DNA of 64,000 nucleotides, taken from Asparagopsis taxiformis. Lineage: Eukaryota > Rhodophyta > Florideophyceae > Bonnemaisoniales > Bonnemaisoniaceae. The translations under genes were made by a program, and so were the position numbers. Below are positions 1-64,000 of the stretch, piece after piece. The stretch's first letter is position 1. Each line of letters opens with the position of its first letter. The stretch lies in the NCBI GenBank assembly GCA_030407315.1, contig JALQPE010001919.1, positions 41,908-105,907 on the forward strand, in the 5' to 3' direction. Below the pieces are notes generated by a model that saw nothing but the letters and a program-made list of their open reading frames with translations, was not told the origin of the DNA and searched no databases.

Positions 1-1197
1 TGTAAATATGTCACAAATGAGCGCTTTCTGTACTTTTCGGAACGAGATGTACTTCTTGAATTATGAGCCTTGAATCCATCGATCTCATTGGACGCCCGGA
101 ACTCTCTTGAATTGAAGGATTCCAGCGTGCCAGTCGTAGTTCAACCAGCAATGACTGTGGAAAGACATGTTATCTGTCTGATCTCTAATCCGAATACTCT
201 TGGTGGGAACGATTCATTATCTGCTCCCGTTATTATTCCACATGTTCGTAGAACAATATTCTGTTCATTGAATGGAGTCATAATGTAAATGTTCTACCAT
301 TTATATGTATCAAGTTGCATGCTATTGCACCTGAACCTTGTAAACACCATTTTAGTTGTACAAAAATCGAATCAAGCTTCTGTAGTTTGAGAACAGTACG
401 ACGTACTACTTTTCGGCAGGCCTGCTTTGTGCACCGTTCAAGCAATAATAATGTTCTTTCGGTCTGAGTTTCTATTTCTAATATGCATTGTTTATCGTCT
501 AAGTTGCAGTGGGTAGGAATGTACTCTAAGGTGTAATGTAGGATATGGAATGTATTAAGGGATGAAAGAAACCTGGTAGCTGCGCTGTTTACTGAAAAAT
601 GGCATTGCAATGGGGAAATGAGAATGGGTTTTCGGTGTGCAAGATACTCAGACCTGTTCGGTAATATTGGTATCGGAGGGGAAGGTGGCGAAACCTGTTC
701 AGAAATCCCTGCTATTAGCAGCGAAAAGATGATGTGTACGGCCCATTTGCTGTATAGGAAATAGTCCTGGTGAGATGGGCCATTCCTAGGAAATATGAAA
801 AAAATATGCCAAGTGTTGTGAGCAATATAGCAAATCAGATTGCCAAATCATTCCATCATCTGGATAGACACGGCCCGGCGCAATATAATTTTTAGAATAC
901 CCCACTACTGATATTTCTGATTGGCACTCATTGGGAGAGTGCTTGCGTCTCCTATCCACTTCAATTGTCTCCCTAGTAATGGGAACCACGATACACGGGC
1001 CACCACCGCCGTCGTAATCCGGTTTGAGCCGTGTCGTGCCCTGCATGGCCAAGATGCTTCACCATGCCAAAACCGAAATGACCGTTCACATTGGATCCAA
1101 TGTGAACGGTCATTTCGGGTTTGGGCCAGTGTACTATGCATGGTGAAAGTACACTGTACTTGAGTATGGCGTTCATGACAATCATTTCAAGTCCTTC
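1..1197. other. Unassigned left part of transposon copy A
   Basis: No recognisable gene is seen. Short open frames exist on both strands, but they lack good starts and resemble no family I know. In copy B about 7.6 kb separates the left terminal repeat from the methyltransferase gene, so this stretch is probably still internal to copy A, whose left end would lie outside the window. The only clear structure is a near-perfect palindrome ending about 75 bases before the methyltransferase start, listed separately. Confidence 0.45.
1067..1124. repeat. Long near-perfect palindrome upstream of the ParB-methyltransferase gene
   Basis: Positions 1073-1118 are a perfect 46-bp palindrome centred on GGATCC. 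With one mismatch the symmetry runs out to about 1067-1124. A weaker stem (AGTGTACT with AGTACACT) follows at about 1128-1155. The palindrome sits roughly 75 bp before the start of a ParB-fold gene. It could be a protein-binding operator, a hairpin, or a foldback insertion. No equivalent was found upstream of copy B. Confidence 0.8.
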
Positions 1198-4100
1198 ATG
1201 CGAAAGTGCGAGAAATTGATACAGAGTTTTATAGCTTCTGTTTCCCCTTCATTTCTTACCCGGCACTTCATTATTTCAGAACTGGATGACATGACGAGAT
1301 TCTTCAAGAGGAGTGGGTCCAGACTCAGTTCCAAATCAGGTCCTCCAGAAGAGGAACCGGGTACTTCCACCATGAAGCACACTAATACCGCCTTATTTGC
1401 AGACGTCATGGAAGGGTCTACGAACACACGTGTTGATCCGCGGGCATGCATCCCACTCACTGCTGTTCGACAAGTAGTGCGCTCTGGTGTGTTGCGATTG
1501 AAGTCGATATTTTCTGGAAACATAAAGTCAGCACAATGTCAAGAACAAGATGAAACAAACGGAATTGATGGATTCATTTCGGGCTCCGACAATGCGATCG
1601 TAGTCGAGTTGACCGGGTCGTTCCAGCGCCACATTATTGACTTTTTCAAAACGATACGCGGTCCTCAGGGTGATTTTCTTTCTGACAGTGAGGCGAAAGA
1701 GAAGTCCGAATGCCGTTCCGTTTGGTACGGAGTTGTTGACGGTATGCACAGACTGACTGCAATCCAGGAGTTAATGGATGAGAACCCGGAGAGGTGGGAC
1801 TCTTTTATGTGGCCTGTCACGATACTGAAAGGAGGTCATTCTATCCAAGTTCTGAAACAACTAGGCAGACATCAGAACCGAAAGCATGATGCAACATTAT
1901 ATGTCGAAACCACGTTCTATGATATCCTGAGCGGAATGAAAGAAGAAGCCCACCGGATGCAGAGCATGACCTCAAAGCCACCTACAGCCAAACAAGTTGC
2001 TGCCGCATATGATGGTTGCTCCCACCTCAAGGATAACACCGTCAGACAGACTGCTGCGACGGCATTGCGCCTTCCTGCGCGAGTGATCGAAGAGATTGGA
2101 ACAATTATGAATTCGGAGCATCCAGACTTGGCAGAACCTCCTTCTAGCAACAGTATGGCATTGAAAACTCGGAGAAAGGGTACTAATACCCCAATGAAAA
2201 GCGTTGACTGTCGCGTGTATCGCAAATTTGTGAATATAACATCTTTGAAATCTGCAACCAAGTTCATGAATGCTTCGGGTACTGATGCTGAAGAAGTTCA
2301 AGTTCATACTCTTTACAGGCTTCGGGGAATCTCCAGATTGAATAAATTCAAACCAGTATCATACAAAGATACCCTCCAGCAATACGAATACACATGCGCA
2401 GCGATGAAAGAAGCGCGTAAGTTCGAGGTTCTTCATGAAGGACAGGTATGGCCAAAGGGCATGGAATCAATCAAGCAGAATCTACTTCGCTCATCAAAGT
2501 TCGATACTGATGTTATGGAGAACATGGGAAACGATTATAATATTCTGGATGCTCTTTTGAAGCAGTACCGGAAAGTTTGCCCTCAAATTGCTCCCATAAA
2601 GGAAAAGAAGTATCGGGAAAGCCATCGAAAAGACCCAGATCCCGATTCTTTCTGTCAGGAAATTGGCAAGACGGCAGCCGATAACGAAAATGCAGATACA
2701 AGGGACGCGAAAGAAGAGAAAAAAGATGTCTCGAAGGAAGATAGTGTTCCTCAACTAGGCTCCGAAATATGTGATGAGGATATAGTCTCGGTACCGAAGA
2801 TGAGCCAGATAACGCAAGAATCTGTACAAGATGAAGTTGACGCTTCCGAAAAGGTTATCTCCGGACCGAAAACTTCTATTCCAGTGGACCGAATGATAAC
2901 AGAGAACGATGTCTCTGCTTCACCTAGTATCAACTCAGACCGCCTCAACCTTCATTCTAAACGCGGTTCATCTGGTACGAATGAGCCAGAAAGAAAAGAC
3001 TACGTTCTTGAAATGGGAATTACATGCTATCAGATGAAATGGCAGGACTTCGACAAGGAAATATGGACAGATGAGTACCCTCTTCAGGATTTAGTTCTTA
3101 CCGACCCTCCGTATGGAACTCCGAATTCTAAATCCCTTCGTAATACCGCATATAACAATTTCATAAGTGATAAGGAAATCAATGCATTATGCCAGTTTGC
3201 AAGGAGAGCCTTGAAGCCAGGTGGCTGGTTTTTCTGTTTTGTATCATTCCGAAACTTTCCAGCATTCCTGCATGAGCTGAGAAACGTCGGTTTCGACGGT
3301 CCGGAATACCCTTTCGTATTCATGAAAGACACGAACACTGTACAAGCACATCGCGGAGATATGTTCCCACAAAACGCGTGCGAGTTTGCAGTTGTTGCCA
3401 GGGCTCCCGGACATCGTAAGGACGGTTTCAAGCCAGACCTTCGAAGCCAATATCACCTCGTCCCAACAGAAACGAAACGGAAATTCGCTGCAATGTCCAG
3501 AATTCCCGTTTCGAAAGACAAACTTCTCACTCCAGGAACAAAATCTCCTGTTCTAACAGAAGAGAAACATATTGGAATGTTATCCGAGATAATCAACACG
3601 TTTTGTCCTGAGAGGGGTTCAGTTATTGATGTTTACGGAGGAACACTTACTACTGCGATCGCAGCGATGAAGACAGCCCGTTCATGTGTGGTTGTGGAAG
3701 CTAGTACCAAGATTTTCCGTCTCGCTCATGAAAGACTTCGTTCTATTGCCGATGCTTTGTATCATAATGATCTGAGATCACGTATCGGATCGAAGAAGAG
3801 GAGAACAGGGAATCATGCAGAGGATGGCGTTCTGCTAAGCCAACCGAAAATCTGTTCGCTACAGAAAAAGGGAAAAGATGATAATACAAATGCCGGTAAA
3901 TCCACTATCGAAGGAATAGAGAGAGTACTGAAAGGAGGAGATTCTGTTGAACTATACATTTTGGATCAGGTCGTCGGAAAAGCGTCTCTCCTTTGTGCAG
4001 GAACTAGTGATGAGAGGTTCCAAACTACAATACACAATGTACCTCTAGCGAACTTTCAAGGTGAGGATCAGAAACTTGTATCTTGTTATATGTTCGAACC

Positions 4101-4227
4101 GAACGAATGTTGTTTGGATTGTCCTTACCCGTACAAATACGGTGGTATTGAACCTCCTCCTGGAACTTTGAAAGGGCTGAACGGGATATTCGCATGGGAC
4201 TTGAACAAGATGAGGCCGTTGTCTTAG
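1198..4227 (+). CDS. ParB-like domain / beta-class DNA methyltransferase fusion, copy A
   Basis: The gene encodes 1009 residues and is uninterrupted. Residues about 75-215 look like a ParB/sulfiredoxin-type domain: a strand then VVDGMHR at 179-185, the position of the conserved G-x-R motif in ParB. Residues about 255-300 may be a helix-turn-helix. A charged linker spans about 465-600. The C-terminal half is an AdoMet-dependent DNA methylase of the N4/N6 amino type, with catalytic motif IV TDPPYG at 635-640 and the AdoMet-binding motif I-like stretch DVYGGTLTTA at 811-820. Motif IV before motif I is the beta-class order, as in CcrM and PF01555. A final domain (about 910-1005) is unassigned and shared with copy B. 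A likely role is adenine-N6 or cytosine-N4 methylation of DNA in the nucleus; the target is unknown. It is followed on the same strand by the transposase. Bacterial ancestry of the methylase is likely for this family. Confidence 0.85.
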   Translation: MRKCEKLIQSFIASVSPSFLTRHFIISELDDMTRFFKRSGSRLSSKSGPPEEEPGTSTMKHTNTALFADVMEGSTNTRVDPRACIPLTAVRQVVRSGVLRLKSIFSGNIKSAQCQEQDETNGIDGFISGSDNAIVVELTGSFQRHIIDFFKTIRGPQGDFLSDSEAKEKSECRSVWYGVVDGMHRLTAIQELMDENPERWDSFMWPVTILKGGHSIQVLKQLGRHQNRKHDATLYVETTFYDILSGMKEEAHRMQSMTSKPPTAKQVAAAYDGCSHLKDNTVRQTAATALRLPARVIEEIGTIMNSEHPDLAEPPSSNSMALKTRRKGTNTPMKSVDCRVYRKFVNITSLKSATKFMNASGTDAEEVQVHTLYRLRGISRLNKFKPVSYKDTLQQYEYTCAAMKEARKFEVLHEGQVWPKGMESIKQNLLRSSKFDTDVMENMGNDYNILDALLKQYRKVCPQIAPIKEKKYRESHRKDPDPDSFCQEIGKTAADNENADTRDAKEEKKDVSKEDSVPQLGSEICDEDIVSVPKMSQITQESVQDEVDASEKVISGPKTSIPVDRMITENDVSASPSINSDRLNLHSKRGSSGTNEPERKDYVLEMGITCYQMKWQDFDKEIWTDEYPLQDLVLTDPPYGTPNSKSLRNTAYNNFISDKEINALCQFARRALKPGGWFFCFVSFRNFPAFLHELRNVGFDGPEYPFVFMKDTNTVQAHRGDMFPQNACEFAVVARAPGHRKDGFKPDLRSQYHLVPTETKRKFAAMSRIPVSKDKLLTPGTKSPVLTEEKHIGMLSEIINTFCPERGSVIDVYGGTLTTAIAAMKTARSCVVVEASTKIFRLAHERLRSIADALYHNDLRSRIGSKKRRTGNHAEDGVLLSQPKICSLQKKGKDDNTNAGKSTIEGIERVLKGGDSVELYILDQVVGKASLLCAGTSDERFQTTIHNVPLANFQGEDQKLVSCYMFEPNECCLDCPYPYKYGGIEPPPGTLKGLNGIFAWDLNKMRPLS

Positions 4228-4624
4228 TCTTATTACGTATAGTTTCGCTCGGCAGATTTGAACAAAACCACTGCAATAAACCTTTAGCTCTGTTTCGTAC
4301 CATTTGTAAACCTTCAGAGAGGAAAGATTGTTGTCATTTTTCCCCGTAATCATGGGCGCATGAAGAGCACAAATCAACCAATCAGCCGTACTCCATTCAC
4401 AACAGAGATTGATTTGACATAGGTATTTGGCGCTGTATCCTGGGCCAACTATCGCCGTCGAGGAGGCCACTCTGCATCCATATTAGATGAACGTCTCACC
4501 GGTGTCATTCCTACTCACCATGCATCTTGATCAACCGATATACTCGTCTTGCAGCCATCTCTTTTCCACGCTACCTGCAAATCTAACTACCGTTCAGAGA
4601 TCATTCGTTCTGCTCCCACAGCAG

Positions 4625-6996
4625 ATGGCTCCGCGTTTTCATCTCGCCGAAGCTAGGAATGACGCACTGGAGAAAGCCGAATCATACATGAAATCTCTTT
4701 CTAGGGACTCCGAATCAGAACACGCTCCTTCTGTTGAAACCATATCTATGCCGCGTAGCCACGATGAAGTGATGCATGGAATAGTGGGTACTTCTTCCGA
4801 CTCTTTCCGATCCACGGCTTCGATGTATAAACCATTTTCACGACTACAACACAGGAAGAATTATGAAAGTGTGACGAGGTCCAGTTCAGTTCGTCGAAAG
4901 AGCAGCATGCTAGAGAGGCGGGTGAAGTTCAGTTTGTCACTGCCCAAAACAGATATAAGAAGAATACCATGCTGCAATAAGGGATGCTTCAGAAAAACCG
5001 ACCATGTTTTCCTTCGGAATGAAGCAGAACGAGTTTTGTTGTACAACAGGGACGATCGCCGCAGGTATCTGCACGCTCTACTGGAACCAAACAGTAACCG
5101 GTTCTACTTCTCTGGGAAGCCTGTGTGTTGCGAATTCCTAGAGTACAGCTTCAAGTTTTCACGACACCTGCAGACCTCGGTAAAGAAAGCTTGCCAGAAT
5201 GGGAGTCTTCCATTTATGGCTTCTCCGAAACGAATTTCTGGCTCTCCACATAGAGATGCAGCGATCTGCTTCCTTGAACGCTTGTCTGCCTCGACTGCTG
5301 ATATGATGCCAGACAGTGGAGAGAAGCATCTGCCTCTTTTCGAGAAGAAAGCTGTGTACGAGATGTTCTGCGACCAATTTACGTTATTATACTCAAACCG
5401 GAACCCACCAACTTTGAGCTACTTCTACAACACCTGGAACACGTTTTGTGCGAATATCAAGGTTCGGCGTGTCCAGAGGTTCACGAAATGTTCGGAATGT
5501 GAGTACATACGTGATAAACTGGAAGCCATCGGGACAGATATTCAACGCACTGCTCCGCTTCTGGAACGTCGCCAGCGTCATATCGAGATGGTGGCACGGG
5601 AACGCAGGGAGTATCAAAAGAAGTGTGAAGAAGCGTCACTATATCCCTCCAGGTTCACGTCTCTGATCGTAGACGGGGCTGATCAATCAGGATACGGTCT
5701 TCCCCATTTCACGGTATGTACAAAAGCGACTGTTGGTCATAGTTTGAAGGTGAGACTCATAGGTGTTCTCGAACATGGTGTCCGAAAGCATCTTTCGTTG
5801 TACACACTTACTGCTGAATTCGAAACTGGGGCAAATCATATCATCGAGGCAATTCACAGGACTCTTACCAAAAAGGCTATGGGTTCGAGTCTTCAGGGAA
5901 CACTGTACTTGCAGGTAGACAATTGCACGAGAGAGAACAAGAACACGTTTCTGTTTTGCTATCTAGAATGTCTCGTTGCTTGGGGTGTGTTTGAAGAAGT
6001 ACACGCTTCTTTCCTACCCATCGGCCACACCCATGCAGACATCGACCAGGCCTTTAGCTGTACCTCTCGCAGGCTACGTTCCCACAACGCCGTCACTATG
6101 GAAGATTTAGTTGAACAACTCAGAGTGTCCTATACTCCGGAACCCTCTGTCTCTCGTATGTTGCACGTGGCAAACTTCTCCGGTCTCTGCCGGAAGAATT
6201 CGGTTGGAAAAGTGCATGCTTTCTCAAAATTCAGATACTTCAGGTTTCACTGATCCCAAGATACAGGAAAAAGTTATGACTTCTACAGAACTGCATGCGA
6301 TGTTAAGATATTTTGTGAAGACAACTGGAAGCCTCTCCCAGTTCTCACTCCGGGGCTGAATGGTTTCCTGGTTAAGCCTCTGAACTGAAACGAACACCGA
6401 GTAATATCATACGTTCTCCTCCAGATCGACATGAGGTCCTGCTCCGTTTTTGTTCGGAAGAGAGCAGGGTCAATAACAATTCTAAAATGGATCAGCTACA
6501 TGAGCTTCTACGACAGGTTTATGAGGAAAGGGAAGATTCTTTTCATTGGAACCTCACCGAATGTTTCGAGATGAATGGCATGTATCGAAAAGGGAATCGG
6601 AACGTCGTCCCGATGGAGGAGGAACTCATGTCGACTGCAGATTGCATACCACTATCAGACTTGCCCTACTCGGTGAATCGCTTCGTGGCTGTAAATGGAG
6701 AAGACTGTACTACTGAGATGCCGTTCTGGCTAGGACAAATTATGAGTTGTAAGAAAAACAACGAAGGGGTTATTTGTCAGCTGTGTGTTCGGTGGTACGA
6801 GGTCTACGATGGAAGAGACGCATGGTCAGGTAAGTATAGGCCTGCCATGCTTCGCAAGGGGAGAACAACAGTGGCTTGGAAGGGACATATTTCGGTTGAC
6901 ACCGTCATTGCAGAGTTCCCTTCACTAACAAACAAGATGATAAGAGCTGGGGTAGAGAAAGAGATCAGGTCAGGCCTGACGTCTATTCCGAAGTAA
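4625..6996 (+). pseudogene. RNase H-fold (DDD-type) transposase, copy A, broken
   Basis: This is the degraded counterpart of the intact gene at 35353-37854. The frame is open from 4487, but ATG 4625 matches the start context of the intact copy. It keeps a cysteine-rich N-terminal domain, a CxxC knuckle near 5490, and the putative catalytic blocks VDGADQ, QVDNCTREN and GHTHADIDQ. The frame then meets TGA at 6251-6253 where copy B has an arginine codon, compatible with a CGA to TGA transition. A further frameshift lies near 6380. The C-terminal reader-like domain (6487-6996, PFWLGQ...VRWYEVY) is still readable. The upstream methyltransferase frame is undamaged, so the two genes have decayed unequally. 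Confidence 0.85.
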
Positions 6997-7099
6997 AAAC
7001 GCCTCGTCTTCGACGACACGAGTAGTTCAATCAACTTTGTTATCCTATTCAATCAATATGAAAAAACATCTCTCATGTTCAATCAACTTCAGAAAGTTG

Positions 7100-7145
7100 G
7101 ATTCTGGTTTGGAAAGTACGTTCTGTTCATAGCGAAATCAGTGTT
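7100..7145. repeat. Right terminal inverted repeat of copy A
   Basis: This 46-bp end aligns with the right end of copy B (37948-37993), with scattered mismatches. Shared blocks include GAAAGTACGTTCTGT and the terminal CAGTGTT. The end is preceded by three spaced TTCAATCAA repeats, as in copy B, which are candidate transposase-binding sites. The sequence changes abruptly to copia gag immediately after it. Confidence 0.85.
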
Positions 7146-7544
7146 GTAGTCTGAAATGGGGAGTGTGGGATCCCAGTGTATGTCGCGTGCTTTACGACGT
7201 AGATTGTCCGGTGTATGTTCCGGATTTGGGGAGGAGAGTAGAACCTGGATTTTGTTGTATAGCAAATGGATTTGGCCATTCAACTCATGGTCTGTGAAGT
7301 GTTGCATGATTTCTGGAGATAGTGTGGACAGGACCAAGAGCTGTGCTTGTGCAGGTTTCTCGCGGTGTTCATTGCAAATAATGGGATCAGCAGACTCTGG
7401 AGCGGGTTGATATAAGTAGTCGTATACTCCTTGTGATCTGGCGAAGTGATCAACTGTTATACGCCACGGGATGAAGTTGCTAAAGGTGAGTAGTGGTATT
7501 TCCAATTGGTGTTGAATGGGGACAGTTGTCGGGATGGAAGCCAT
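7146..7544 (-). pseudogene. Ty1/copia gag N-terminus, truncated by copy A
   Basis: The frame starts at ATG 7544 and runs leftward for about 130 codons before hitting the end of transposon copy A. The protein resembles the N-terminal part of copia-type Gag polyproteins: a short leader, then the ...NFIPWRITVDHF... block and a helical stretch with ...LSPEIMQHFTDHELNGQ.... The rest of gag and all of pol are not found in the window and would lie beyond the left end of copy A. The insertion order is therefore clear: the copia element was present before the DNA transposon landed in it. Confidence 0.7.
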
Positions 7545-7753
7545 AGTGAATGGACGCTGAGTTGCGTATGTGGTAGGTTGAGTCGATGCCGTGATGATTG
7601 ATCAGGGGCAAATAGTGACCGTGCTTTTTGAGCAGAGGGTGTAATCAGATCGCGCTTTTGGGCGGTGGTGTACGCTGTCGCCGGATTCGTTGAGCGGCGC
7701 AGGGAATGTTGTGAAAGATGGTGGAGGAGGAGGGCGGGATGAAGAAAGGTTAA

Positions 7754-7771
7754 CGTATTGGGCTCATAACC
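7754..7771 (-). other. Putative primer binding site of the copia element
   Basis: The plus strand reads TGGGCTCATAACC, matching the anticodon-stem region of initiator methionine tRNA. Its complement is the half-tRNA type primer site known from copia-like elements. It sits between the gag start and a TG-starting block, where a minus-strand 5' LTR should end. Confidence 0.6.
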
Positions 7772-8384
7772 TGTGAAAGAATCGATGTTCCTTGACTTCT
7801 TTATTGTCGCGCCGATCTCGACGGCGAATATAACTAGTTGGGATAACTGTAAGTACTGTAAGTTATTCGTCAGTATGCGCACCGCATGAACAGATTGGAT
7901 GTGACAAGAAATTGATCTATGCTAGCGGCTGTATAGCTCGGCCACCGAGCAGCGCCGGCGGTTCACGCATTACCCCATCTTCCATCCGAGGCTTGCTCTA
8001 CTCGTCAGATCGATACCATATGCCTTGAGAAGCGCAGCAACTTTCAGCGCCGCCGAAAGAACACTATTTTGATACCCTCCCTCCATCCCTAGAGTAATAG
8101 TTCAACTAGTCTGGCAAACCGGGGGAATCCATCATATGCGATGGTGAAAGCGTCGCTGAAAGAGTACCGAACCCCAGGTTTAGTCCAGCGAATACCTGGC
8201 AAACCCTGCATTAAAAATGCGTTCTATTTCCTACTCTTCTTCGGGACCTGAAGTTCTGGGTCGACAAGCGGAAAGTGGGGAGGATGTTAATGTAACTTTA
8301 TTTGGAGAGAAACGAGACCTCGCTGGCGGATGTCAAGTAGATGAAAGCTACTGTAATTACTGTAAGTAGGTGAGTGTTGTAACA
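7772..8384 (-). repeat. Tentative copia 5' LTR
   Basis: Placed next to the primer site, this block starts TGTGAAAG and could end GTTGTAACA, giving TG...CA ends. No second LTR is present in the window, so the outer boundary is a guess. It contains no gene. Confidence 0.35.
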
Positions 8385-8555
8385 GATGCAGGGAGAAAAT
8401 ACAAGATATTCGTCTTTCGCCTTGTGCTGTGGACAGTGGTAGTCAGAGTAGAGGGCGTTTTGTTGCAAACAGACAGGCATTGTGACAGCATATCTATTGC
8501 TACCATGCCTGCAGCAGACATCATGCCGGCTATGCAGTTAATTGGTATTTACAGG
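8385..8555. other. Short ancestral flank before the Ty3 insertion
   Basis: No gene is seen. This stretch, 14446-14475 and the sequence after 23195 were contiguous before insertion of the Ty3 element and the Mutator-like element. Confidence 0.5.
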
Positions 8556-8885
8556 TGTAGTTAATCGTGGTTTGAGTTTTTGTTGAGGTGGTTTTTTTTC
8601 TGCCTCCTTTACTTCTACTCTCTGCTACCTGCGTTTAAATACACTCGATATCTCCCTAGCTATGTTTTCTGTTTCATTGGCTATGTCCAATTCCCAGCGA
8701 TAAACAGCTTGCACCGCCAAAGTTTCCTAGTTAGCCAGTCAAAAAGAAAAGGTCTTCCATTAATTGGGTAGCATTTGGCTGCGCCAAACGGAGTATTGAG
8801 AGGAAATACAGGAAAGATGATAATGGGCATAATAGAACCGAATTTGGGATCTCCATTTGAATCGCATTATTTGGAATGCGTGACA
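8556..8885 (-). repeat. 3' LTR of Ty3 element 1
   Basis: A 330-bp direct repeat of 14112-14441, with no difference seen by eye. Ends are TG...CA. It contains a short stop-free frame that is duplicated in the other LTR and is not a gene. Confidence 0.92.
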
Positions 8886-8899
8886 GCCCCTTCTTTTTG
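8886..8899 (-). other. Polypurine tract of Ty3 element 1
   Basis: The plus strand is GCCCCTTCTTTTTG, giving a purine-rich run on the element's sense strand directly before the 3' LTR, where the plus-strand primer is expected. Confidence 0.7.
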
Positions 8900-8907
8900 A
8901 AGAGCCA

Positions 8908-11900
8908 CTAAGCATTTCGAGCAGCTCTGACCAGATCTTGGTCTGAATAGCTGTCTAGAAACCTGTCCAGCAACACTGGAATATCCTCGCGCATGATGTC
9001 CATTGGCTCCCATGTAGGCTCCTCGTGGTCAAATCCACGCCACTTGCAGCAAACTTCATAGCGCCCAATTGCTTCGTTGAAGCGTAATCCTAGTATCTTA
9101 GTGACGGTTTCGTAGTGCGGGCTATTGTGGTCAATAGAATCCAATAAATCTTGAGTGACGTCCAGTGATGAATCAGCATAGAACTTGAGTCTATTGCAAT
9201 GAATTGTGTGTAGTTTCTTTGATATCATATCTTCCACCTCGTAGGTGTAATCTGATAATGCCCATGTGATTCTCTGCGGCCCTGTCCATTTCACTCGCAA
9301 CTTATCTCCATGTTGAGATACAACCTTAGCTACCAATACGAAATCCCCGACATCAAAGTTGACATCTTGTACATTAGTTTTTTCGTTGTGAGCTTTGATT
9401 GAACGTCCCCTATTTCTTGTTCTGCTTGCTGCAACACTTTTGTGAAACTCCTCCAATGATTTTTGGAGTGACTGCACATTGCATATCTTCTGTGCTTTGA
9501 CGAAAGACAAGAGCATATCTTTCGTCAAAGCACAGAAGATATGCTCTTGGTTTTTGTAGCACGTGGCTTGAGCATCGTTCGCAATGGATTGTCTGCAGGA
9601 AGCTGTGTCATTATTGTTATCGGCGCAAGGTTAGCTAGTCCAGTGCGAGGTGTGTGGTTAATTATGCTTTGAACAAGTGGTAGCACAGATGGCCAATCCT
9701 TTTCGCGCATGCGAAACTCAGAGAGAAGAGCTCTCGTTGCCCTTAAGACTTGTTTGCATATAGCCTCAACTGTTCCGTTGGCTTGTGGAGTGTATGGAGT
9801 TGTAAAATGATGCTGCGCATGTAATGAAAGGTTGAGTGCATTCATCAATGTATTTTTGAAATGCGGACCGCGATCTGAGTTCCATGACAGGACGACACCA
9901 AATGTTGTAAACCACTTGAGCAATGTTTGACATGTTGTCAGCGCATCAGCATTCTTGCAAGGTTCAAGCCAGCTGTACATGGAAGCGTCATCCATAACTA
10001 TAAGCACGTAGCTGTAACCATCTCTGCTGTCCCCCATGTATAAAAATCAAAATGAATAAGCTCGTTCGGTTTGTCTGCATGTAGTGCATGCCCCATTGGC
10101 CTTGCTACCTTCTCTCCGCCAATCGTGGATAAGCAATGCAAGCAAGAATTGCAGAACGCCTTGATGTCCGCCTCAATTGTATTCCATACACAGTAAGACT
10201 TGATTGAAAATGTAGTTGCAGCGACTCCTCGATGTCCGCCACGTCCGCAATGAGCCTCAATGCATATGCGCATTTGCAATTGGATGGAATTAGAAGGTAT
10301 CCAGATTGTCCCAGATTCCGAACGTATTAATCCATCTTTAAGACATCCCATGGGTTCCTCCCCTTCGTCTAATTCCTCACGCTGCGCAGTGTAAATTTCC
10401 TCGTCACTGGGCCAGGTAAATTCTGGATCTAAGTCGGGGGCGACAGGTGCGCGAAATAATGCAGAAAGTTGCACAGATTGACCTTCATGCAGGGGCTTAC
10501 TGCCCCAGCGCGAGAGGAGGTCTGCCCAAACATTATCATCTCCAGCAACATGAGAAATAGTGTAGCGAAAAGCAGAAAGTTTCAAAGCCCAACGCTCAAC
10601 CTTATTGGCGACATGCTTAGTGATGCCTGGTTTCGTCGAGTAGGGATCGAAAATAAAAGTGAGGTTCTTGTGATCTGTGAATATGTTGAATCCTCTTGGT
10701 CGCATGAGGAGGTAGTCTAGGCGTGTGACAGAAGACACAATAGCATATGCTTCTTTCTCAATTGTAGACCATCGGCTACTAGCACCTCTGAATGAGCCAG
10801 ATAGAAACGCAAGAGGCTCATGATGCTGTTCAGCAAATTGTATATCCACCTCATTGGGTGGCACTTGTGTTAAAATCCCTGCCCAATGCTCTTCGGATGC
10901 ATCTGTAAACAACTGGAAAGCCTTAGAATCATCTGGATGTGCTAGCATCACGGAATTTGCTAGTGCATTGCGCACAGCCCCAAACGTTTCCTGGTGTTCG
11001 TCCGTCCACAACTGTGAATGCAGTTGGAATTGGGATGCTGCTCTCCGGGTACGAGCTCCGACGGCTTCATAGACCTTTTCCAATACGCGAACAAGAGGAG
11101 CAACAAGCTGTGTGAATTGTGGAATGACACTGCGCATCCAATTAGCTGCACAGATGAACTGCTGTAAATCAGCTCCAGTCACAGGCGTTTGTAATTGAAG
11201 GAGACTTTGAAGTCTGCTGGGATCCATTGTTATGCCACCACTGGATATAATGCGTCCACACCATTTAACCTCCGAAAGGAACAAGCGACACTTAGTAGCA
11301 TGAAGCTTGATTCGTTTTTTCCTGCATATTGTAAACAGTAATCGAAGCTTTAGAATGAGTAAGTGTGCAGACTTCGCGTACAATAGTAAATCATCCAGCC
11401 ATTGTATGATGTCATTCTTCATCACTCCTAGAAGCTGCTGTAGCGTACTCTGAAAGAAGGCAGCTGCATTTGTTTGACCCTGCAACACTCTGGTTGGAGT
11501 GTAAACACCATCACAAGTGATAAAGCTTTGGCATTCCTGTGAATCCTTATCAAGAGCAAGCTGAAAGTAGCCATGGCATAGATCAATGATAGCATAGCAT
11601 TTCGTACCAGCTAATTGGGCTGTTGCTGATTCAATGTTCGGCATTGGCCAACAGTGTGGGACAGTCTGCATGTTAACGGGACGAAGGTCGACAGTAAAAC
11701 GAAATCCTTCTGGACCAGACTTGGGGACAATGAGTGGAGCGCAAGCCCATGCACTCTCATTATTAGATTTGACGATACCGAGCCGTATGAATTCATCAAT
11801 CTTGCTGCGCATAAATTCCTGTTGTTGCGGGGTATACCGACGTACTTTGACACGAACTGGCTTTGCATCATCTTTCAAACGGATCTTCATAGGGGGAGCC

Positions 11901-12358
11901 CTGATTGGCGGATCCGTTCCCAGCTTTGTTCGGAATATGTCTGCAAATTCGAACAATAGAGAGCTGAATTCTTGAACATAGTCCTGTGGTAATCCTTCCC
12001 TTATAGCATTGTCAATCATGGCTTGTATATTCGCTTGAACCTCTTCAACACTCTCTTCACCAATAATATCTTCTAGCGTTTCGAGTGCAATGCCATCGTC
12101 ATATAAAGCGTCTGCGGTAATTGCAGTGTGCATACTTTCCGTACTGTTATCACCTTGCAAATCTTTGAGTCCAATAGTGTGTTCGTCTGCATCTAGGTGC
12201 AGTGGCATCTCTGTGACATTTGCCTCATTTGGATATGTCTGTCCAAGAATCATTGCCAAGTTAGTTGTATGGGGCGGAGCATGACTCTCTGTACGTCTCT
12301 GGGAACGACATTCAAAGCCGACATCTGAGAAGTCTGTGTCGTGGTATATACTACGTAC
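8908..12358 (-). pseudogene. Ty3/gypsy pol: RT, RNase H, integrase, chromodomain (broken)
   Basis: From high to low coordinates the frame encodes a reverse transcriptase with a WLDD active-site box (about 11390-11401, in place of YxDD) and RNase H (FTDASEEHWAG, DHKNL). Next come an HHCC integrase zinc finger and the integrase core, with aspartates in VMDDAS and NSDRGPHF and glutamate in NGTVEA. A chromodomain (KWRGFDHEEPTWEP) near 9000 ends the frame. A one-base loss near 10036 separates the zinc finger from the core, and a second break sits at the hairpin near 9520. Upstream the frame runs into the MITE at 12359 without a native start, because pol was fused to gag-protease before that insertion. 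Confidence 0.88.
9481..9544. repeat. Quasi-palindrome inside the integrase region
   Basis: Perfect 27-bp arms at 9481-9507 and 9518-9544 are separated by a 10-base spacer. The hairpin coincides with the point where the integrase frame stops and the chromodomain frame begins in another phase. This pattern is expected from template switching during DNA synthesis or reverse transcription. Confidence 0.88.
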
Positions 12359-12617
12359 CCCAGTAAGCCTTAAAGATGTACCAAAGATGGACGCATGATG
12401 AACCTATGACATGAATGGTGTTCTTCTGATGTACGGATAAGGAACATTTGCTCTTCAGCTGATGGCCGCATAGCGATACACCAATGATGGACGGGAGATG
12501 TCCATACGCTCATCTCTCGGACATCAGCGAAGTATCTCTTGCATACAGTAGAGATATCACGTACATCATTGGTTCATCTAAAGCATATCAGGGTTACATA
12601 TTCCTTTTCTTATAGGG
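12359..12617 (+). mobile_element. MITE copy 1 (259 bp)
   Basis: The ends are CCCAGTAAG and CTTATAGGG, forming imperfect terminal inverted repeats. It is flanked by TAC on both sides (12356-12358, 12618-12620), a 3-bp target duplication. It lies between the protease and reverse transcriptase coding regions of Ty3 element 1. The same 259-bp unit occurs at 41056-41314 and, inverted, at 41912-42170. It has no coding capacity. Confidence 0.9.
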
Positions 12618-14060
12618 TACGGACACAATGTGGGCGTCCAGGTTGAATCCTAGTGACTGCAGTACAGGGCGTGATATAAGAACTTCAGGCATGTTATGAT
12701 CAAAGACTAGGAATTCCAAATTGCGTAGTCGAAACGGGCCCTCAGATGTCATGAGTGTTGTTGACAGTCTTGCCTTTTTGTGTGCATATATCCTTGTGGT
12801 GTCACCAGATGTGTCAATAGCCAATGATACTGGTACTGGATTGGACAATGGGAGCACTGATACAAATACTCCCTGCTCCGCGCATTTGTCAAGGTGATTC
12901 TGGCTTAATGCAGAGTGATCTGCTCCATAATCACCGTTGACGATTACACTCACAGTGTCAGCCAGTTTTGCAAAGTACCTGCCAGTTCCCTGTAATGCTT
13001 CACGAGCTTCGGAATCATGAGTATGTGACAAAGAGTTGAGTCTTCCGGATTTCGATCGCTCCGCATAATATTCCTTCAGAAACTTTTCCTTCTCCTTGCT
13101 GCTGGTTCTAGGACAATCCCTTATCATATGCCTTCTATTGCACTTTTCCTTATTGAGGCATAAAGGTAACTGCTTCTTGGATGCATCCTGGCTCTTATCT
13201 TCACCTGCGTCAGCTGCGATATTCTTGCTACCAGCCGTGCTTACCGTATTTGAACGCTTTGGGAGCGAAGAGGGAGATGCAGATAGTGTTGGGGTGTTGC
13301 GATTAGTTCTAGCTGTAATGCAAGCAGCTGAGCTATGAAATGAAGTATTTTTCAAGGCCTCAGAAGTATTCGCAATCTCTCCAGCTAGTATTTCACTTCT
13401 CTGTTGATCCACTGATGCGGATCGGACAGGGATGAAGGGGTTACATTGTACAGCTTGCTCAACCACATACTGGTAGAACGAAAGCCAATCAGTTTTCAAT
13501 GCAGTCTTACACAGGCTCAGATCTGCCAGTATCTTACCCTGCAACTCTGGAGGCTTCAGGAGAGCGCATATGTGTGTAGTAGCCACCTGTGGGTTGATTG
13601 TTATTAATGTATCCCAGTGCCTGCTTCTGAGAAACTTTTTGTATTCCATGAACAGGTTCTTTATACGAAGCTCTGGGTCATCCTCGTATATATTGATTTG
13701 CACGTTCGCTACGACAGCCTGTTCCAAATCATGGGGTGTGATGGAGTCGAGAGAGATGGCAGTCTTCTCTTCCAACCATTTCTTTAGAACGTCCTCATTA
13801 AGCTCTTCCACTGTATTGACGTCTTTGAATTCCTTGAACTCAACGAGAGACAGAAGCAGGTCGGGGTCGAATGAAGATTTGAGTGAGATAGCAGTAGCTA
13901 CTCCACCTTGCGCATCAATGTCGCTAATGCGCTGTAGGTACCGTTGATGTGCTTTCACGAATTCGTCAATGGCTTTGCGACCAAGCTGTCGCAACTCCGG
14001 GTGTGTGATAGGGGTGAAAAGTTGTTGCCCTGTGTGGTGACAGCTGTTTGTAGGTGTCAT
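12618..14060 (-). pseudogene. Ty3/gypsy gag-protease, cut by the MITE
   Basis: The first ATG of the frame is at 14060; an upstream GTG-started extension into the LTR border is less likely. The protein of about 480 residues has a helical capsid-like N-terminal half. A zinc-knuckle-like cysteine/histidine cluster follows (CLNKEKCNRRHMIRDC). A retropepsin-like region comes next, with the aspartate likely in NGDYGAD. After ...LDAHIVSVP the frame enters the MITE and stops within it at 12594, adding six foreign residues. Before that insertion it was presumably continuous with pol. Confidence 0.8.
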
Positions 14061-14111
14061 TTTTGGGCAAAGAAAACTCAGTAAGCCACAATTGGCTTCA
14101 CTAGTGATCAC

Positions 14112-14441
14112 TGTAGTTAATCGTGGTTTGAGTTTTTGTTGAGGTGGTTTTTTTTCTGCCTCCTTTACTTCTACTCTCTGCTACCTGCGTTTAAATACAC
14201 TCGATATCTCCCTAGCTATGTTTTCTGTTTCATTGGCTATGTCCAATTCCCAGCGATAAACAGCTTGCACCGCCAAAGTTTCCTAGTTAGCCAGTCAAAA
14301 AGAAAAGGTCTTCCATTAATTGGGTAGCATTTGGCTGCGCCAAACGGAGTATTGAGAGGAAATACAGGAAAGATGATAATGGGCATAATAGAACCGAATT
14401 TGGGATCTCCATTTGAATCGCATTATTTGGAATGCGTGACA
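14112..14441 (-). repeat. 5' LTR of Ty3 element 1
   Basis: A direct repeat of 8556-8885. Its outer flank CAGG matches the bases before the other LTR. It lies 34 bp from the left end of the Mutator-like element. Confidence 0.92.
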
Positions 14442-14475
14442 CAGGTAAGAATGCCTTTGTCAATGTGAGCAGGTG

Positions 14476-16693
14476 GGGAAGCGAACAATTTACCCGCGGT
14501 GAAACGGGTAGTATGAGGCCGTGTACAGTACGTTTGGCCCTCAGTTTCAACCAATCACATTGGTTCGCCCCCCCCCCCATCATATTTCCACCAATAGAAT
14601 TGTTTCGGCCCTCATTTGGTCATTTCTCATTGGCTGTTCTGAATAAATGCTGAAAAAAGACCATTGGAGCGGCATGCGAAAACACATTCGTTTTTTGGGC
14701 CATCCTGGCTCCGACCGCCGGCCGTTCTCGCGTGACACATCTGCGTGACAACCTCAGCTTTGATACTTTCTCTTTTTGGAAATTCTGAAAATCCCAATCA
14801 AGCTTTCGCCGTCGTAACCTTTTCACTATTCCTCAAAATTCAAAATCCTTTTCTGTCATCGCCGAGCAATATTGCCAAGTCACTACTTGCTCCTGGTCCA
14901 CTGAACCATACCCGCCCCGCTCCAGGGTCACAACACCATCGTGGGTCACACGACGCGATGCACCGATTCCAACACCCCATCCTCACTGCTACGGACGTAA
15001 TCACTTCGCGCATCCATTCGCCGGTCCGAATCTTCACATCGCAATACTTTCTACGTGGCGGAGAGCGATACATCGAAGGGCAACAAGTTGACGATATCTC
15101 CCGCGAATTCTGACACCACCTGGCCTCTGTTCAACATACAAACAGGAAACAGGTTCCAGTCGAGCTCATCGAGATTCTACAAGCCTTGATGCACACAGTT
15201 TCGTATTTTGTATCTTCATCGCATGCACAAGAGGAGAAGAAAGCTCATCCATTTCCAAGTTTTGCAAAAGGACTGAAGAGAATCTTTTACTTCATAACGG
15301 CGTTTTTGAAGCTACTTAGAACATAGAAAATATGCTGAGTCACTGCCGTTATCAACGAATCCCGGCATTCCAACAGAAGCTAGAAGGTTTGGGAATTGAG
15401 ATGGACGCAGCGGAAAAAAAGGTGTTTGAAGAGTACTTGAAGCATACAATAGATTTTCGTAGGACAGGGGATCCTACTCTTCCCTGGTTTGAGTATTGTT
15501 TTGCTGGAAGGATGATAGATGATCATCTATTGCTTGCTGGGATGCTGGAATTTGAGTTTGACGACAACACAGTCATATTTGGATGCAACAGTGCGCAATT
15601 TGTTACCGCTGGAGCCAATCATTACACTGAACTATCTGACGGCAGGGGTTTCGACGTTACAGACCAATGGGTCTCTAATATAAGGAACCGTTTAATATCA
15701 TCATGGAAAGATCCGAACCGACCAATATCGATTTTCATTCCTGTGAACATCCAAAATACTCACTGGGGAGCTGTATTTTGCATCCCAGATCTGGATAGGG
15801 ATAAATCTGGAATGATTTTCTGGGGAGATAGTCTTGGATATCGTGCACCATCCTTTCTTCTGAATTATATCCTCTGTTTGCTCAATACTATGCCACATAA
15901 AATGGCCTGGAGGACGAGCGCCGACAACTATATTCTTGACCTTCTTGGTTTTGAAAGACAGAAAGATGGCTATAGCTGTGCCTGTTATCTTCTGTCCGCA
16001 CTTTCCAGTATGGCTTGGAGTAGTGGAAGAATGCCCCGAGGAACATATCAGCTATATTCGTCCACTCGGACCGAAGCGATACGAAACATTTGCACGAAAA
16101 GATATGTTGAAGGTTTTCGCGAAGCGTACAGTCATTTCCCCTCTCCCAACGGAGATTCGATAACGGATCTAAAAGTGTACGATATCCTCTGCGCGAAGCT
16201 TCCTGGACAGCAATCAGCGAACCACATTCCGGTTGGTAGTGGTGTCATATCTATCATTGATGACACAGCAGATTGTATTCGCACTCAAACTGATGAATTC
16301 AAATCCCCCAACAACAGGTCAAGAAGCTCATCGGAGTGTGTAGATGGCTCTTCGGAGTTTGAAATGGAAATTGAGCACGTGAAAAGTTTGGAAACTTCGA
16401 GTCATGCAAGAGAATCTATTCATTCAGGAGATGTGTTTAGTGATCCATTTGATGCTCCCCAGCGACACAAACAGAACATGTTGTCTGGCAAATCTCCTAT
16501 GGATAAATATTTTGAAGCACTCCGAGTTTCGAAACAGTCCTCGCACCAAAGGTATACACCCGTGGGAAGCATTGAGGGAAGAAACCCGGGCGATAATTCC
16601 GTGGATGAGGAAGACATCAGCCATTTGAAATCACTGGAAAGTAGAGACTCACAAGAATACTCTCTGGGTAAGAAGGAGCCTTCTTTTCGAGCC
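14476..16693 (+). repeat. Left long terminal inverted repeat of the MULE
   Basis: A reverse complement of about 20973-23186. Identity stops inside the codons after ...GKKEPS of the protease gene, so the two protease copies differ only in their C-terminal tails. About 850 bp of non-coding sequence precedes the protease start and probably contains its promoter. Confidence 0.92.
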
Positions 16694-16810
16694 GACCAAC
16701 CCTCTGAGCAAGCGATTGAAGAGGGTATGGAAAATGATAGTATGGAGCGGGCCACTGAGACAACATGTGTTCCTCACAAGGTAACTCAGCTTCAGGATGA
16801 TGAACTGTGA
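15332..16810 (+). CDS. Ulp1/SENP-like cysteine protease, left copy
   Basis: The gene encodes 492 residues from ATG 15332. The middle of the protein carries the C48-family catalytic set: His144 in NTHWG, Asp166 in WGDSL, Gln210 and Cys216 in RQKDGYSC. Such proteases cleave SUMO or related modifiers. Plant MULEs of the Kaonashi type also carry ULP1-like genes. The last third is polar, serine-rich and probably disordered. The gene lies within the left terminal repeat, except for the last 40 or so codons, which extend into unique sequence. It converges on the transposase gene, with about 57 bp between the stop codons. The role in transposition is unknown; protecting the transposase from sumoylation is one idea. 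Confidence 0.88.
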   Translation: MLSHCRYQRIPAFQQKLEGLGIEMDAAEKKVFEEYLKHTIDFRRTGDPTLPWFEYCFAGRMIDDHLLLAGMLEFEFDDNTVIFGCNSAQFVTAGANHYTELSDGRGFDVTDQWVSNIRNRLISSWKDPNRPISIFIPVNIQNTHWGAVFCIPDLDRDKSGMIFWGDSLGYRAPSFLLNYILCLLNTMPHKMAWRTSADNYILDLLGFERQKDGYSCACYLLSALSSMAWSSGRMPRGTYQLYSSTRTEAIRNICTKRYVEGFREAYSHFPSPNGDSITDLKVYDILCAKLPGQQSANHIPVGSGVISIIDDTADCIRTQTDEFKSPNNRSRSSSECVDGSSEFEMEIEHVKSLETSSHARESIHSGDVFSDPFDAPQRHKQNMLSGKSPMDKYFEALRVSKQSSHQRYTPVGSIEGRNPGDNSVDEEDISHLKSLESRDSQEYSLGKKEPSFRADQPSEQAIEEGMENDSMERATETTCVPHKVTQLQDDEL

Positions 16811-16867
16811 TTCATAGCAAAAATTGTTTATTGCAACTTGAAAGGAAGCAAATTGCTCTACAAAAGC

Positions 16868-19800
16868 TTACTTTTCTCCTGCTGCTGTAGCACAAGCCAA
16901 GCCAAGAGCAGCAGAAGTGGAAAAATTGGTGTTGCCGTCGTTTGCATTGAGTGTGGTTGAAATGGATCTACGGCGAGTGTTGTTATCCCCATATAAGCCA
17001 TTAGAAAAGGAGTCTCTGTTCCGCATATTTTCCGGTATTGTACTGCGATTTTCTCGACGAGTTCGACGACTGCGATACTCGTAAAATCCCCGCTTTCTTT
17101 TCGCAGATCCCTTATTACCAGCCAATCGAACCGAAGGGTTCCTGATCGAGCCAGATATGAGCACATTGTTTCTTTCGCTTTGAATTTCTATCGCAGCTCT
17201 GTTTTCAAATCCTCCTCTATTACTTCGTAGCGGATCATCTATAGAAATTCCAGCCACTGGATCCTCTCCTCGGGAGACGTTTGCTAGAACACGACCCAGT
17301 AATGAACCAAAAGAATGCTGCAAGTTATGCCCTTTCGTCTCTAGACACCGGAATATTTGGTCGAAGATGGCCTTCTGGTTACTATATTGCACTCTCATCG
17401 CAAGGAACGCATCTGCATCGAAGCCTTCTTCAGCTGCCCCGTTTAGAAGAATCCTTTCTCCACGAAGAACTGGAGATGCTGGCCCAGCAGCCTTCCTTCC
17501 GGGAAGGCAGTTATTTGAAATTGGCGCTCCATGCCCCGGTCCGTGCTCTGAAAAGATCCCTGTCGCCAGTTGGTGAATACATGTTTCTATCCATACTTTT
17601 CTGTCTCTTTTCCAGTACTCGTGAAAAAATTCTTTGATATCAATTCTTTCACGACCTCCCAGCGAGGACTTCAGCTCAGCATTGTTTCTTCCATACCCAG
17701 GGTATTGGAATATAACACGCGTTAGATGTCTACAAGACAGACCGGATGAAATCAGAAACGGACATGTGCATGATCCAATCAGCCGAGTTACACCACCTGC
17801 ATCATCATTTTTGTTCGAAAGTGTTACCTCAGCTTCTTGACTTCCTGGCCCAACCCCCTCTCGAAGTAAAAACGAGACTTTTTGCTCGTTGACACAACTT
17901 TTTCCATTCATGTTATCTTCTCGTCTAATATGCACCTGAGACGGCGGCTCGATCCTGACTTGTATAATGTCCCATGACAGTGAAGGTCTAAAACTTAGCT
18001 TATGGAAATTCTCGATGGAATAGTTCGTGAACTCCGCCATGAATTTTTCCAGCTCAGATTCGTTTCTGAAAAGCCCCGAACCATAAATGATCGATTTAAC
18101 CGAACTAGACACCTTAAAAGTTTGTCTCACTCGTTCGACCTCTTGTACATCTGTAAACCGTTTCATTTCAAGAGGAACTGCACCGAGTGGTACTTTCCGT
18201 TTTAGTATAGTTGACCGGAAAATTGAATTGAAGCACTCGCTATATCCAGTACCCTGGAATAGAAATCTTACACCGCATCGCTTCCTATTGTAGCATTGTA
18301 CTACCAGCTCTGGTAACTTTCTGAATAAAGTGGTATACCACCTTGGGTATACACTACCATCCAGACCTTGGAAATAGATCTGTTCGAAAGCCTCTCTCCG
18401 AGTAAAAAAGTCATGTTCTGTCGGGCATCTGCGTAATGTGTATAGATCACGGGACATTAATCTGTGTGTTGTAGATAATAAAAAGTCCTGGGGAACCTCT
18501 GGCCGCTGAAATGATGTGTTCCCCTGATGTATCTTTCGAAAGAGTTGTGGGTTGCCATACTTGGCCAGAAATGATGAAATATTTTTCATCTGGTTCATGT
18601 TCAAGTGCCATTCGTCAAGAAGAACGTACGCCCGAGGCCATATCTTTCGTGCTCCATTTATCGCTGCCATGTCTTCATCCAGCGCTATAACATTGGGAGG
18701 TAAAGGAGCCATACAATCGAACTGCTTCATTGCCCATACCATACTTCCCTCAGTCTGATCTTGTAGAACTCCCATCATATAGATTACGTTTTTACCCTCG
18801 TTAGTACGACCAGCAAAGCCTATCAATGGTAACCCATATGCATTGGCCACGGATTTGCAGTCCACAGATACTCCAGGGAATATTCCATTCATCTCGTACA
18901 TATCGCGCCATTCGGGTAATGACCATACCACCGAATGTAAGGAATTATCCTCTGTTAATCGTACTGAAAAGAACGTCCGGGCATTCGCTTGTTGCATATC
19001 AACAAGGTTTCGAATAAGAATCATACAGTCTTGCTCATAGGGGTGGTTGCAGCGAGTTCTGTAGGAAATATAGCGTCTTAATCGTGCTCTATGCACTGTG
19101 ATATTGAACTTGTCTTCGATGTACCTGGTAATATCTCGGCACCTAATGTAAGACACTTCGCTCATTTCAATGGCTGTACTTAAAGCCTCTGGAGGAATCG
19201 CTGCGGTTCTGATCGCAGGGTCAGGGTCGTGGTCGTGATTGCCATTAACTATATGAAGAACATGACGGATATATTTAGTTGGTGTACCTCCATCATGATA
19301 AGGTTCAGCACCACCATTCTCCATATCTATTTCCATTTCATCCGCGGTATCCATCAGAAAACCACGGACTCGACATTCAAACGGACACGTTGATTTCTTC
19401 CCTTCGGGTTTGTGTGAGCATTTCAAAGTGACGCTACGTAAGAAACGTCGACTGACGTCGTAAAAAATAGATCGCCGTACGAAAACACGATTTCCATAAC
19501 AGTTGGAGACATGCTTCAGAGTAGGTATCAAACCGGTGCTGTCCTCGGCTTCAAATGACGTTGTAATCGAGTTCATAGCCTCTGCCGGGCTGTTTCTAGC
19601 CTCCTCTAGTTCATCAGATCCGTATTTTGCAGACTGCAAATCGAGATTCGATCCAGAACAGTCGGCCCGGGAAGGTTGCGATTCCACTGTAGACCACATA
19701 GATGTAATACCATCCCATTTTTCTTCTCCATATGTACCCGAGTCACTGGAAACATCCAGGCACTTTTGAGTAACATCCACAGGAGCTCTTCCTACTTCGT

Positions 19801-20461
19801 TTTCATGTACGGGATCACATTCCAGGGATGTTTTGAGCTTTCCATCAAGTTTCTCAGCTGACGAGTATTGCGGTACTGGTTGTTTATTCGGACTGCCACC
19901 GTCAGACACAGGGCTGGCCTGGTTCCGAAATTGACTCTTTGGTGAAAAAGCAAAGCCTCCCGAGTGTCGATGCTTTCTAACCTTCGATTTTCGGTAACTA
20001 CAAATATTCTCGGGCTCTTTGCTTATAAGATTCGAGATCTTTATCGCTGGGTGTGATCGGCAGATTTCCTTTGCGGTCTCTTCAACTTCACGCAAAGTTT
20101 GCAGTGTCGTTTCGGAGCGCTTCGATGGTTTCGTAGATGTTCCAAGAGGATGTGTATGATATTCGACCGGTTCTTTCACATACCAGACAGGTTCATCTCG
20201 TTTTCTCCAAGCGTTGAACTGTACTCGACATGCTGCCCCTCGCCGCGCTTCAATGCATCGTAGTCGTAACCGCACAATAAAAGGAGATTTCGATCTCTTC
20301 AAGAAAGTTCTGCATGATATCCCGAAGAACTCTCCTCTCATGCGACATCTTTCTGTAGTATACGTGGCAATTCCGAAATTGCAAATATTTACGTTTTCCG
20401 CGGAATTCGAATTTCGGCGGACACGACCGGCGACAGCAATGCACGAACATTGCTGGCGCAT
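16868..20461 (-). CDS. MULE transposase with SWIM zinc finger
   Basis: The frame is open from 20512 with a TTG; the first ATG is at 20461 and another is at 20341. Numbering from 20512, residues about 60-122 resemble a FAR1/FLYWCH-type DNA-binding domain. Residues about 345-390 form a second cysteine-rich region. The MULE catalytic core spans about 545-770: Asp551 in VSVDCKS, Asp612/614 in ALDEDMAAIN with the following DEWHL block, and Glu759 in YSECFNS, giving a DDE triad. A SWIM zinc finger (C915-x-C917...C927-R-H929) follows. The C-terminal 280 residues are basic and low in complexity. It is co-oriented with the right protease copy, the same order as in the relic at 40-45 kb. The protein would bind the terminal repeats and catalyse cut-and-paste transposition. 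Confidence 0.9.
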   Translation of the reverse strand: MRQQCSCIAVAGRVRRNSNSAENVNICNFGIATYTTERCRMRGEFFGISCRTFLKRSKSPFIVRLRLRCIEARRGAACRVQFNAWRKRDEPVWYVKEPVEYHTHPLGTSTKPSKRSETTLQTLREVEETAKEICRSHPAIKISNLISKEPENICSYRKSKVRKHRHSGGFAFSPKSQFRNQASPVSDGGSPNKQPVPQYSSAEKLDGKLKTSLECDPVHENEVGRAPVDVTQKCLDVSSDSGTYGEEKWDGITSMWSTVESQPSRADCSGSNLDLQSAKYGSDELEEARNSPAEAMNSITTSFEAEDSTGLIPTLKHVSNCYGNRVFVRRSIFYDVSRRFLRSVTLKCSHKPEGKKSTCPFECRVRGFLMDTADEMEIDMENGGAEPYHDGGTPTKYIRHVLHIVNGNHDHDPDPAIRTAAIPPEALSTAIEMSEVSYIRCRDITRYIEDKFNITVHRARLRRYISYRTRCNHPYEQDCMILIRNLVDMQQANARTFFSVRLTEDNSLHSVVWSLPEWRDMYEMNGIFPGVSVDCKSVANAYGLPLIGFAGRTNEGKNVIYMMGVLQDQTEGSMVWAMKQFDCMAPLPPNVIALDEDMAAINGARKIWPRAYVLLDEWHLNMNQMKNISSFLAKYGNPQLFRKIHQGNTSFQRPEVPQDFLLSTTHRLMSRDLYTLRRCPTEHDFFTRREAFEQIYFQGLDGSVYPRWYTTLFRKLPELVVQCYNRKRCGVRFLFQGTGYSECFNSIFRSTILKRKVPLGAVPLEMKRFTDVQEVERVRQTFKVSSSVKSIIYGSGLFRNESELEKFMAEFTNYSIENFHKLSFRPSLSWDIIQVRIEPPSQVHIRREDNMNGKSCVNEQKVSFLLREGVGPGSQEAEVTLSNKNDDAGGVTRLIGSCTCPFLISSGLSCRHLTRVIFQYPGYGRNNAELKSSLGGRERIDIKEFFHEYWKRDRKVWIETCIHQLATGIFSEHGPGHGAPISNNCLPGRKAAGPASPVLRGERILLNGAAEEGFDADAFLAMRVQYSNQKAIFDQIFRCLETKGHNLQHSFGSLLGRVLANVSRGEDPVAGISIDDPLRSNRGGFENRAAIEIQSERNNVLISGSIRNPSVRLAGNKGSAKRKRGFYEYRSRRTRRENRSTIPENMRNRDSFSNGLYGDNNTRRRSISTTLNANDGNTNFSTSAALGLACATAAGEK

Positions 20462-20906
20462 GCGCGCACGCAACCGGCACACGTGTGCAACGAACGTACT
20501 GGCAACGGCCAACGGACCAACGGGTCCCTACGTGTGACCCACAAGGTCCTTTCCCATTCGGGGACGTTACGAGCAGTGTTTACACTGTAATGCGATGCCA
20601 TCGTGGCCATATAGGTATTGGCATCGTGCCGGGAGGGAAAGGGGACAATTCATCGAACGAGCAACGGCTCTAGTCTACGACTGACTTCTACCTTTACGTT
20701 TACGTTTTGCCTAACGAGGCTTCGTCTCCGTCGAGCTGCGTACTCCCTACCCATCGCCGCACGTAAGGCTGATTACGTGTAGTGCCTCCGGGCTTGGTTG
20801 AGAGCGCCTCCGGTGACGTACCACCTCGTTTGCTAACGTAATCCTCGCGTGGATTGTTGCGTCGTGACGCTCGTGTCTACTCGCTAACCTATCTCTACCG
20901 TTCTAC
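20462..20906. other. Leader between right protease copy and transposase
   Basis: No gene is seen. It is a CG-dinucleotide-rich stretch upstream of the transposase and downstream of the right protease stop codon. The last part, 20907-20972, encodes the unique tail of the right protease copy. It probably contains the transposase promoter, but no TATA-like box was recognised. Confidence 0.4.
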
Positions 20907-22334
20907 CTAACATACAGTCAAAACACCAGCGGGTGGACTGTTCGTTTCGTTTCGTAAGGACAGCGTGTCCACGGCTCGAGAAGAAGGCTCCTTCTTACCC
21001 AGAGAGTATTCTTGTGAGTCTCTACTTTCCAGTGATTTCAAATGGCTGATGTCTTCCTCATCCACGGAATTATCGCCCGGGTTTCTTCCCTCAATGCTTC
21101 CCACGGGTGTATACCTTTGGTGCGAGGACTGTTTCGAAACTCGGAGTGCTTCAAAATATTTATCCATAGGAGATTTGCCAGACAACATGTTCTGTTTGTG
21201 TCGCTGGGGAGCATCAAATGGATCACTAAACACATCTCCTGAATGAATAGATTCTCTTGCATGACTCGAAGTTTCCAAACTTTTCACGTGCTCAATTTCC
21301 ATTTCAAACTCCGAAGAGCCATCTACACACTCCGATGAGCTTCTTGACCTGTTGTTGGGGGATTTGAATTCATCAGTTTGAGTGCGAATACAATCTGCTG
21401 TGTCATCAATGATAGATATGACACCACTACCAACCGGAATGTGGTTCGCTGATTGCTGTCCAGGAAGCTTCGCGCAGAGGATATCGTACACTTTTAGATC
21501 CGTTATCGAATCTCCGTTGGGAGAGGGGAAATGACTGTACGCTTCGCGAAAACCTTCAACATATCTTTTCGTGCAAATGTTTCGTATCGCTTCGGTCCGA
21601 GTGGACGAATATAGCTGATATGTTCCTCGGGGCATTCTTCCACTACTCCAAGCCATACTGGAAAGTGCGGACAGAAGATAACAGGCACAGCTATAGCCAT
21701 CTTTCTGTCTTTCAAAACCAAGAAGGTCAAGAATATAGTTGTCGGCGCTCGTCCTCCAGGCCATTTTATGTGGCATAGTATTGAGCAAACAGAGGATATA
21801 ATTCAGAAGAAAGGATGGTGCACGATATCCAAGACTATCTCCCCAGAAAATCATTCCAGATTTATCCCTATCCAGATCTGGGATGCAAAATACAGCTCCC
21901 CAGTGAGTATTTTGGATGTTCACAGGAATGAAAATCGATATTGGTCGGTTCGGATCTTTCCATGATGATATTAAACGGTTCCTTATATTAGAGACCCATT
22001 GGTCTGTAACGTCGAAACCCCTGCCGTCAGATAGTTCAGTGTAATGATTGGCTCCAGCGGTAACAAATTGCGCACTGTTGCATCCAAATATGACTGTGTT
22101 GTCGTCAAACTCAAATTCCAGCATCCCAGCAAGCAATAGATGATCATCTATCATCCTTCCAGCAAAACAATACTCAAACCAGGGAAGAGTAGGATCCCCT
22201 GTCCTACGAAAATCTATTGTATGCTTCAAGTACTCTTCAAACACCTTTTTTTCCGCTGCGTCCATCTCAATTCCCAAACCTTCTAGCTTCTGTTGGAATG
22301 CCGGGATTCGTTGATAACGGCAGTGACTCAGCAT
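20907..22334 (-). CDS. Ulp1/SENP-like cysteine protease, right copy
   Basis: The gene encodes 475 residues and mirrors the left copy codon for codon up to the inner edge of the terminal repeat, with the same His144, Asp166, Gln210 and Cys216. Beyond residue about 450 the tail is different and shorter, ending in unique sequence. It lies upstream of, and co-oriented with, the transposase, which is the arrangement seen in the older relic. This position is therefore probably ancestral, and the left gene arose when the repeat was extended. Two copies with the same upstream sequence should double expression. Confidence 0.87.
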   Translation of the reverse strand: MLSHCRYQRIPAFQQKLEGLGIEMDAAEKKVFEEYLKHTIDFRRTGDPTLPWFEYCFAGRMIDDHLLLAGMLEFEFDDNTVIFGCNSAQFVTAGANHYTELSDGRGFDVTDQWVSNIRNRLISSWKDPNRPISIFIPVNIQNTHWGAVFCIPDLDRDKSGMIFWGDSLGYRAPSFLLNYILCLLNTMPHKMAWRTSADNYILDLLGFERQKDGYSCACYLLSALSSMAWSSGRMPRGTYQLYSSTRTEAIRNICTKRYVEGFREAYSHFPSPNGDSITDLKVYDILCAKLPGQQSANHIPVGSGVISIIDDTADCIRTQTDEFKSPNNRSRSSSECVDGSSEFEMEIEHVKSLETSSHARESIHSGDVFSDPFDAPQRHKQNMLSGKSPMDKYFEALRVSKQSSHQRYTPVGSIEGRNPGDNSVDEEDISHLKSLESRDSQEYSLGKKEPSSRAVDTLSLRNETNSPPAGVLTVC

Positions 22335-23186
22335 ATTTTCTATGTTCTAAGTAGCTTCAAAAACGCCGTTATGAAGTAAAAGATTCTCTTCAGTCCTTTT
22401 GCAAAACTTGGAAATGGATGAGCTTTCTTCTCCTCTTGTGCATGCGATGAAGATACAAAATACGAAACTGTGTGCATCAAGGCTTGTAGAATCTCGATGA
22501 GCTCGACTGGAACCTGTTTCCTGTTTGTATGTTGAACAGAGGCCAGGTGGTGTCAGAATTCGCGGGAGATATCGTCAACTTGTTGCCCTTCGATGTATCG
22601 CTCTCCGCCACGTAGAAAGTATTGCGATGTGAAGATTCGGACCGGCGAATGGATGCGCGAAGTGATTACGTCCGTAGCAGTGAGGATGGGGTGTTGGAAT
22701 CGGTGCATCGCGTCGTGTGACCCACGATGGTGTTGTGACCCTGGAGCGGGGCGGGTATGGTTCAGTGGACCAGGAGCAAGTAGTGACTTGGCAATATTGC
22801 TCGGCGATGACAGAAAAGGATTTTGAATTTTGAGGAATAGTGAAAAGGTTACGACGGCGAAAGCTTGATTGGGATTTTCAGAATTTCCAAAAAGAGAAAA
22901 TATCAAAGCTGAGGTTGTCACGCAGATGTGTCACGCGAGAACGACCGGCGGTCGGAGCCAGGATGGCCCAAAAAACGAATGTGTTTTCGCATGCCGCTCC
23001 AATGGTCTTTTTTCAGCATTTATTCAGAACAGCCAATGAGAAATGACCAAATGAGGGCCGAAACAATTCTATTGGTGGAAATATGATGGGGGGGGCGAAC
23101 CAATGTGATTGGTTGAAACTGAGGGCCAAACGTACTGTACACGGCCTCATACTACCCTTTCACCGCGGGTAAATTGTTCGCTTCCC
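20973..23186 (-). repeat. Right long terminal inverted repeat of the MULE
   Basis: The partner of 14476-16693. The outer end reads ...ACAATTTACCCGCGG on the minus strand and is followed by the second GAGCAGGTG. The lengths differ by four bases, from the C-tract and one base near the tip. Confidence 0.92.
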
Positions 23187-23195
23187 GAGCAGGTG

Positions 23196-24496
23196 AAGTA
23201 GAAAGCGTTCATACTCGTTTTCGGCCTGTGGCTGTCGAAGTCCTTGTTATGCCTTCGTGCTTGCTGTAAAAATTGTTCAATATGGTTCATATCCTCATGG
23301 CTTTAATGCCACACTCTGAATCTGTCTGCTGGACTATAAATCATGTTGCACCTGCGTAGGTGTAGGATAAATACCTTTATCCTCGTGCAACCACAAAGTC
23401 ACACCGGACATGTGGTTCATTGGTCTTATAGTAGGCACTAGAGCTGGGAGGTGAGCGGGTGACGTCGATATCCAAAAATTTTCATAAAGATTATACGAAG
23501 CTTTTCGTATAATGATTGTTTGTATCATCACCTGTTAGACTATAAAGAATGTTGTGCCTGCGCAGACACTAGAGTTGGCATGTCGCCTAATCCCAACATC
23601 ATCTCGTTTCTCCATGTTGTGTGTCCACCCATACGTTTCTTTTTTGTTCCAGACTGCCACTACGCTCACTGTGCCAGTACGAAGAAGCAGACAGGCTGTC
23701 CACACCACGACGCCGCCTGGATCACGAGAGATACCTAGGCATAGATAATAGAGAGATCAAGGGAGGAAAACAATAAACAGAGTCACGGCACTATCACAGG
23801 CAAACACGGTATGCCATGCAGTATCGAATGATGAAACTTTGCCCATGTTCGCAGCCTCAAATCTCCTCCAGCGATTAGCAACTCGCCTTTTCTACCTATT
23901 CTGTCGCCCGGGACTTTCTTTACTACTCTACCTTGCGTGATAGAACAGAAATGTGTGCTTACATACGTTGCATGAGATATTCCTTGAGTCATATGATGGA
24001 CGCTTACTGTCCCTTATCCCTCTTTTATTCATATCTCATTCTGCCATACATTAATCACTTCTTCAATCTGTGATAATTGAGGTGGAATAACCTGTATAAC
24101 ACAACGCTGCGTATATCGGACACCCTTTCATCTTCGCTTCCGATACAACCCTGGGCCTTGCACTATTGTATTTACCGTGACCCGCTTAGTTCTACTTCTG
24201 CACTGTTGTGTACAGCCTCCCCTTTCTATGGCTCTCAACTACTTGTCCAATATGACAAATGGCATTCTATGTGCTCACGTGGCCAATCCAAAAACCCTCG
24301 CTACATTATATATTCGCACATCCTAGATGTGGTATATTATGTGCATTATTGTACGAACGGTTTGTCACTGCGCTCACTGTTCAAGTGGTAAGAGGATGAC
24401 AGACTGTCCGTCTCGGAAGGATGCCGCAGCACTCGAGAGAAATACATCAATGAGAGCAGGAGTTGGGAGCGAGAAAAAAGATATACTAGCAGGTCA
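23196..24496. other. Intergenic stretch between MULE and transposon B
   Basis: No convincing gene is seen. It contains copies of a dispersed repeat around GACTATAAAGAATGTTGTGCC (23537-23586, and a weaker one at about 23330-23375) and AT-rich sequence. The last four bases, GTCA at 24493-24496, match those after the right end of transposon B. Confidence 0.5.
23537..23586 (+). repeat. Dispersed 50-bp repeat, copy 1
   Basis: It matches the reverse complement of 39873-39922 with a few mismatches. The conserved core contains TATAAAGAAT followed by a CTGCGCAGACACTAGAG block. Similarity fades on both sides, so this is a fragment of a larger repeat, perhaps an old LTR promoter. Confidence 0.7.
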
Positions 24497-24542
24497 AACA
24501 CTGGTTTTTGTCTGTACAGAACGTACTTTCGAAACCAGAATC
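24497..24542. repeat. Left terminal inverted repeat of transposon B
   Basis: A 46-bp sequence, 45 positions matching the reverse complement of 37948-37993. It is followed by two TTGATTGA motifs at 24559 and 24579. Confidence 0.9.
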
Positions 24543-24827
24543 CGAAAAATTTTCGATGTTGATTGACTAATCGTAAGTTGATTGAATTGTGGCCAATGGG
24601 ATGAAGATATTGACTGACTGGGCGGCATTGCGCTGACAGTTTCAAGTATAGCACTGCCGTGCTCAATACGATCGCTAGACAGCCTGTCACAGCTCTGTTC
24701 ATTTCTGCCTTCAAGTCTGGCTGGAACCGTATTGGTAGTTTCCAATATGATCTGATCTTATCACAATTGGTAGTAGATGAAAATATCAGAATTTATTTTA
24801 TAAAAAATTATATGTGCACCGTGTTTC

Positions 24828-25115
24828 TACTCACTGGGAGATAGCTATTTGGAGGATCGAAGACTGCTGTCTGGTGATCAAATATGCGAAATCTCTTTTG
24901 TGGAACTGACTCGCAATCCTGCCAACACTTTGAGACGTATATACCAAGAGTTGAAAATTGATGTTCCTGTGGAGGTTGTCGAACAGCACATCGATATGAC
25001 TGGTTCCGTCCACAACTTCAAGAAGAATATCCACCCACCGGTATCCGAAGCGGCCAAAAGGTTTGTGTACTCCAAATGGAAGCGCAGATTTGATGAGTTT
25101 GGATACGATCAGTAG
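24828..25115 (+). pseudogene. Sulfotransferase C-terminal fragment
   Basis: About 95 codons resemble the C-terminal end of sulfotransferase-family proteins. The run ...EDRRLLSGDQICEISFVEL is followed by TRNPANTLRRIY, then a HNFKKNIH segment and a final W..RF.EFGY. In the family these correspond to the 'F-E-D-L..dP..tlr.iy' region and the tail. The N-terminal catalytic half with the PAPS-binding P-loop is absent. The frame emerges from AT-rich sequence near the transposon end without a start codon. It is a captured 3' gene fragment rather than a functional enzyme. Confidence 0.65.
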
Positions 25116-25332
25116 CGTGGAACAAGAGTATGTGACAGTCAAAGAGTAGATTGTTTAGTTTAATGTATCAGTCTTCTAAGCTTGATGTTAGTGCGAAATT
25201 AAAGGTGCCCGGCAAGTCTTGCTCGTTTATGACAACAAATAGTAGGAGCAACGGCTAACAGTGCGTGTAAGCGATAACGGTAGCTGCAGCATCAGCCCCC
25301 ACGCAAATTGAGCACCGGATGGAAATGAGCTG

Positions 25333-25689
25333 CTACACGGTCGCAAAACGATCAATTCCATGATCATCTGCCAGAAGCTCGTCATGACAGAGGCGGCATG
25401 AGACGAAGAGGCCGGAGCATTTTGCTTTGAGTTTGTAATTTCGTGCATAGTGCTTACATCCAAGAATAGGTTGCTGTTGAGAAGCGATTTGAGCAGCTTG
25501 TTGGTGAGTGACGATGTTTCCTTGGCGGTCGAGACGGTCATATTGCATTTTGAGAAGGTCGGAAACGTTATTCTGGAGGCGGAGCATTTGTTCGCGCATG
25601 TAGGGAGTGATCAAGTTATTGTGACAGATGTTGCTTTTGGCTTGAGCGTCAGAGCTTTGGCAGTATCCTCCGCGACATGACATCCATCA
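25333..25689 (-). pseudogene. CHY zinc-finger fragment (N-terminal part of a CHY/RING E3 ligase)
   Basis: The fragment encodes a polar, glutamine-rich region and then a CHY zinc finger: GCKHYARNYKLKAKC...CRLCHDE...DDHGIDRFAT. It ends abruptly in a stop right after RFATV, where the family continues into the CTCHY finger. That continuation is found upstream on the same strand, in the neighbouring fragment. The order of the two halves is thus inverted relative to the family's normal order. Only a TGA codon separates this part from the preceding fragment, in the same frame. Confidence 0.75.
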
Positions 25690-26392
25690 CTGCGAGTTAG
25701 ATGACCCCGCAACCAATTGTTGGCTGGGTGCCTGATCAACAGGCTCGCGACCAGCAGCTTGAGCTTCCGAGTCAACATCGAAGCTGTATAGAACATTTGT
25801 GTTGTAGCTTTCACAGTCAACATTTGTACATTTGTGATATTCAAAGTGATATTGTACTTCGCCTTTCTCACCACAATCATTGCAACGAATCATCGAGCGC
25901 TTGTTGTCGTGTTCTGGAGGCATCGGCTCGTTGCGAATGTGCTCGTCAATTTGTTCAAAGAAAGATGTCATGTCAAGTAACGAACGCTTCTAAGCGGAGA
26001 TTGGTAACGGCCAGCTGTGTATTCTTCAAAACAATCCTTGTGCATAGCATGACGCACCTCATGAAGACCATGGCTTCTGTCGACGTAAAGAGATAAACCC
26101 TGCAAACTGGACAATCTGCGTGCAGTGCTACACGCCGACATTGATGGTGAGTCTTAGACTCGATGGAGACACTAGCGTCACATATATCGCAATGATAGTT
26201 GTCGATGCCAAGCCCCTTACCAAGACGACAGATATTGCTGCGATCGCAGAGATAGATGTTTTTGTTGGGTGTATTCTCGTAAAACTGACAGTGCGGACAA
26301 AAGTAGTGCGCAAAGGAAGTCTTGCATTTGACGCATTTGGGACCGACGTCCTGCTCGGTGAGGCATATCATGCAAAGGACTTTTTCGGTCCC
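25690..26392 (-). pseudogene. CTCHY-RING-zinc ribbon fragment of the same E3 ligase type
   Basis: From about 26392 downward it encodes a CTCHY finger (KCVKCKTSFAHYFCPHC...GKGLGIDNYHC...), then CPVCRVYLFTS of a RING domain. A frameshift near 26045 interrupts the RING (FMRC then HAMHKDCFEEY in another frame). The last RING cysteines are replaced, and a second frame change lies near 25990. The final zinc-ribbon segment (EPMPPEHDNKRSMIRCNDCG...YHKC) is intact. This domain set is that of RCHY1/Pirh2-like and fungal CHY ubiquitin ligases. It has an in-frame stop immediately 5', no start codon and lost zinc ligands, so it is non-functional. Confidence 0.8.
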
Positions 26393-26499
26393 TCAACCAA
26401 CCGCCCCGCCTCCATCTATAGTTTCCTATGACGTCTCGGGAGCCACGAAAACCTCCTTCTGAATGAAAGGGCGCTGGTGTCTTTGATGGTACACAATCT

Positions 26500-26916
26500 C
26501 ACTCTCACTACAGTGATCCAGGTCCTGAAGTGTCCGGTACCATTTTGTAATACAAGTGGAGATCGAGAGAAAACATCGAGGGTAAGGTAGTGAAGAGGGT
26601 TAATAACAACAAGTCGGGCATGGTTGAAGCCATGTTTCCGACTGGGAAAACAACAGTCACACTTGAAGTTGTCGATTCAACAGGTGATGTTGCGAAAGAT
26701 ACTGCCGTAGTAGAAGTGAGGGCGTCTACCGCCAACGGCGCTTATTGTTACTCGTATGATTTCGGTGACTGTTATAGTATTTTAGATTACGTTTCCATCA
26801 GCCAACAGCTCAATGGTGAGCCTAAACCACTGTTCGGAGGTAGAACTGATCGTATCGATTTCCAGAGAGCGTCAGACTTTGGTAACTTCAACTTTGCTCA
26901 GAATTCGTTTGCTGTC
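26500..26916 (+). pseudogene. PKD-like extracellular protein fragment
   Basis: An open frame encodes MVEAMFPTGKTTVTLEVVDS followed by a ...KDTAVVEVRAS strand, the pattern of PKD or other immunoglobulin-like beta-sandwich repeats. A tyrosine/cysteine-rich stretch and ...NFAQNSFAV, reminiscent of the start of a PA14-like domain, follow. It then joins the RecQ fragment tail to tail near 26916-26928. No start, signal peptide or end of the original gene is present. Family assignment is by pattern only. Confidence 0.45.
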
Positions 26917-26928
26917 CCGGACAGCATT

Positions 26929-28800
26929 GGGCATCAAGACGAAAACATTCCGACCTGATAATGCTGCGTTCATGGCTTCTCTTTGATTAGGACGGAATCC
27001 AGGGTTTCCAAACAAGTTGCGGTTTTCCATTGCTAGCCGGAAGGACCATAGGAACTTTTTCTCAGGCCCGTCTTGCCATTTCATTATCTCTTGTTTGTCT
27101 ACGGCTTGTGCTCCACCCTGGGTACCATGTATCTCACGCAGCATTCCTTGCCGTGGCGCCTCAGTCGGTGTAAACGCCATCGGAAGCTCTTCATCATCTC
27201 CGGGCGGAGGAACTTCTTCGGCAGGTAGTGGTTCTGCGGATACGAACAGTCGTGGATCCAATGAATCGACATCTACTGTAATATATTCAGGGCGCTGATA
27301 CGACTGTCGGCGCTGTTCTCGATTTACACACGAGTTAGCTGCAGCGCCATTCAAAGGGAAATTGTGCTGCTGTGCGTCTGTTCTTGGTTGTGCATACCCT
27401 GTAGGCCGGGGAGGAGGGAAGTAATTGTTTATGATGTTGACATTACCGGAAGGATTGCCATATTGAGGATCCACTTAAAGAGGAACAATGTTGGATGTGT
27501 TAGGCTCAGAGTGTGAAGTTCCGTAACGAAGAGTCTGGGCGACGGTACTCGCATCAGGTCTGGGGACGTCATTGGTCTCAGGCGTCACGGGCAAAAAGGC
27601 TTGGGCAACCCGGTTCCTGGCCTGAGCGGTGGGTACGGGAGTCGTAGATGAATGGTTATTTTCGACAGCACGCAACTTCTCCGTTAGTTCCTTGATCTGA
27701 GCTTGGCATTCCGCTTGACATTTGGTGCATACAGCAATAGTTTCTGAATCGATATCGAGCGCAAGCAGACTGGATGTCTGATATAGGCAATTATGTAGTG
27801 CAATAATGCGGCGCTTTAGACTTGCAGAATTCGCACCCCTACCTCTTGAGCACGGGTCGGATGTCTGCACCGCAGCAGCAGAAAAATTCGAGGCTGGTTC
27901 ATTGCGAACAGGTAAATTTGATGTGCTCTAATGGGAAGTTGCGTGCACGCATTCGTCATGACGCATTTCAGGCTGTCGCGTGCGTTCCGCTATCACCGAG
28001 TCGACATCAATCTCAGCAAAAAGCTGGCCATCTGAATCAAGAATCACGGTTTCGACTGGAGGGTTTGAAACACTAACATTCTTGCTTGATGTACCGCTGG
28101 TTGTGACGAAGGAATTTGCTGGTAGGTCATGAGTTGAGCGGTTAGGGGGTTGCGCAGGTGAGTCACAAACGATAACTTCCGGCGGTGGTGGCTGTCTCAT
28201 TCGTCGAGCATTAGCAACTTGGGTGTCGGGACAGGTGAAATCCTCAATTTCATCTGGTTCATCATGAGATCTGGGCGAAGAAAGGTCTATTGTATCTACG
28301 CATGGGTTTCGTCGCACAGTTGGTGGTATTCGACTACCCATAGGCGCTGGAAGTTTGCTTTGTTCGCGGTTTCGTTGAAGGGGAAGTGAATTCAAATTTT
28401 GAATACGCTGCAGTTGCGGGCGATTGAATGTATGCATAGTGGATTTTGGTGGCTGTCGTAATGCAATTCCTTGGTCGATTGTTTGGGTTGATACAGTGGG
28501 AGGTACTATCCTGGTTTGGGCGGCTGCATAGAGTGATTCTCCCTTGAACGCACCGGTACAACAGATGGTGTATCCGCTTGTAGAGAGGGATTGGTGTGCG
28601 CATGTCTGGTGATCGATGCATCACTTGGAATCGCCGTGCCTGTACTTGGAATAGGCACAGAGGATGCTGCTGATGTTCGCTGCGTACCCCTATCAATCAG
28701 CGGTGGATGTGCCTGAGGCGGACGAGGTTTCCGACGAACATAAGTTGGAGGAGGTGGCGCAGGGACTCTGTGTCCTTCGCTGGTGAGCTCTTGACGACGC
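26929..28800 (-). pseudogene. RecQ helicase 5' fragment, truncated at motif I
   Basis: Reading leftward, a long proline- and serine-rich, probably disordered region leads to the conserved start of a RecQ helicase core: NRNLFGNPGFRPNQREAMNA then LSGRNVFVLMP. In RecQ proteins this is followed by the Walker A TGGGKS; here the sequence changes exactly at that point. Two in-frame stops (27928-27930 and 27475-27477) and a frameshift near 28530 show decay. The missing helicase body is not elsewhere in the window. This is a captured 5' fragment of a host gene. Confidence 0.75.
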
Positions 28801-29284
28801 GACGCGCAGCTCGGGAATGTGTTACCATGTTGGTGTTCGTCCCAAAAAAAGGAAACAACAATTGTTCCGGTCGTCTAAAAATTGAAAACAACGCCCAACC
28901 TGATGACAGTAACCTGAACCGCCCTCGCGACGAAAGCGGGAAGGGAGATGCACAGATCCAGGTAGTACAAAATGTCCTGGAGGAGATGGCAACCATGTCT
29001 TCATCACACACATGGTGCTGGACACAGAGGATTTGGGAGACGGAAGGGAGAGGGAACGATTTGAAGGCCTTGGAGGGTCATGGATGCACGGCTTACAGAA
29101 CATACTATCTGGCAGTGAAATGGCCGGCGTGCTTCCAGTAGAAAGCCGCCGGCCGCGGGTACAAATTTTATCAGATGTCACAATTCAAAATTATGACTCA
29201 AAATTTTGTACCGACCAGTTGTGCTTCAAATTGAAGCACATCGCTCCGTGAAATGTTGTACCTCACACGCCGTACCTCCCGCGA
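28801..29284. other. Unassigned stretch inside transposon B
   Basis: A plus-strand frame of 144 codons (28707-29141) partly overlaps the RecQ fragment and resembles nothing known to me. No other signal is seen. Confidence 0.4.
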
Positions 29285-29697
29285 ATAAGTGGCTGTCTTT
29301 GTGTTGCACTCTTCGAGCGTCATGTGCACATGTGTGCACCTGAGACGCTATGTGTGTATCTGAGACGCCATGGCGTGGATGTCCACCAACAAGTGGCTGT
29401 GTGTTTGTTGCATTCTTTGAGCGTAATTTGCACTATGATTGTGCACATGTGTGTACCTGAGACGCCATGGCGTGGATGTCCGCCAATAAGTGGCTGTGTT
29501 TTTGTTGTATTTGAGCGTAATGTGCACAATGATTGTGCATGATTTTGCACATGTGTGTACCTGAGACGCCATGGCGTGGATGTCCCGCCAGTAAGTGGCT
29601 GTGTTTTTGTTGCATTATTTGAGCGTAATGTGCAAAACGATTGTGCACATGTGTATACCTGAGATGCCATGGCGTGGATGTCTCTTCCGGCGCCTCC
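29285..29697. repeat. Minisatellite, about 100-bp unit, about four copies
   Basis: The unit contains AAGTGGCTGTG, a TTGAGCGTAATGTGCA block, a CACATGTGT block and GAGACGCCATGGCGTGGATG. Starts near 29285, 29388, 29487 and 29592 give periods of about 99-105 bases. It lies between the gene-fragment region and the core-less transposase paralogue. Confidence 0.9.
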
Positions 29698-29777
29698 GTG
29701 AGCTCACGAAAGACAGGCTGACAATGAGTGTTGCAAAGTAACTTTGCAAAACTTTGGAAAACTCTTTTACGGTGAGA

Positions 29778-30800
29778 CTAACGGAGGCGCTGGGAATGTA
29801 GTTTCAAGTCCTGAAAAATACTTTTTGGTAAGCGCATTTCGGGGAGAGAGGGGAATGTGGCAATCACCGAGCTGGGATCGACGAAGTCACACCAGGGAGT
29901 AGGTGTATTCAATACAAAGCAAGGCTTGTAGCGGCTTTCGAATGCATCTCCTTCCTTCTGAAACCAGTGTATGCGCAGCTTTGTGACGCCCGCCCCTCTC
30001 TTCCTTACGCTCTGTACCTTTCCGACCCAGAATGGCTCTTCAGGAGTACACTCATTACCACGGATGACCACAAACCCATTTTTTTCGGGTAACGGGAGAG
30101 AGGGGCGCATGGTGGTGTCCGTGGAGTTGTCTTGGTCCTCGTCTTGCGCGCGCGCATCCATTTTCTGATGTCCTTGATCTGCCATTTCCTGATTTACACC
30201 TGAAGCCACGTCCCGACGTCCAATTCCGTCACTTTTTGTACCGCTTGTCCCCCTCCCATCTGCACCGCTTTGCCCGGTTTCCTGCAATTCCGCGAGTCCG
30301 CCAGTATCCGTTCCATCTAAATTTTCCACTCTGTGAGCTCCTCGGCGCGTAGAATCACCGTCCAAAATCTTCACGATTCCCTTGACCACCAGCATCTGAT
30401 AAGCCCGCTTTAGAATTTTTTTGTTAGACCACTGCATCTCCCTGGAGAACCCGAATGACTTGGTTAGAAACTCATAGCACACGACCCTTCCATTATACGT
30501 ATACATCTCGGAGACACAGTCATAGAGCGAACGCAAATACTTGTTGCGAACAGCAGTAGTGCTCACTGACATTGCTTTCGTATCTTCGGACAGCTTGTCC
30601 CCATCGACAACAGCAAAACATGCCCGATTATCACAGCATTTAAAGGAACCCAGTTTTCCAGCCGCATTCAACTCAGCGATCTTCGCTGCTCTAGCGCTGT
30701 AGCGCTGAGTACGAGACGAGGCTGGCCGGGATGGTGACGGAGACGGTGGTTGGTGGTGCGTTGCATGCTGTAAATTGCGCTTCTTGAAGGGCGCGTCCAT
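29778..30800 (-). CDS. Transposase-derived protein lacking the catalytic core
   Basis: The gene encodes 340 residues from ATG 30800 in a strong context (CAACCATGG). A longer frame extends upstream but only with a GTG start. The N-terminal part (KCCDNRACF...NKYLRSLY...NGRVVCYEFLTKSFGFSR) aligns with the cysteine-rich domain of the transposase in the same element (KTCCEKRCF...RPVCYRFLEYSFKFSR). The C-terminal part (PFWVGKVQSV...IHWFQKEGDAFESRYKP) aligns with the transposase C-terminal reader-like domain. The 500-residue catalytic region between them is replaced by a short polar linker. A TATA box precedes the start. The combination suggests a DNA- or chromatin-binding regulator, perhaps a repressor or adaptor of transposition. 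The frame is intact. Confidence 0.75.
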   Translation of the reverse strand: MDAPFKKRNLQHATHHQPPSPSPSRPASSRTQRYSARAAKIAELNAAGKLGSFKCCDNRACFAVVDGDKLSEDTKAMSVSTTAVRNKYLRSLYDCVSEMYTYNGRVVCYEFLTKSFGFSREMQWSNKKILKRAYQMLVVKGIVKILDGDSTRRGAHRVENLDGTDTGGLAELQETGQSGADGRGTSGTKSDGIGRRDVASGVNQEMADQGHQKMDARAQDEDQDNSTDTTMRPSLPLPEKNGFVVIRGNECTPEEPFWVGKVQSVRKRGAGVTKLRIHWFQKEGDAFESRYKPCFVLNTPTPWCDFVDPSSVIATFPSLPEMRLPKSIFQDLKLHSQRLR

Positions 30801-30853
30801 GGTTGATAGGATAGTGAAGTGAAACAGAATCCAAGTATGAACGCAGAACACTA

Positions 30854-30861
30854 TATTTATA
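30854..30861 (-). promoter_or_regulatory. TATA box of the core-less paralogue
   Basis: TATAAATA on the minus strand, 54 bases before the ATG, a spacing that would give a 5' leader of about 25 bases. Confidence 0.65.
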
Positions 30862-32124
30862 GACTTCGGAACGAACTTCTGATCAAGTTCGGTTGCCATG
30901 TGGCTGCCGAATGTGCAGCGCTTTGCTGATGACTGATCAGTCGAATGGCATACATTTGAATAGTTCTGACAAAATGTCTTTTCGACACCACATCTGAGCA
31001 GTTCCACGACAGGTCGTGAACTGAACAGTTCCAACGAGCTGGAACATAATGTTCCAAGTGGTAACACTGTTCTATATCAGGAAAGTCTATATGGGTGTGA
31101 GTAGGAAATGCCGCAAACAATGTTGATTATCCTGTTCGGTGAACTGCATTCAACCTTTCATCTTCAAAGTGTTCGTGACATCAATAGACAAATTAGGAAG
31201 TAATCTATGTAGTTCAAGCCTTCAATATGGCTCTGAAGTTCAAGTAGCCAGTTTCGAAATGAGGTATCGCATCTGGTGGCACAACTTGGATAAGTTGAGT
31301 GCCTTCGAATAGACTGTGGACAGATATGATGCTGAACGAACTGATATTTTGGTTCGCACCAAAAGTCATGGTGAGGGTAGCGGTAAAGGCAGCAGTTGTT
31401 GATAGTTGAAGGTATACTTTGGAACGATCAGAAACAAAATTTTTTCGAATGCGAACCATAGCTATGAATCGTGCACTCACTGAAAGACCTATCCCGCAAT
31501 ATGGATACTACGTACATTGCTTCCACAAGCTGTAACACAGAAAAACCCTGGAAATGGTACGCAAACGTGTCAAGAAATTATTTGGCATACAGCAACTTGG
31601 CTGTGATGATCTTGGACATCAATCAGAACAGGAAAACGTACGAAATCGGCTCAAGAACCAAAATACGAAATAAAATCCCGTCATATGATTTGTAATTGGA
31701 TGGAACTGGCCCAACTGCATAACGAAATAGTAATTTCCCATTACTGATAACAAATTTAGGGCCGTCCCGGCATAACAACTAGAAACCTATGTGAGCTGCA
31801 GCGCCCCCTGCACATCAGATCTAAGAGTGACTTGGCGCCGACGATCGTAGCACGTGACAAAGACTGATTTGGCCTCATGAGCTTCCATCAGTTATACACT
31901 GTGGGTTCTATTGTATGTCAAGGGTTCTTTTTTCACTTTCGTTCATTGCCTGGAGTGACTGGAAAGCTCCCGTCTTCTGCTGCTAGAACATTCTTTCGTT
32001 CTGGACCTCTCCGGCCTTTCTTTCTCCGCTCTAAGGGTAGGCTGAACTGGATTCGTACCGGATATCAGGACCCCCATTTATTTCCATTTCCTCTTGACAT
32101 CTGCAGGCATTCTGTACCTAAACA
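30862..32124. other. Spacer between the divergent genes of transposon B
   Basis: This region lies between the minus-strand paralogue and the plus-strand methyltransferase. It contains a minus-strand frame of 82 codons with an ATG (31214-31459, listed separately). No palindrome comparable to the one in front of copy A and no second TATA box close to the methyltransferase start were seen. Confidence 0.4.
31214..31459 (-). CDS. Small hypothetical protein or gene fragment
   Basis: Eighty-two codons from ATG 31459 encode a threonine- and phenylalanine-rich sequence with an alternating hydrophobic pattern that could be beta-sheet. No family is recognised. It may be a further captured fragment rather than a gene. 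Confidence 0.2.
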   Translation of the reverse strand: MVRIRKNFVSDRSKVYLQLSTTAAFTATLTMTFGANQNISSFSIISVHSLFEGTQLIQVVPPDAIPHFETGYLNFRAILKA

Positions 32125-35085
32125 ATGAAGAAGCCAAGCACAAGACCTGGAGCGAAAACTTCCGGGCATGGAAAGGAACTTCGTTCCGGAAGATTTCAAG
32201 ACTCAGTTGAAGTTCTATTCGGGGATGTCATGGAAGGATCAATGAATACCCGTGTCGACCCCCGCGGGTGTATACCGCTTACTGCTGTTCGGAATATCGT
32301 GCGGTCTGGTGTGGAACGAATGAAACTGATATTCACTGGATCGATGAAATATGATTCGGCGTGTGATGGAACAGATGGTGTAGATGGCTTTGTAGCCGGT
32401 TCCGACAATGCCATCGTTGTCGAGCTGACAGGGTCGTTGAAAAGACACGTGCTGGATTTCTTCAAATCCCAAACTGGCTCGGATGGAGAGCTCCTTAGCG
32501 AATCGAAAGCGAAAGAGAAAGTAGAAAGCCGCTCTGTCTGGTACGGTGTCGTCGACGGGATGCACAGACTTACGGCAATACAAGAGCTGATGCAAGAAAT
32601 ACCAGAAAGGTGGGACTCGTTCTTATGGCCAGTCACAATTCTTGATGGGGGGCAGTCTATTCATGTACTGAAGCAGCTCGGGAGACACCAGAATCGAAAG
32701 CATAACTCGAACTTTTACATCGAAACCACTTTCTATGATATGCTTCATGGCATGAAGGAGGAGGCTGAGAGATTACAGAGCATGTCATCCCGGAAACCCT
32801 CGGCCAAGCAAGTAGCAGCAGCATACGACGGCTCCACACACTTGAAGGACAATACCATCAGACAAACTGCTGCCACTGCTCTTCGACTACCCGACAGGGT
32901 GGTGGATGAGATCGGTTTGATAATGAATTCAGAGTTCCCTGATCTTGTAGGATCCATTGCTGGTACCAAAGACGTTCGTCGAGGAGGTGATTCAAAGATA
33001 TCTACAGTGGAAACCAGAGTATATCGGAACTTTATTAACATTACTTCCCTGAAGTCGGCGACGAAGTTTATGAACGCTTCTGGACCAGATGCTGAGGAAA
33101 TTCAAGTTTGCACATTGTATAGAATGCGAGATCTTTCCAAATTGAACAAGTTTAAACCGATTTCATACAAGATAACAGTACAGCAGTTCGAACTCACGTG
33201 TGCAGCAATGAAAGAGGCTCGCAAATTTGAAAGTCTACATGAAGATAGTACATGGCCTCCTGAAATGGAGGCAACGAAAAAAAACTTGCTTCGCACTACA
33301 AAGTTTGATTCCGAAGTCACAGAAAACCTCGGCAATGACCATGACGTTCTGAATTCACTCCTGAACCAGTACAGGAAAGTTTGTCCACAGATAGCCCCCT
33401 TGAAAGAGAAGAAATATGCCGAAAGTCGAAACAAAGAACCGGACCAGGATTCTAAAGAGAAGGAGACCGATTTTCGGCAAGATGAAAGGACATCCGGAGA
33501 TCCCGACCCTAATTCCCGCGTGGGAGACGATGTTGACCTGATCCACGGTCCACCCCCGTGCGAAGTGCAGGAATTAAATAAGCAGGAAAATGTTGGAGAA
33601 GAGCCTAAGTTCAGTCAGGTTACTACTGGCTCTGTCCAAGACGCAGTCGGAATGGGTACTGAAGCAAAAAAAAGTTCGAAAAATGGGTCAGCACCGAAAA
33701 CACTGGAGAAAGTTGCAGAAACTCAAAGTGTCAACTCTGAGAGACTGAACCTACGCGCAAAGCGAAACTCCCTTGGGGCTGGCAAACATGACAACATTGA
33801 ATACGTATCCGAAATGAAGATAACCTGCCACCAGATGAAATGGCAAGAGTTCGATAAGGAGTTCTGGACAGATGAAAAACCACTTCTAGATATGATGCTA
33901 ACTGATCCTCCGTACGGTACACCTAGATCCAGATCGCTTCGTAATTCACCTTACGATAACTTTATTTCCGACAAAGATATCAAGGATCTATGCCAGTTTT
34001 CAAGAAGGGTTTTGAAGCCTGGGGGCTGGTTCTTCTGTTTCGTTTCTGTTCGGAACTTTCCCCTCCTCACTGATGAGCTCCGAAATGCAGGCTTTGAATG
34101 TCCGGACTACCCTTTTGTTATTATGAAGGATACGAGTACTATTCAGCACCACCGAGGCGATACGTTTCCACAGAATGCTTGTGAATTTGCCGCTTTCGCA
34201 AGAGCTCCGGGAATCCGAACAGATGGGTTCAAACCTGACCTTCGTAGCCCGTACCACTTCATCTCAACTGACACGAAACGAAAGTTCGCTGCAATTGCTG
34301 GAGTTCCTGTTCCGAAGGACAAGCTCCTCACTCCAGGAACAAAGTCACCAGTTCTGACAGAAGAAAAGAATATCAGTTTGCTTTCGGAAGTAATCAATAC
34401 CTTCTGTCCGGAACGTGGTTCTGTCATCGATGCTTACGGGGGTACATTAACAACCGCCATTGCAGCCATGAGAACTGCTCGTTCGTGCGTGATAATTGAG
34501 GCCAGTGCCAACACTTTTCGTTTAGCGTACGAGAGACTCCGTTCTGTAGCTGAAATATTATACAACCAAGAAATCAAGCCTATTCGAAGGTCTAAGAGGC
34601 GGAAAACAGGAGAATGCGTGGAGGACACTATACGCTCTTCCCAGGAATCTGTTCCCAACCAGGAATTGGGTTCTGGTCTCGACAAAGAAGGATTTCAGGA
34701 ACGGAAGGACGACAGAAATTGCCAAGCGGAAAGTGAGCATGATGATTGGCCAGATCACATATTCCGAGGCGGGGATATTGTCAATTTGTGCTTATCTGGG
34801 AAAACAGTGGGAGAAGCAACTTTGCTTCGTCCATTGTCTACTGGTGATCGATTTCAAACTACTATTCACAATATCCCCCTTTCTAGATTCGCAAAGAAGG
34901 GAGAGAAACTCGTTTCGTGCTACAAATTCGAACTGAGAGAGGGTTCCGGAGACCGAACCTATCCTTACTGTTACGGTGGTGTGGAGCCCCCTCCGGAAAC
35001 GTTGAAGGGACTGCTTGGAATATTCGCTTGGGATATTTTCAGCATGGAACCGAAACGCAGTCAAAGTTTTCCCGAGTCGAAATAG
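32125..35085 (+). CDS. ParB-like domain / beta-class DNA methyltransferase fusion, copy B
   Basis: The gene encodes 986 residues from ATG 32125 and is intact. The layout equals copy A: a ParB/sulfiredoxin-like domain with VVDGMHR around residues 142-148, a possible helix-turn-helix, a charged linker, then the methylase. Catalytic TDPPYG lies at 593-598 and the AdoMet-binding DAYGGTLTTA at 769-778. It ends in the same unassigned C-terminal domain (HNIPL...YPYCYGGVEPPPETLKG). Similarity to copy A is high across the domains and low in the linker, as expected for two related but not recent copies. It is followed 267 bp later by the transposase on the same strand. The likely activity is amino-methylation of adenine or cytosine in DNA, with the ParB-fold part giving DNA binding or possibly nuclease or nucleotide binding. 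Confidence 0.88.
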   Translation: MKKPSTRPGAKTSGHGKELRSGRFQDSVEVLFGDVMEGSMNTRVDPRGCIPLTAVRNIVRSGVERMKLIFTGSMKYDSACDGTDGVDGFVAGSDNAIVVELTGSLKRHVLDFFKSQTGSDGELLSESKAKEKVESRSVWYGVVDGMHRLTAIQELMQEIPERWDSFLWPVTILDGGQSIHVLKQLGRHQNRKHNSNFYIETTFYDMLHGMKEEAERLQSMSSRKPSAKQVAAAYDGSTHLKDNTIRQTAATALRLPDRVVDEIGLIMNSEFPDLVGSIAGTKDVRRGGDSKISTVETRVYRNFINITSLKSATKFMNASGPDAEEIQVCTLYRMRDLSKLNKFKPISYKITVQQFELTCAAMKEARKFESLHEDSTWPPEMEATKKNLLRTTKFDSEVTENLGNDHDVLNSLLNQYRKVCPQIAPLKEKKYAESRNKEPDQDSKEKETDFRQDERTSGDPDPNSRVGDDVDLIHGPPPCEVQELNKQENVGEEPKFSQVTTGSVQDAVGMGTEAKKSSKNGSAPKTLEKVAETQSVNSERLNLRAKRNSLGAGKHDNIEYVSEMKITCHQMKWQEFDKEFWTDEKPLLDMMLTDPPYGTPRSRSLRNSPYDNFISDKDIKDLCQFSRRVLKPGGWFFCFVSVRNFPLLTDELRNAGFECPDYPFVIMKDTSTIQHHRGDTFPQNACEFAAFARAPGIRTDGFKPDLRSPYHFISTDTKRKFAAIAGVPVPKDKLLTPGTKSPVLTEEKNISLLSEVINTFCPERGSVIDAYGGTLTTAIAAMRTARSCVIIEASANTFRLAYERLRSVAEILYNQEIKPIRRSKRRKTGECVEDTIRSSQESVPNQELGSGLDKEGFQERKDDRNCQAESEHDDWPDHIFRGGDIVNLCLSGKTVGEATLLRPLSTGDRFQTTIHNIPLSRFAKKGEKLVSCYKFELREGSGDRTYPYCYGGVEPPPETLKGLLGIFAWDIFSMEPKRSQSFPESK

Positions 35086-35352
35086 TATTCCATCGATATC
35101 CAGACACTTTGTCAATGACAAATCATTTTTCATGATCTATTGGTGCTAGTTAATCCGGATTAGAGGAACCAGATTTCATTATTTGGTTCCGGCGGCGGAT
35201 ACTGACCGTCGCTGCCCGTTAGTATCATGAGAAATCGAGCTGAAGTCCACTGAGTCATTTTGCAGAAATCCATTTGTTTCCATTTCTATTACCTCAAGCT
35301 TCCATCAAAGCCACTCCGCAGTCACCGAAACAAATCTGATCGTTTCCCCACC

Positions 35353-37854
35353 ATGAATCACTTTCGGCCGCCACTTCAATTCCGTTCCCAATTGCAGTCG
35401 AGTGAAGAGCAGTCGAGTGAAGAACATATGTTGCGCTCGTTATCTTCTCGTCACGTGAGCGATACATCTCCATGTGGTACTCCTTTCATCGAGTATCAAA
35501 GCACAGGAAGCATCTCATGGTACAACGCTGTTCTCTCGAGACCTGGTTCTGGTCCCGGCAACGGCACGCAGAATAACACTGCACACAGTCACTCCGAGGA
35601 GAGTTCCGATTTTGGTAACGAAACAAATAACATTTCAACCTCGCCCATCTCCAAGCCTGTAACAAAACTGAAGAGGCCATTTTCTAGACTTCGAAATGGA
35701 GAATGCGCTACTTCTGATCACATAGCAGCTGTTCCGTCTCAATCTACGATGAGTACAATGCGGCAGAAGAGAAAAAAATTCATCAACTCTCTCTCAGCTA
35801 TGGACATTCGCAAAAAAACGTGTTGTGAGAAGAGGTGCTTCTGGAAAACCGATATCGTATTCTTGCGCCACGAAGCAGGAAGAGTCCTTCTATGGAACAG
35901 GGAAGAACGGCGGAAATATTTACTGAGCATGCTACAGGCCAACAAGAAAGTGTACTATTTCTCAGGAAGGCCCGTTTGTTATCGCTTCCTCGAGTATTCC
36001 TTCAAGTTTTCGCGACATCTCCAGAGCTCAGTTAAAAAATCTGCTGAAGAAGGAACCTCAGTCTTGTTCAAAGGTGCGAGAAGAGATGCTGCTTCACCAC
36101 AGAGGGATGCAATCATCTGTTTCCTCGACCGTTTAGCATCTTCTACTGCCGATGATATGCCAGACAGAGCAGAGAAACACCTACCTCTCTTTCAGAAGAG
36201 ACCTGTATACGAAATGTTTTGTGATCAGTACGACGTTCTTTATCCCGGAAAGGCATTTCCCACTTTGAGTTACTTTTACACAACTTGGAAAAAGTACTGC
36301 AGTCATATCAAGGTCAGGAGAATCCACAGATTTATGAAATGTTCAGAGTGTGAATACCTACGGGATCATCTGGAAAGGATCGGAACTGATTCTTCTCGCA
36401 CTGCACCACTTCTTGAGCGCCGTAAACTGCATATTGAAATGGTATCACGGGAGCGAAGGGAGTACCAGAAGAAGTGTGAGCAGGCGGCGCTATTTCCATC
36501 AAGATTCACATCATTGATTGTCGACGGGGCTGACCAGTCCAGCTACGGCCTACCTCATTTCATTGTCAATACGAAAGCAACCGTGGGCCATAGCTTGAAA
36601 GTGAAATTAATAGGCGTTCTCGAGCATGGAGTTCAGAAGCACCTTTCGCTCTACACGATGACTGCTGAGTTCGAATCCGGCGCTAACCACATAATTGAGG
36701 CGCTACACAGGACTCTTACAAGGAAAGCTATGGGATCAAAACTGCAAGGGACACTATTCGTGCAAGTTGATAATTGCACAAGAGAGAACAAGAATAGGTT
36801 TCTGTTCTGCTATCTGGAGTGCCTTGTCGCATGGGGTGTTTTCCTTGAAGTTCAAGTTTCGTTCCTACCAATTGGGCACACTCATGCTGACATTGACCAA
36901 GCGTTCAGTTGCACCTCGCGGAGGTTGCATTGCTATAATGCAGCTACCATGGACGATCTAATTGGGGAGCTACGGCTTTCTTACACACCGGAGCCATCTG
37001 TTTGTCGTATGAATCACGTCGCAAATTTCTCTGGCCTTTGCATGAACGAAAATTCGATTGGAAAGGTACATGCATTTTCAAAGTACAGGTACTTCAAGTT
37101 TTTCCGCTCTGAAAGTTCGGATCGTCGTACTGGCTGGTACAACACGGCATGTAACGTCAAGCTCTCCTGCGACGATGAATGGGAGCCCCTCCCAACAATC
37201 ACACTGGGTCTAAAGGGCTTCACATTGGTACCACCGGATCTCAAAGTAGTTCCTCCCACAGTGTTGAAAAGTCCGCCGGATCGAGACGAAGTCATGTTAA
37301 GACTTCGAGCAGAGGAAACCAGAGTTAATAGTACTTCAAAGATGATGCAATTGCATGCATTGATTGAACAGGTATATTCGAATAGGGATGACCCTTTTCA
37401 CTGGAACCTACATGAGTGCTTCGAGCTGAACGGAGTGTACCGCAATCAAGTTTCGAATAGATTGGTTCTACATGAGGAGGACGAAATTTCGAACGCATGT
37501 TCGGCTCCGTTGACTGACCTCCCTTATTCTGTAAATCGCTTTGTATCCGTAAACGGAGAAGGTTGTACAACCGATATGCCGTTTTGGTTGGGGCAGATAA
37601 AAGCTTGTGAGGAAAACGGTGAAGGGGTTATCAAAAGATTATCAGTTCGGTGGTACGAGGTCTACGATAAGGGGAATGTATGGACCGGGAAGTATCGCCC
37701 TGCAGTGATACGAAAGCGTAATAGGGCGGTACCATGGGAGAGTACTATTTCAGTCGACACCGTCATTGCTGAATTCGCGTCACTCACGAACAAAAGAATT
37801 AGAGTAGGAGTAGAAAAAGAAATCCGAGCTGGGCTAGCATCAATGCTGAGGTAA
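35353..37854 (+). CDS. Putative DDD-type transposase, intact copy B
   Basis: The gene encodes 833 residues from ATG 35353 (context CCCACCATGA); the frame is open further upstream only with TTG. Order: a disordered leader; a cysteine-rich domain (CCEKRC near 157-162); a CxxC knuckle (C330, C333); then an RNase H-like core. Its candidate metal-binding acidic residues are Asp391 in IVDGADQ, Asp473 in QVDNCTREN and Asp513/515 in GHTHADIDQ. The last block matches the GHTHEDID signature of a eukaryotic domain family that I recall as DUF7869. The C-terminal domain (about 725-830; PFWLGQI...VRWYEVY...GKYRP) resembles BAH/Tudor-like readers. The protein would bind the terminal repeats and catalyse movement. 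It sits just inside the right TIR. Confidence 0.82.
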   Translation: MNHFRPPLQFRSQLQSSEEQSSEEHMLRSLSSRHVSDTSPCGTPFIEYQSTGSISWYNAVLSRPGSGPGNGTQNNTAHSHSEESSDFGNETNNISTSPISKPVTKLKRPFSRLRNGECATSDHIAAVPSQSTMSTMRQKRKKFINSLSAMDIRKKTCCEKRCFWKTDIVFLRHEAGRVLLWNREERRKYLLSMLQANKKVYYFSGRPVCYRFLEYSFKFSRHLQSSVKKSAEEGTSVLFKGARRDAASPQRDAIICFLDRLASSTADDMPDRAEKHLPLFQKRPVYEMFCDQYDVLYPGKAFPTLSYFYTTWKKYCSHIKVRRIHRFMKCSECEYLRDHLERIGTDSSRTAPLLERRKLHIEMVSRERREYQKKCEQAALFPSRFTSLIVDGADQSSYGLPHFIVNTKATVGHSLKVKLIGVLEHGVQKHLSLYTMTAEFESGANHIIEALHRTLTRKAMGSKLQGTLFVQVDNCTRENKNRFLFCYLECLVAWGVFLEVQVSFLPIGHTHADIDQAFSCTSRRLHCYNAATMDDLIGELRLSYTPEPSVCRMNHVANFSGLCMNENSIGKVHAFSKYRYFKFFRSESSDRRTGWYNTACNVKLSCDDEWEPLPTITLGLKGFTLVPPDLKVVPPTVLKSPPDRDEVMLRLRAEETRVNSTSKMMQLHALIEQVYSNRDDPFHWNLHECFELNGVYRNQVSNRLVLHEEDEISNACSAPLTDLPYSVNRFVSVNGEGCTTDMPFWLGQIKACEENGEGVIKRLSVRWYEVYDKGNVWTGKYRPAVIRKRNRAVPWESTISVDTVIAEFASLTNKRIRVGVEKEIRAGLASMLR

Positions 37855-37873
37855 CCACTAAGACAAAATAAAA

Positions 37874-37934
37874 TTCAATCAACTTGACATAGCTTCAATC
37901 AATATGACACTTGTCATATCCCCTATTCAATCAT
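37874..37934. repeat. Subterminal TTCAATCAA repeats of transposon B
   Basis: Copies start at 37874, 37894 and 37926 (the last reads TTCAATCAT). Equivalent spaced copies occur near the right end of copy A and, inverted, near the left end of B. Conserved position in three ends suggests transposase binding. Confidence 0.75.
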
Positions 37935-37947
37935 TATGAAAAAACCC

Positions 37948-37993
37948 GATTCTGATTTCGAAAGTACGTTCTGTACAGACAAAAACCAGTGTT
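37948..37993. repeat. Right terminal inverted repeat of transposon B
   Basis: The partner of 24497-24542. It ends CCAGTGTT and is followed by GTCA, which is also found directly before the left repeat. Confidence 0.9.
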
Positions 37994-38436
37994 GTCAGTG
38001 TAATATTCCTGACGGATACAAATTGGAGAAATACTATCTTTGGAGTAATACTCTTGAGCGCAGGAAGCAGCAAATCCAGCAATTCATTCTGCTGTTCTGA
38101 CATGCACAGCTGGAATTTGCGAGCTTGTGACAAAGCTCCAGTGCTAAATATGTGGTGTGTCTTGATTCGGATGGGCGGGGATACAAAAGAACAACAGATT
38201 GTATGTGCTTTCGTTTTGTAGCAGGTCATGAAAAGATGACAGTTGAAATCGTTGCACCAGACGCCGTACTCGTGTAGGAAAGGCAATATCAGAGTTGCGC
38301 AAGCTCGTCATGAAGATGAGTGTCATCGGAAACGTCTGTGTCCTGTATCTCATGGAATCTCGCGCTTCGCGCGCAACCACAGACGACAAAGACGACATCG
38401 TCATCATCATAACCTTCGTCAACGTCACCACCATCC

Positions 38437-38784
38437 ATGCTTGTGTCTCCATTTCCTTTGCCAACGCCGTCATCTTCGGTGACGCCCTCACCAGCTGCAA
38501 CAATCCCGTCTCCATCGCCAATTCAGTTCCCATTCGTAGTCCGATCGAATCCGACCGTGTTCGTCACCCCTATTCCTGGCGTACCCATCGGAGCACCCAT
38601 ACCGCCGCCGGTACCGGTGCCATCGGCTTCACCGTCTGCTAATGGAACTATCATAATTCCGCCGTCAATCGCCGCTGTACCCTCACCTAGTGGCCCTGCT
38701 TTAACCGTAACACCAACTCCGACGGATATAGTGTTTGCGAGTGTGTTCCCCACAGATATGGCGCTCGCCACCATGATGCCCTGA
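38437..38784 (+). CDS. Proline-rich hypothetical protein
   Basis: The frame encodes 115 residues with repeated P-S-P, P-T-P and PPPVPVP motifs and a hydrophobic tail, with no recognisable domain. It could be a fragment of an extracellular protein or a compositional artefact of a C-rich strand. The opposite strand is also open and glycine-rich. Confidence 0.2.
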   Translation: MLVSPFPLPTPSSSVTPSPAATIPSPSPIQFPFVVRSNPTVFVTPIPGVPIGAPIPPPVPVPSASPSANGTIIIPPSIAAVPSPSGPALTVTPTPTDIVFASVFPTDMALATMMP

Positions 38785-39872
38785 TGGGGCTGGGATATAG
38801 CCGAACGATGTTGTTCTCACCTTTGGTTAGACCCTGTGCGAGGTTTTTCTTGCGGCGAGTGCAGGGATGTCAATGTACAAGGGCTGTCAGTACGCTACTG
38901 GGCGAGTCGATCCGGCACGCTTGCCTCCCCTTCAAACCCGGGGTGGACGCGCCTTTATGTAGTAAATGGATGAAGAGGAAAATCCTACTCTACGCCGGCT
39001 GCTAGCTAGTCAGCCCTAATTCGGGTACGGGAGATCTCAAACGGCTCGTCGCTTGCCCCGTCACCCGACTGCAGGGTTTGGAAGGAAAGATCCCCTCCTG
39101 CCACGCGTCGCCTGAGATCGCTGCTCGTCAGCACGCGTCTCGACGATCTCCCGCACGGGAGCGCACAGCCGCAGTGGTTGTCACCGGCTCTTCGGTGTTA
39201 GTGTAGACGAGACACTGTCTCTTTGCAAAGCGGGCCCCGGCACCAAATCCCTGTCTCGCTTCAGATTTCCGCGACAGTGGCAGCACGCCGTGGCGCCGTG
39301 ACAACATGTCAAAACGGACAGGCCCAGACATCTATAGACACTTGTCGCATCCTCCTACATATTCCCGGGTAGCGGGGAACAGATGTGTGCTATCGTTTTC
39401 AAATATTCTAGTCAGTTATTCTGTGATGTCGCGTCAGTTGTAGAAAATCGTAGCCGTTGGCAAAGTTAGCAGTGACAATTCGACCTTTGTTAACGCTCCT
39501 GCGGTGATTGTTCCCTTCTGTTCATGACGGACAACTTGAGGCTTGCAGAATTTGAAGTCTCTCTGAGGGACGGTCGCCAGATCCCGCCACCCAAACATAT
39601 GGCAACGCTTACGATCTCTATAAGATATATAGTGGTAATAGTAGTGAACAATTTACCCGGTTAGCGCACAATCCACCAGTTGAATATGATATACGCTCTT
39701 TGCTGAAGATAGAACGTCCTAGCTGGCCAATGGAAAATGCACACCTTGTAATCGATGGAGAATATGAGAATGTCTTCCCTTTCTCCCCCGACCTGTGTTT
39801 GTTGGGATATTCATATCCCTCATCTCCTCCCTGGCCAATCGGCTCAGATCCGTTGAGATATCCATATAACCA

Positions 39873-39922
39873 GGTGACATGCCACCTCTAGTGTCTGCGC
39901 CGGCACAATATTCTTTATAGTC
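39873..39922 (-). repeat. Dispersed 50-bp repeat, copy 2
   Basis: The reverse complement matches 23537-23586 with a few mismatches. The two copies bracket transposon B at unequal distances, and no target duplication was found. Confidence 0.65.
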
Positions 39923-41055
39923 TCATAGTGTTCGGGTATGTCCAAATCTACTTAGAGTATAACTGTATATCTGATACGCCGGGGAGTACTGTAGACTGGT
40001 TCTCTGTGAGAGTCAGTCAATCTTTGGGCGGTGATAGAATGTGGCAGCAATGACACCAGGTGGTTGTGGACTGGTTATTACCAGCAGGTTTAATGCAAAC
40101 AAGTTGTGGACTTGTGCGACTGGCAAGTGTAGACCGGCGAAACCTGGTCCAGCAGAATTGGCAAATGGCATTGAATGATTGGGTTAAGTTGTTTTCAGCG
40201 CCAGATTATTGATTGATATAAGGATATCCAATTAATAAGATTATTCAATGTCGTTAATTAACGGGAGAATAGCGGCCTATTGAATATAGGGAGCACTTAA
40301 TCTACCGCCGGTAGAGACGGTAAGATTTCAGCCAATTGGACGAACTCGTCAAGCTGTTTTGACCAATCGCAGAAACTTGTCAAGCGCCTGGCCCGGTTAT
40401 CTCCGTGGCCCGTAGATGCACCAATCACACAAACTCGTCAACCAAATATGATAAATTTTGGCGAATACGGCCTTTTCATTGGTTGAAAACAGCCTGGATC
40501 CAGGAAAGCTGGAAAAAGTACCGCCAGCGCAACATGCGAAAACAGCTGCTCTGAGAGGGTTCGCACCGCCCGTCGCTCCGCGTGACAAACTCAACCATTT
40601 TCGCGTGACTCGAACTTTCAACTTTCTCGTTCACCGAAATTCAATTTCCTATTTTCGCCGCCGCCAATTATTGGAAATGGCGGGTAATCGAAATCTCGAA
40701 ATCTCTCGCCGCGCGGCACCGGCAGATAGGACCGCCCCGCAGTGGTCCGCTCCTCTCGAGACCCCTTGACATCGTCATCTACCCCCGTGCCACCACCGCG
40801 GCTACTGCCGCGATATCGACACCACTGTCAACATTCCCGCCCGGTTTCTATGCGCGTTGACGTCTTCTACACGCAGTTATCGATATTTTTGCGCGCCAGA
40901 CAAGACCATTCACTTCCTGTGTGAGCGAAACGAACCGAGCTAAAACATTTATGCAGAACAGCAGATAAAGGAGCGAGAATACCTGCATGACTAGCACCAG
41001 TATTGCTGCAGTCTTCTCACACTTCTGCATGCTTTCAACATTGCAGTGCTCTTTC

Positions 41056-41314
41056 CCCAGTAAGACTTGAAGATGTACCAATGATGGCCGTATGATGAAC
41101 ATATGACATACATGGTGTTCCTCTGATGTACCGATAAGGAACACTCGCTCTTTAGCTGATGGCCGCATAGCGATACACCAAAGATGGACCTGAGATGTCT
41201 TTACGCTCATCTTCCGGACATCATCGAAGTATCTCTTGCACACAGTACAGATATCACGTACATCATAGGTTCATCTGAGGCATATCACGGGTACATATTC
41301 ATTTTCTTATAGGG
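41056..41314 (+). mobile_element. MITE copy 2 (259 bp)
   Basis: Same ends as copy 1 (CCCAGTAAG...CTTATAGGG). It is flanked by TTC on both sides (41053-41055, 41315-41317). It lies upstream of the Ulp1-like relic. Confidence 0.9.
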
Positions 41315-41539
41315 TTCTGATCTCTCGTTTCATTGTCTTACCCGGTTCTCATCGCAGGTCTGCGAATTTGTAATTGCCGTTGTTGGGAACTGTCTTTCTC
41401 GTAGATAACAACGGAACTAATTAGTTTACTGTTCTCTGTTAACAAACAGAGGGACGCGATCCGCCGGTTTCTTCCTTCAATTAAGTTCTGAAGCGCTAAC
41501 ATTGTATTGCAGTTTCTGAAAAACCGCCAAGACGCTGTC

Positions 41540-43208
41540 ATGAGCTCATCCAATCATCAATGGGAACTTCTGGCGGATGAATCCGGAAGCTCTAACAAAT
41601 TGGAAGAGTGTTTGGAAAAGCGCATAGAAGAATTTATGGAAATGGTGAAAATGGATGGCATGATTTTAACGGAAAGACAGTGGAACTCTCTTCACGTACA
41701 TCTGAATGAGTCGTTTGCATCATTCAAATCGTGTGACGACACAAAACCGTGGTTTGAGCACGCGAAACCAGAATACATGCTTGACGATCATTTGTTGCTT
41801 GCCGGACTGTCCGAACTAACAATGGCCGATAATTTCATAATATTCGGCTGCAACTCAGGGCAGCATTTTATGGAAGGTGCAGGGAGGGCTGGAAATGGCG
41901 TTCGAGAAAAGCCCTATAAGAAAAGGAATATGTAACCCTGATATGCTTTAGATGAACCAATGATGTACGTGATATCTCTACTGTATGCAAGAGATACTTC
42001 GCTGATGTCCGAGAGATGAGCGTATGGACATCTCCCGTCCATCATTGGTGTATCGCTATGCGGCCATTAGCTGAAGAGCAAATGTTCCTTATCCGTACAT
42101 CAGAGGAACACCATGCATGTCATAGGTTCATCATGCGTCCATCTTTGGTACATCTTTAAGGCTTACTGGGGAGGATGGGATGTTTGACAACATTCGAAAC
42201 ATTGTTCTGCAAGCATGGGTCGATTCCGATGTCGCTCCTAGCTTTATTATTCCGGTAAATATCAGGAGATCGCACTGGGGTGCTTTGTTCGGTGTCAACG
42301 ACCCAGAAGATGAAAAGCGTGGAATTGTTTACTGGGGTGACAGTTTGAGACACCCCTGCCCTCATAACCTTCTCGAGTTCGTGACCAGTTTCTTCGAGGA
42401 TACGTGCATGAACACGGCGTGGACGACAAGTGGAGATAACTACATCCTAGACGTACTATCATTTAAAATGCAGCTCGACGCATACAGCTGTGGATTTTAT
42501 GTTCTCAGCGCAGCAACAAGTCTCTCGGAATACTCTGGAAATATGCCGAAACAAACTTTCAAGATGCAGTACTCTGCAGAACTTACGGAGGATTTCCGGA
42601 AATGCTGTACTATGCCATACGTGAGGGCTGTGTTGGAGTTCTGTGATTGCGATGAATTTTCGAATGGCAAGCCTACCGACTTAGATGTGTGCAGATATTT
42701 GATATCATTCCTACCCGGAAATCAGTGCCCCAGCGAACGTGTCTATGACGAAGCTCCGGTAATAACAATTGAAATGGACCCTACAGTTTCTCAGAGCAGA
42801 ATAGTGCAGCCAGGTGATGTCGAATATGACTGGAGCGAGAGCACAGAAGGGAGTAGAGCGTTTGATGGAAGTGACGGAAAGAGTATGTTCGAATGGTACA
42901 ATGAAATGGCTGCTAAAAGCACAAAGAAGGATACGTTGGCTGCTACTAAATGTTCTCCAACTCAGGCTGAGATCGACGTGCTGCCCGATGAAGAAGACTT
43001 TGAGCCTGCTCCGCCCGCGCAGCTTCAGAAGAACGTAAATACGGACGCTCTAGTCAAGGCTAGAAGGGAAAATCTACGATCGAGGCGCGAATACAACGCC
43101 CTGGAAGGGGATCTCGAATTCTGTCCTCAGCTGGGCCAGAGAGACTTGCCACAGAGCTGCACGGTCCACGGGGCATGGAGGCGGATCCTGAGAGACACGA
43201 CGCATTAA
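41540..43208 (+). pseudogene. Ulp1-like protease of the older MULE, split by a MITE
   Basis: A diverged homologue of the two protease genes at 15332 and 22334. The first part (from ATG 41540) reaches ...NGVREK at 41911. The second part resumes in frame after the MITE and one copy of the target triplet. Catalytic residues remain recognisable: His in RSHWG, Asp in WGDSL, and Gln and Cys in MQLDAYSCG. The tail is acidic. Apart from the insertion the coding region looks continuous, so the MITE was probably the inactivating event, although the downstream transposase has also decayed. Confidence 0.82.
41912..42170 (-). mobile_element. MITE copy 3 (259 bp, inverted)
   Basis: It runs CCCTATAAG...CTTACTGGG on the plus strand, the reverse orientation of copies 1 and 2, with exactly the same length. 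Flanks are AAG (41909-41911) and GAG (42171-42173), a 3-bp duplication with one difference. It supplies the stop codon that ends the first half of the protease. Confidence 0.88.
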
Positions 43209-43317
43209 TGGCCCGGCACACTGCTAGTACCAGTGTGACACGCGCCGGCAGTGCTGGTACCTGCTCAACTGTCTCTCCGGCGCCACCGCTTCAATACCTT
43301 GTCCAGGACCAAGTGAG

Positions 43318-45614
43318 TTGCCAGAATCTCACAGTCATGTTTTCGCATGTAATGATGGCAGAAACGAAGGGGAAGGAATTGCCGTCGATGAAGAGTTCGC
43401 ACGTGAGTCATCTGCCATAACTGGTGTACATACCTATGTTCAGGACTCATTGAAGCCTGTGGAGCCACTTACAATAGAAGAGTGCATCGTTGTCAGAGGG
43501 TCAGTTCTGCATTACTTGGACCAGTGCCATGCAAAAGGCGTACACTACGGTGCAGTCACAACAATTTTGCGGCGGAGTAACGAGACAAGACCAGGTGATC
43601 CTCTCAGCTTTATTGGAAGCATACGGCTCCGGTGCGTAGAGCGCCGTCGTGCATCAAATTGCCCAGTGGAATTGTTAGCATGGAGATCGAGGGACGAATG
43701 CCAGTGGCTCGTGAAACCACCGACTACAAGCCACACACACGAAAGAGCCCCAGCTCCAACCGTCCCAACGCCACAAGTCTACCATTCGCACTATTTATGA
43801 CTTCGAGAAAGAGCTCTGCACTATCTCCCGTTCATGCAGAACAGCATGCTTTGCTTACTACGCGGAACGAAAATCGAAAATTGGAAGCGGTGTGATCTCT
43901 AGAAATGAGAAGGGGCTTGGCAAACAGAAGCTGAATACATTACAATTCAACGACAAAAAAACTGATTCCCTGCTTGCTTTCCGTTCCGATCACCTCCGAA
44001 ATCCCAAGTATGACGCCCCGCTTACGACAGATACCGAAGGGCAGTGCGATGTCACTCGGGAAGACGGTGGTGAAACCAATAAGCAGATGAACTCTGACTT
44101 GGAACAAATATCAATGATTGAAATCCCATCCAGCAATGACGAGCGTGGAAGTCTTCCGGAAGGGCAGGAATCAACAACTCATCAAGCAGATATCGATAGT
44201 GTGAAAAACACGGTACCAGAGGCCATGAAAAGCGTTGCTCGCATATACGATGGCTTTGACAGCAACGGTCTTCTCCCCTCGCTACGCTATGTTTCGGAAA
44301 GCTATGGTTACAAACTCAAGATCAGACGTTCCATCTATTATGATGAAGATCGCCAGTACGTGAATAACGTGACACTCTCATGCACACATGCCCATCGCGG
44401 ATGTCAGTTTCAATGCCGCGTCAGAGGTTTCCTTTCTGATGCAAACATTAGTGATCAAAATGCGTCAGGAAACGATCCGAGATTGAGTACCGGGAGTCGT
44501 ATGTTTGAGATTAGGCATGTGCTTCGCTTTTGGCACAAATTTCATAACCACGACCCGTCACCTACTATTGTAAAGGGTGCTGTCCCACCGGAGCCCTTGA
44601 AGACTGCAGAGAATATGCGAAATGTTTCATTTATGCGTTGTCGAGACATTACAAGATATATTGAGGACACTTAAAAGATCTGCGTGAGTTGCACATACCT
44701 TCGCAATTACCTTTTCTACCGTTATCGCAGCGCAAATCCTATCGAACAGGACAGCATGCGCCTCATTCGAAACCTGGTTTTTTTACAACAGAAAAACTGT
44801 AGGACGTACTTCACAATTCGATTGACAGGAGACAACAGGCTTCACTCTATCGTTTGGTCCTTACCACTTTGGAGAGACATGTACCACCTCAACGGAATTC
44901 TTCCTGGAGTTTCAGTTGACTGTAAGTCAATATCAAATATCTATGGTCTACCACTCATCGCTTTTTCTGGAAGGACAAATGAAGGGAAAGTTTGTTTCTT
45001 TATGATGGGTGTCCTGCATGACCAAACGGAAGAAAGCCTGGAATGGGCTATGAGAGAATTTGACAATATGGTACCAGCTACACCAAATATCGTCGCTCTC
45101 GACCAGGATGCGGCTGGAATAAACGCTGCGAAAAAAGTTTGGCCTTTTCCATATCATCTACTAGATGACTGGCACATTTACCAAAACCAACTCAAGAACG
45201 TTACCTCTTTTATTAACAAATGTGGCATCACAGCCCTAGCAAATCGTATATCTGCTGGGTCTTCTTTGTTTCCGAGACGACGCAGAACCGAACAAGATCA
45301 TTCAGCGCCAATAGCAAATTCGTACTCGGATATGTGCTCCGACTTGTACGCGTTGCGCAGAAGCCCAACCGAGGCCGTATTCCTGGAGAGGCGAGAATCG
45401 TTCGAGAGCATATATTTTGAGGGAGTTGAACCACCGAGATGGTACACACGCTTTGCAAGAAGCTACCAGAGATGGTCATTCAGTGCTATAACCGGACTCG
45501 GTGTGGATTGCGGTTCCTTTTCCAAGGTACCACTCATACTGAATCATTCAACTCGATATATAAATCTTCCATCTTGGACAGGAATGTCCCGTTGGGAGAG
45601 GTTCCGATAGAAAT
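43318..45614 (+). pseudogene. MULE transposase of the older element, frameshifted and truncated
   Basis: Matches to the intact transposase run through four frame segments (43318-43800, 43892-44674, 44684-45450, 45439-45614). They include the FAR1/FLYWCH-like domain (IRLRCVERRRASNCPVEL...), the catalytic block GVSVDCKS, and ALDQDAAGIN with DDWHIYQNQ. The ...TTHTESFNS block with the putative catalytic Glu follows. The frame is then cut by the Ty3 LTR after ...VPLGEVPIE. The C-terminal third, including the SWIM finger, is missing. An in-frame TAA at about 44672 and at least two frameshifts confirm it is dead. Confidence 0.82.
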
Positions 45615-46273
45615 TGTAGTAGGTAGAAAATCCGCAAAGCGGCAAAATCACCCTACAGGTGTCCCGAGCCTCGGTAGTGTGGTAGAGCAAGCGAATCTTG
45701 CGTCAACCGCCAATAGCGAGTATACCACGAAAGGTCTTCCGGTAATGCCGGGTGAAGGTTGGGGGTGCTCACGCACGAAGTGCGTATTGATGGAGCAGAA
45801 AGACGTAACCCGTCGAGCTGTATAGCTAAAGCTAATTCGTCCTGGAAGGATGGAATAGAGCAATGCAAACACTGTTCAGTGGAGTCGTAAATTCCACGCG
45901 AGTTTACGTTACCTCTAAAGGTTAAGCACTCTGGCTAATCCAGAGGCATTTTGTACTAGACTAGGTTACTGTAAACAGTTAGGGTAGGTAGACAGTTAGG
46001 AATAAATATCCTTATGTGCACCAATAAGATCCCTGATTATGGCGACTGCGGGAGCCCGCGAGATCACCGACTGTTAGTGTTACAGTGTAAAGTTAGCTGA
46101 GTCAGCTTAGTTAAAATTTTCCCCTTGTGGGGTCTTTAGTTGTCCCAATGGGTCCCTCTCCCTCACTGGTCTGAGGTACAGCGAGGCTGTTTCCATTGGC
46201 TATTCCCGAACCGGGGTCGTCCAATAGGATGCCGACACGACCCCACCAGGGCAGACCACTCCGTGGTATGACA
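45615..46273 (-). repeat. 3' LTR of Ty3 element 2
   Basis: The start is fixed by the break in the MULE transposase frame and the end by TATGACA followed by a pyrimidine run on the plus strand. The partner LTR is absent, so the length (659 bp) rests on these borders alone. Confidence 0.6.
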
Positions 46274-46285
46274 TCGCCCCCTCCT
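46274..46285 (-). other. Polypurine tract of Ty3 element 2
   Basis: The plus strand TCGCCCCCTCCT gives a purine-rich run next to the 3' LTR on the element's sense strand. Confidence 0.6.
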
Positions 46286-46761
46286 AAGCTAATTGTCGTC
46301 CCGACAATTAAAATTCCAAAAATCCGTTGATTTTAAATTCCCAAATAATTTCCACCGCCGTGGCCGGCCAACCGGGTAAAAATTTTGCGCGCCACAAATT
46401 GGCTGTTATATTTACCCGTGCACACGGTCCACTCCCGAGCATCGCTCCTCGATCTGACTCACGACCCTTCGGGTTTCTTCATCCTCTTCACCGGCATTGC
46501 CGTGTTTTCCAGCCTGACGTTCCGGATTGCGAAGCGATCGCCTGCCTGGCGATTTGAATTCCGTACCTTTCGGTAGCTTGCGTGCGTGATACGCGACCTT
46601 TCTTGCGTTAGAGTAACACCCGCTTTGCGTATTTTTAGCTGTCCCTTCGGGTTTCAAGAAAAAGGCTCACGCCTGCTGCGACCGTACGGCTTGTCCGTTG
46701 TTTTCTTCAGTGGCAATCACTAACTTCAGTGGATTGTATATAAGGACGGAAGATAATCAGC
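46286..46761. other. Untranslated stretch upstream of the plus-strand gene
   Basis: No gene is seen. A TATATAAG element lies at 46737-46744, close to the ATG at 46762. The rest is CG-dinucleotide-rich and may carry the promoter of the opposite-strand gene. Confidence 0.4.
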
Positions 46762-49700
46762 ATGGCTGCACACGGTACCAGCCCACAAGGCAACATGCCA
46801 CCTCGTTCAACCCGGGCGTCTTCTCGCCGACCGACAACACGCCATCAGGCGTCTCGTGCATCTGCAACTCCGGCCGCGCCGTCAACTACCCCTTCGGCAT
46901 CTGCAGCTGCAACTCCTGCATCCTCTTCGCAGCCGCCGGCTACCGGTTCTCAAGTCCCACCCTCTTCAGGGAATGTTCAAGACCTGGCTAAGTCGCCTTC
47001 ATCCACTCGCCGTTCCACGGAACCCTCGCCGAAGGGGACACATCTCAAGGCCAAGTCAAGTCAACCGGCGGCGCCGTCAAGGGAAATTGTGTCTGCCAGC
47101 GGTCCTCGTCCCGAGGTAGAAGAAGTAGAAGTCCAACGGAACACTCCGCGTTCACCGCCAACCGACTAGCAGGGTTCTCCCCGTTCGCCTCGCCAGACGC
47201 CGAACCGGAAGAGATTGTTGTTGATGCCCCTGCTGCTTCGCAGCCTGTTCCGACCCCGCGACTGCCGTCGCTCCTGCCACCACAGGTCGTTCCATCGTTC
47301 CCCGACCCTCGAAGTATCCGGATCCATATGCGCGGAAGCCCGCTACGGCTGAGCCGGTCGCGTCTATGAATCCCTACGAAGACTTGTACAGCCGTAATCG
47401 GCAATTTGTTCTCGATGCTCGAAATCGCAAAGCGACCGAAGAAGTTAACCGCGGGGCTGTGGCCAGCAACTCAACGCTAGCGGCGTATGCTTATCGTGGA
47501 AGCGGGAAGGCTCAGCCGCAATACAAGCCTGGGTCGAGGTCCTCTAGTGGATCCATATCAATCTTCCGCCCCTGTGGGGAGTTCGGCGGCACCGACTTAG
47601 TCTTCCCCAAAGAGGGTACCGGCTCCGTCCGCTGACTGGCGTCGCGAAGGCGAGTTTTATCCTTCGAATGCTTCGGAACTCATGGTCTTTGACTCACACG
47701 AGTTGCCTTTTGCAAGGTATTTGCGAGCTCCTTGGGAGTTTTATCCTTTCGCCCGTCTACCCCTCCGGGAGTTCGTGAACGAGAACCACACCGACTTGCG
47801 TCGAGATCTTCGTCTTATGGTAGGCGTCAAACGTCGTAATCCCTATGCGCTGCCAAACAGCTGGTCAGCCAGCTTACGCTCAACTTCCTTCATGTCGGCC
47901 GATGCGGCATTTTCGTGTTCCTCACACTTTGCAGTGTGACCGCACTTTTCTTCTTCACCCAGGCGATGCCTTGTACGTTGAGCGGATGAACCGTCGTTTG
48001 TTCGAGCCTCATTCAAACCAGGGAGGTATTCCCGATTTACCTATCACTAGGTCAAGGTGGTTTGCGTATCCACCCCGCCCGGATACCGGTATGTTGGAAT
48101 GTTATATGCGTGTACACGCTCGATACCTGACTCGGTCTACCAGCCTGCAAGTGTCGTCACTCGACTACCGAGTGTTCGGTTACCGCGCCAACCGGAACAT
48201 CAACAACCGGACGGCGAATTTGGCTGTACCGACAGCGGAGTTGAACGCGACGCTTGAAGACTCCCGCTGGGAAGGCGAGAACTCGCCGCCCTTATGCTTA
48301 CCCATTGGGGATACACCAGCGATGCTGTATTTCCACAGTGTGGTTGAAGCCGATCCCCGTCCTTGGGTGAAGTCTCGGTTTCTGGACTACGTCCTTCTGG
48401 AGCGTGAACTCATGATCGGGTTGGAGATGGCGCGTCTCGTGGAGACCAGGGGATACATTCCGGTATTACCCAAACACTTGGCAGCGTCGGCTGTCACTAC
48501 CTGGAAGGCTTTCCCTGAGGTACCTTTATCACCGGTTGTTCCGAGGACGCGTAGCGTGGATGCGAAGGTTATCATCGACCTCCTCGAGGCTTCCTACAAG
48601 ACCACCGAAGGTATCGAGGAGATTTCTTGTTCAATTGAAGGCGTGTCGCCGGAGAAGATCATTCCTTACTCGCATCCGAGCCTCCCGTTCAAGCCAGCTA
48701 AGCTGACAGCGTATTCTACCCGAGACAGGGTGGTGGTGGAGACTCCTCCCTTTCGTCGCGATGGCGAGTTCGCCGAGGACGGTTATTATGCGGAAGAGCC
48801 TGCAAGTTACTCCGACGGAGATTTGGAGGATTACTTGTACAAGCCCGAATGGGAGATGCATGTACCACGCCCTGGTCGTTCTACTCCGGCTGGATATCGT
48901 CACGCTGATCCCGGCTTCTCGCCTCACCCGACTGTGCCAGTCGCGCCCGCTTCATACGAACCGGTGGTTTCCGGAGGCAAGTGTTCATCCGCCAGTCCCG
49001 CGGGGCTTGGCACAACCAACCCGTCAGGGCTCTTCGTCTCCTTCGGAAGCTCCGTTCCTATCGCCCGATCGTCGATCGATCAGTCCGTGGATCGTGACGG
49101 CAAGGCCGGTCGTTCTACCGCCCCCGCGGATGTACTTGGGTCCCTTCTAACTTCAGCGGAGCTGTTCTCTGTTGCGAAGGTGCGCGAATTAGCGGAGACT
49201 CTTGGTGATGGCCAACTTTCGTCGGTATTTCCTCCGCGGGTTAGCGGTTACCCCGTTCCTGGAGCGTTGAACACCTTGGCCATGACGTGTATGACGTTGG
49301 GTACTCGGTACAAGGCTAGTCGCGAGCGACGCGATGCTGCCGAAACGCGCTATCGTGCGGAACGTGCGGGTCGCCGCTTAGCGGAAGAGAAGAACTCTCG
49401 ATGGGAGCAAGATCAAGATGCAGCTGCGAGGCAGAAGGTGTTTGACGAACTACAAACGCGAGTCCAGGAATTGGAAGAGGAATTGCGCCTGGCGCGGCGT
49501 CGTATACCGCATGAGCGAGGAAGGGATACGCCTAGCGCTCTTGGAACTCCAGCCAGTCTTCAACCTCAAGGAGGGACTTCCGGGCGTCGCCGGGATCGGT
49601 CACCCTCTGGTCGAGATGATGGTCGAAATGTTCGCGCTAGGCGCTCCTCAATAGTTGATGCTGATACGCCGCTGCTCCAGCTTGTCGAGACGCCTGACCC

Positions 49701-49956
49701 TCCCAGGGCGGAATCACCTTCGGTATCCGATGATTTGGCTATCCCATCCCCGATGGCATCGGTTCCTTCAGTTCCAGCTGCGTCTTTACATCGCCCTTCG
49801 GCTCGATTGCCTACTTCCCATAGGGATTCTGGTCGTGTGCGTCCTCGTGACACTCGCCGGTCCACGGCTCAGCATCCGACCAACCGGTCCTTGAGGCCAT
49901 CCCCTTCCTATCCTTCGCATCAGCGTCCTCGTCCTTCCGACAACTTCCGTTGTTAA
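46762..49956 (+). pseudogene. Opposite-strand gene of Ty3 element 2 (unknown function, frameshifted)
   Basis: It starts at ATG 46762 with an alanine/serine/proline-rich leader and continues through several frames (46762-47169, 47366-47635, 47682-47939). A 703-codon open frame runs from ATG 47845 to 49956. The long frame has a folded-looking N-terminal half rich in tryptophan and tyrosine, and a coiled coil around residues 485-560 (...RRDAAETRYRAERAGRRL...). A basic, proline-rich tail ends it. It converges on pol with about 330 bp between the stops. No family is recognised. Additional antisense genes near the 3' LTR are known in some plant LTR elements. A displaced Gag is another possibility, since sense gag is missing. 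Confidence 0.6.
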
Positions 49957-50288
49957 CGTCTTCCTTCCCTAACCGGGTTATCCTCTTATACGTTTGTGCG
50001 TCTTGTCTTCAGGTTAGATCGTTCATCCATGCGCCGTGTGCGGCTTGATCATGTTTACCATTAAAAGGTTGGAATGTTTTTGTTTTTGTGGAATTTTTCT
50101 TTGACCAGTTGGCTTCATACTTCTACCGAGTCCGGTGTTTGGTGTTTGGCCAACCCACCGGGTGCTTCTTGTGGTACCTTACCATCTCTTCTTCGTGCTC
50201 CCCAGCAGTGATGCTGCAACCACTAGCCGTTCTACTTGACGCTTCTGCGTACAATCAGCGTAGCTGTGGGGCAACCCTGTATTCTCAC

Positions 50289-53200
50289 TTATCGGCGATT
50301 CTTAACCGTTCGTCTTTTAGACGTTTGCTTACCCGCTTGGCGGTCCCGCTTACGGAAGTATCGGGAGATTTGTTCGTCAGGTACGTTGTGCCGTTGCGTC
50401 CACGTGGGGTCACGGTATCCGTACCATTTTACGAGGAACCATTCCTCATTATCGTCGTCGACGACATGGTCGATTAAGTCGTCTATGGAGAATTCCTGTT
50501 CTTCAGGTGGTTCCAGGTTCTGGGAGAAAGTTCCCGGTTCAGGTATAACCTCCTGGCTTGACGAGCGTCGTCTTCTTCCGGTATTAGCCGTGTCACCCGC
50601 AGGGGTAAGCGGCTCCGCCGAAGTGGCTTCTTGGGATATTTCCATGCCGTGTGGTAGGCTTCTTCTTGTTTGTCGTCGAGAGCGACTATTCTTCTTCGGT
50701 CTTGTTCCGGTTGGTGCCGTATGGGTTGATCGGCGTAGCCGAGAGAACGTCTTTTTGGCGTCTTCTGTAGCAGGTTCCTGCGTTTGATTGGGAGTGTCAT
50801 CCTCGTTGAGGTCAGGTTGAGTGGACATCGGCTGTGAAGCAGCATTATCCTGACGATGAATATCGGCCTGGGCCCCCTCCTCAAAGACGGTTCGTCTCGG
50901 ACCGATACTCGGTGTGTCAGTTACGGAATCACCTTCAACCGCGGAGCGGGATGACAAAGGCTTGGTTACAGGTTGGCCTGGTTGCAGTCCGTCTGGAAGC
51001 GTTTCGCGCGGCGGGCTTGATGTATCACGGCGTAGTCGCTCTTCCGCCATACTCGGCATCTTGTTGGCGGTTAGATCGTCGGTTCCCACCGCAGGTGCGG
51101 ATGAACCGTCGGCAGTTAACCGTGTATGCTGTGTTTCCTGTTCAGGTTGTGGCGCATACGTCACGCGGTCATGGCTAACTTGTTCGACAAGTCCATCCCG
51201 TTCGATGTGAACGGTTCGCCTACCGGCTTTCGCGACCTTAAAAGGTCCTTGCGTCAGTGGTGTTAACTTGTTTCGTTCCCGTACTTCGGGGTTGTCAAGG
51301 TAGACGTAGTCACCTTCCTGAAGGAGTCGCTTGGTCTTCCGGATTCTCCGGTCAAAGTCTCGTTTATAACGAGCTTGCGTGGCGAGTAGCCTTTGACCGG
51401 CCTTCTCAATTGCTTGAGCAGTCCTTTGCAGGAAGTCCTGTTTCAAGAAAGCGTCCGGTTTTTGCCGTGTTCTCGTCGAATGATGAAGGGAATAAGGGGG
51501 TGGTAGTCTACTTAGGATAAGGTCAAAGGGTGTCGTCCCTGTCGTGCGATGCACGTGCGTATTGTACGCGTACGTCAACGCTAGTGCGTACACGTCCCAG
51601 TCATTCTGGTTTTCGTTTACATAGTTGCGTAACATGTTCAACAACGTACGGTTATACCGTTCCACCTGACCGTTGGTCTGAGGGTGGTAGGTCATTGTGA
51701 ACAAGTTCTTTGTTCCAAGTTGCAGGCAAACAGCCTGGAAAAGTTTGGAAGCAAACTGAGGTCCGTTATCGGAGAGCAACGTCCTAGGGGGACCGTACTT
51801 GAAAACCCAGTTAGTGCAAAAGGCGACAGCCACATGGTAGGCAGTGATACTGCGTAATGGTAGAACCTGTGTAAGCTTCGTGAAGCGACAGGTAATCACT
51901 AAAAGGTGAAGGTTACCCTTCTTTGTTTTAGGCAGAGGGCCTAGTAAGTCTATAGAGACTTCTTCCAGCGGTGCTGAAGCTGGGAATAGTTTCAAGGTAT
52001 TAGCGTTTCTGCGCAACTTGAGCCGGTTTCTAGCGCAAGCCTGACAACGTTCAACCGTAGCGGTGATATCCGCAGCCATGGCTGGCCAGTAGTACGAGAG
52101 ACGCATGGTCTCATACATTCGGTTTTGTCCGGGGTGACCCGCGAGTACATCGTGATGACACATCTTCAACAGGCGGGGCCTGAGTGTTCTTGGTACAACC
52201 ACTTGGTGGGAATTGTCAAGGGTGGATTTACGTCGCAAGACACCTTTGTCATCTTCGAAGAAGACAGTGTCAGACTTCTGACTTGTCAATACTTGTTGAC
52301 AAAAGTCATCAGAGCGTTGCTCTTCGATCCACTCGTTGAGTGTGATTTGTTCGGAACCTTCTGTCTGAGGATGTGTCGTCATGACAGCTTGGTTTTCCTC
52401 CATCAGGGGGGTGTCAGCGGAAGTCCGCGCAATGAGTACGTCGAAGAACCATGGGTTCATTTCATCGGTAACAGGTATTTCCTGGTGCATGTCATACGCG
52501 AAGAGCGTGGGTATTTCGTCATCCACTGGATGGGGGTCTGCCCCTTCCGTTTCGACACGCGATAACGCGTCTGGTACTTGATGAACTCTTCCAGGACGAT
52601 AGACTATGGTGTAGTCAAACTCCGACAGGCAGAGCCGCCAACGACACAGGCGCCCTGACGGGTCAGTGATATTCATCAACCAACGCAACGCGTTATGATC
52701 GGACCTCACAACGAACTTTGTTTGTTCAAGGTACGGCCTAAGGGTAGTGACTGCCCATACTACGGCGAGACATTCGCGTTCCGTCGGAGAATATACCCAT
52801 TCTGGTTTGGTCAAGGTCCGCGACCAATATCCTACAGGACGATAGTCGTCGTCATCCTGCTGTTGCAACAGCGCACACCCTATCTGATACGCAGAGGCGT
52901 CTGTATCTACGATGTAGGGTTTACCCACCCTGGGCAGAGCCAGTATCGGTGGTTGCACCAGAGATTCTTTAAGTTTATCGAACGCGTGGCGTTGTTCCGC
53001 CGTTGGAGGACTTGAACCGAAGCTCGGTAGTTTGTCCTTGGTCAACATCGCGTTGAGGGGGTGGGAGATATCCGCGTACCCTTTGACGAAACGGCGGAAG
53101 ACACCGCAGCCCCCAGGAAGGAACGCATTTGCGTGGGGGTGGTTGGAAAAGTTGCTTTCGCGATAGCATCCGTCGCCGTTTGGGCGACCGCCAGCTTAGC

Positions 53201-54504
53201 TGGCATGACAACATGTCCGAGGTAGTCTACCTTTGATTCGAAGAAGTGGCACTTGGCCAGCTTGAGGGTTACCCCTGCCGTCCTCAACAGTGTGAGTACC
53301 TGGTCCACTTGGCGGAGGTGGTCTTCCTCACTACGTGAGAAGACGATTACATCGTCAAGATAGATAAGACATGTTTGCCAGCGTACGCTGCTTAGGATAA
53401 TATCAATCGCACGTTGGAACGTGGCTGGTTCATTCTTCAGCCCGAAGGGCAGTCGTTAAACCGATACGTTCCAAGATGTGACGTGAAAGCCGTCTTATCC
53501 CGATCCTCGGAGGCAACGGGTATCTGCCAATAGCCTGAACTGCAATCAAGCGTGGTGAACACGCGTGCATCTCCTAAGGAGTCTATGCAATCGTCCATTC
53601 GGGGCAACGGATAAGCATCCGAGATGGTGATATCGTTCAGACGTCGGTAGTCAACGCAGAAGCGTAATTTACCATCCTTCTTGGGTACCAGGACCACTGG
53701 GCTAGCCCATTCAGAGTTCGAGGGCTCGATGACACCTTTTTCTAGCATGGAGATGATCTCCTTACTTGCTAGCTCCCTCCTCAAGGGTCCCATTCGGTAT
53801 GGTTGCTGTCGACGCGGTCGACTTCCTTCGACTATATCAATCCGATGCTCGGTTGCTTTAATGTCTCCAAGAGACCCGTCCCACATGGACTCATGTTGCG
53901 ATAGCATCGCAATAATTTTCTCCTTCAACTGTGGTTGTTGAAGGTGTTCCAAGGATACATCCTCCCGCCATTGCGGATTCTCTTTCTCCTTGGTTCCCGT
54001 CATCGGGTTGGTTAGACTGATGATACAGTTTGGGCCGGAAGAGGATAACTCGCTAGGGAGCTTTTGATCGGCTGGGCCGGGTGATCGACGGGCAATACCG
54101 ACAACAGTCCCCTTTGGGAGGTATCTTTCGGCGGAACCAAAATTGGTGAGAATGACAGTGAAGACTGTACGAGGAATGATTTCAGCAATGCCGTTCGGCA
54201 TTGAGATCCGCTGTCGGTGGAATAGTTTTTCCTTCGCCTCAAGGAGGCTTAGTCCGCCCCCAAAACAGACAACCGATGCGGTTAATTGACTCATGGGGGG
54301 AAATGTGATTTCTCTTGCTAGCCGGATCCGGTTTGACTGGTGATCCAGATCAGTACCCTGCGAAGGGTTTGGTTCATGTACATAGCAAGAAGAAGAGTTG
54401 TTCAATTTACTCACATTCTGCATAAGCAGGATGGCGATCGAGCCACCATCGTGTACATCAATGCGCTGAGCGCGGCATCGAATTGCATCTACATGTGAGT
54501 TCAT
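50289..54504 (-). pseudogene. Ty3/gypsy pol 2: RT, RNase H, integrase, chromodomain
   Basis: RT begins near 54504 and keeps the palm motif YLDD (about 53351-53362), but single-base losses near 53455 and near 53115 shift the frame. The 919-codon frame below 53048 encodes RNase H (VDTDASAYQIG, SDHNALRWL) and an HHCC zinc finger (HHDVLAGHPGQNRM...CQACARN). The integrase core has Asp in SIDLLG and LSDNGPQF and Glu in NGQVERYN. A chromodomain near the end (EEWFLVKWYGYRDPTW) completes it. It is therefore a chromovirus-type element, inactive by frameshift. It is convergent with the plus-strand gene. Confidence 0.88.
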
Positions 54505-55020
54505 GATACCTGTTCCCAGGATAACTGGTACTGCCAGCTTAGGTGCTACAAAGAATCCTGCGTCCAGAACCTTACGTCCTAGCTGTATTAGCAGCTTGAT
54601 TCTTCCTGTTATCCTGAGAGGATTACCATTGGCGTCTGCCAGTTGAGGAATGTTCCCGGTCTGCGCGGCATAGGTCTTCTATCCTTCGGGTAAGGTTGCT
54701 TCTTGGACGACAGACGGGCCTGAACCTGTGTCCATAACCATACGCATGGGCGTTAGAAGTGTCTCGGATATTCCGATAGAACCTAAAACCACTTAGTGGG
54801 CTGCCTTCAAGAGACATGCAGCCTTTGGCTGAGAGGGGAGGGGATAAGGGATATCCCCTGTTGGTGTCTGGGCAGTACGGTTCAACCGCGTTGGTATCTC
54901 CGTTCCACCCTGTGGAGATGTGGATGGTGAAATGTCCACCCTACAGCTAAGCTGTTCCACCTCCTGGCGGGAGCGCGACACCTCACTCCCCCCGGTTAGT
55001 TTTCCGACGACGTGTCGGGT
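54505..55020 (-). pseudogene. Protease region upstream of pol 2
   Basis: One frame encodes a retropepsin motif MDTGSGPSVV (DTGSG at about 54718-54732) and a strand-rich stretch leading directly into the RT frame. An in-frame stop lies shortly after the active site. Upstream the sequence is proline-rich and broken; no nucleocapsid zinc knuckle was seen. Confidence 0.65.
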
Positions 55021-55398
55021 GATTCATCTGAAGATGCCAGGGCATCAATTGCGGTTTCCTGCCGAGAGAGATGAACCTATACTCCGTTGAAGTCCGGAAA
55101 CCGGATTGGCTTGGTCAACGACGGGTGTCGTTCTCGGCAAACGCGACCATGCGTGGAAACGGTTTCTGCCGAAGGAGAATCGTCTTTGTAGGGACCTGCT
55201 TCTTCTTGAACTTGTCGATTGCCGTTCCTGTCGGCGCATAACTTGTTCCGTTCTTGCTGGTATGCATAGTTCGCAAAGCAAATACATTCCTACGGAACGG
55301 GAGAGGTACGGCAGTGTACAACACGTGACCGGGTTGCCGGCATCCGGAGCAACGCCAATGACCGTACCCTTCGGGATCATGGACTCGGCAAGATTCAC
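55021..55398 (-). pseudogene. Fragment of a second, related gypsy element
   Basis: The start of this frame (LAESMIPKGTVIGVA) parallels the spacer before RT in the neighbouring element (SAERYLPKGTVVGIA). It therefore repeats a region already present at about 54100 and must come from another copy. It abuts element 2 at about 55020, where the expected gag is lacking. Confidence 0.5.
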
Positions 55399-55460
55399 AT
55401 GATCCTCGGTGAGATGGGTGGTACTTCCTCGGCGGTCACTACGGTGTTGGGAATGAAAAA

Positions 55461-55805
55461 AGACAGTAAATTTACTGTCTGAGACAGTAAAAATTACTGT
55501 CTGGCCAAGACAGTGCGCGGAGACAGTAAAATTTACTGTCTGGAAATTTCAGAATACTGCTGCAGCAGTAAACTGGCACGAAATCTGGACAGTACCAAAA
55601 AAGTAAAATTTACTGTCCAGAACAGTAAATTTTACTGTCCGGAAGTGTTGCCGCCAGACAGTATGTGCACAGTACATTTTACTGTCTGAGGCAGTACATT
55701 GTATTGTATTACTGCACTGTCTGGGGAAATCTGTAGACAGTAGTGTAGATAGCAAATTGTATTGTCTGCGGGTAGTACCGTGCATTGGTTGACAGCACTG
55801 TCTGG
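55461..55805. repeat. Cluster of ACAGTAAA/TTTACTGT palindromes
   Basis: More than ten half-sites occur in 345 bp, several forming perfect palindromes such as AGACAGTAAATTTACTGTCT at 55461-55480. Spacing is irregular, unlike a simple satellite. The strands can form many small hairpins. No gene overlaps it. Confidence 0.9.
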
Positions 55806-56335
55806 TGGAGTGGACTTAGAGGAAATATGGAGCATAGTGTTAGTGTGAAGGTAAATATTGGAATGGTGTGTGTATACGACTATAGTAATTGTGATGGTGC
55901 TTTACAGATAGTTGGGTGCGGGGAAGCTAGATGCTGAATAGGACGTTGTAGAAAGAAAGATAGGGAAGATTGAACATATCTCGTTTGTCTCACCGTAAGG
56001 AGAGAAAGTACAGAGTAGACTATATTATGTTGAGTTTAGCATTTCAAATTATACCTATCTATCTTTGCATTGAAAGTGTCGAGTAGGAGACGTCAGTCTG
56101 GTAGCGAGGTGTGGTATTCACAGGACGTGGGTGGTAGCAAAGGAAAGATACGCACTCCACCACTAAATTATGAAAAATAACGTTACGGAGCACCGAGAAG
56201 CATTATTATTATGTAGAGTAGAACAGGATGGATGCATCCACTGGAATGATATTTGCTACAACACTGCTGTACTAAGCGTGACACCCTTCCTTCAAAGCAC
56301 TTCTCCTTTTAGCAAACTCCAATTGCAAGTTCAAC
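55806..56335. other. Non-coding stretch before the third gene group
   Basis: No gene or repeat is recognised. Confidence 0.4.
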
Positions 56336-57459
56336 ATGAATCCCGAAACCTCCGTGAGCATCGCTGCATTTTCCGAAATAACGCGTGAGGGCTTTTCGAA
56401 CATCACTGCAGAGCTGAAAGCCCTGAGTGATAAAATGGATGCCGTCGAGAAGAGCACCATTCAATTACGCGAGACTCTCGGAAATGTCGCCAAGACTGTC
56501 TCCATGCTAAACACCGATATGCAGGAGGTCAGGAGCATCGTCGATGGGCTTCTGAGCCAGGGACAAGGACATCCGAAGAAGATCGCCTCTGAGAAGGACA
56601 GGGAACGTCTCCGCATTGCGCAGGATGCGGAGAAATCGTTCACGTTCGAAATGGTGTGTGCTGTGCTGTGTGCTGTTGTTCCAACGTACACGAAGGCAAT
56701 GGTGGATAAGAGGGATTTCAACGGATCCAGCTAATCAATACGCTGATGTTCGCCAGGCAGAGCAATGAGCGAAAGGATGTGTTCAATAGGACGCTTGCCG
56801 GCCGGAACCACATTGAATTGCGCTGCCAAGTTGTGACCTCTTTAATCAAGAATACGTGTCAAAACAATTCTTTCAGAGAGGGAGGAGACCGTTCCAGCTC
56901 CAATGGAACGTCGGAAGGTATCGAACGGTGGAGGGCGCGGGGGTATGTGACTACCGGGACCATTGAGGAGACAATTCGCGGAACGGACTCTGCTCGCATG
57001 GATGGAATGCATGGGACGTCCGAGGCAAGTGATGGGGCCGCTCGAAAGCAGAAGCGAAGAAAGGTTGGTGACAATGGGCCGTTGCACAGAAAGGAGGTAG
57101 GCATCACTGTGACGAAATCGGCACTCACGGCAGTGACCGGGTTTATGAACAAGTCCAGAGATCATGTGCGAAACCGGTTCATCCGAGATCTTGGATTCGT
57201 TCTATACAGTGGGTTTCAAGGTTCAGTCCGCATGGAGCATCATTTGCACGACGGTGCGCTGGACATTGAGTCAGTTCCAAGTCTGTACTCGGCGCAGAGG
57301 AAAATGAATGCAGCGGAGCGCGCAGCAATGGATGACAAGAATATGAAGATTCTTCGCGACTTCATTGCTGTGCGAAAAGAAATGGTATTCAAAGTCGAGT
57401 ACGAAGTTCAAATAATTGGAGAACCGGACAAGAGGTTGTTGACTAGAGGATCAATTTAG
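56336..57459 (+). pseudogene. Coiled-coil protein with one frameshift
   Basis: It starts at ATG 56336. The first 132 codons form a heptad-rich coiled coil (ITAELKALSDKMDAVEKSTI...). The frame stops at 56734 but continues in another phase, ...LINTLMFARQSNERKDVFNR..., to 57459, so the gene had about 370 codons. The second part has a basic nuclear-localisation-like KQKRRK and a helical C-terminal region. No family is recognised. It is the first gene of a group that includes the ParB-methyltransferase-SET pseudogene. Confidence 0.55.
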
Positions 57460-57511
57460 TAGAGGTTGCACTGAACTTTGCAGTCGCCTACACGCAATGT
57501 TCTGATAAGAC

Positions 57512-57892
57512 ATGTTCCTGCGACGTTCAGAATACTCCTTGCAATTCATCTACATACTTGCATACGGGTTCCGAACGATTTTGAAATTTCAAAGTGGAGC
57601 AGAGGTGGGAGGAGCGCAAATCCGGGAAATCAATGAAGCAGTGAAACTGCTTCTTCCCGGGGAGCGGGTGAGTAGTCGTCTTATGAATGAGGAGGTTTTG
57701 ACTATATCGCGTGATAGAAAGGAAGAACTGAATGTAGACGATGGAGGGGACTCAGTGCTGGAGGAGAGCTTCAGGTCTATGGAAGAGGACGGAGGAGATG
57801 AAGAATATGTGAAGGTATTTGTCGATGATGAAATCGAGAATGAAGGGGTAGTATCGGATGAAACCGGTTTCGGTATAGTAGACGAAGAATGA
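57512..57892 (+). CDS. Small acidic hypothetical protein
   Basis: It encodes 126 residues from ATG 57512. A hydrophobic start is followed by a very acidic C-terminal half (EEDGGDEEYVKVFVDDEIENEG). It may be the displaced end of the preceding coiled-coil gene rather than a separate protein. No family is recognised. Confidence 0.35.
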   Translation: MFLRRSEYSLQFIYILAYGFRTILKFQSGAEVGGAQIREINEAVKLLLPGERVSSRLMNEEVLTISRDRKEELNVDDGGDSVLEESFRSMEEDGGDEEYVKVFVDDEIENEGVVSDETGFGIVDEE

Positions 57893-58124
57893 AGAAATAA
57901 AATTTCTGTTGAGTTGAATTTTGTAATAGATGGAAGTAGATATGCGAGACATCAGGAAACCAGTCAGACGATAGTGTCAAGTCGAAGGAATAGCGCAGAG
58001 ACAGGTAGTGGAATAGTCGAAGTAGGAAGGGGCGAGGGTATCCGTCTTTACTAGAAATTGATGGCCACAGGAGCTCTAGAATGAAATACCCAGGAACAGG
58101 ATAACTACGGATAGATGTACTTTA

Positions 58125-59486
58125 TTATTTTTGCTCAGGACTGCAGTTGGCAGGCGGAGGAGAGCGAGGGTGGGTATTGTCTGAATCCGCATTGAAGCCA
58201 AGACGAGAGATAGCCTCATAGCCAATGTCTTCAAGCTCCTGGCATGTAGTAGTACCACTGAAAATACAGCAAGGTAAGCGTAGATGTAGTGTACCAAACG
58301 TCTCTGCGGTTGATAGAGGCTGGAAAGTGCTGTAACAAGCTCGGCGCTGAATACGTCTCCACAGTAACGAAAACGTTGCTCCATAGGTAACAGTAGCCTT
58401 ATCACGTAGGTGGAAAGAGTCCACGATGCTAGACTGTGATAGTTTGGCTAAGACATAGGGGATGTAAAAATGTATTGTTGACGTGGTCAAACTCGTAGGA
58501 GTCTCTGCAAAGAACTGTCATACGTTGGTCTGGGCTGGACAGGACGTAAGCAGATGAGCCGACGAGAAATGCGGAAGAAGGAGCATCATGAGAGCAATCA
58601 ACGTCGACTAGATTTCCTAAAATTCGGACAATCGATGAGCTGCCTCCATCGCGTTCCGCCCTGCTCTTCACCAATATTTTCTGGAACCCGTGTTGCGAGG
58701 TACCTATGGAGTCACATAGTGCCTGAAAGGTGGGGAAAATGATGGAAAGATCCGACTCATTTCCAGAGGGAAAGGTGATGTCCTCAAAGGACGGCTGGAA
58801 GAGAACGTCACGATTCTCTTTCGCCTTGCATTGAATGGCAATAGTGCGGAATTGAGCAAGGGAGCAGTCGGCCTGTACTCTGATTTCTTCTTGCGATGTT
58901 TGTCGCATTCCCCTGGAGTGCTCGGATTTCGTCATCCGGAGGGAGAGGGGCTTGTCTGTGTACACACCAAGCTTCTGAAACAGAATGCTACATACAGTCA
59001 GAGCAGAGGAGGTCATGGAACTGTTGGAATCGAATGGAGGGGGTAGAGGATGTTTGGCAGCTGACTCCAGCTTTTTCAATCTTGCCAGCATTTCTGCTAC
59101 GGTCTTCTTCATTTGATCCGCAGTGCAATCTTGAAGGATGCCGCGGTGGCGGTGGCGAGTGTGGTCAATGCCGTAGTCCGGGTCTCTCTCTGCTGGGGAT
59201 GCAGGTGAGTCCATACTGCGAAGCTCACCACTTCGCCACGGGAGAACCCTTCCGGAATCCTTGTCGACGAGCTCGTTACGATCTGAAATCTTGACTTGAG
59301 AAAGGGTAGAGTCGAAACCATATTCAGCTTTGTATTCGAGCAATGCATGGAGGAATGGTCTGTTTCAGTCTTGACCTGAGTAATTTCCTTGACGATTGCA
59401 GACCACCACACAATTTTTCGTTTCCTCCCAAACGGCCGAAGTTCCCATTGAACTTCTATAACGTCGTTTGGAGCGAGAGGAAGCAT
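58125..59486 (-). pseudogene. Tudor-like domain protein with coiled coil, frameshifted
   Basis: It starts at ATG 59486. The first about 80 residues show a barrel-like pattern (DVIEVQWELRPF...VWWSAIVKEI, later a ...YKAEYGFDSTLSQVKI strand and LPWRSGE), resembling Tudor or chromo-barrel readers. A frame change near 59340 joins it to a 300-codon frame with a short coiled coil (TVAEMLARLKKLESAAKH) and a long unassigned region. Another frame change near 58470 leads to the last 110 codons. It is divergent from the ParB-methyltransferase-SET gene. Confidence 0.55.
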
Positions 59487-59994
59487 GTTGGGATAGCTAT
59501 GGGATAGAATTGTTGTATTAGTGAAAGCCTAACCGTTACCTTCTGCTAAAGAGTAGTATATACTAGGAGGATTGGAAAGGTCCAGAAGAGATGTTTAGGT
59601 GGTGTAGAAATAGATGGCAATTGACAAAATTGACACGTCAGTGTGGATGATGTCTGCCATGAACTGATTGCAGCATAAAATTTGATGTGAATAATCGTTC
59701 TAGAAGTGAATGTCGGATGCATACGATTGGACTACAAAGATACGTTTAGAGATGTTACGGGGCCAATAAATTGCATGGAAAAATATTTTGAGTATTACTT
59801 TAGTATTACATTGATTATTGAGCTAACAGTCGATGTAGTTATCTTGTAAAGGTTCGGACAGGGGTGGAAAGGACAGCCACCGAAGTGCTACCACTCGCTG
59901 ACACTTTGTTTTAAACAACCAACTTCTGCTTTGCGCCACCCTGGTCAAGCAGCAACCAACTATCCCTTTCTTAAAAACTCTACCTTTGTTCGCC
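59487..59994. promoter_or_regulatory. Shared divergent upstream region
   Basis: It separates the heads of the Tudor-like and the ParB-methyltransferase-SET genes. It is AT-rich in its middle (59680-59820) and without a reading frame. A bidirectional promoter is likely, but no specific box was identified. Confidence 0.4.
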
Positions 59995-62900
59995 ATGGAA
60001 GGAACGTTCCACAATCACGGTGAAACACGACGGATGGGTGTTCATCGACCCCAATCAAGTCAGCAAATTCGTATCGATTCGCGATGTTTTGCAAGTCATG
60101 TGGAAGCGCTCATGGAGAGCATTCGCAACAGCGGTTATGACACAGCTCATCCCGTGACTGGCAGGTTTCGAGAAGGCGTTCTGGAGATATTGGATGGAGC
60201 GCACCGCTGCATGGCAATTGTACGTGGAATGGAGAAGGGCGTCTTTCCTCCTGGCGTTACGATTCCTATGCGAGAAGAGTCTATCGTGGCGGACACCAAC
60301 AGCAGTACTGCTGTTGTGCTGGACCGTGTGAGAGCGACGACATCCAACGACATTGCAGGCCTGCAAAGGCGCATGATGTTTGTTGAGTATCTGATGATCG
60401 CCGTTGATCTCAGAGACGAGTACTGGGTCCAAAACGGAAAGGACAAGTACGCTCACATTTCGTCTGTGAGGATGGCTGATGTGTTGGCTGGATCAAATCC
60501 TGCGATCCAAGCGGCCAAATTGCTTCAAGCCTGAGTGGTAAACCGCAGTACAGCTCATGCATGTCTATTCTGGCTGTGCTTCGGCCGTATCACCGAGCAG
60601 AAGATTCGAGTGCGATTGATTTGCGTCTGTGGCAAATGTTTTGTCATGCATGGGGACTCAATGCAGAGATGGGTGATTCTCCGAGGATGGTTGAGTTTCC
60701 GAAACAGGTGGGGGTGACTAGTTCTCGTGCCGTCGAAATGTTTGGCAAGACCCCCGCGGAGAATTGTCCTCTCCACTGAACCGCGAACTGCTTTCGAGCA
60801 GGTACTTTCTGGACGGCGCTACATCCGACATGCAAGATTCTTTGCAGGCTAGCCAGAAGCGGTTCAGGAGGCTGATGGTTATGATGTGCCAGTGTATCTT
60901 GGCTATTCGCAGTAAGGAGATGGGCAGTGTGCCATCTAGGCGGGCCAGAGCCACATCCGGGCCATTGGTGGTGGTGGAATGGTTGGAATTGCAACATCCA
61001 GTGCGCAAGCCAACCAGCTTGGATTTGTTGTCGACCGTGTGTTAGCTGCGTGGGATACCGGGGCAAGAGTGTTGGGGTATGAGGATGTTGAATCGATGTG
61101 CTGGCCGTTCATGGTATTCGATCCTGCGAGCCTTTGCTTCAGGTCACTCCCGAATCGGTCTGATGGCTGTGCGGTCGAGGAGCATCGGAAAAACCTGACC
61201 ATTGTCCCGAAAACTGTAGACAGTGAAAACGGGTTCTGTGCCGACCTTCCAGTGGCTGTGGATGCAAGGCTGCGATCATTGACAAGCGCCTTCCTGCTGT
61301 CGATACGCCAATGTGTCACTGAGGTGAATGTTTTCGCCGAGCGTGGTCAGCTGATGCAGAGACTTCGAGCCTTGCTTTTCGACACTCCTGACAAGTTCGG
61401 ATTGAACTCGTTCATGCGAGCCAAGTTGAACACGTCTCATGCCCTGGATGGTCAGAGGAGGCTGAAGGCTTGGTTATTGCGAACCCGAGAGCAACGAAAG
61501 CTTCCTCTGACCATGGATGAGTTGCACAGTCTTGAGGATACGCCCGAGCCTGGCATCCTTGAAGGTGCACCTGCGCAGATGGAAATATCCGCAGCAGTGT
61601 GCCAAACAATGGCAGCGAGGATATAGAAGAGGATAGTCTGGAGCCACAGAGGAAGAAGGCTAGGCTGGAGCGCGGTGGTGGAGAGGACGATAATGCGGCG
61701 GTTGCTAGCGAAACAGCAACAAGAGAAGGTGCGGCCGAGGATGACGCTATGGAGGTTGACACTGTATCGCCTACAGAAGCACCGCTCGTTGACGTCGGAA
61801 AGAAACCAAGCCAGAATATGTCACCAAGCTGGAAGCTGTGATGGGGCGTTACATTCACACTGTGAATTGTGACGCCACTGATGTAGCCAAAGAGGTGGAG
61901 GACAAAATTAGTTTCCTGGAAGATGGCGTGTTGGAGGACAGTGTTCAGCTTGTGCTCACTGATCCTCCATTCAACACGAGGCGGGAAGGCGGCAGAGAAA
62001 ACTCGGAGTACGATATTCTGGAGCCGGAAGAGTTGGCGAGTGTTGCGTGTGAAATAGTTCGAGTTCTTCGGCCTGGCGGTCATGCTCTGATCTATTCCAG
62101 CGTGCGCCAACTCGTGGCATGGATGGATGCAATCAGAAATGCCGAGCCTGGCAAGATGATTGTGGACAGTGTTCCAGTCGTGCTATCTCGCCGACCACAC
62201 AGCTTTACGTCCAATCCATCGACGAAAACGTGCACACTGCATAATATGCACGATTTCGTTATCCATGCGTATAAGCGGGGGAAGGGTATGGCTGCGTACG
62301 ATATGGTGGATTACAGGTTGCACAATCCGGACATATCGAGGCACCCTGGGTTCACCAACGCGATTGACAACGTTCCGAGGTTGTCGGCTGGTGAAGCTCA
62401 ATATGATGGGCAGAACAACCGACTGCGCCATGAGCAGAAGGCGTTGACCACTCTTCGTGAGCTTCTGGAACGATTTTCGAAGCAGAACGATATCGTGATG
62501 GATTTCTTCTCGGGAACATACAGCACAGCCATAGCGTGTATGACGTTGAGGGATGGTACGTATCGTCGGTTCATTGGGTGTGAGAAGGAAAAAAGGTGGC
62601 CACGATGCATCGCAGGAGTGGATACTGCATGCTTTCGTCAGTGAGGTGAAAGCCGGGCGATATGGGGGGATCTTGCAGCGTGAGGTGGAGAGTATTCTTG
62701 GGGACGAGTCGGTACCGGTCACAGGAAAAGCTCCAAGGCTTCGTCAGAAGCACATCTCAGATGCACCAGAAGGTTTACCTGCTGTGACAGCATTGCCGAA
62801 CCATCTGCTTGTGTTCGTTGCGTCAATGAAGAAGGACGGGTCTATGCTTCACAGATTGAGCGGGGTGCCTATGGACCAGTGGCCGGCCGAGGACATGCAC

Positions 62901-63457
62901 TCGTTTTGGAGCATAGACCCGGACGCGATTCTGGCTGCTGATGCCGCATTCTACGGTGTCTATGTTTCGCAATCGGAGGTAAGAGGTGGTGGGTTGGCGT
63001 ATTCGCGGCGAAGAAACTGAAGAAGGGGACGGTCATTGGCTGGTACAACGGGACGATTTTCTATGCGAAGATTCGAGACTCGGAACCGCAGAGATCAGTG
63101 ATGTACGGCCCGGAAGGATTTGGGTGCACAGGAGAGAGGTTCCAGGACTACAACATGGAATTGGAAACCACGTACATAGGGAGGGGTGCACCTGTTCGGA
63201 AGGTTTGGCTCGTTCCAGCGGTCTATAATTGTACCAGCTACCTCAATGATTGTCGGGTCATTGACGGAACGGAGAAAGCGACCGAGGTGAGTCGAACACA
63301 GTCAGCCGAGTTTCGACAAGGCGATGCCATAGACAAACCGGACTTTGCTTCAAATATCAAGAATCCCCATGCTGTCAAGGTCGTTCTGACCAGAGACGTT
63401 GAAGCTGATGAGGAGATATTTGCTGACTATGGTAGAAAATATTGGCCAGCTAACTGA
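59995..63457 (+). pseudogene. ParB-like / DNA methyltransferase / SET fusion, frameshifted
   Basis: It starts at ATG 59995 in a GCCATGG context. The first 180 codons include a ParB-like core with EILDGAHRC (60181-60210), equivalent to VVDGMHR in copies A and B. After several single-base frame changes (near 60535, 60770, 61000, 61620, 61830) comes the methylase, with LTDPPF at 61961-61972 and DFFSGT at 62511-62528. Again motif IV precedes motif I (beta class). After a frame change near 62595, and another near 63000, a SET domain follows: a GVFAAKKLKKG-like start near 63005, NCTSYLNDC near 63230 and EIFADYGRKYW at the end. The intact gene would have had about 1150 codons and joined DNA and protein methyltransferases. 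No transposase is seen beside it. Confidence 0.75.
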
Positions 63458-64000
63458 GCTACTTTGATAGATTTGAGTAAACACGCATTGGCAGAGACAA
63501 TAGACTGTGCATCATCTTGCAAGAGCGCTAGATATTATAGACTAGACTACAACAATCGTGACATGACTGCAGGAAGGCATCTGCGGCCTGGAGTGCAAAC
63601 TATCCACTTTTCTACTGCTTTACCTATGGATACGAAAAGGAGAGAAACTAGAAAGATGTGAGTGCGAAATTGTGTAGCAACGCAGCATGTAGAACACCAG
63701 TAGAGAGCGATGTAGGAGAAGCAGTCACCCCATTACAGTGCGGGCCGTTTACCGGGGATGCTGACAGCAAAGTCATCGTTACGATGACTTTGCTGTAAGA
63801 AAACAAATCATTACAGCAGCCACGAATTTTCTTTACCGGTAAAAAATTTGGCCGCTGTAATGAAACGTTTTCTTACAGCAAAGTCACGTAACGATGACTT
63901 TTGCATGTAAGAAACGCAAATCATTTAACAGGCGGCCACAATTTTTTTACCCGGTAAAAATCTTGCTGATTTTTTACCCGGTAAAAATTCTTTGGCCACA
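63458..64000. repeat. Hairpin-rich terminal stretch
   Basis: A perfect hairpin with 16-bp arms lies at 63764-63779 and 63781-63796. A diverged second copy follows at about 63880-63925, and TTTACCGGTAAA or TTTACCCGGTAAA palindromes occur near 63830, 63950 and 63980. Repeated GGCCGCTGTAAT/AGCGGCCA-like blocks suggest the start of a foldback or MITE-type repeat that continues outside the window. No gene is seen. Confidence 0.65.

What the first reader, a model, noticed from the sequence alone, without database searches (positions are those of the whole stretch)
24497..37993. A eukaryotic DNA transposon whose conserved cargo is a ParB-fold DNA methyltransferase
Seen: 46-bp inverted ends with one mismatch, GTCA on both outer sides, subterminal repeats, and two intact same-strand genes. 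One combines a ParB-like motif with beta-class DPPY methylase motifs; the other has three acidic blocks in an RNase H-like arrangement. Copy A repeats the gene pair and the right end. Known: fungal KDZ elements carry TET/JBP DNA-modifying genes, and some retroelements carry cytosine methyltransferases. A ParB-methylase partner with a GHTHxDID-type transposase is not a system I recognise. Inference: the methylase may mark element DNA to steer silencing, transposase binding or replication-coupled excision.
Basis: partly seen in the sequence, partly recalled or inferred. Interest (0 to 1): 0.92.

Follow-up and report, generated by a model that had tools for sequence, protein, structure and literature searches.

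The report
Algal transposon with own DNA methylase
What is probably a red alga carries dozens of copies of a DNA element that has inserted at many places and whose constant core holds genes for a predicted cutting-and-pasting enzyme and a bacterial-type DNA methylase, which likely marks the element's own DNA and so would give a selfish element its own epigenetic writer.

Summary
24497-37993 is one complete 13,497-bp DNA transposon with 46-bp inverted ends and GTCA on both sides. The same ends recur in the 141-Mb genome. Both ends were read at 14 sites; 11 carry a 4-bp duplication. Uninterrupted target sequence was found for three sites, one of them 210 of 210 bases identical across the junction. 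Copy A is a second end-to-end element (13,697 bp, GTAG duplication).

The methylase is not cargo: it belongs to a constant right-hand core, while the left ~4.3 kb is the swapped cargo. The core also holds a gene that was missed, a transposase paralogue without a catalytic core. The transposase is DUF7869, modelled with a Mos1/integrase-like RNase H fold and a BAH-like C-terminus. The ParB assignment stays weak here.

ParB-methylases in green, red and brown algal transposons are already in print, so this is a new variant, not a new kind. Not mentioned in what I read: the DUF7869/BAH partner, the paralogue, MTase-transposase co-divergence, SET-fused methylases elsewhere in the genome, and a transposon-based reading of the N6_N4_Mtase expansion reported for Asparagopsis taxiformis. 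What the methylation does is inferred, not shown.

The parts
24493..24496 (.). left 4-bp target-site duplication GTCA
24497..24542 (+). left 46-bp terminal inverted repeat (AACACTGG...)
24559..24617 (+). left subterminal TTGATTGA-type octamers (at 24559, 24578, 24610; the third with one mismatch)
24600..28825 (.). variable left cargo arm (limits approximate); in this copy broken minus-strand frames that match a zinc-ribbon/RING (RCHY1-like) gene (about 25370-26495) and, by eye only (no Pfam family), a helicase-like piece (26875-27474)
29323..29713 (.). four roughly 98-bp imperfect tandem repeats inside the core
29778..30800 (-). ORF3, 340 aa (start codon chosen by me): transposase paralogue matching P0002 residues 188-260 and 738-856, no DUF7869 catalytic core
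32125..35085 (+). 986-aa protein: weakly ParB-like N-terminal part and beta-class N6-adenine-or-N4-cytosine DNA methyltransferase (DPPY at 594-597)
35260..37854 (+). DUF7869 transposase (first ATG at 35353); D422, D504, D544, D546 invariant in 46 rows; modelled RNase H fold; BAH-like C-terminus 750-852
37875..37934 (-). right subterminal octamers, inverted (at 37875, 37895, 37927; the third with one mismatch)
37948..37993 (-). right terminal inverted repeat
37994..37997 (.). right 4-bp target-site duplication GTCA
1..7145 (+). copy A, right part of a 13,697-bp element that begins outside the window (contig 35356-49052); TSD GTAG; methylase 1198-4227 open throughout, transposase 4487-6996 frame-broken

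Best explanation
This is a DNA transposon that has inserted at many sites with 4-bp target duplications and whose constant core encodes a predicted DUF7869 cut-and-paste transposase, a transposase paralogue without the catalytic core, and a DNA methyltransferase that likely binds and methylates the element's own DNA to keep its copies expressed and mobile. Shown: inverted ends, 4-bp duplications, uninterrupted target sequence at three sites, constant core versus swapped left arm, intact methylase motifs, and low amino-acid divergence of the methylase domain between families A and B where silent sites are saturated. Predicted from structure models: an RNase H catalytic core and a BAH-like (histone- or nucleosome-reading) domain in the transposase; ORF3, which shares its two end domains, would compete with or recruit the transposase. 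Inferred: the product is 6mA or N4-methylcytosine, it is placed on element DNA, and the mark counters silencing, so that the element would carry its own writer and reader.
Confidence: 0.45

Rival explanations
1. Replication-coupled control: the methylase marks the ends so that the transposase acts only on hemimethylated, freshly replicated DNA, as Dam does for bacterial Tn10/IS50 (recalled).
For: The methylase sits beside the transposase on the same strand; subterminal octamers at both ends could be its sites. The fold match to CcrM, whose mark changes with replication (recalled), fits strand-state control.
Against: The octamer TTGATTGA holds no palindromic 4-base site (by eye) and the recognition sequence is unknown. 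The octamers may equally be transposase sites.
Confidence: 0.2
2. The ParB-like half is the working part: it binds or spreads on the element as a DNA-bound scaffold, and methylation is secondary or lost in some lineages.
For: In the 13-row alignment the invariant columns lie in residues 163-421 except two. Four proteins have EPPx. Several database hits are short proteins without the MTase Pfam domain.
Against: The column count is biased: one row (P0011) lacks the MTase domain and one (P0015) lacks the first 160 residues. Between families A and B the MTase domain is the most conserved part (74.9% against 70.6% for residues 30-435), and DPPY is intact in all five lineages read here (B, A, C1591, C1778, C2077). 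The short hits come from short contigs and may be fragments.
Confidence: 0.2
3. A passenger: a captured methylase gene carried without function for the element.
For: The left arm shows that these elements do carry host-like gene fragments.
Against: The methylase is in the constant core, its frame is open in dozens of copies, its domain is conserved where silent sites are saturated, and it diverges in step with the transposase over six pairs.
Confidence: 0.07
4. The methylase acts on the host genome at large (for example on genes or rival elements) rather than on its own element.
For: Several methylase-bearing repeat families share one genome: 150 scored N6_N4_Mtase matches of 2605 candidates, a capped list; one family B copy is inserted in another methylase family's gene.
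Against: No data on where the mark lies, so nothing here speaks directly against it; it needs a benefit to the element that is not apparent.
Confidence: 0.08

Closest known systems
Sola1-1_Ec32 of Ectocarpus (PMC12477816, section 5 read)
   Same: Large algal DNA transposon with a ParB-like plus N6/N4 methylase protein of similar size (1104 aa); [quoted passage not shown]
   Different: 21.5 kb; transposase assigned to Sola1. Whether that transposase is DUF7869 could not be tested (sequence not held). No BAH domain, paralogue or SET fusion is mentioned in the section read.
[quoted passage not shown]
   Same: Algal transposons; similar ParB-methylase proteins are said to occur in red and green algal transposons.
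   Different: Here the duplication is 4 bp and the transposase is DUF7869; EnSpm/CACTA has 2-3 bp (recalled).
Fungal KDZ elements with TET/JBP genes (recalled)
   Same: DNA transposons that carry a DNA-modifying enzyme.
   Different: An oxygenase acting on modified bases rather than a methyl writer; 8-bp duplications (recalled).
Bdelloid rotifer N4CMT (PMC8885841, listing and abstract start only)
   Different: Described as a eukaryotic epigenetic enzyme, not as a transposon gene (abstract start).
P-element KP repressor (recalled)
   Same: A transposase-derived protein that keeps DNA binding and lacks the catalytic core, as ORF3 appears to.
   Different: KP arises by deletion within one copy's transposase; ORF3 is a separate gene beside a complete transposase, diverged to 35% between families B and A.

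Membership tests
Class II (DD[E/D]) DNA transposon | terminal inverted repeats | tested here: met
   46 nt, 98%; same ends at many copies
Class II (DD[E/D]) DNA transposon | target-site duplication of fixed length | tested here: met
   4 bp at 11 of 14 two-ended sites
Class II (DD[E/D]) DNA transposon | empty sites with one copy of the target | tested here: met
   three of nine sites asked about; the list was filled by a repeat, so the other six were not tested fairly
Class II (DD[E/D]) DNA transposon | RNase H-fold transposase with acidic triad | tested here: met
DUF7869 (PF25273) | score over the curated cut-off | tested here: met
   162.6 against 26 bits; found in 46 of 46 homologues
Beta-class N6-adenine/N4-cytosine methylase | motif IV (DPPY) before motif I, PF01555 over cut-off, fold | tested here: met
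Beta-class N6-adenine/N4-cytosine methylase | methylates DNA; 6mA or 4mC product | not testable with these tools
   needs reads or biochemistry
ParB/Srx fold | ParB N-terminal domain by profile or fold | tested here: inconclusive
   DGxHR motif; phrog_2159 E 0.044, phrog_1033 E 0.13, each in 1 of 13 rows; hhalign against three partition proteins no better than controls; model weak there
BAH domain (transposase C-terminus) | BAH fold / Pfam BAH | tested here: inconclusive
Sola1 superfamily | 4-bp duplication (recalled) | tested here: met
Sola1 superfamily | transposase homologous to Sola1 | not testable with these tools
   no Sola1 sequence held
EnSpm/CACTA | 2-3 bp duplication (recalled) | tested here: not met
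   4 bp; CACTG stands at positions 3-7 of the end
KDZ | 8-bp duplication (recalled) | tested here: not met
   4 bp

The most novel reading that the evidence does not exclude
A self-contained transposon epigenetic system: the element writes a bacterial-type base mark (6mA or 4mC) on its own copies, its transposase reads host chromatin through a BAH domain, and a catalytic-core-less twin (ORF3) tunes it. Beside it, other methylase-bearing repeat families in the same genome fuse a DNA methylase to a SET histone methylase, so that selfish DNA would write DNA and histone marks with one polypeptide.
Probability: 0.25. Interest if true: 0.88.

Novelty: new variant of a known kind. Interest (0 to 1): 0.63.

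Why it matters
If the mark lies on the element, this would be a eukaryotic parasite with its own writer of a bacterial-type base modification, and the question whether transposons use DNA modification to escape silencing could be tested directly. The element also bears on a published observation: the Asparagopsis taxiformis paper called 66 N6_N4_Mtase genes potentially its most striking feature and discussed it under gene duplication (PMC12115072, section 7 read). If the window is from that genome, as size, contig number and red-algal genes suggest, many of those genes are likely transposon copies. That species is grown to cut livestock methane (abstract), and the legend of that paper's figure on the mbb gene cluster contig names two DNA methyltransferase genes there; whether they belong to such elements was not shown here.

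Tried and rejected
Separate insertions making up the two ends: rejected by matching duplications and empty sites. Methylase as cargo: rejected by the constant core. Phage or viral relatives: viral-contig scan, 11 stretches matched a pattern, none a relative by tblastn; phage records, one weak MTase-only hit; no phage match for the transposase. ParB by profile-profile comparison: not above controls. C-terminal domain of the methylase (880-986): reminds me of a plant CACTA protein domain (recalled); Pfam gave no such family for five pieces tried. A PAP2 family search was run with the mbb bromoperoxidases in mind: none of its 11 contigs is among those listed for the methylase, and nothing further was done. 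No ParB or N-terminal match was listed for the methylase model, where the MTase domain fills the list.

Papers: PMC12115072 section 7 and passages; PMC12477816 section 5 (both parts) and passages; PMC12695648 and PMC12502185 passages; PMC8885841 listing only; Petroll 2025 not held; Iyer 2011 not read. Searches in held papers: DUF7869, 0 papers; ParB + methyltransferase + alga + transposase + N6-methyladenine, one paper, the Ectocarpus one; Asparagopsis + N6-methyladenine, 0; transposase + BAH domain, 4 papers, listing only; ParB/SET/transposon/methylase terms, 12 papers, listing only. These do not show that anything is absent from print.
Full report
THE ELEMENT. The window lies in an unnamed 141.5-Mb genome (contig C1795). 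Copy B runs from 24497 to 37993 (13,497 bp), with 46-nt inverted ends and GTCA on both sides. The left end recurs with 40 scored hits out of 334 candidates. I fetched 20 further copies 10 kb inwards, short right-end pieces at 20 predicted places, and eight more short pieces. Fourteen distinct insertion sites could be read at both ends. Eleven show 4-bp duplications: gtca (copy B), tatt, acat, caga, aatt, gaat, ttca, acag, taga, and for family A gtag (copy A) and catt. Three do not: C1620, C606 and C479. The last has the right flank of C1701, so a chimaeric join is likely. At C1701 the left end has one extra A that its near-identical contig C1702 lacks. Right ends were not found at the predicted place for C1838, C2543 and C504 (the C2543 left flank is the same site as C1701's family A copy), and C1621 has only one flanking base. 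For five family A contigs and one more (C544, C1819, C352, C384, C431, C635) only the right end was fetched. Nine joined flank pairs, each with one copy of the duplication, were searched as one query. Uninterrupted matches across the junction came back for the C294 site (C232, 210 of 210), the C663 site (36 places in a repeat at 100%) and the C2889 site (three places, 98-99%). The list of 40 was filled by the repeat, so the other six sites were not tested fairly.

THE GENES. In 18 of the 20 fetched copies (family B) the DNA aligns to copy B from element position about 4,330 rightwards at about 96.5-99.9% in the main blocks; the 19th is family A and the 20th (L028) has the left end but no methylase in 10 kb. 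Because the fetches stop at 10 kb, this DNA comparison covers ORF3 and most of the methylase; that the transposase and right end belong to the same constant core rests on the protein search, the matching contig positions of both genes and the right-end pieces. The left arm falls into at least four unrelated or partly related versions. Among them are a RING/zinc-ribbon (RCHY1-like) gene (zinc_ribbon_6 E 3e-20), a calcineurin-like phosphatase piece (Metallophos E 2.5e-11) and an NB-ARC-like piece (E 0.001, below cut-off). So the cargo is on the left and the methylase belongs to the core. The core gene order is ORF3 (minus), methylase (plus), transposase (plus). ORF3 matches residues 188-260 and 738-856 of the transposase but has none of the catalytic core. 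It is complete (1-340) and stop-free in 29 rows, and a version with a 379-aa open frame occurs in family A.

HOW OLD IS THE PAIR. Equal contig lengths suggest that the two genes sit on one contig in three database sources (7926, 8748 and 7569 bases); this is inferred from length only. In this genome a methylase only 33% identical (C1591) lies divergently beside a complete 784-aa DUF7869 transposase, and C1778 has a methylase divergent from a 373-aa frame that matches the transposase over residues 161-431 only (38.7%), a truncated one. No transposase was found within the 10 kb read around the C2077 methylase. Over six pairs, methylase and transposase identities correlate at 0.96 (15 comparisons, not independent). 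Both small trees put A, B and one metagenomic source (lgn7926) together, but the methylase tree adds a long-branched row there, so they agree only in part.

HOST. Phycobilisome proteins: 13 matches, 11 of them on one contig (C469), which suggests plastid DNA of a red alga. Genome size and contig number (141.5 Mb, 3,156) are close to those of Asparagopsis taxiformis L6 (142.5 Mb, 3,308; PMC12115072, passages); the identification is inference. That paper reports 66 N6_N4_Mtase genes (section 7 read). Here 150 matches of 2605 candidates were scored, a capped list.

MECHANISM. Shown: insertion by an element with these ends, and a conserved, open methylase gene kept with the transposase. Predicted: RNase H cutting, BAH-like reading. 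Inferred: the methylase acts on element DNA and thereby protects or licenses it. I favour counter-silencing over replication-coupled control, because eukaryotic 6mA is tied to permissive chromatin in PMC12695648 (title and passages; red algae not mentioned) and no palindromic adenine site is seen in the subterminal octamers. No reads were examined.

PRIOR ART. [quoted passage not shown] Neither was read (Petroll is not held). It also suggests that they may bind and modify their own transposon. The idea is therefore not new; the DUF7869/BAH partner, ORF3, the swapped arm and the SET fusions were not mentioned in what I read.

Noticed in passing
L062:2929-6396 (C3) and L064:3714-6905 (C1850): Two other repeated methylase classes in this genome fuse the N6_N4 methylase to a C-terminal SET domain (PF00856 E 4e-6 and 1e-6, over cut-off); the first (about 1186-aa frames) recurs dozens of times. 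Ends and transposase unknown.
   Followed up: partly
C663 copy; L062 about 3117-3326: One family B copy is inserted inside the SET-fused methylase gene of another repeat family.
   Followed up: partly
L028 (C2291); window 55437-55914: This copy has the same left end but no methylase in 10 kb and may be a non-autonomous derivative; many further left-end hits have the same 90-93% identity class. A piece of it matches the window at 55437-55914.
   Followed up: no
window 14503-23160: A 2.1-kb perfect inverted repeat (14571-16694 / 20972-23095) around a MULE-type transposase frame at 16868-20512, with further inverted pairs of 78 and 32 nt at its outer edges.
   Followed up: no
window 8556-14411 and 50289-54504: LTR-retroelement pieces: identical direct repeats of at least 300 nt around reverse transcriptase/RNase H (first), and an integrase frame with a sub-threshold chromodomain match (second).
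   Followed up: no
window 29323-29713: Four imperfect roughly 98-bp tandem repeats inside the element core, just beyond ORF3's stop codon.
   Followed up: no
L023 (C254): Same insertion site as C2059 by left flank, but with many frame breaks near a contig end, perhaps poor assembly quality rather than decay.
   Followed up: no
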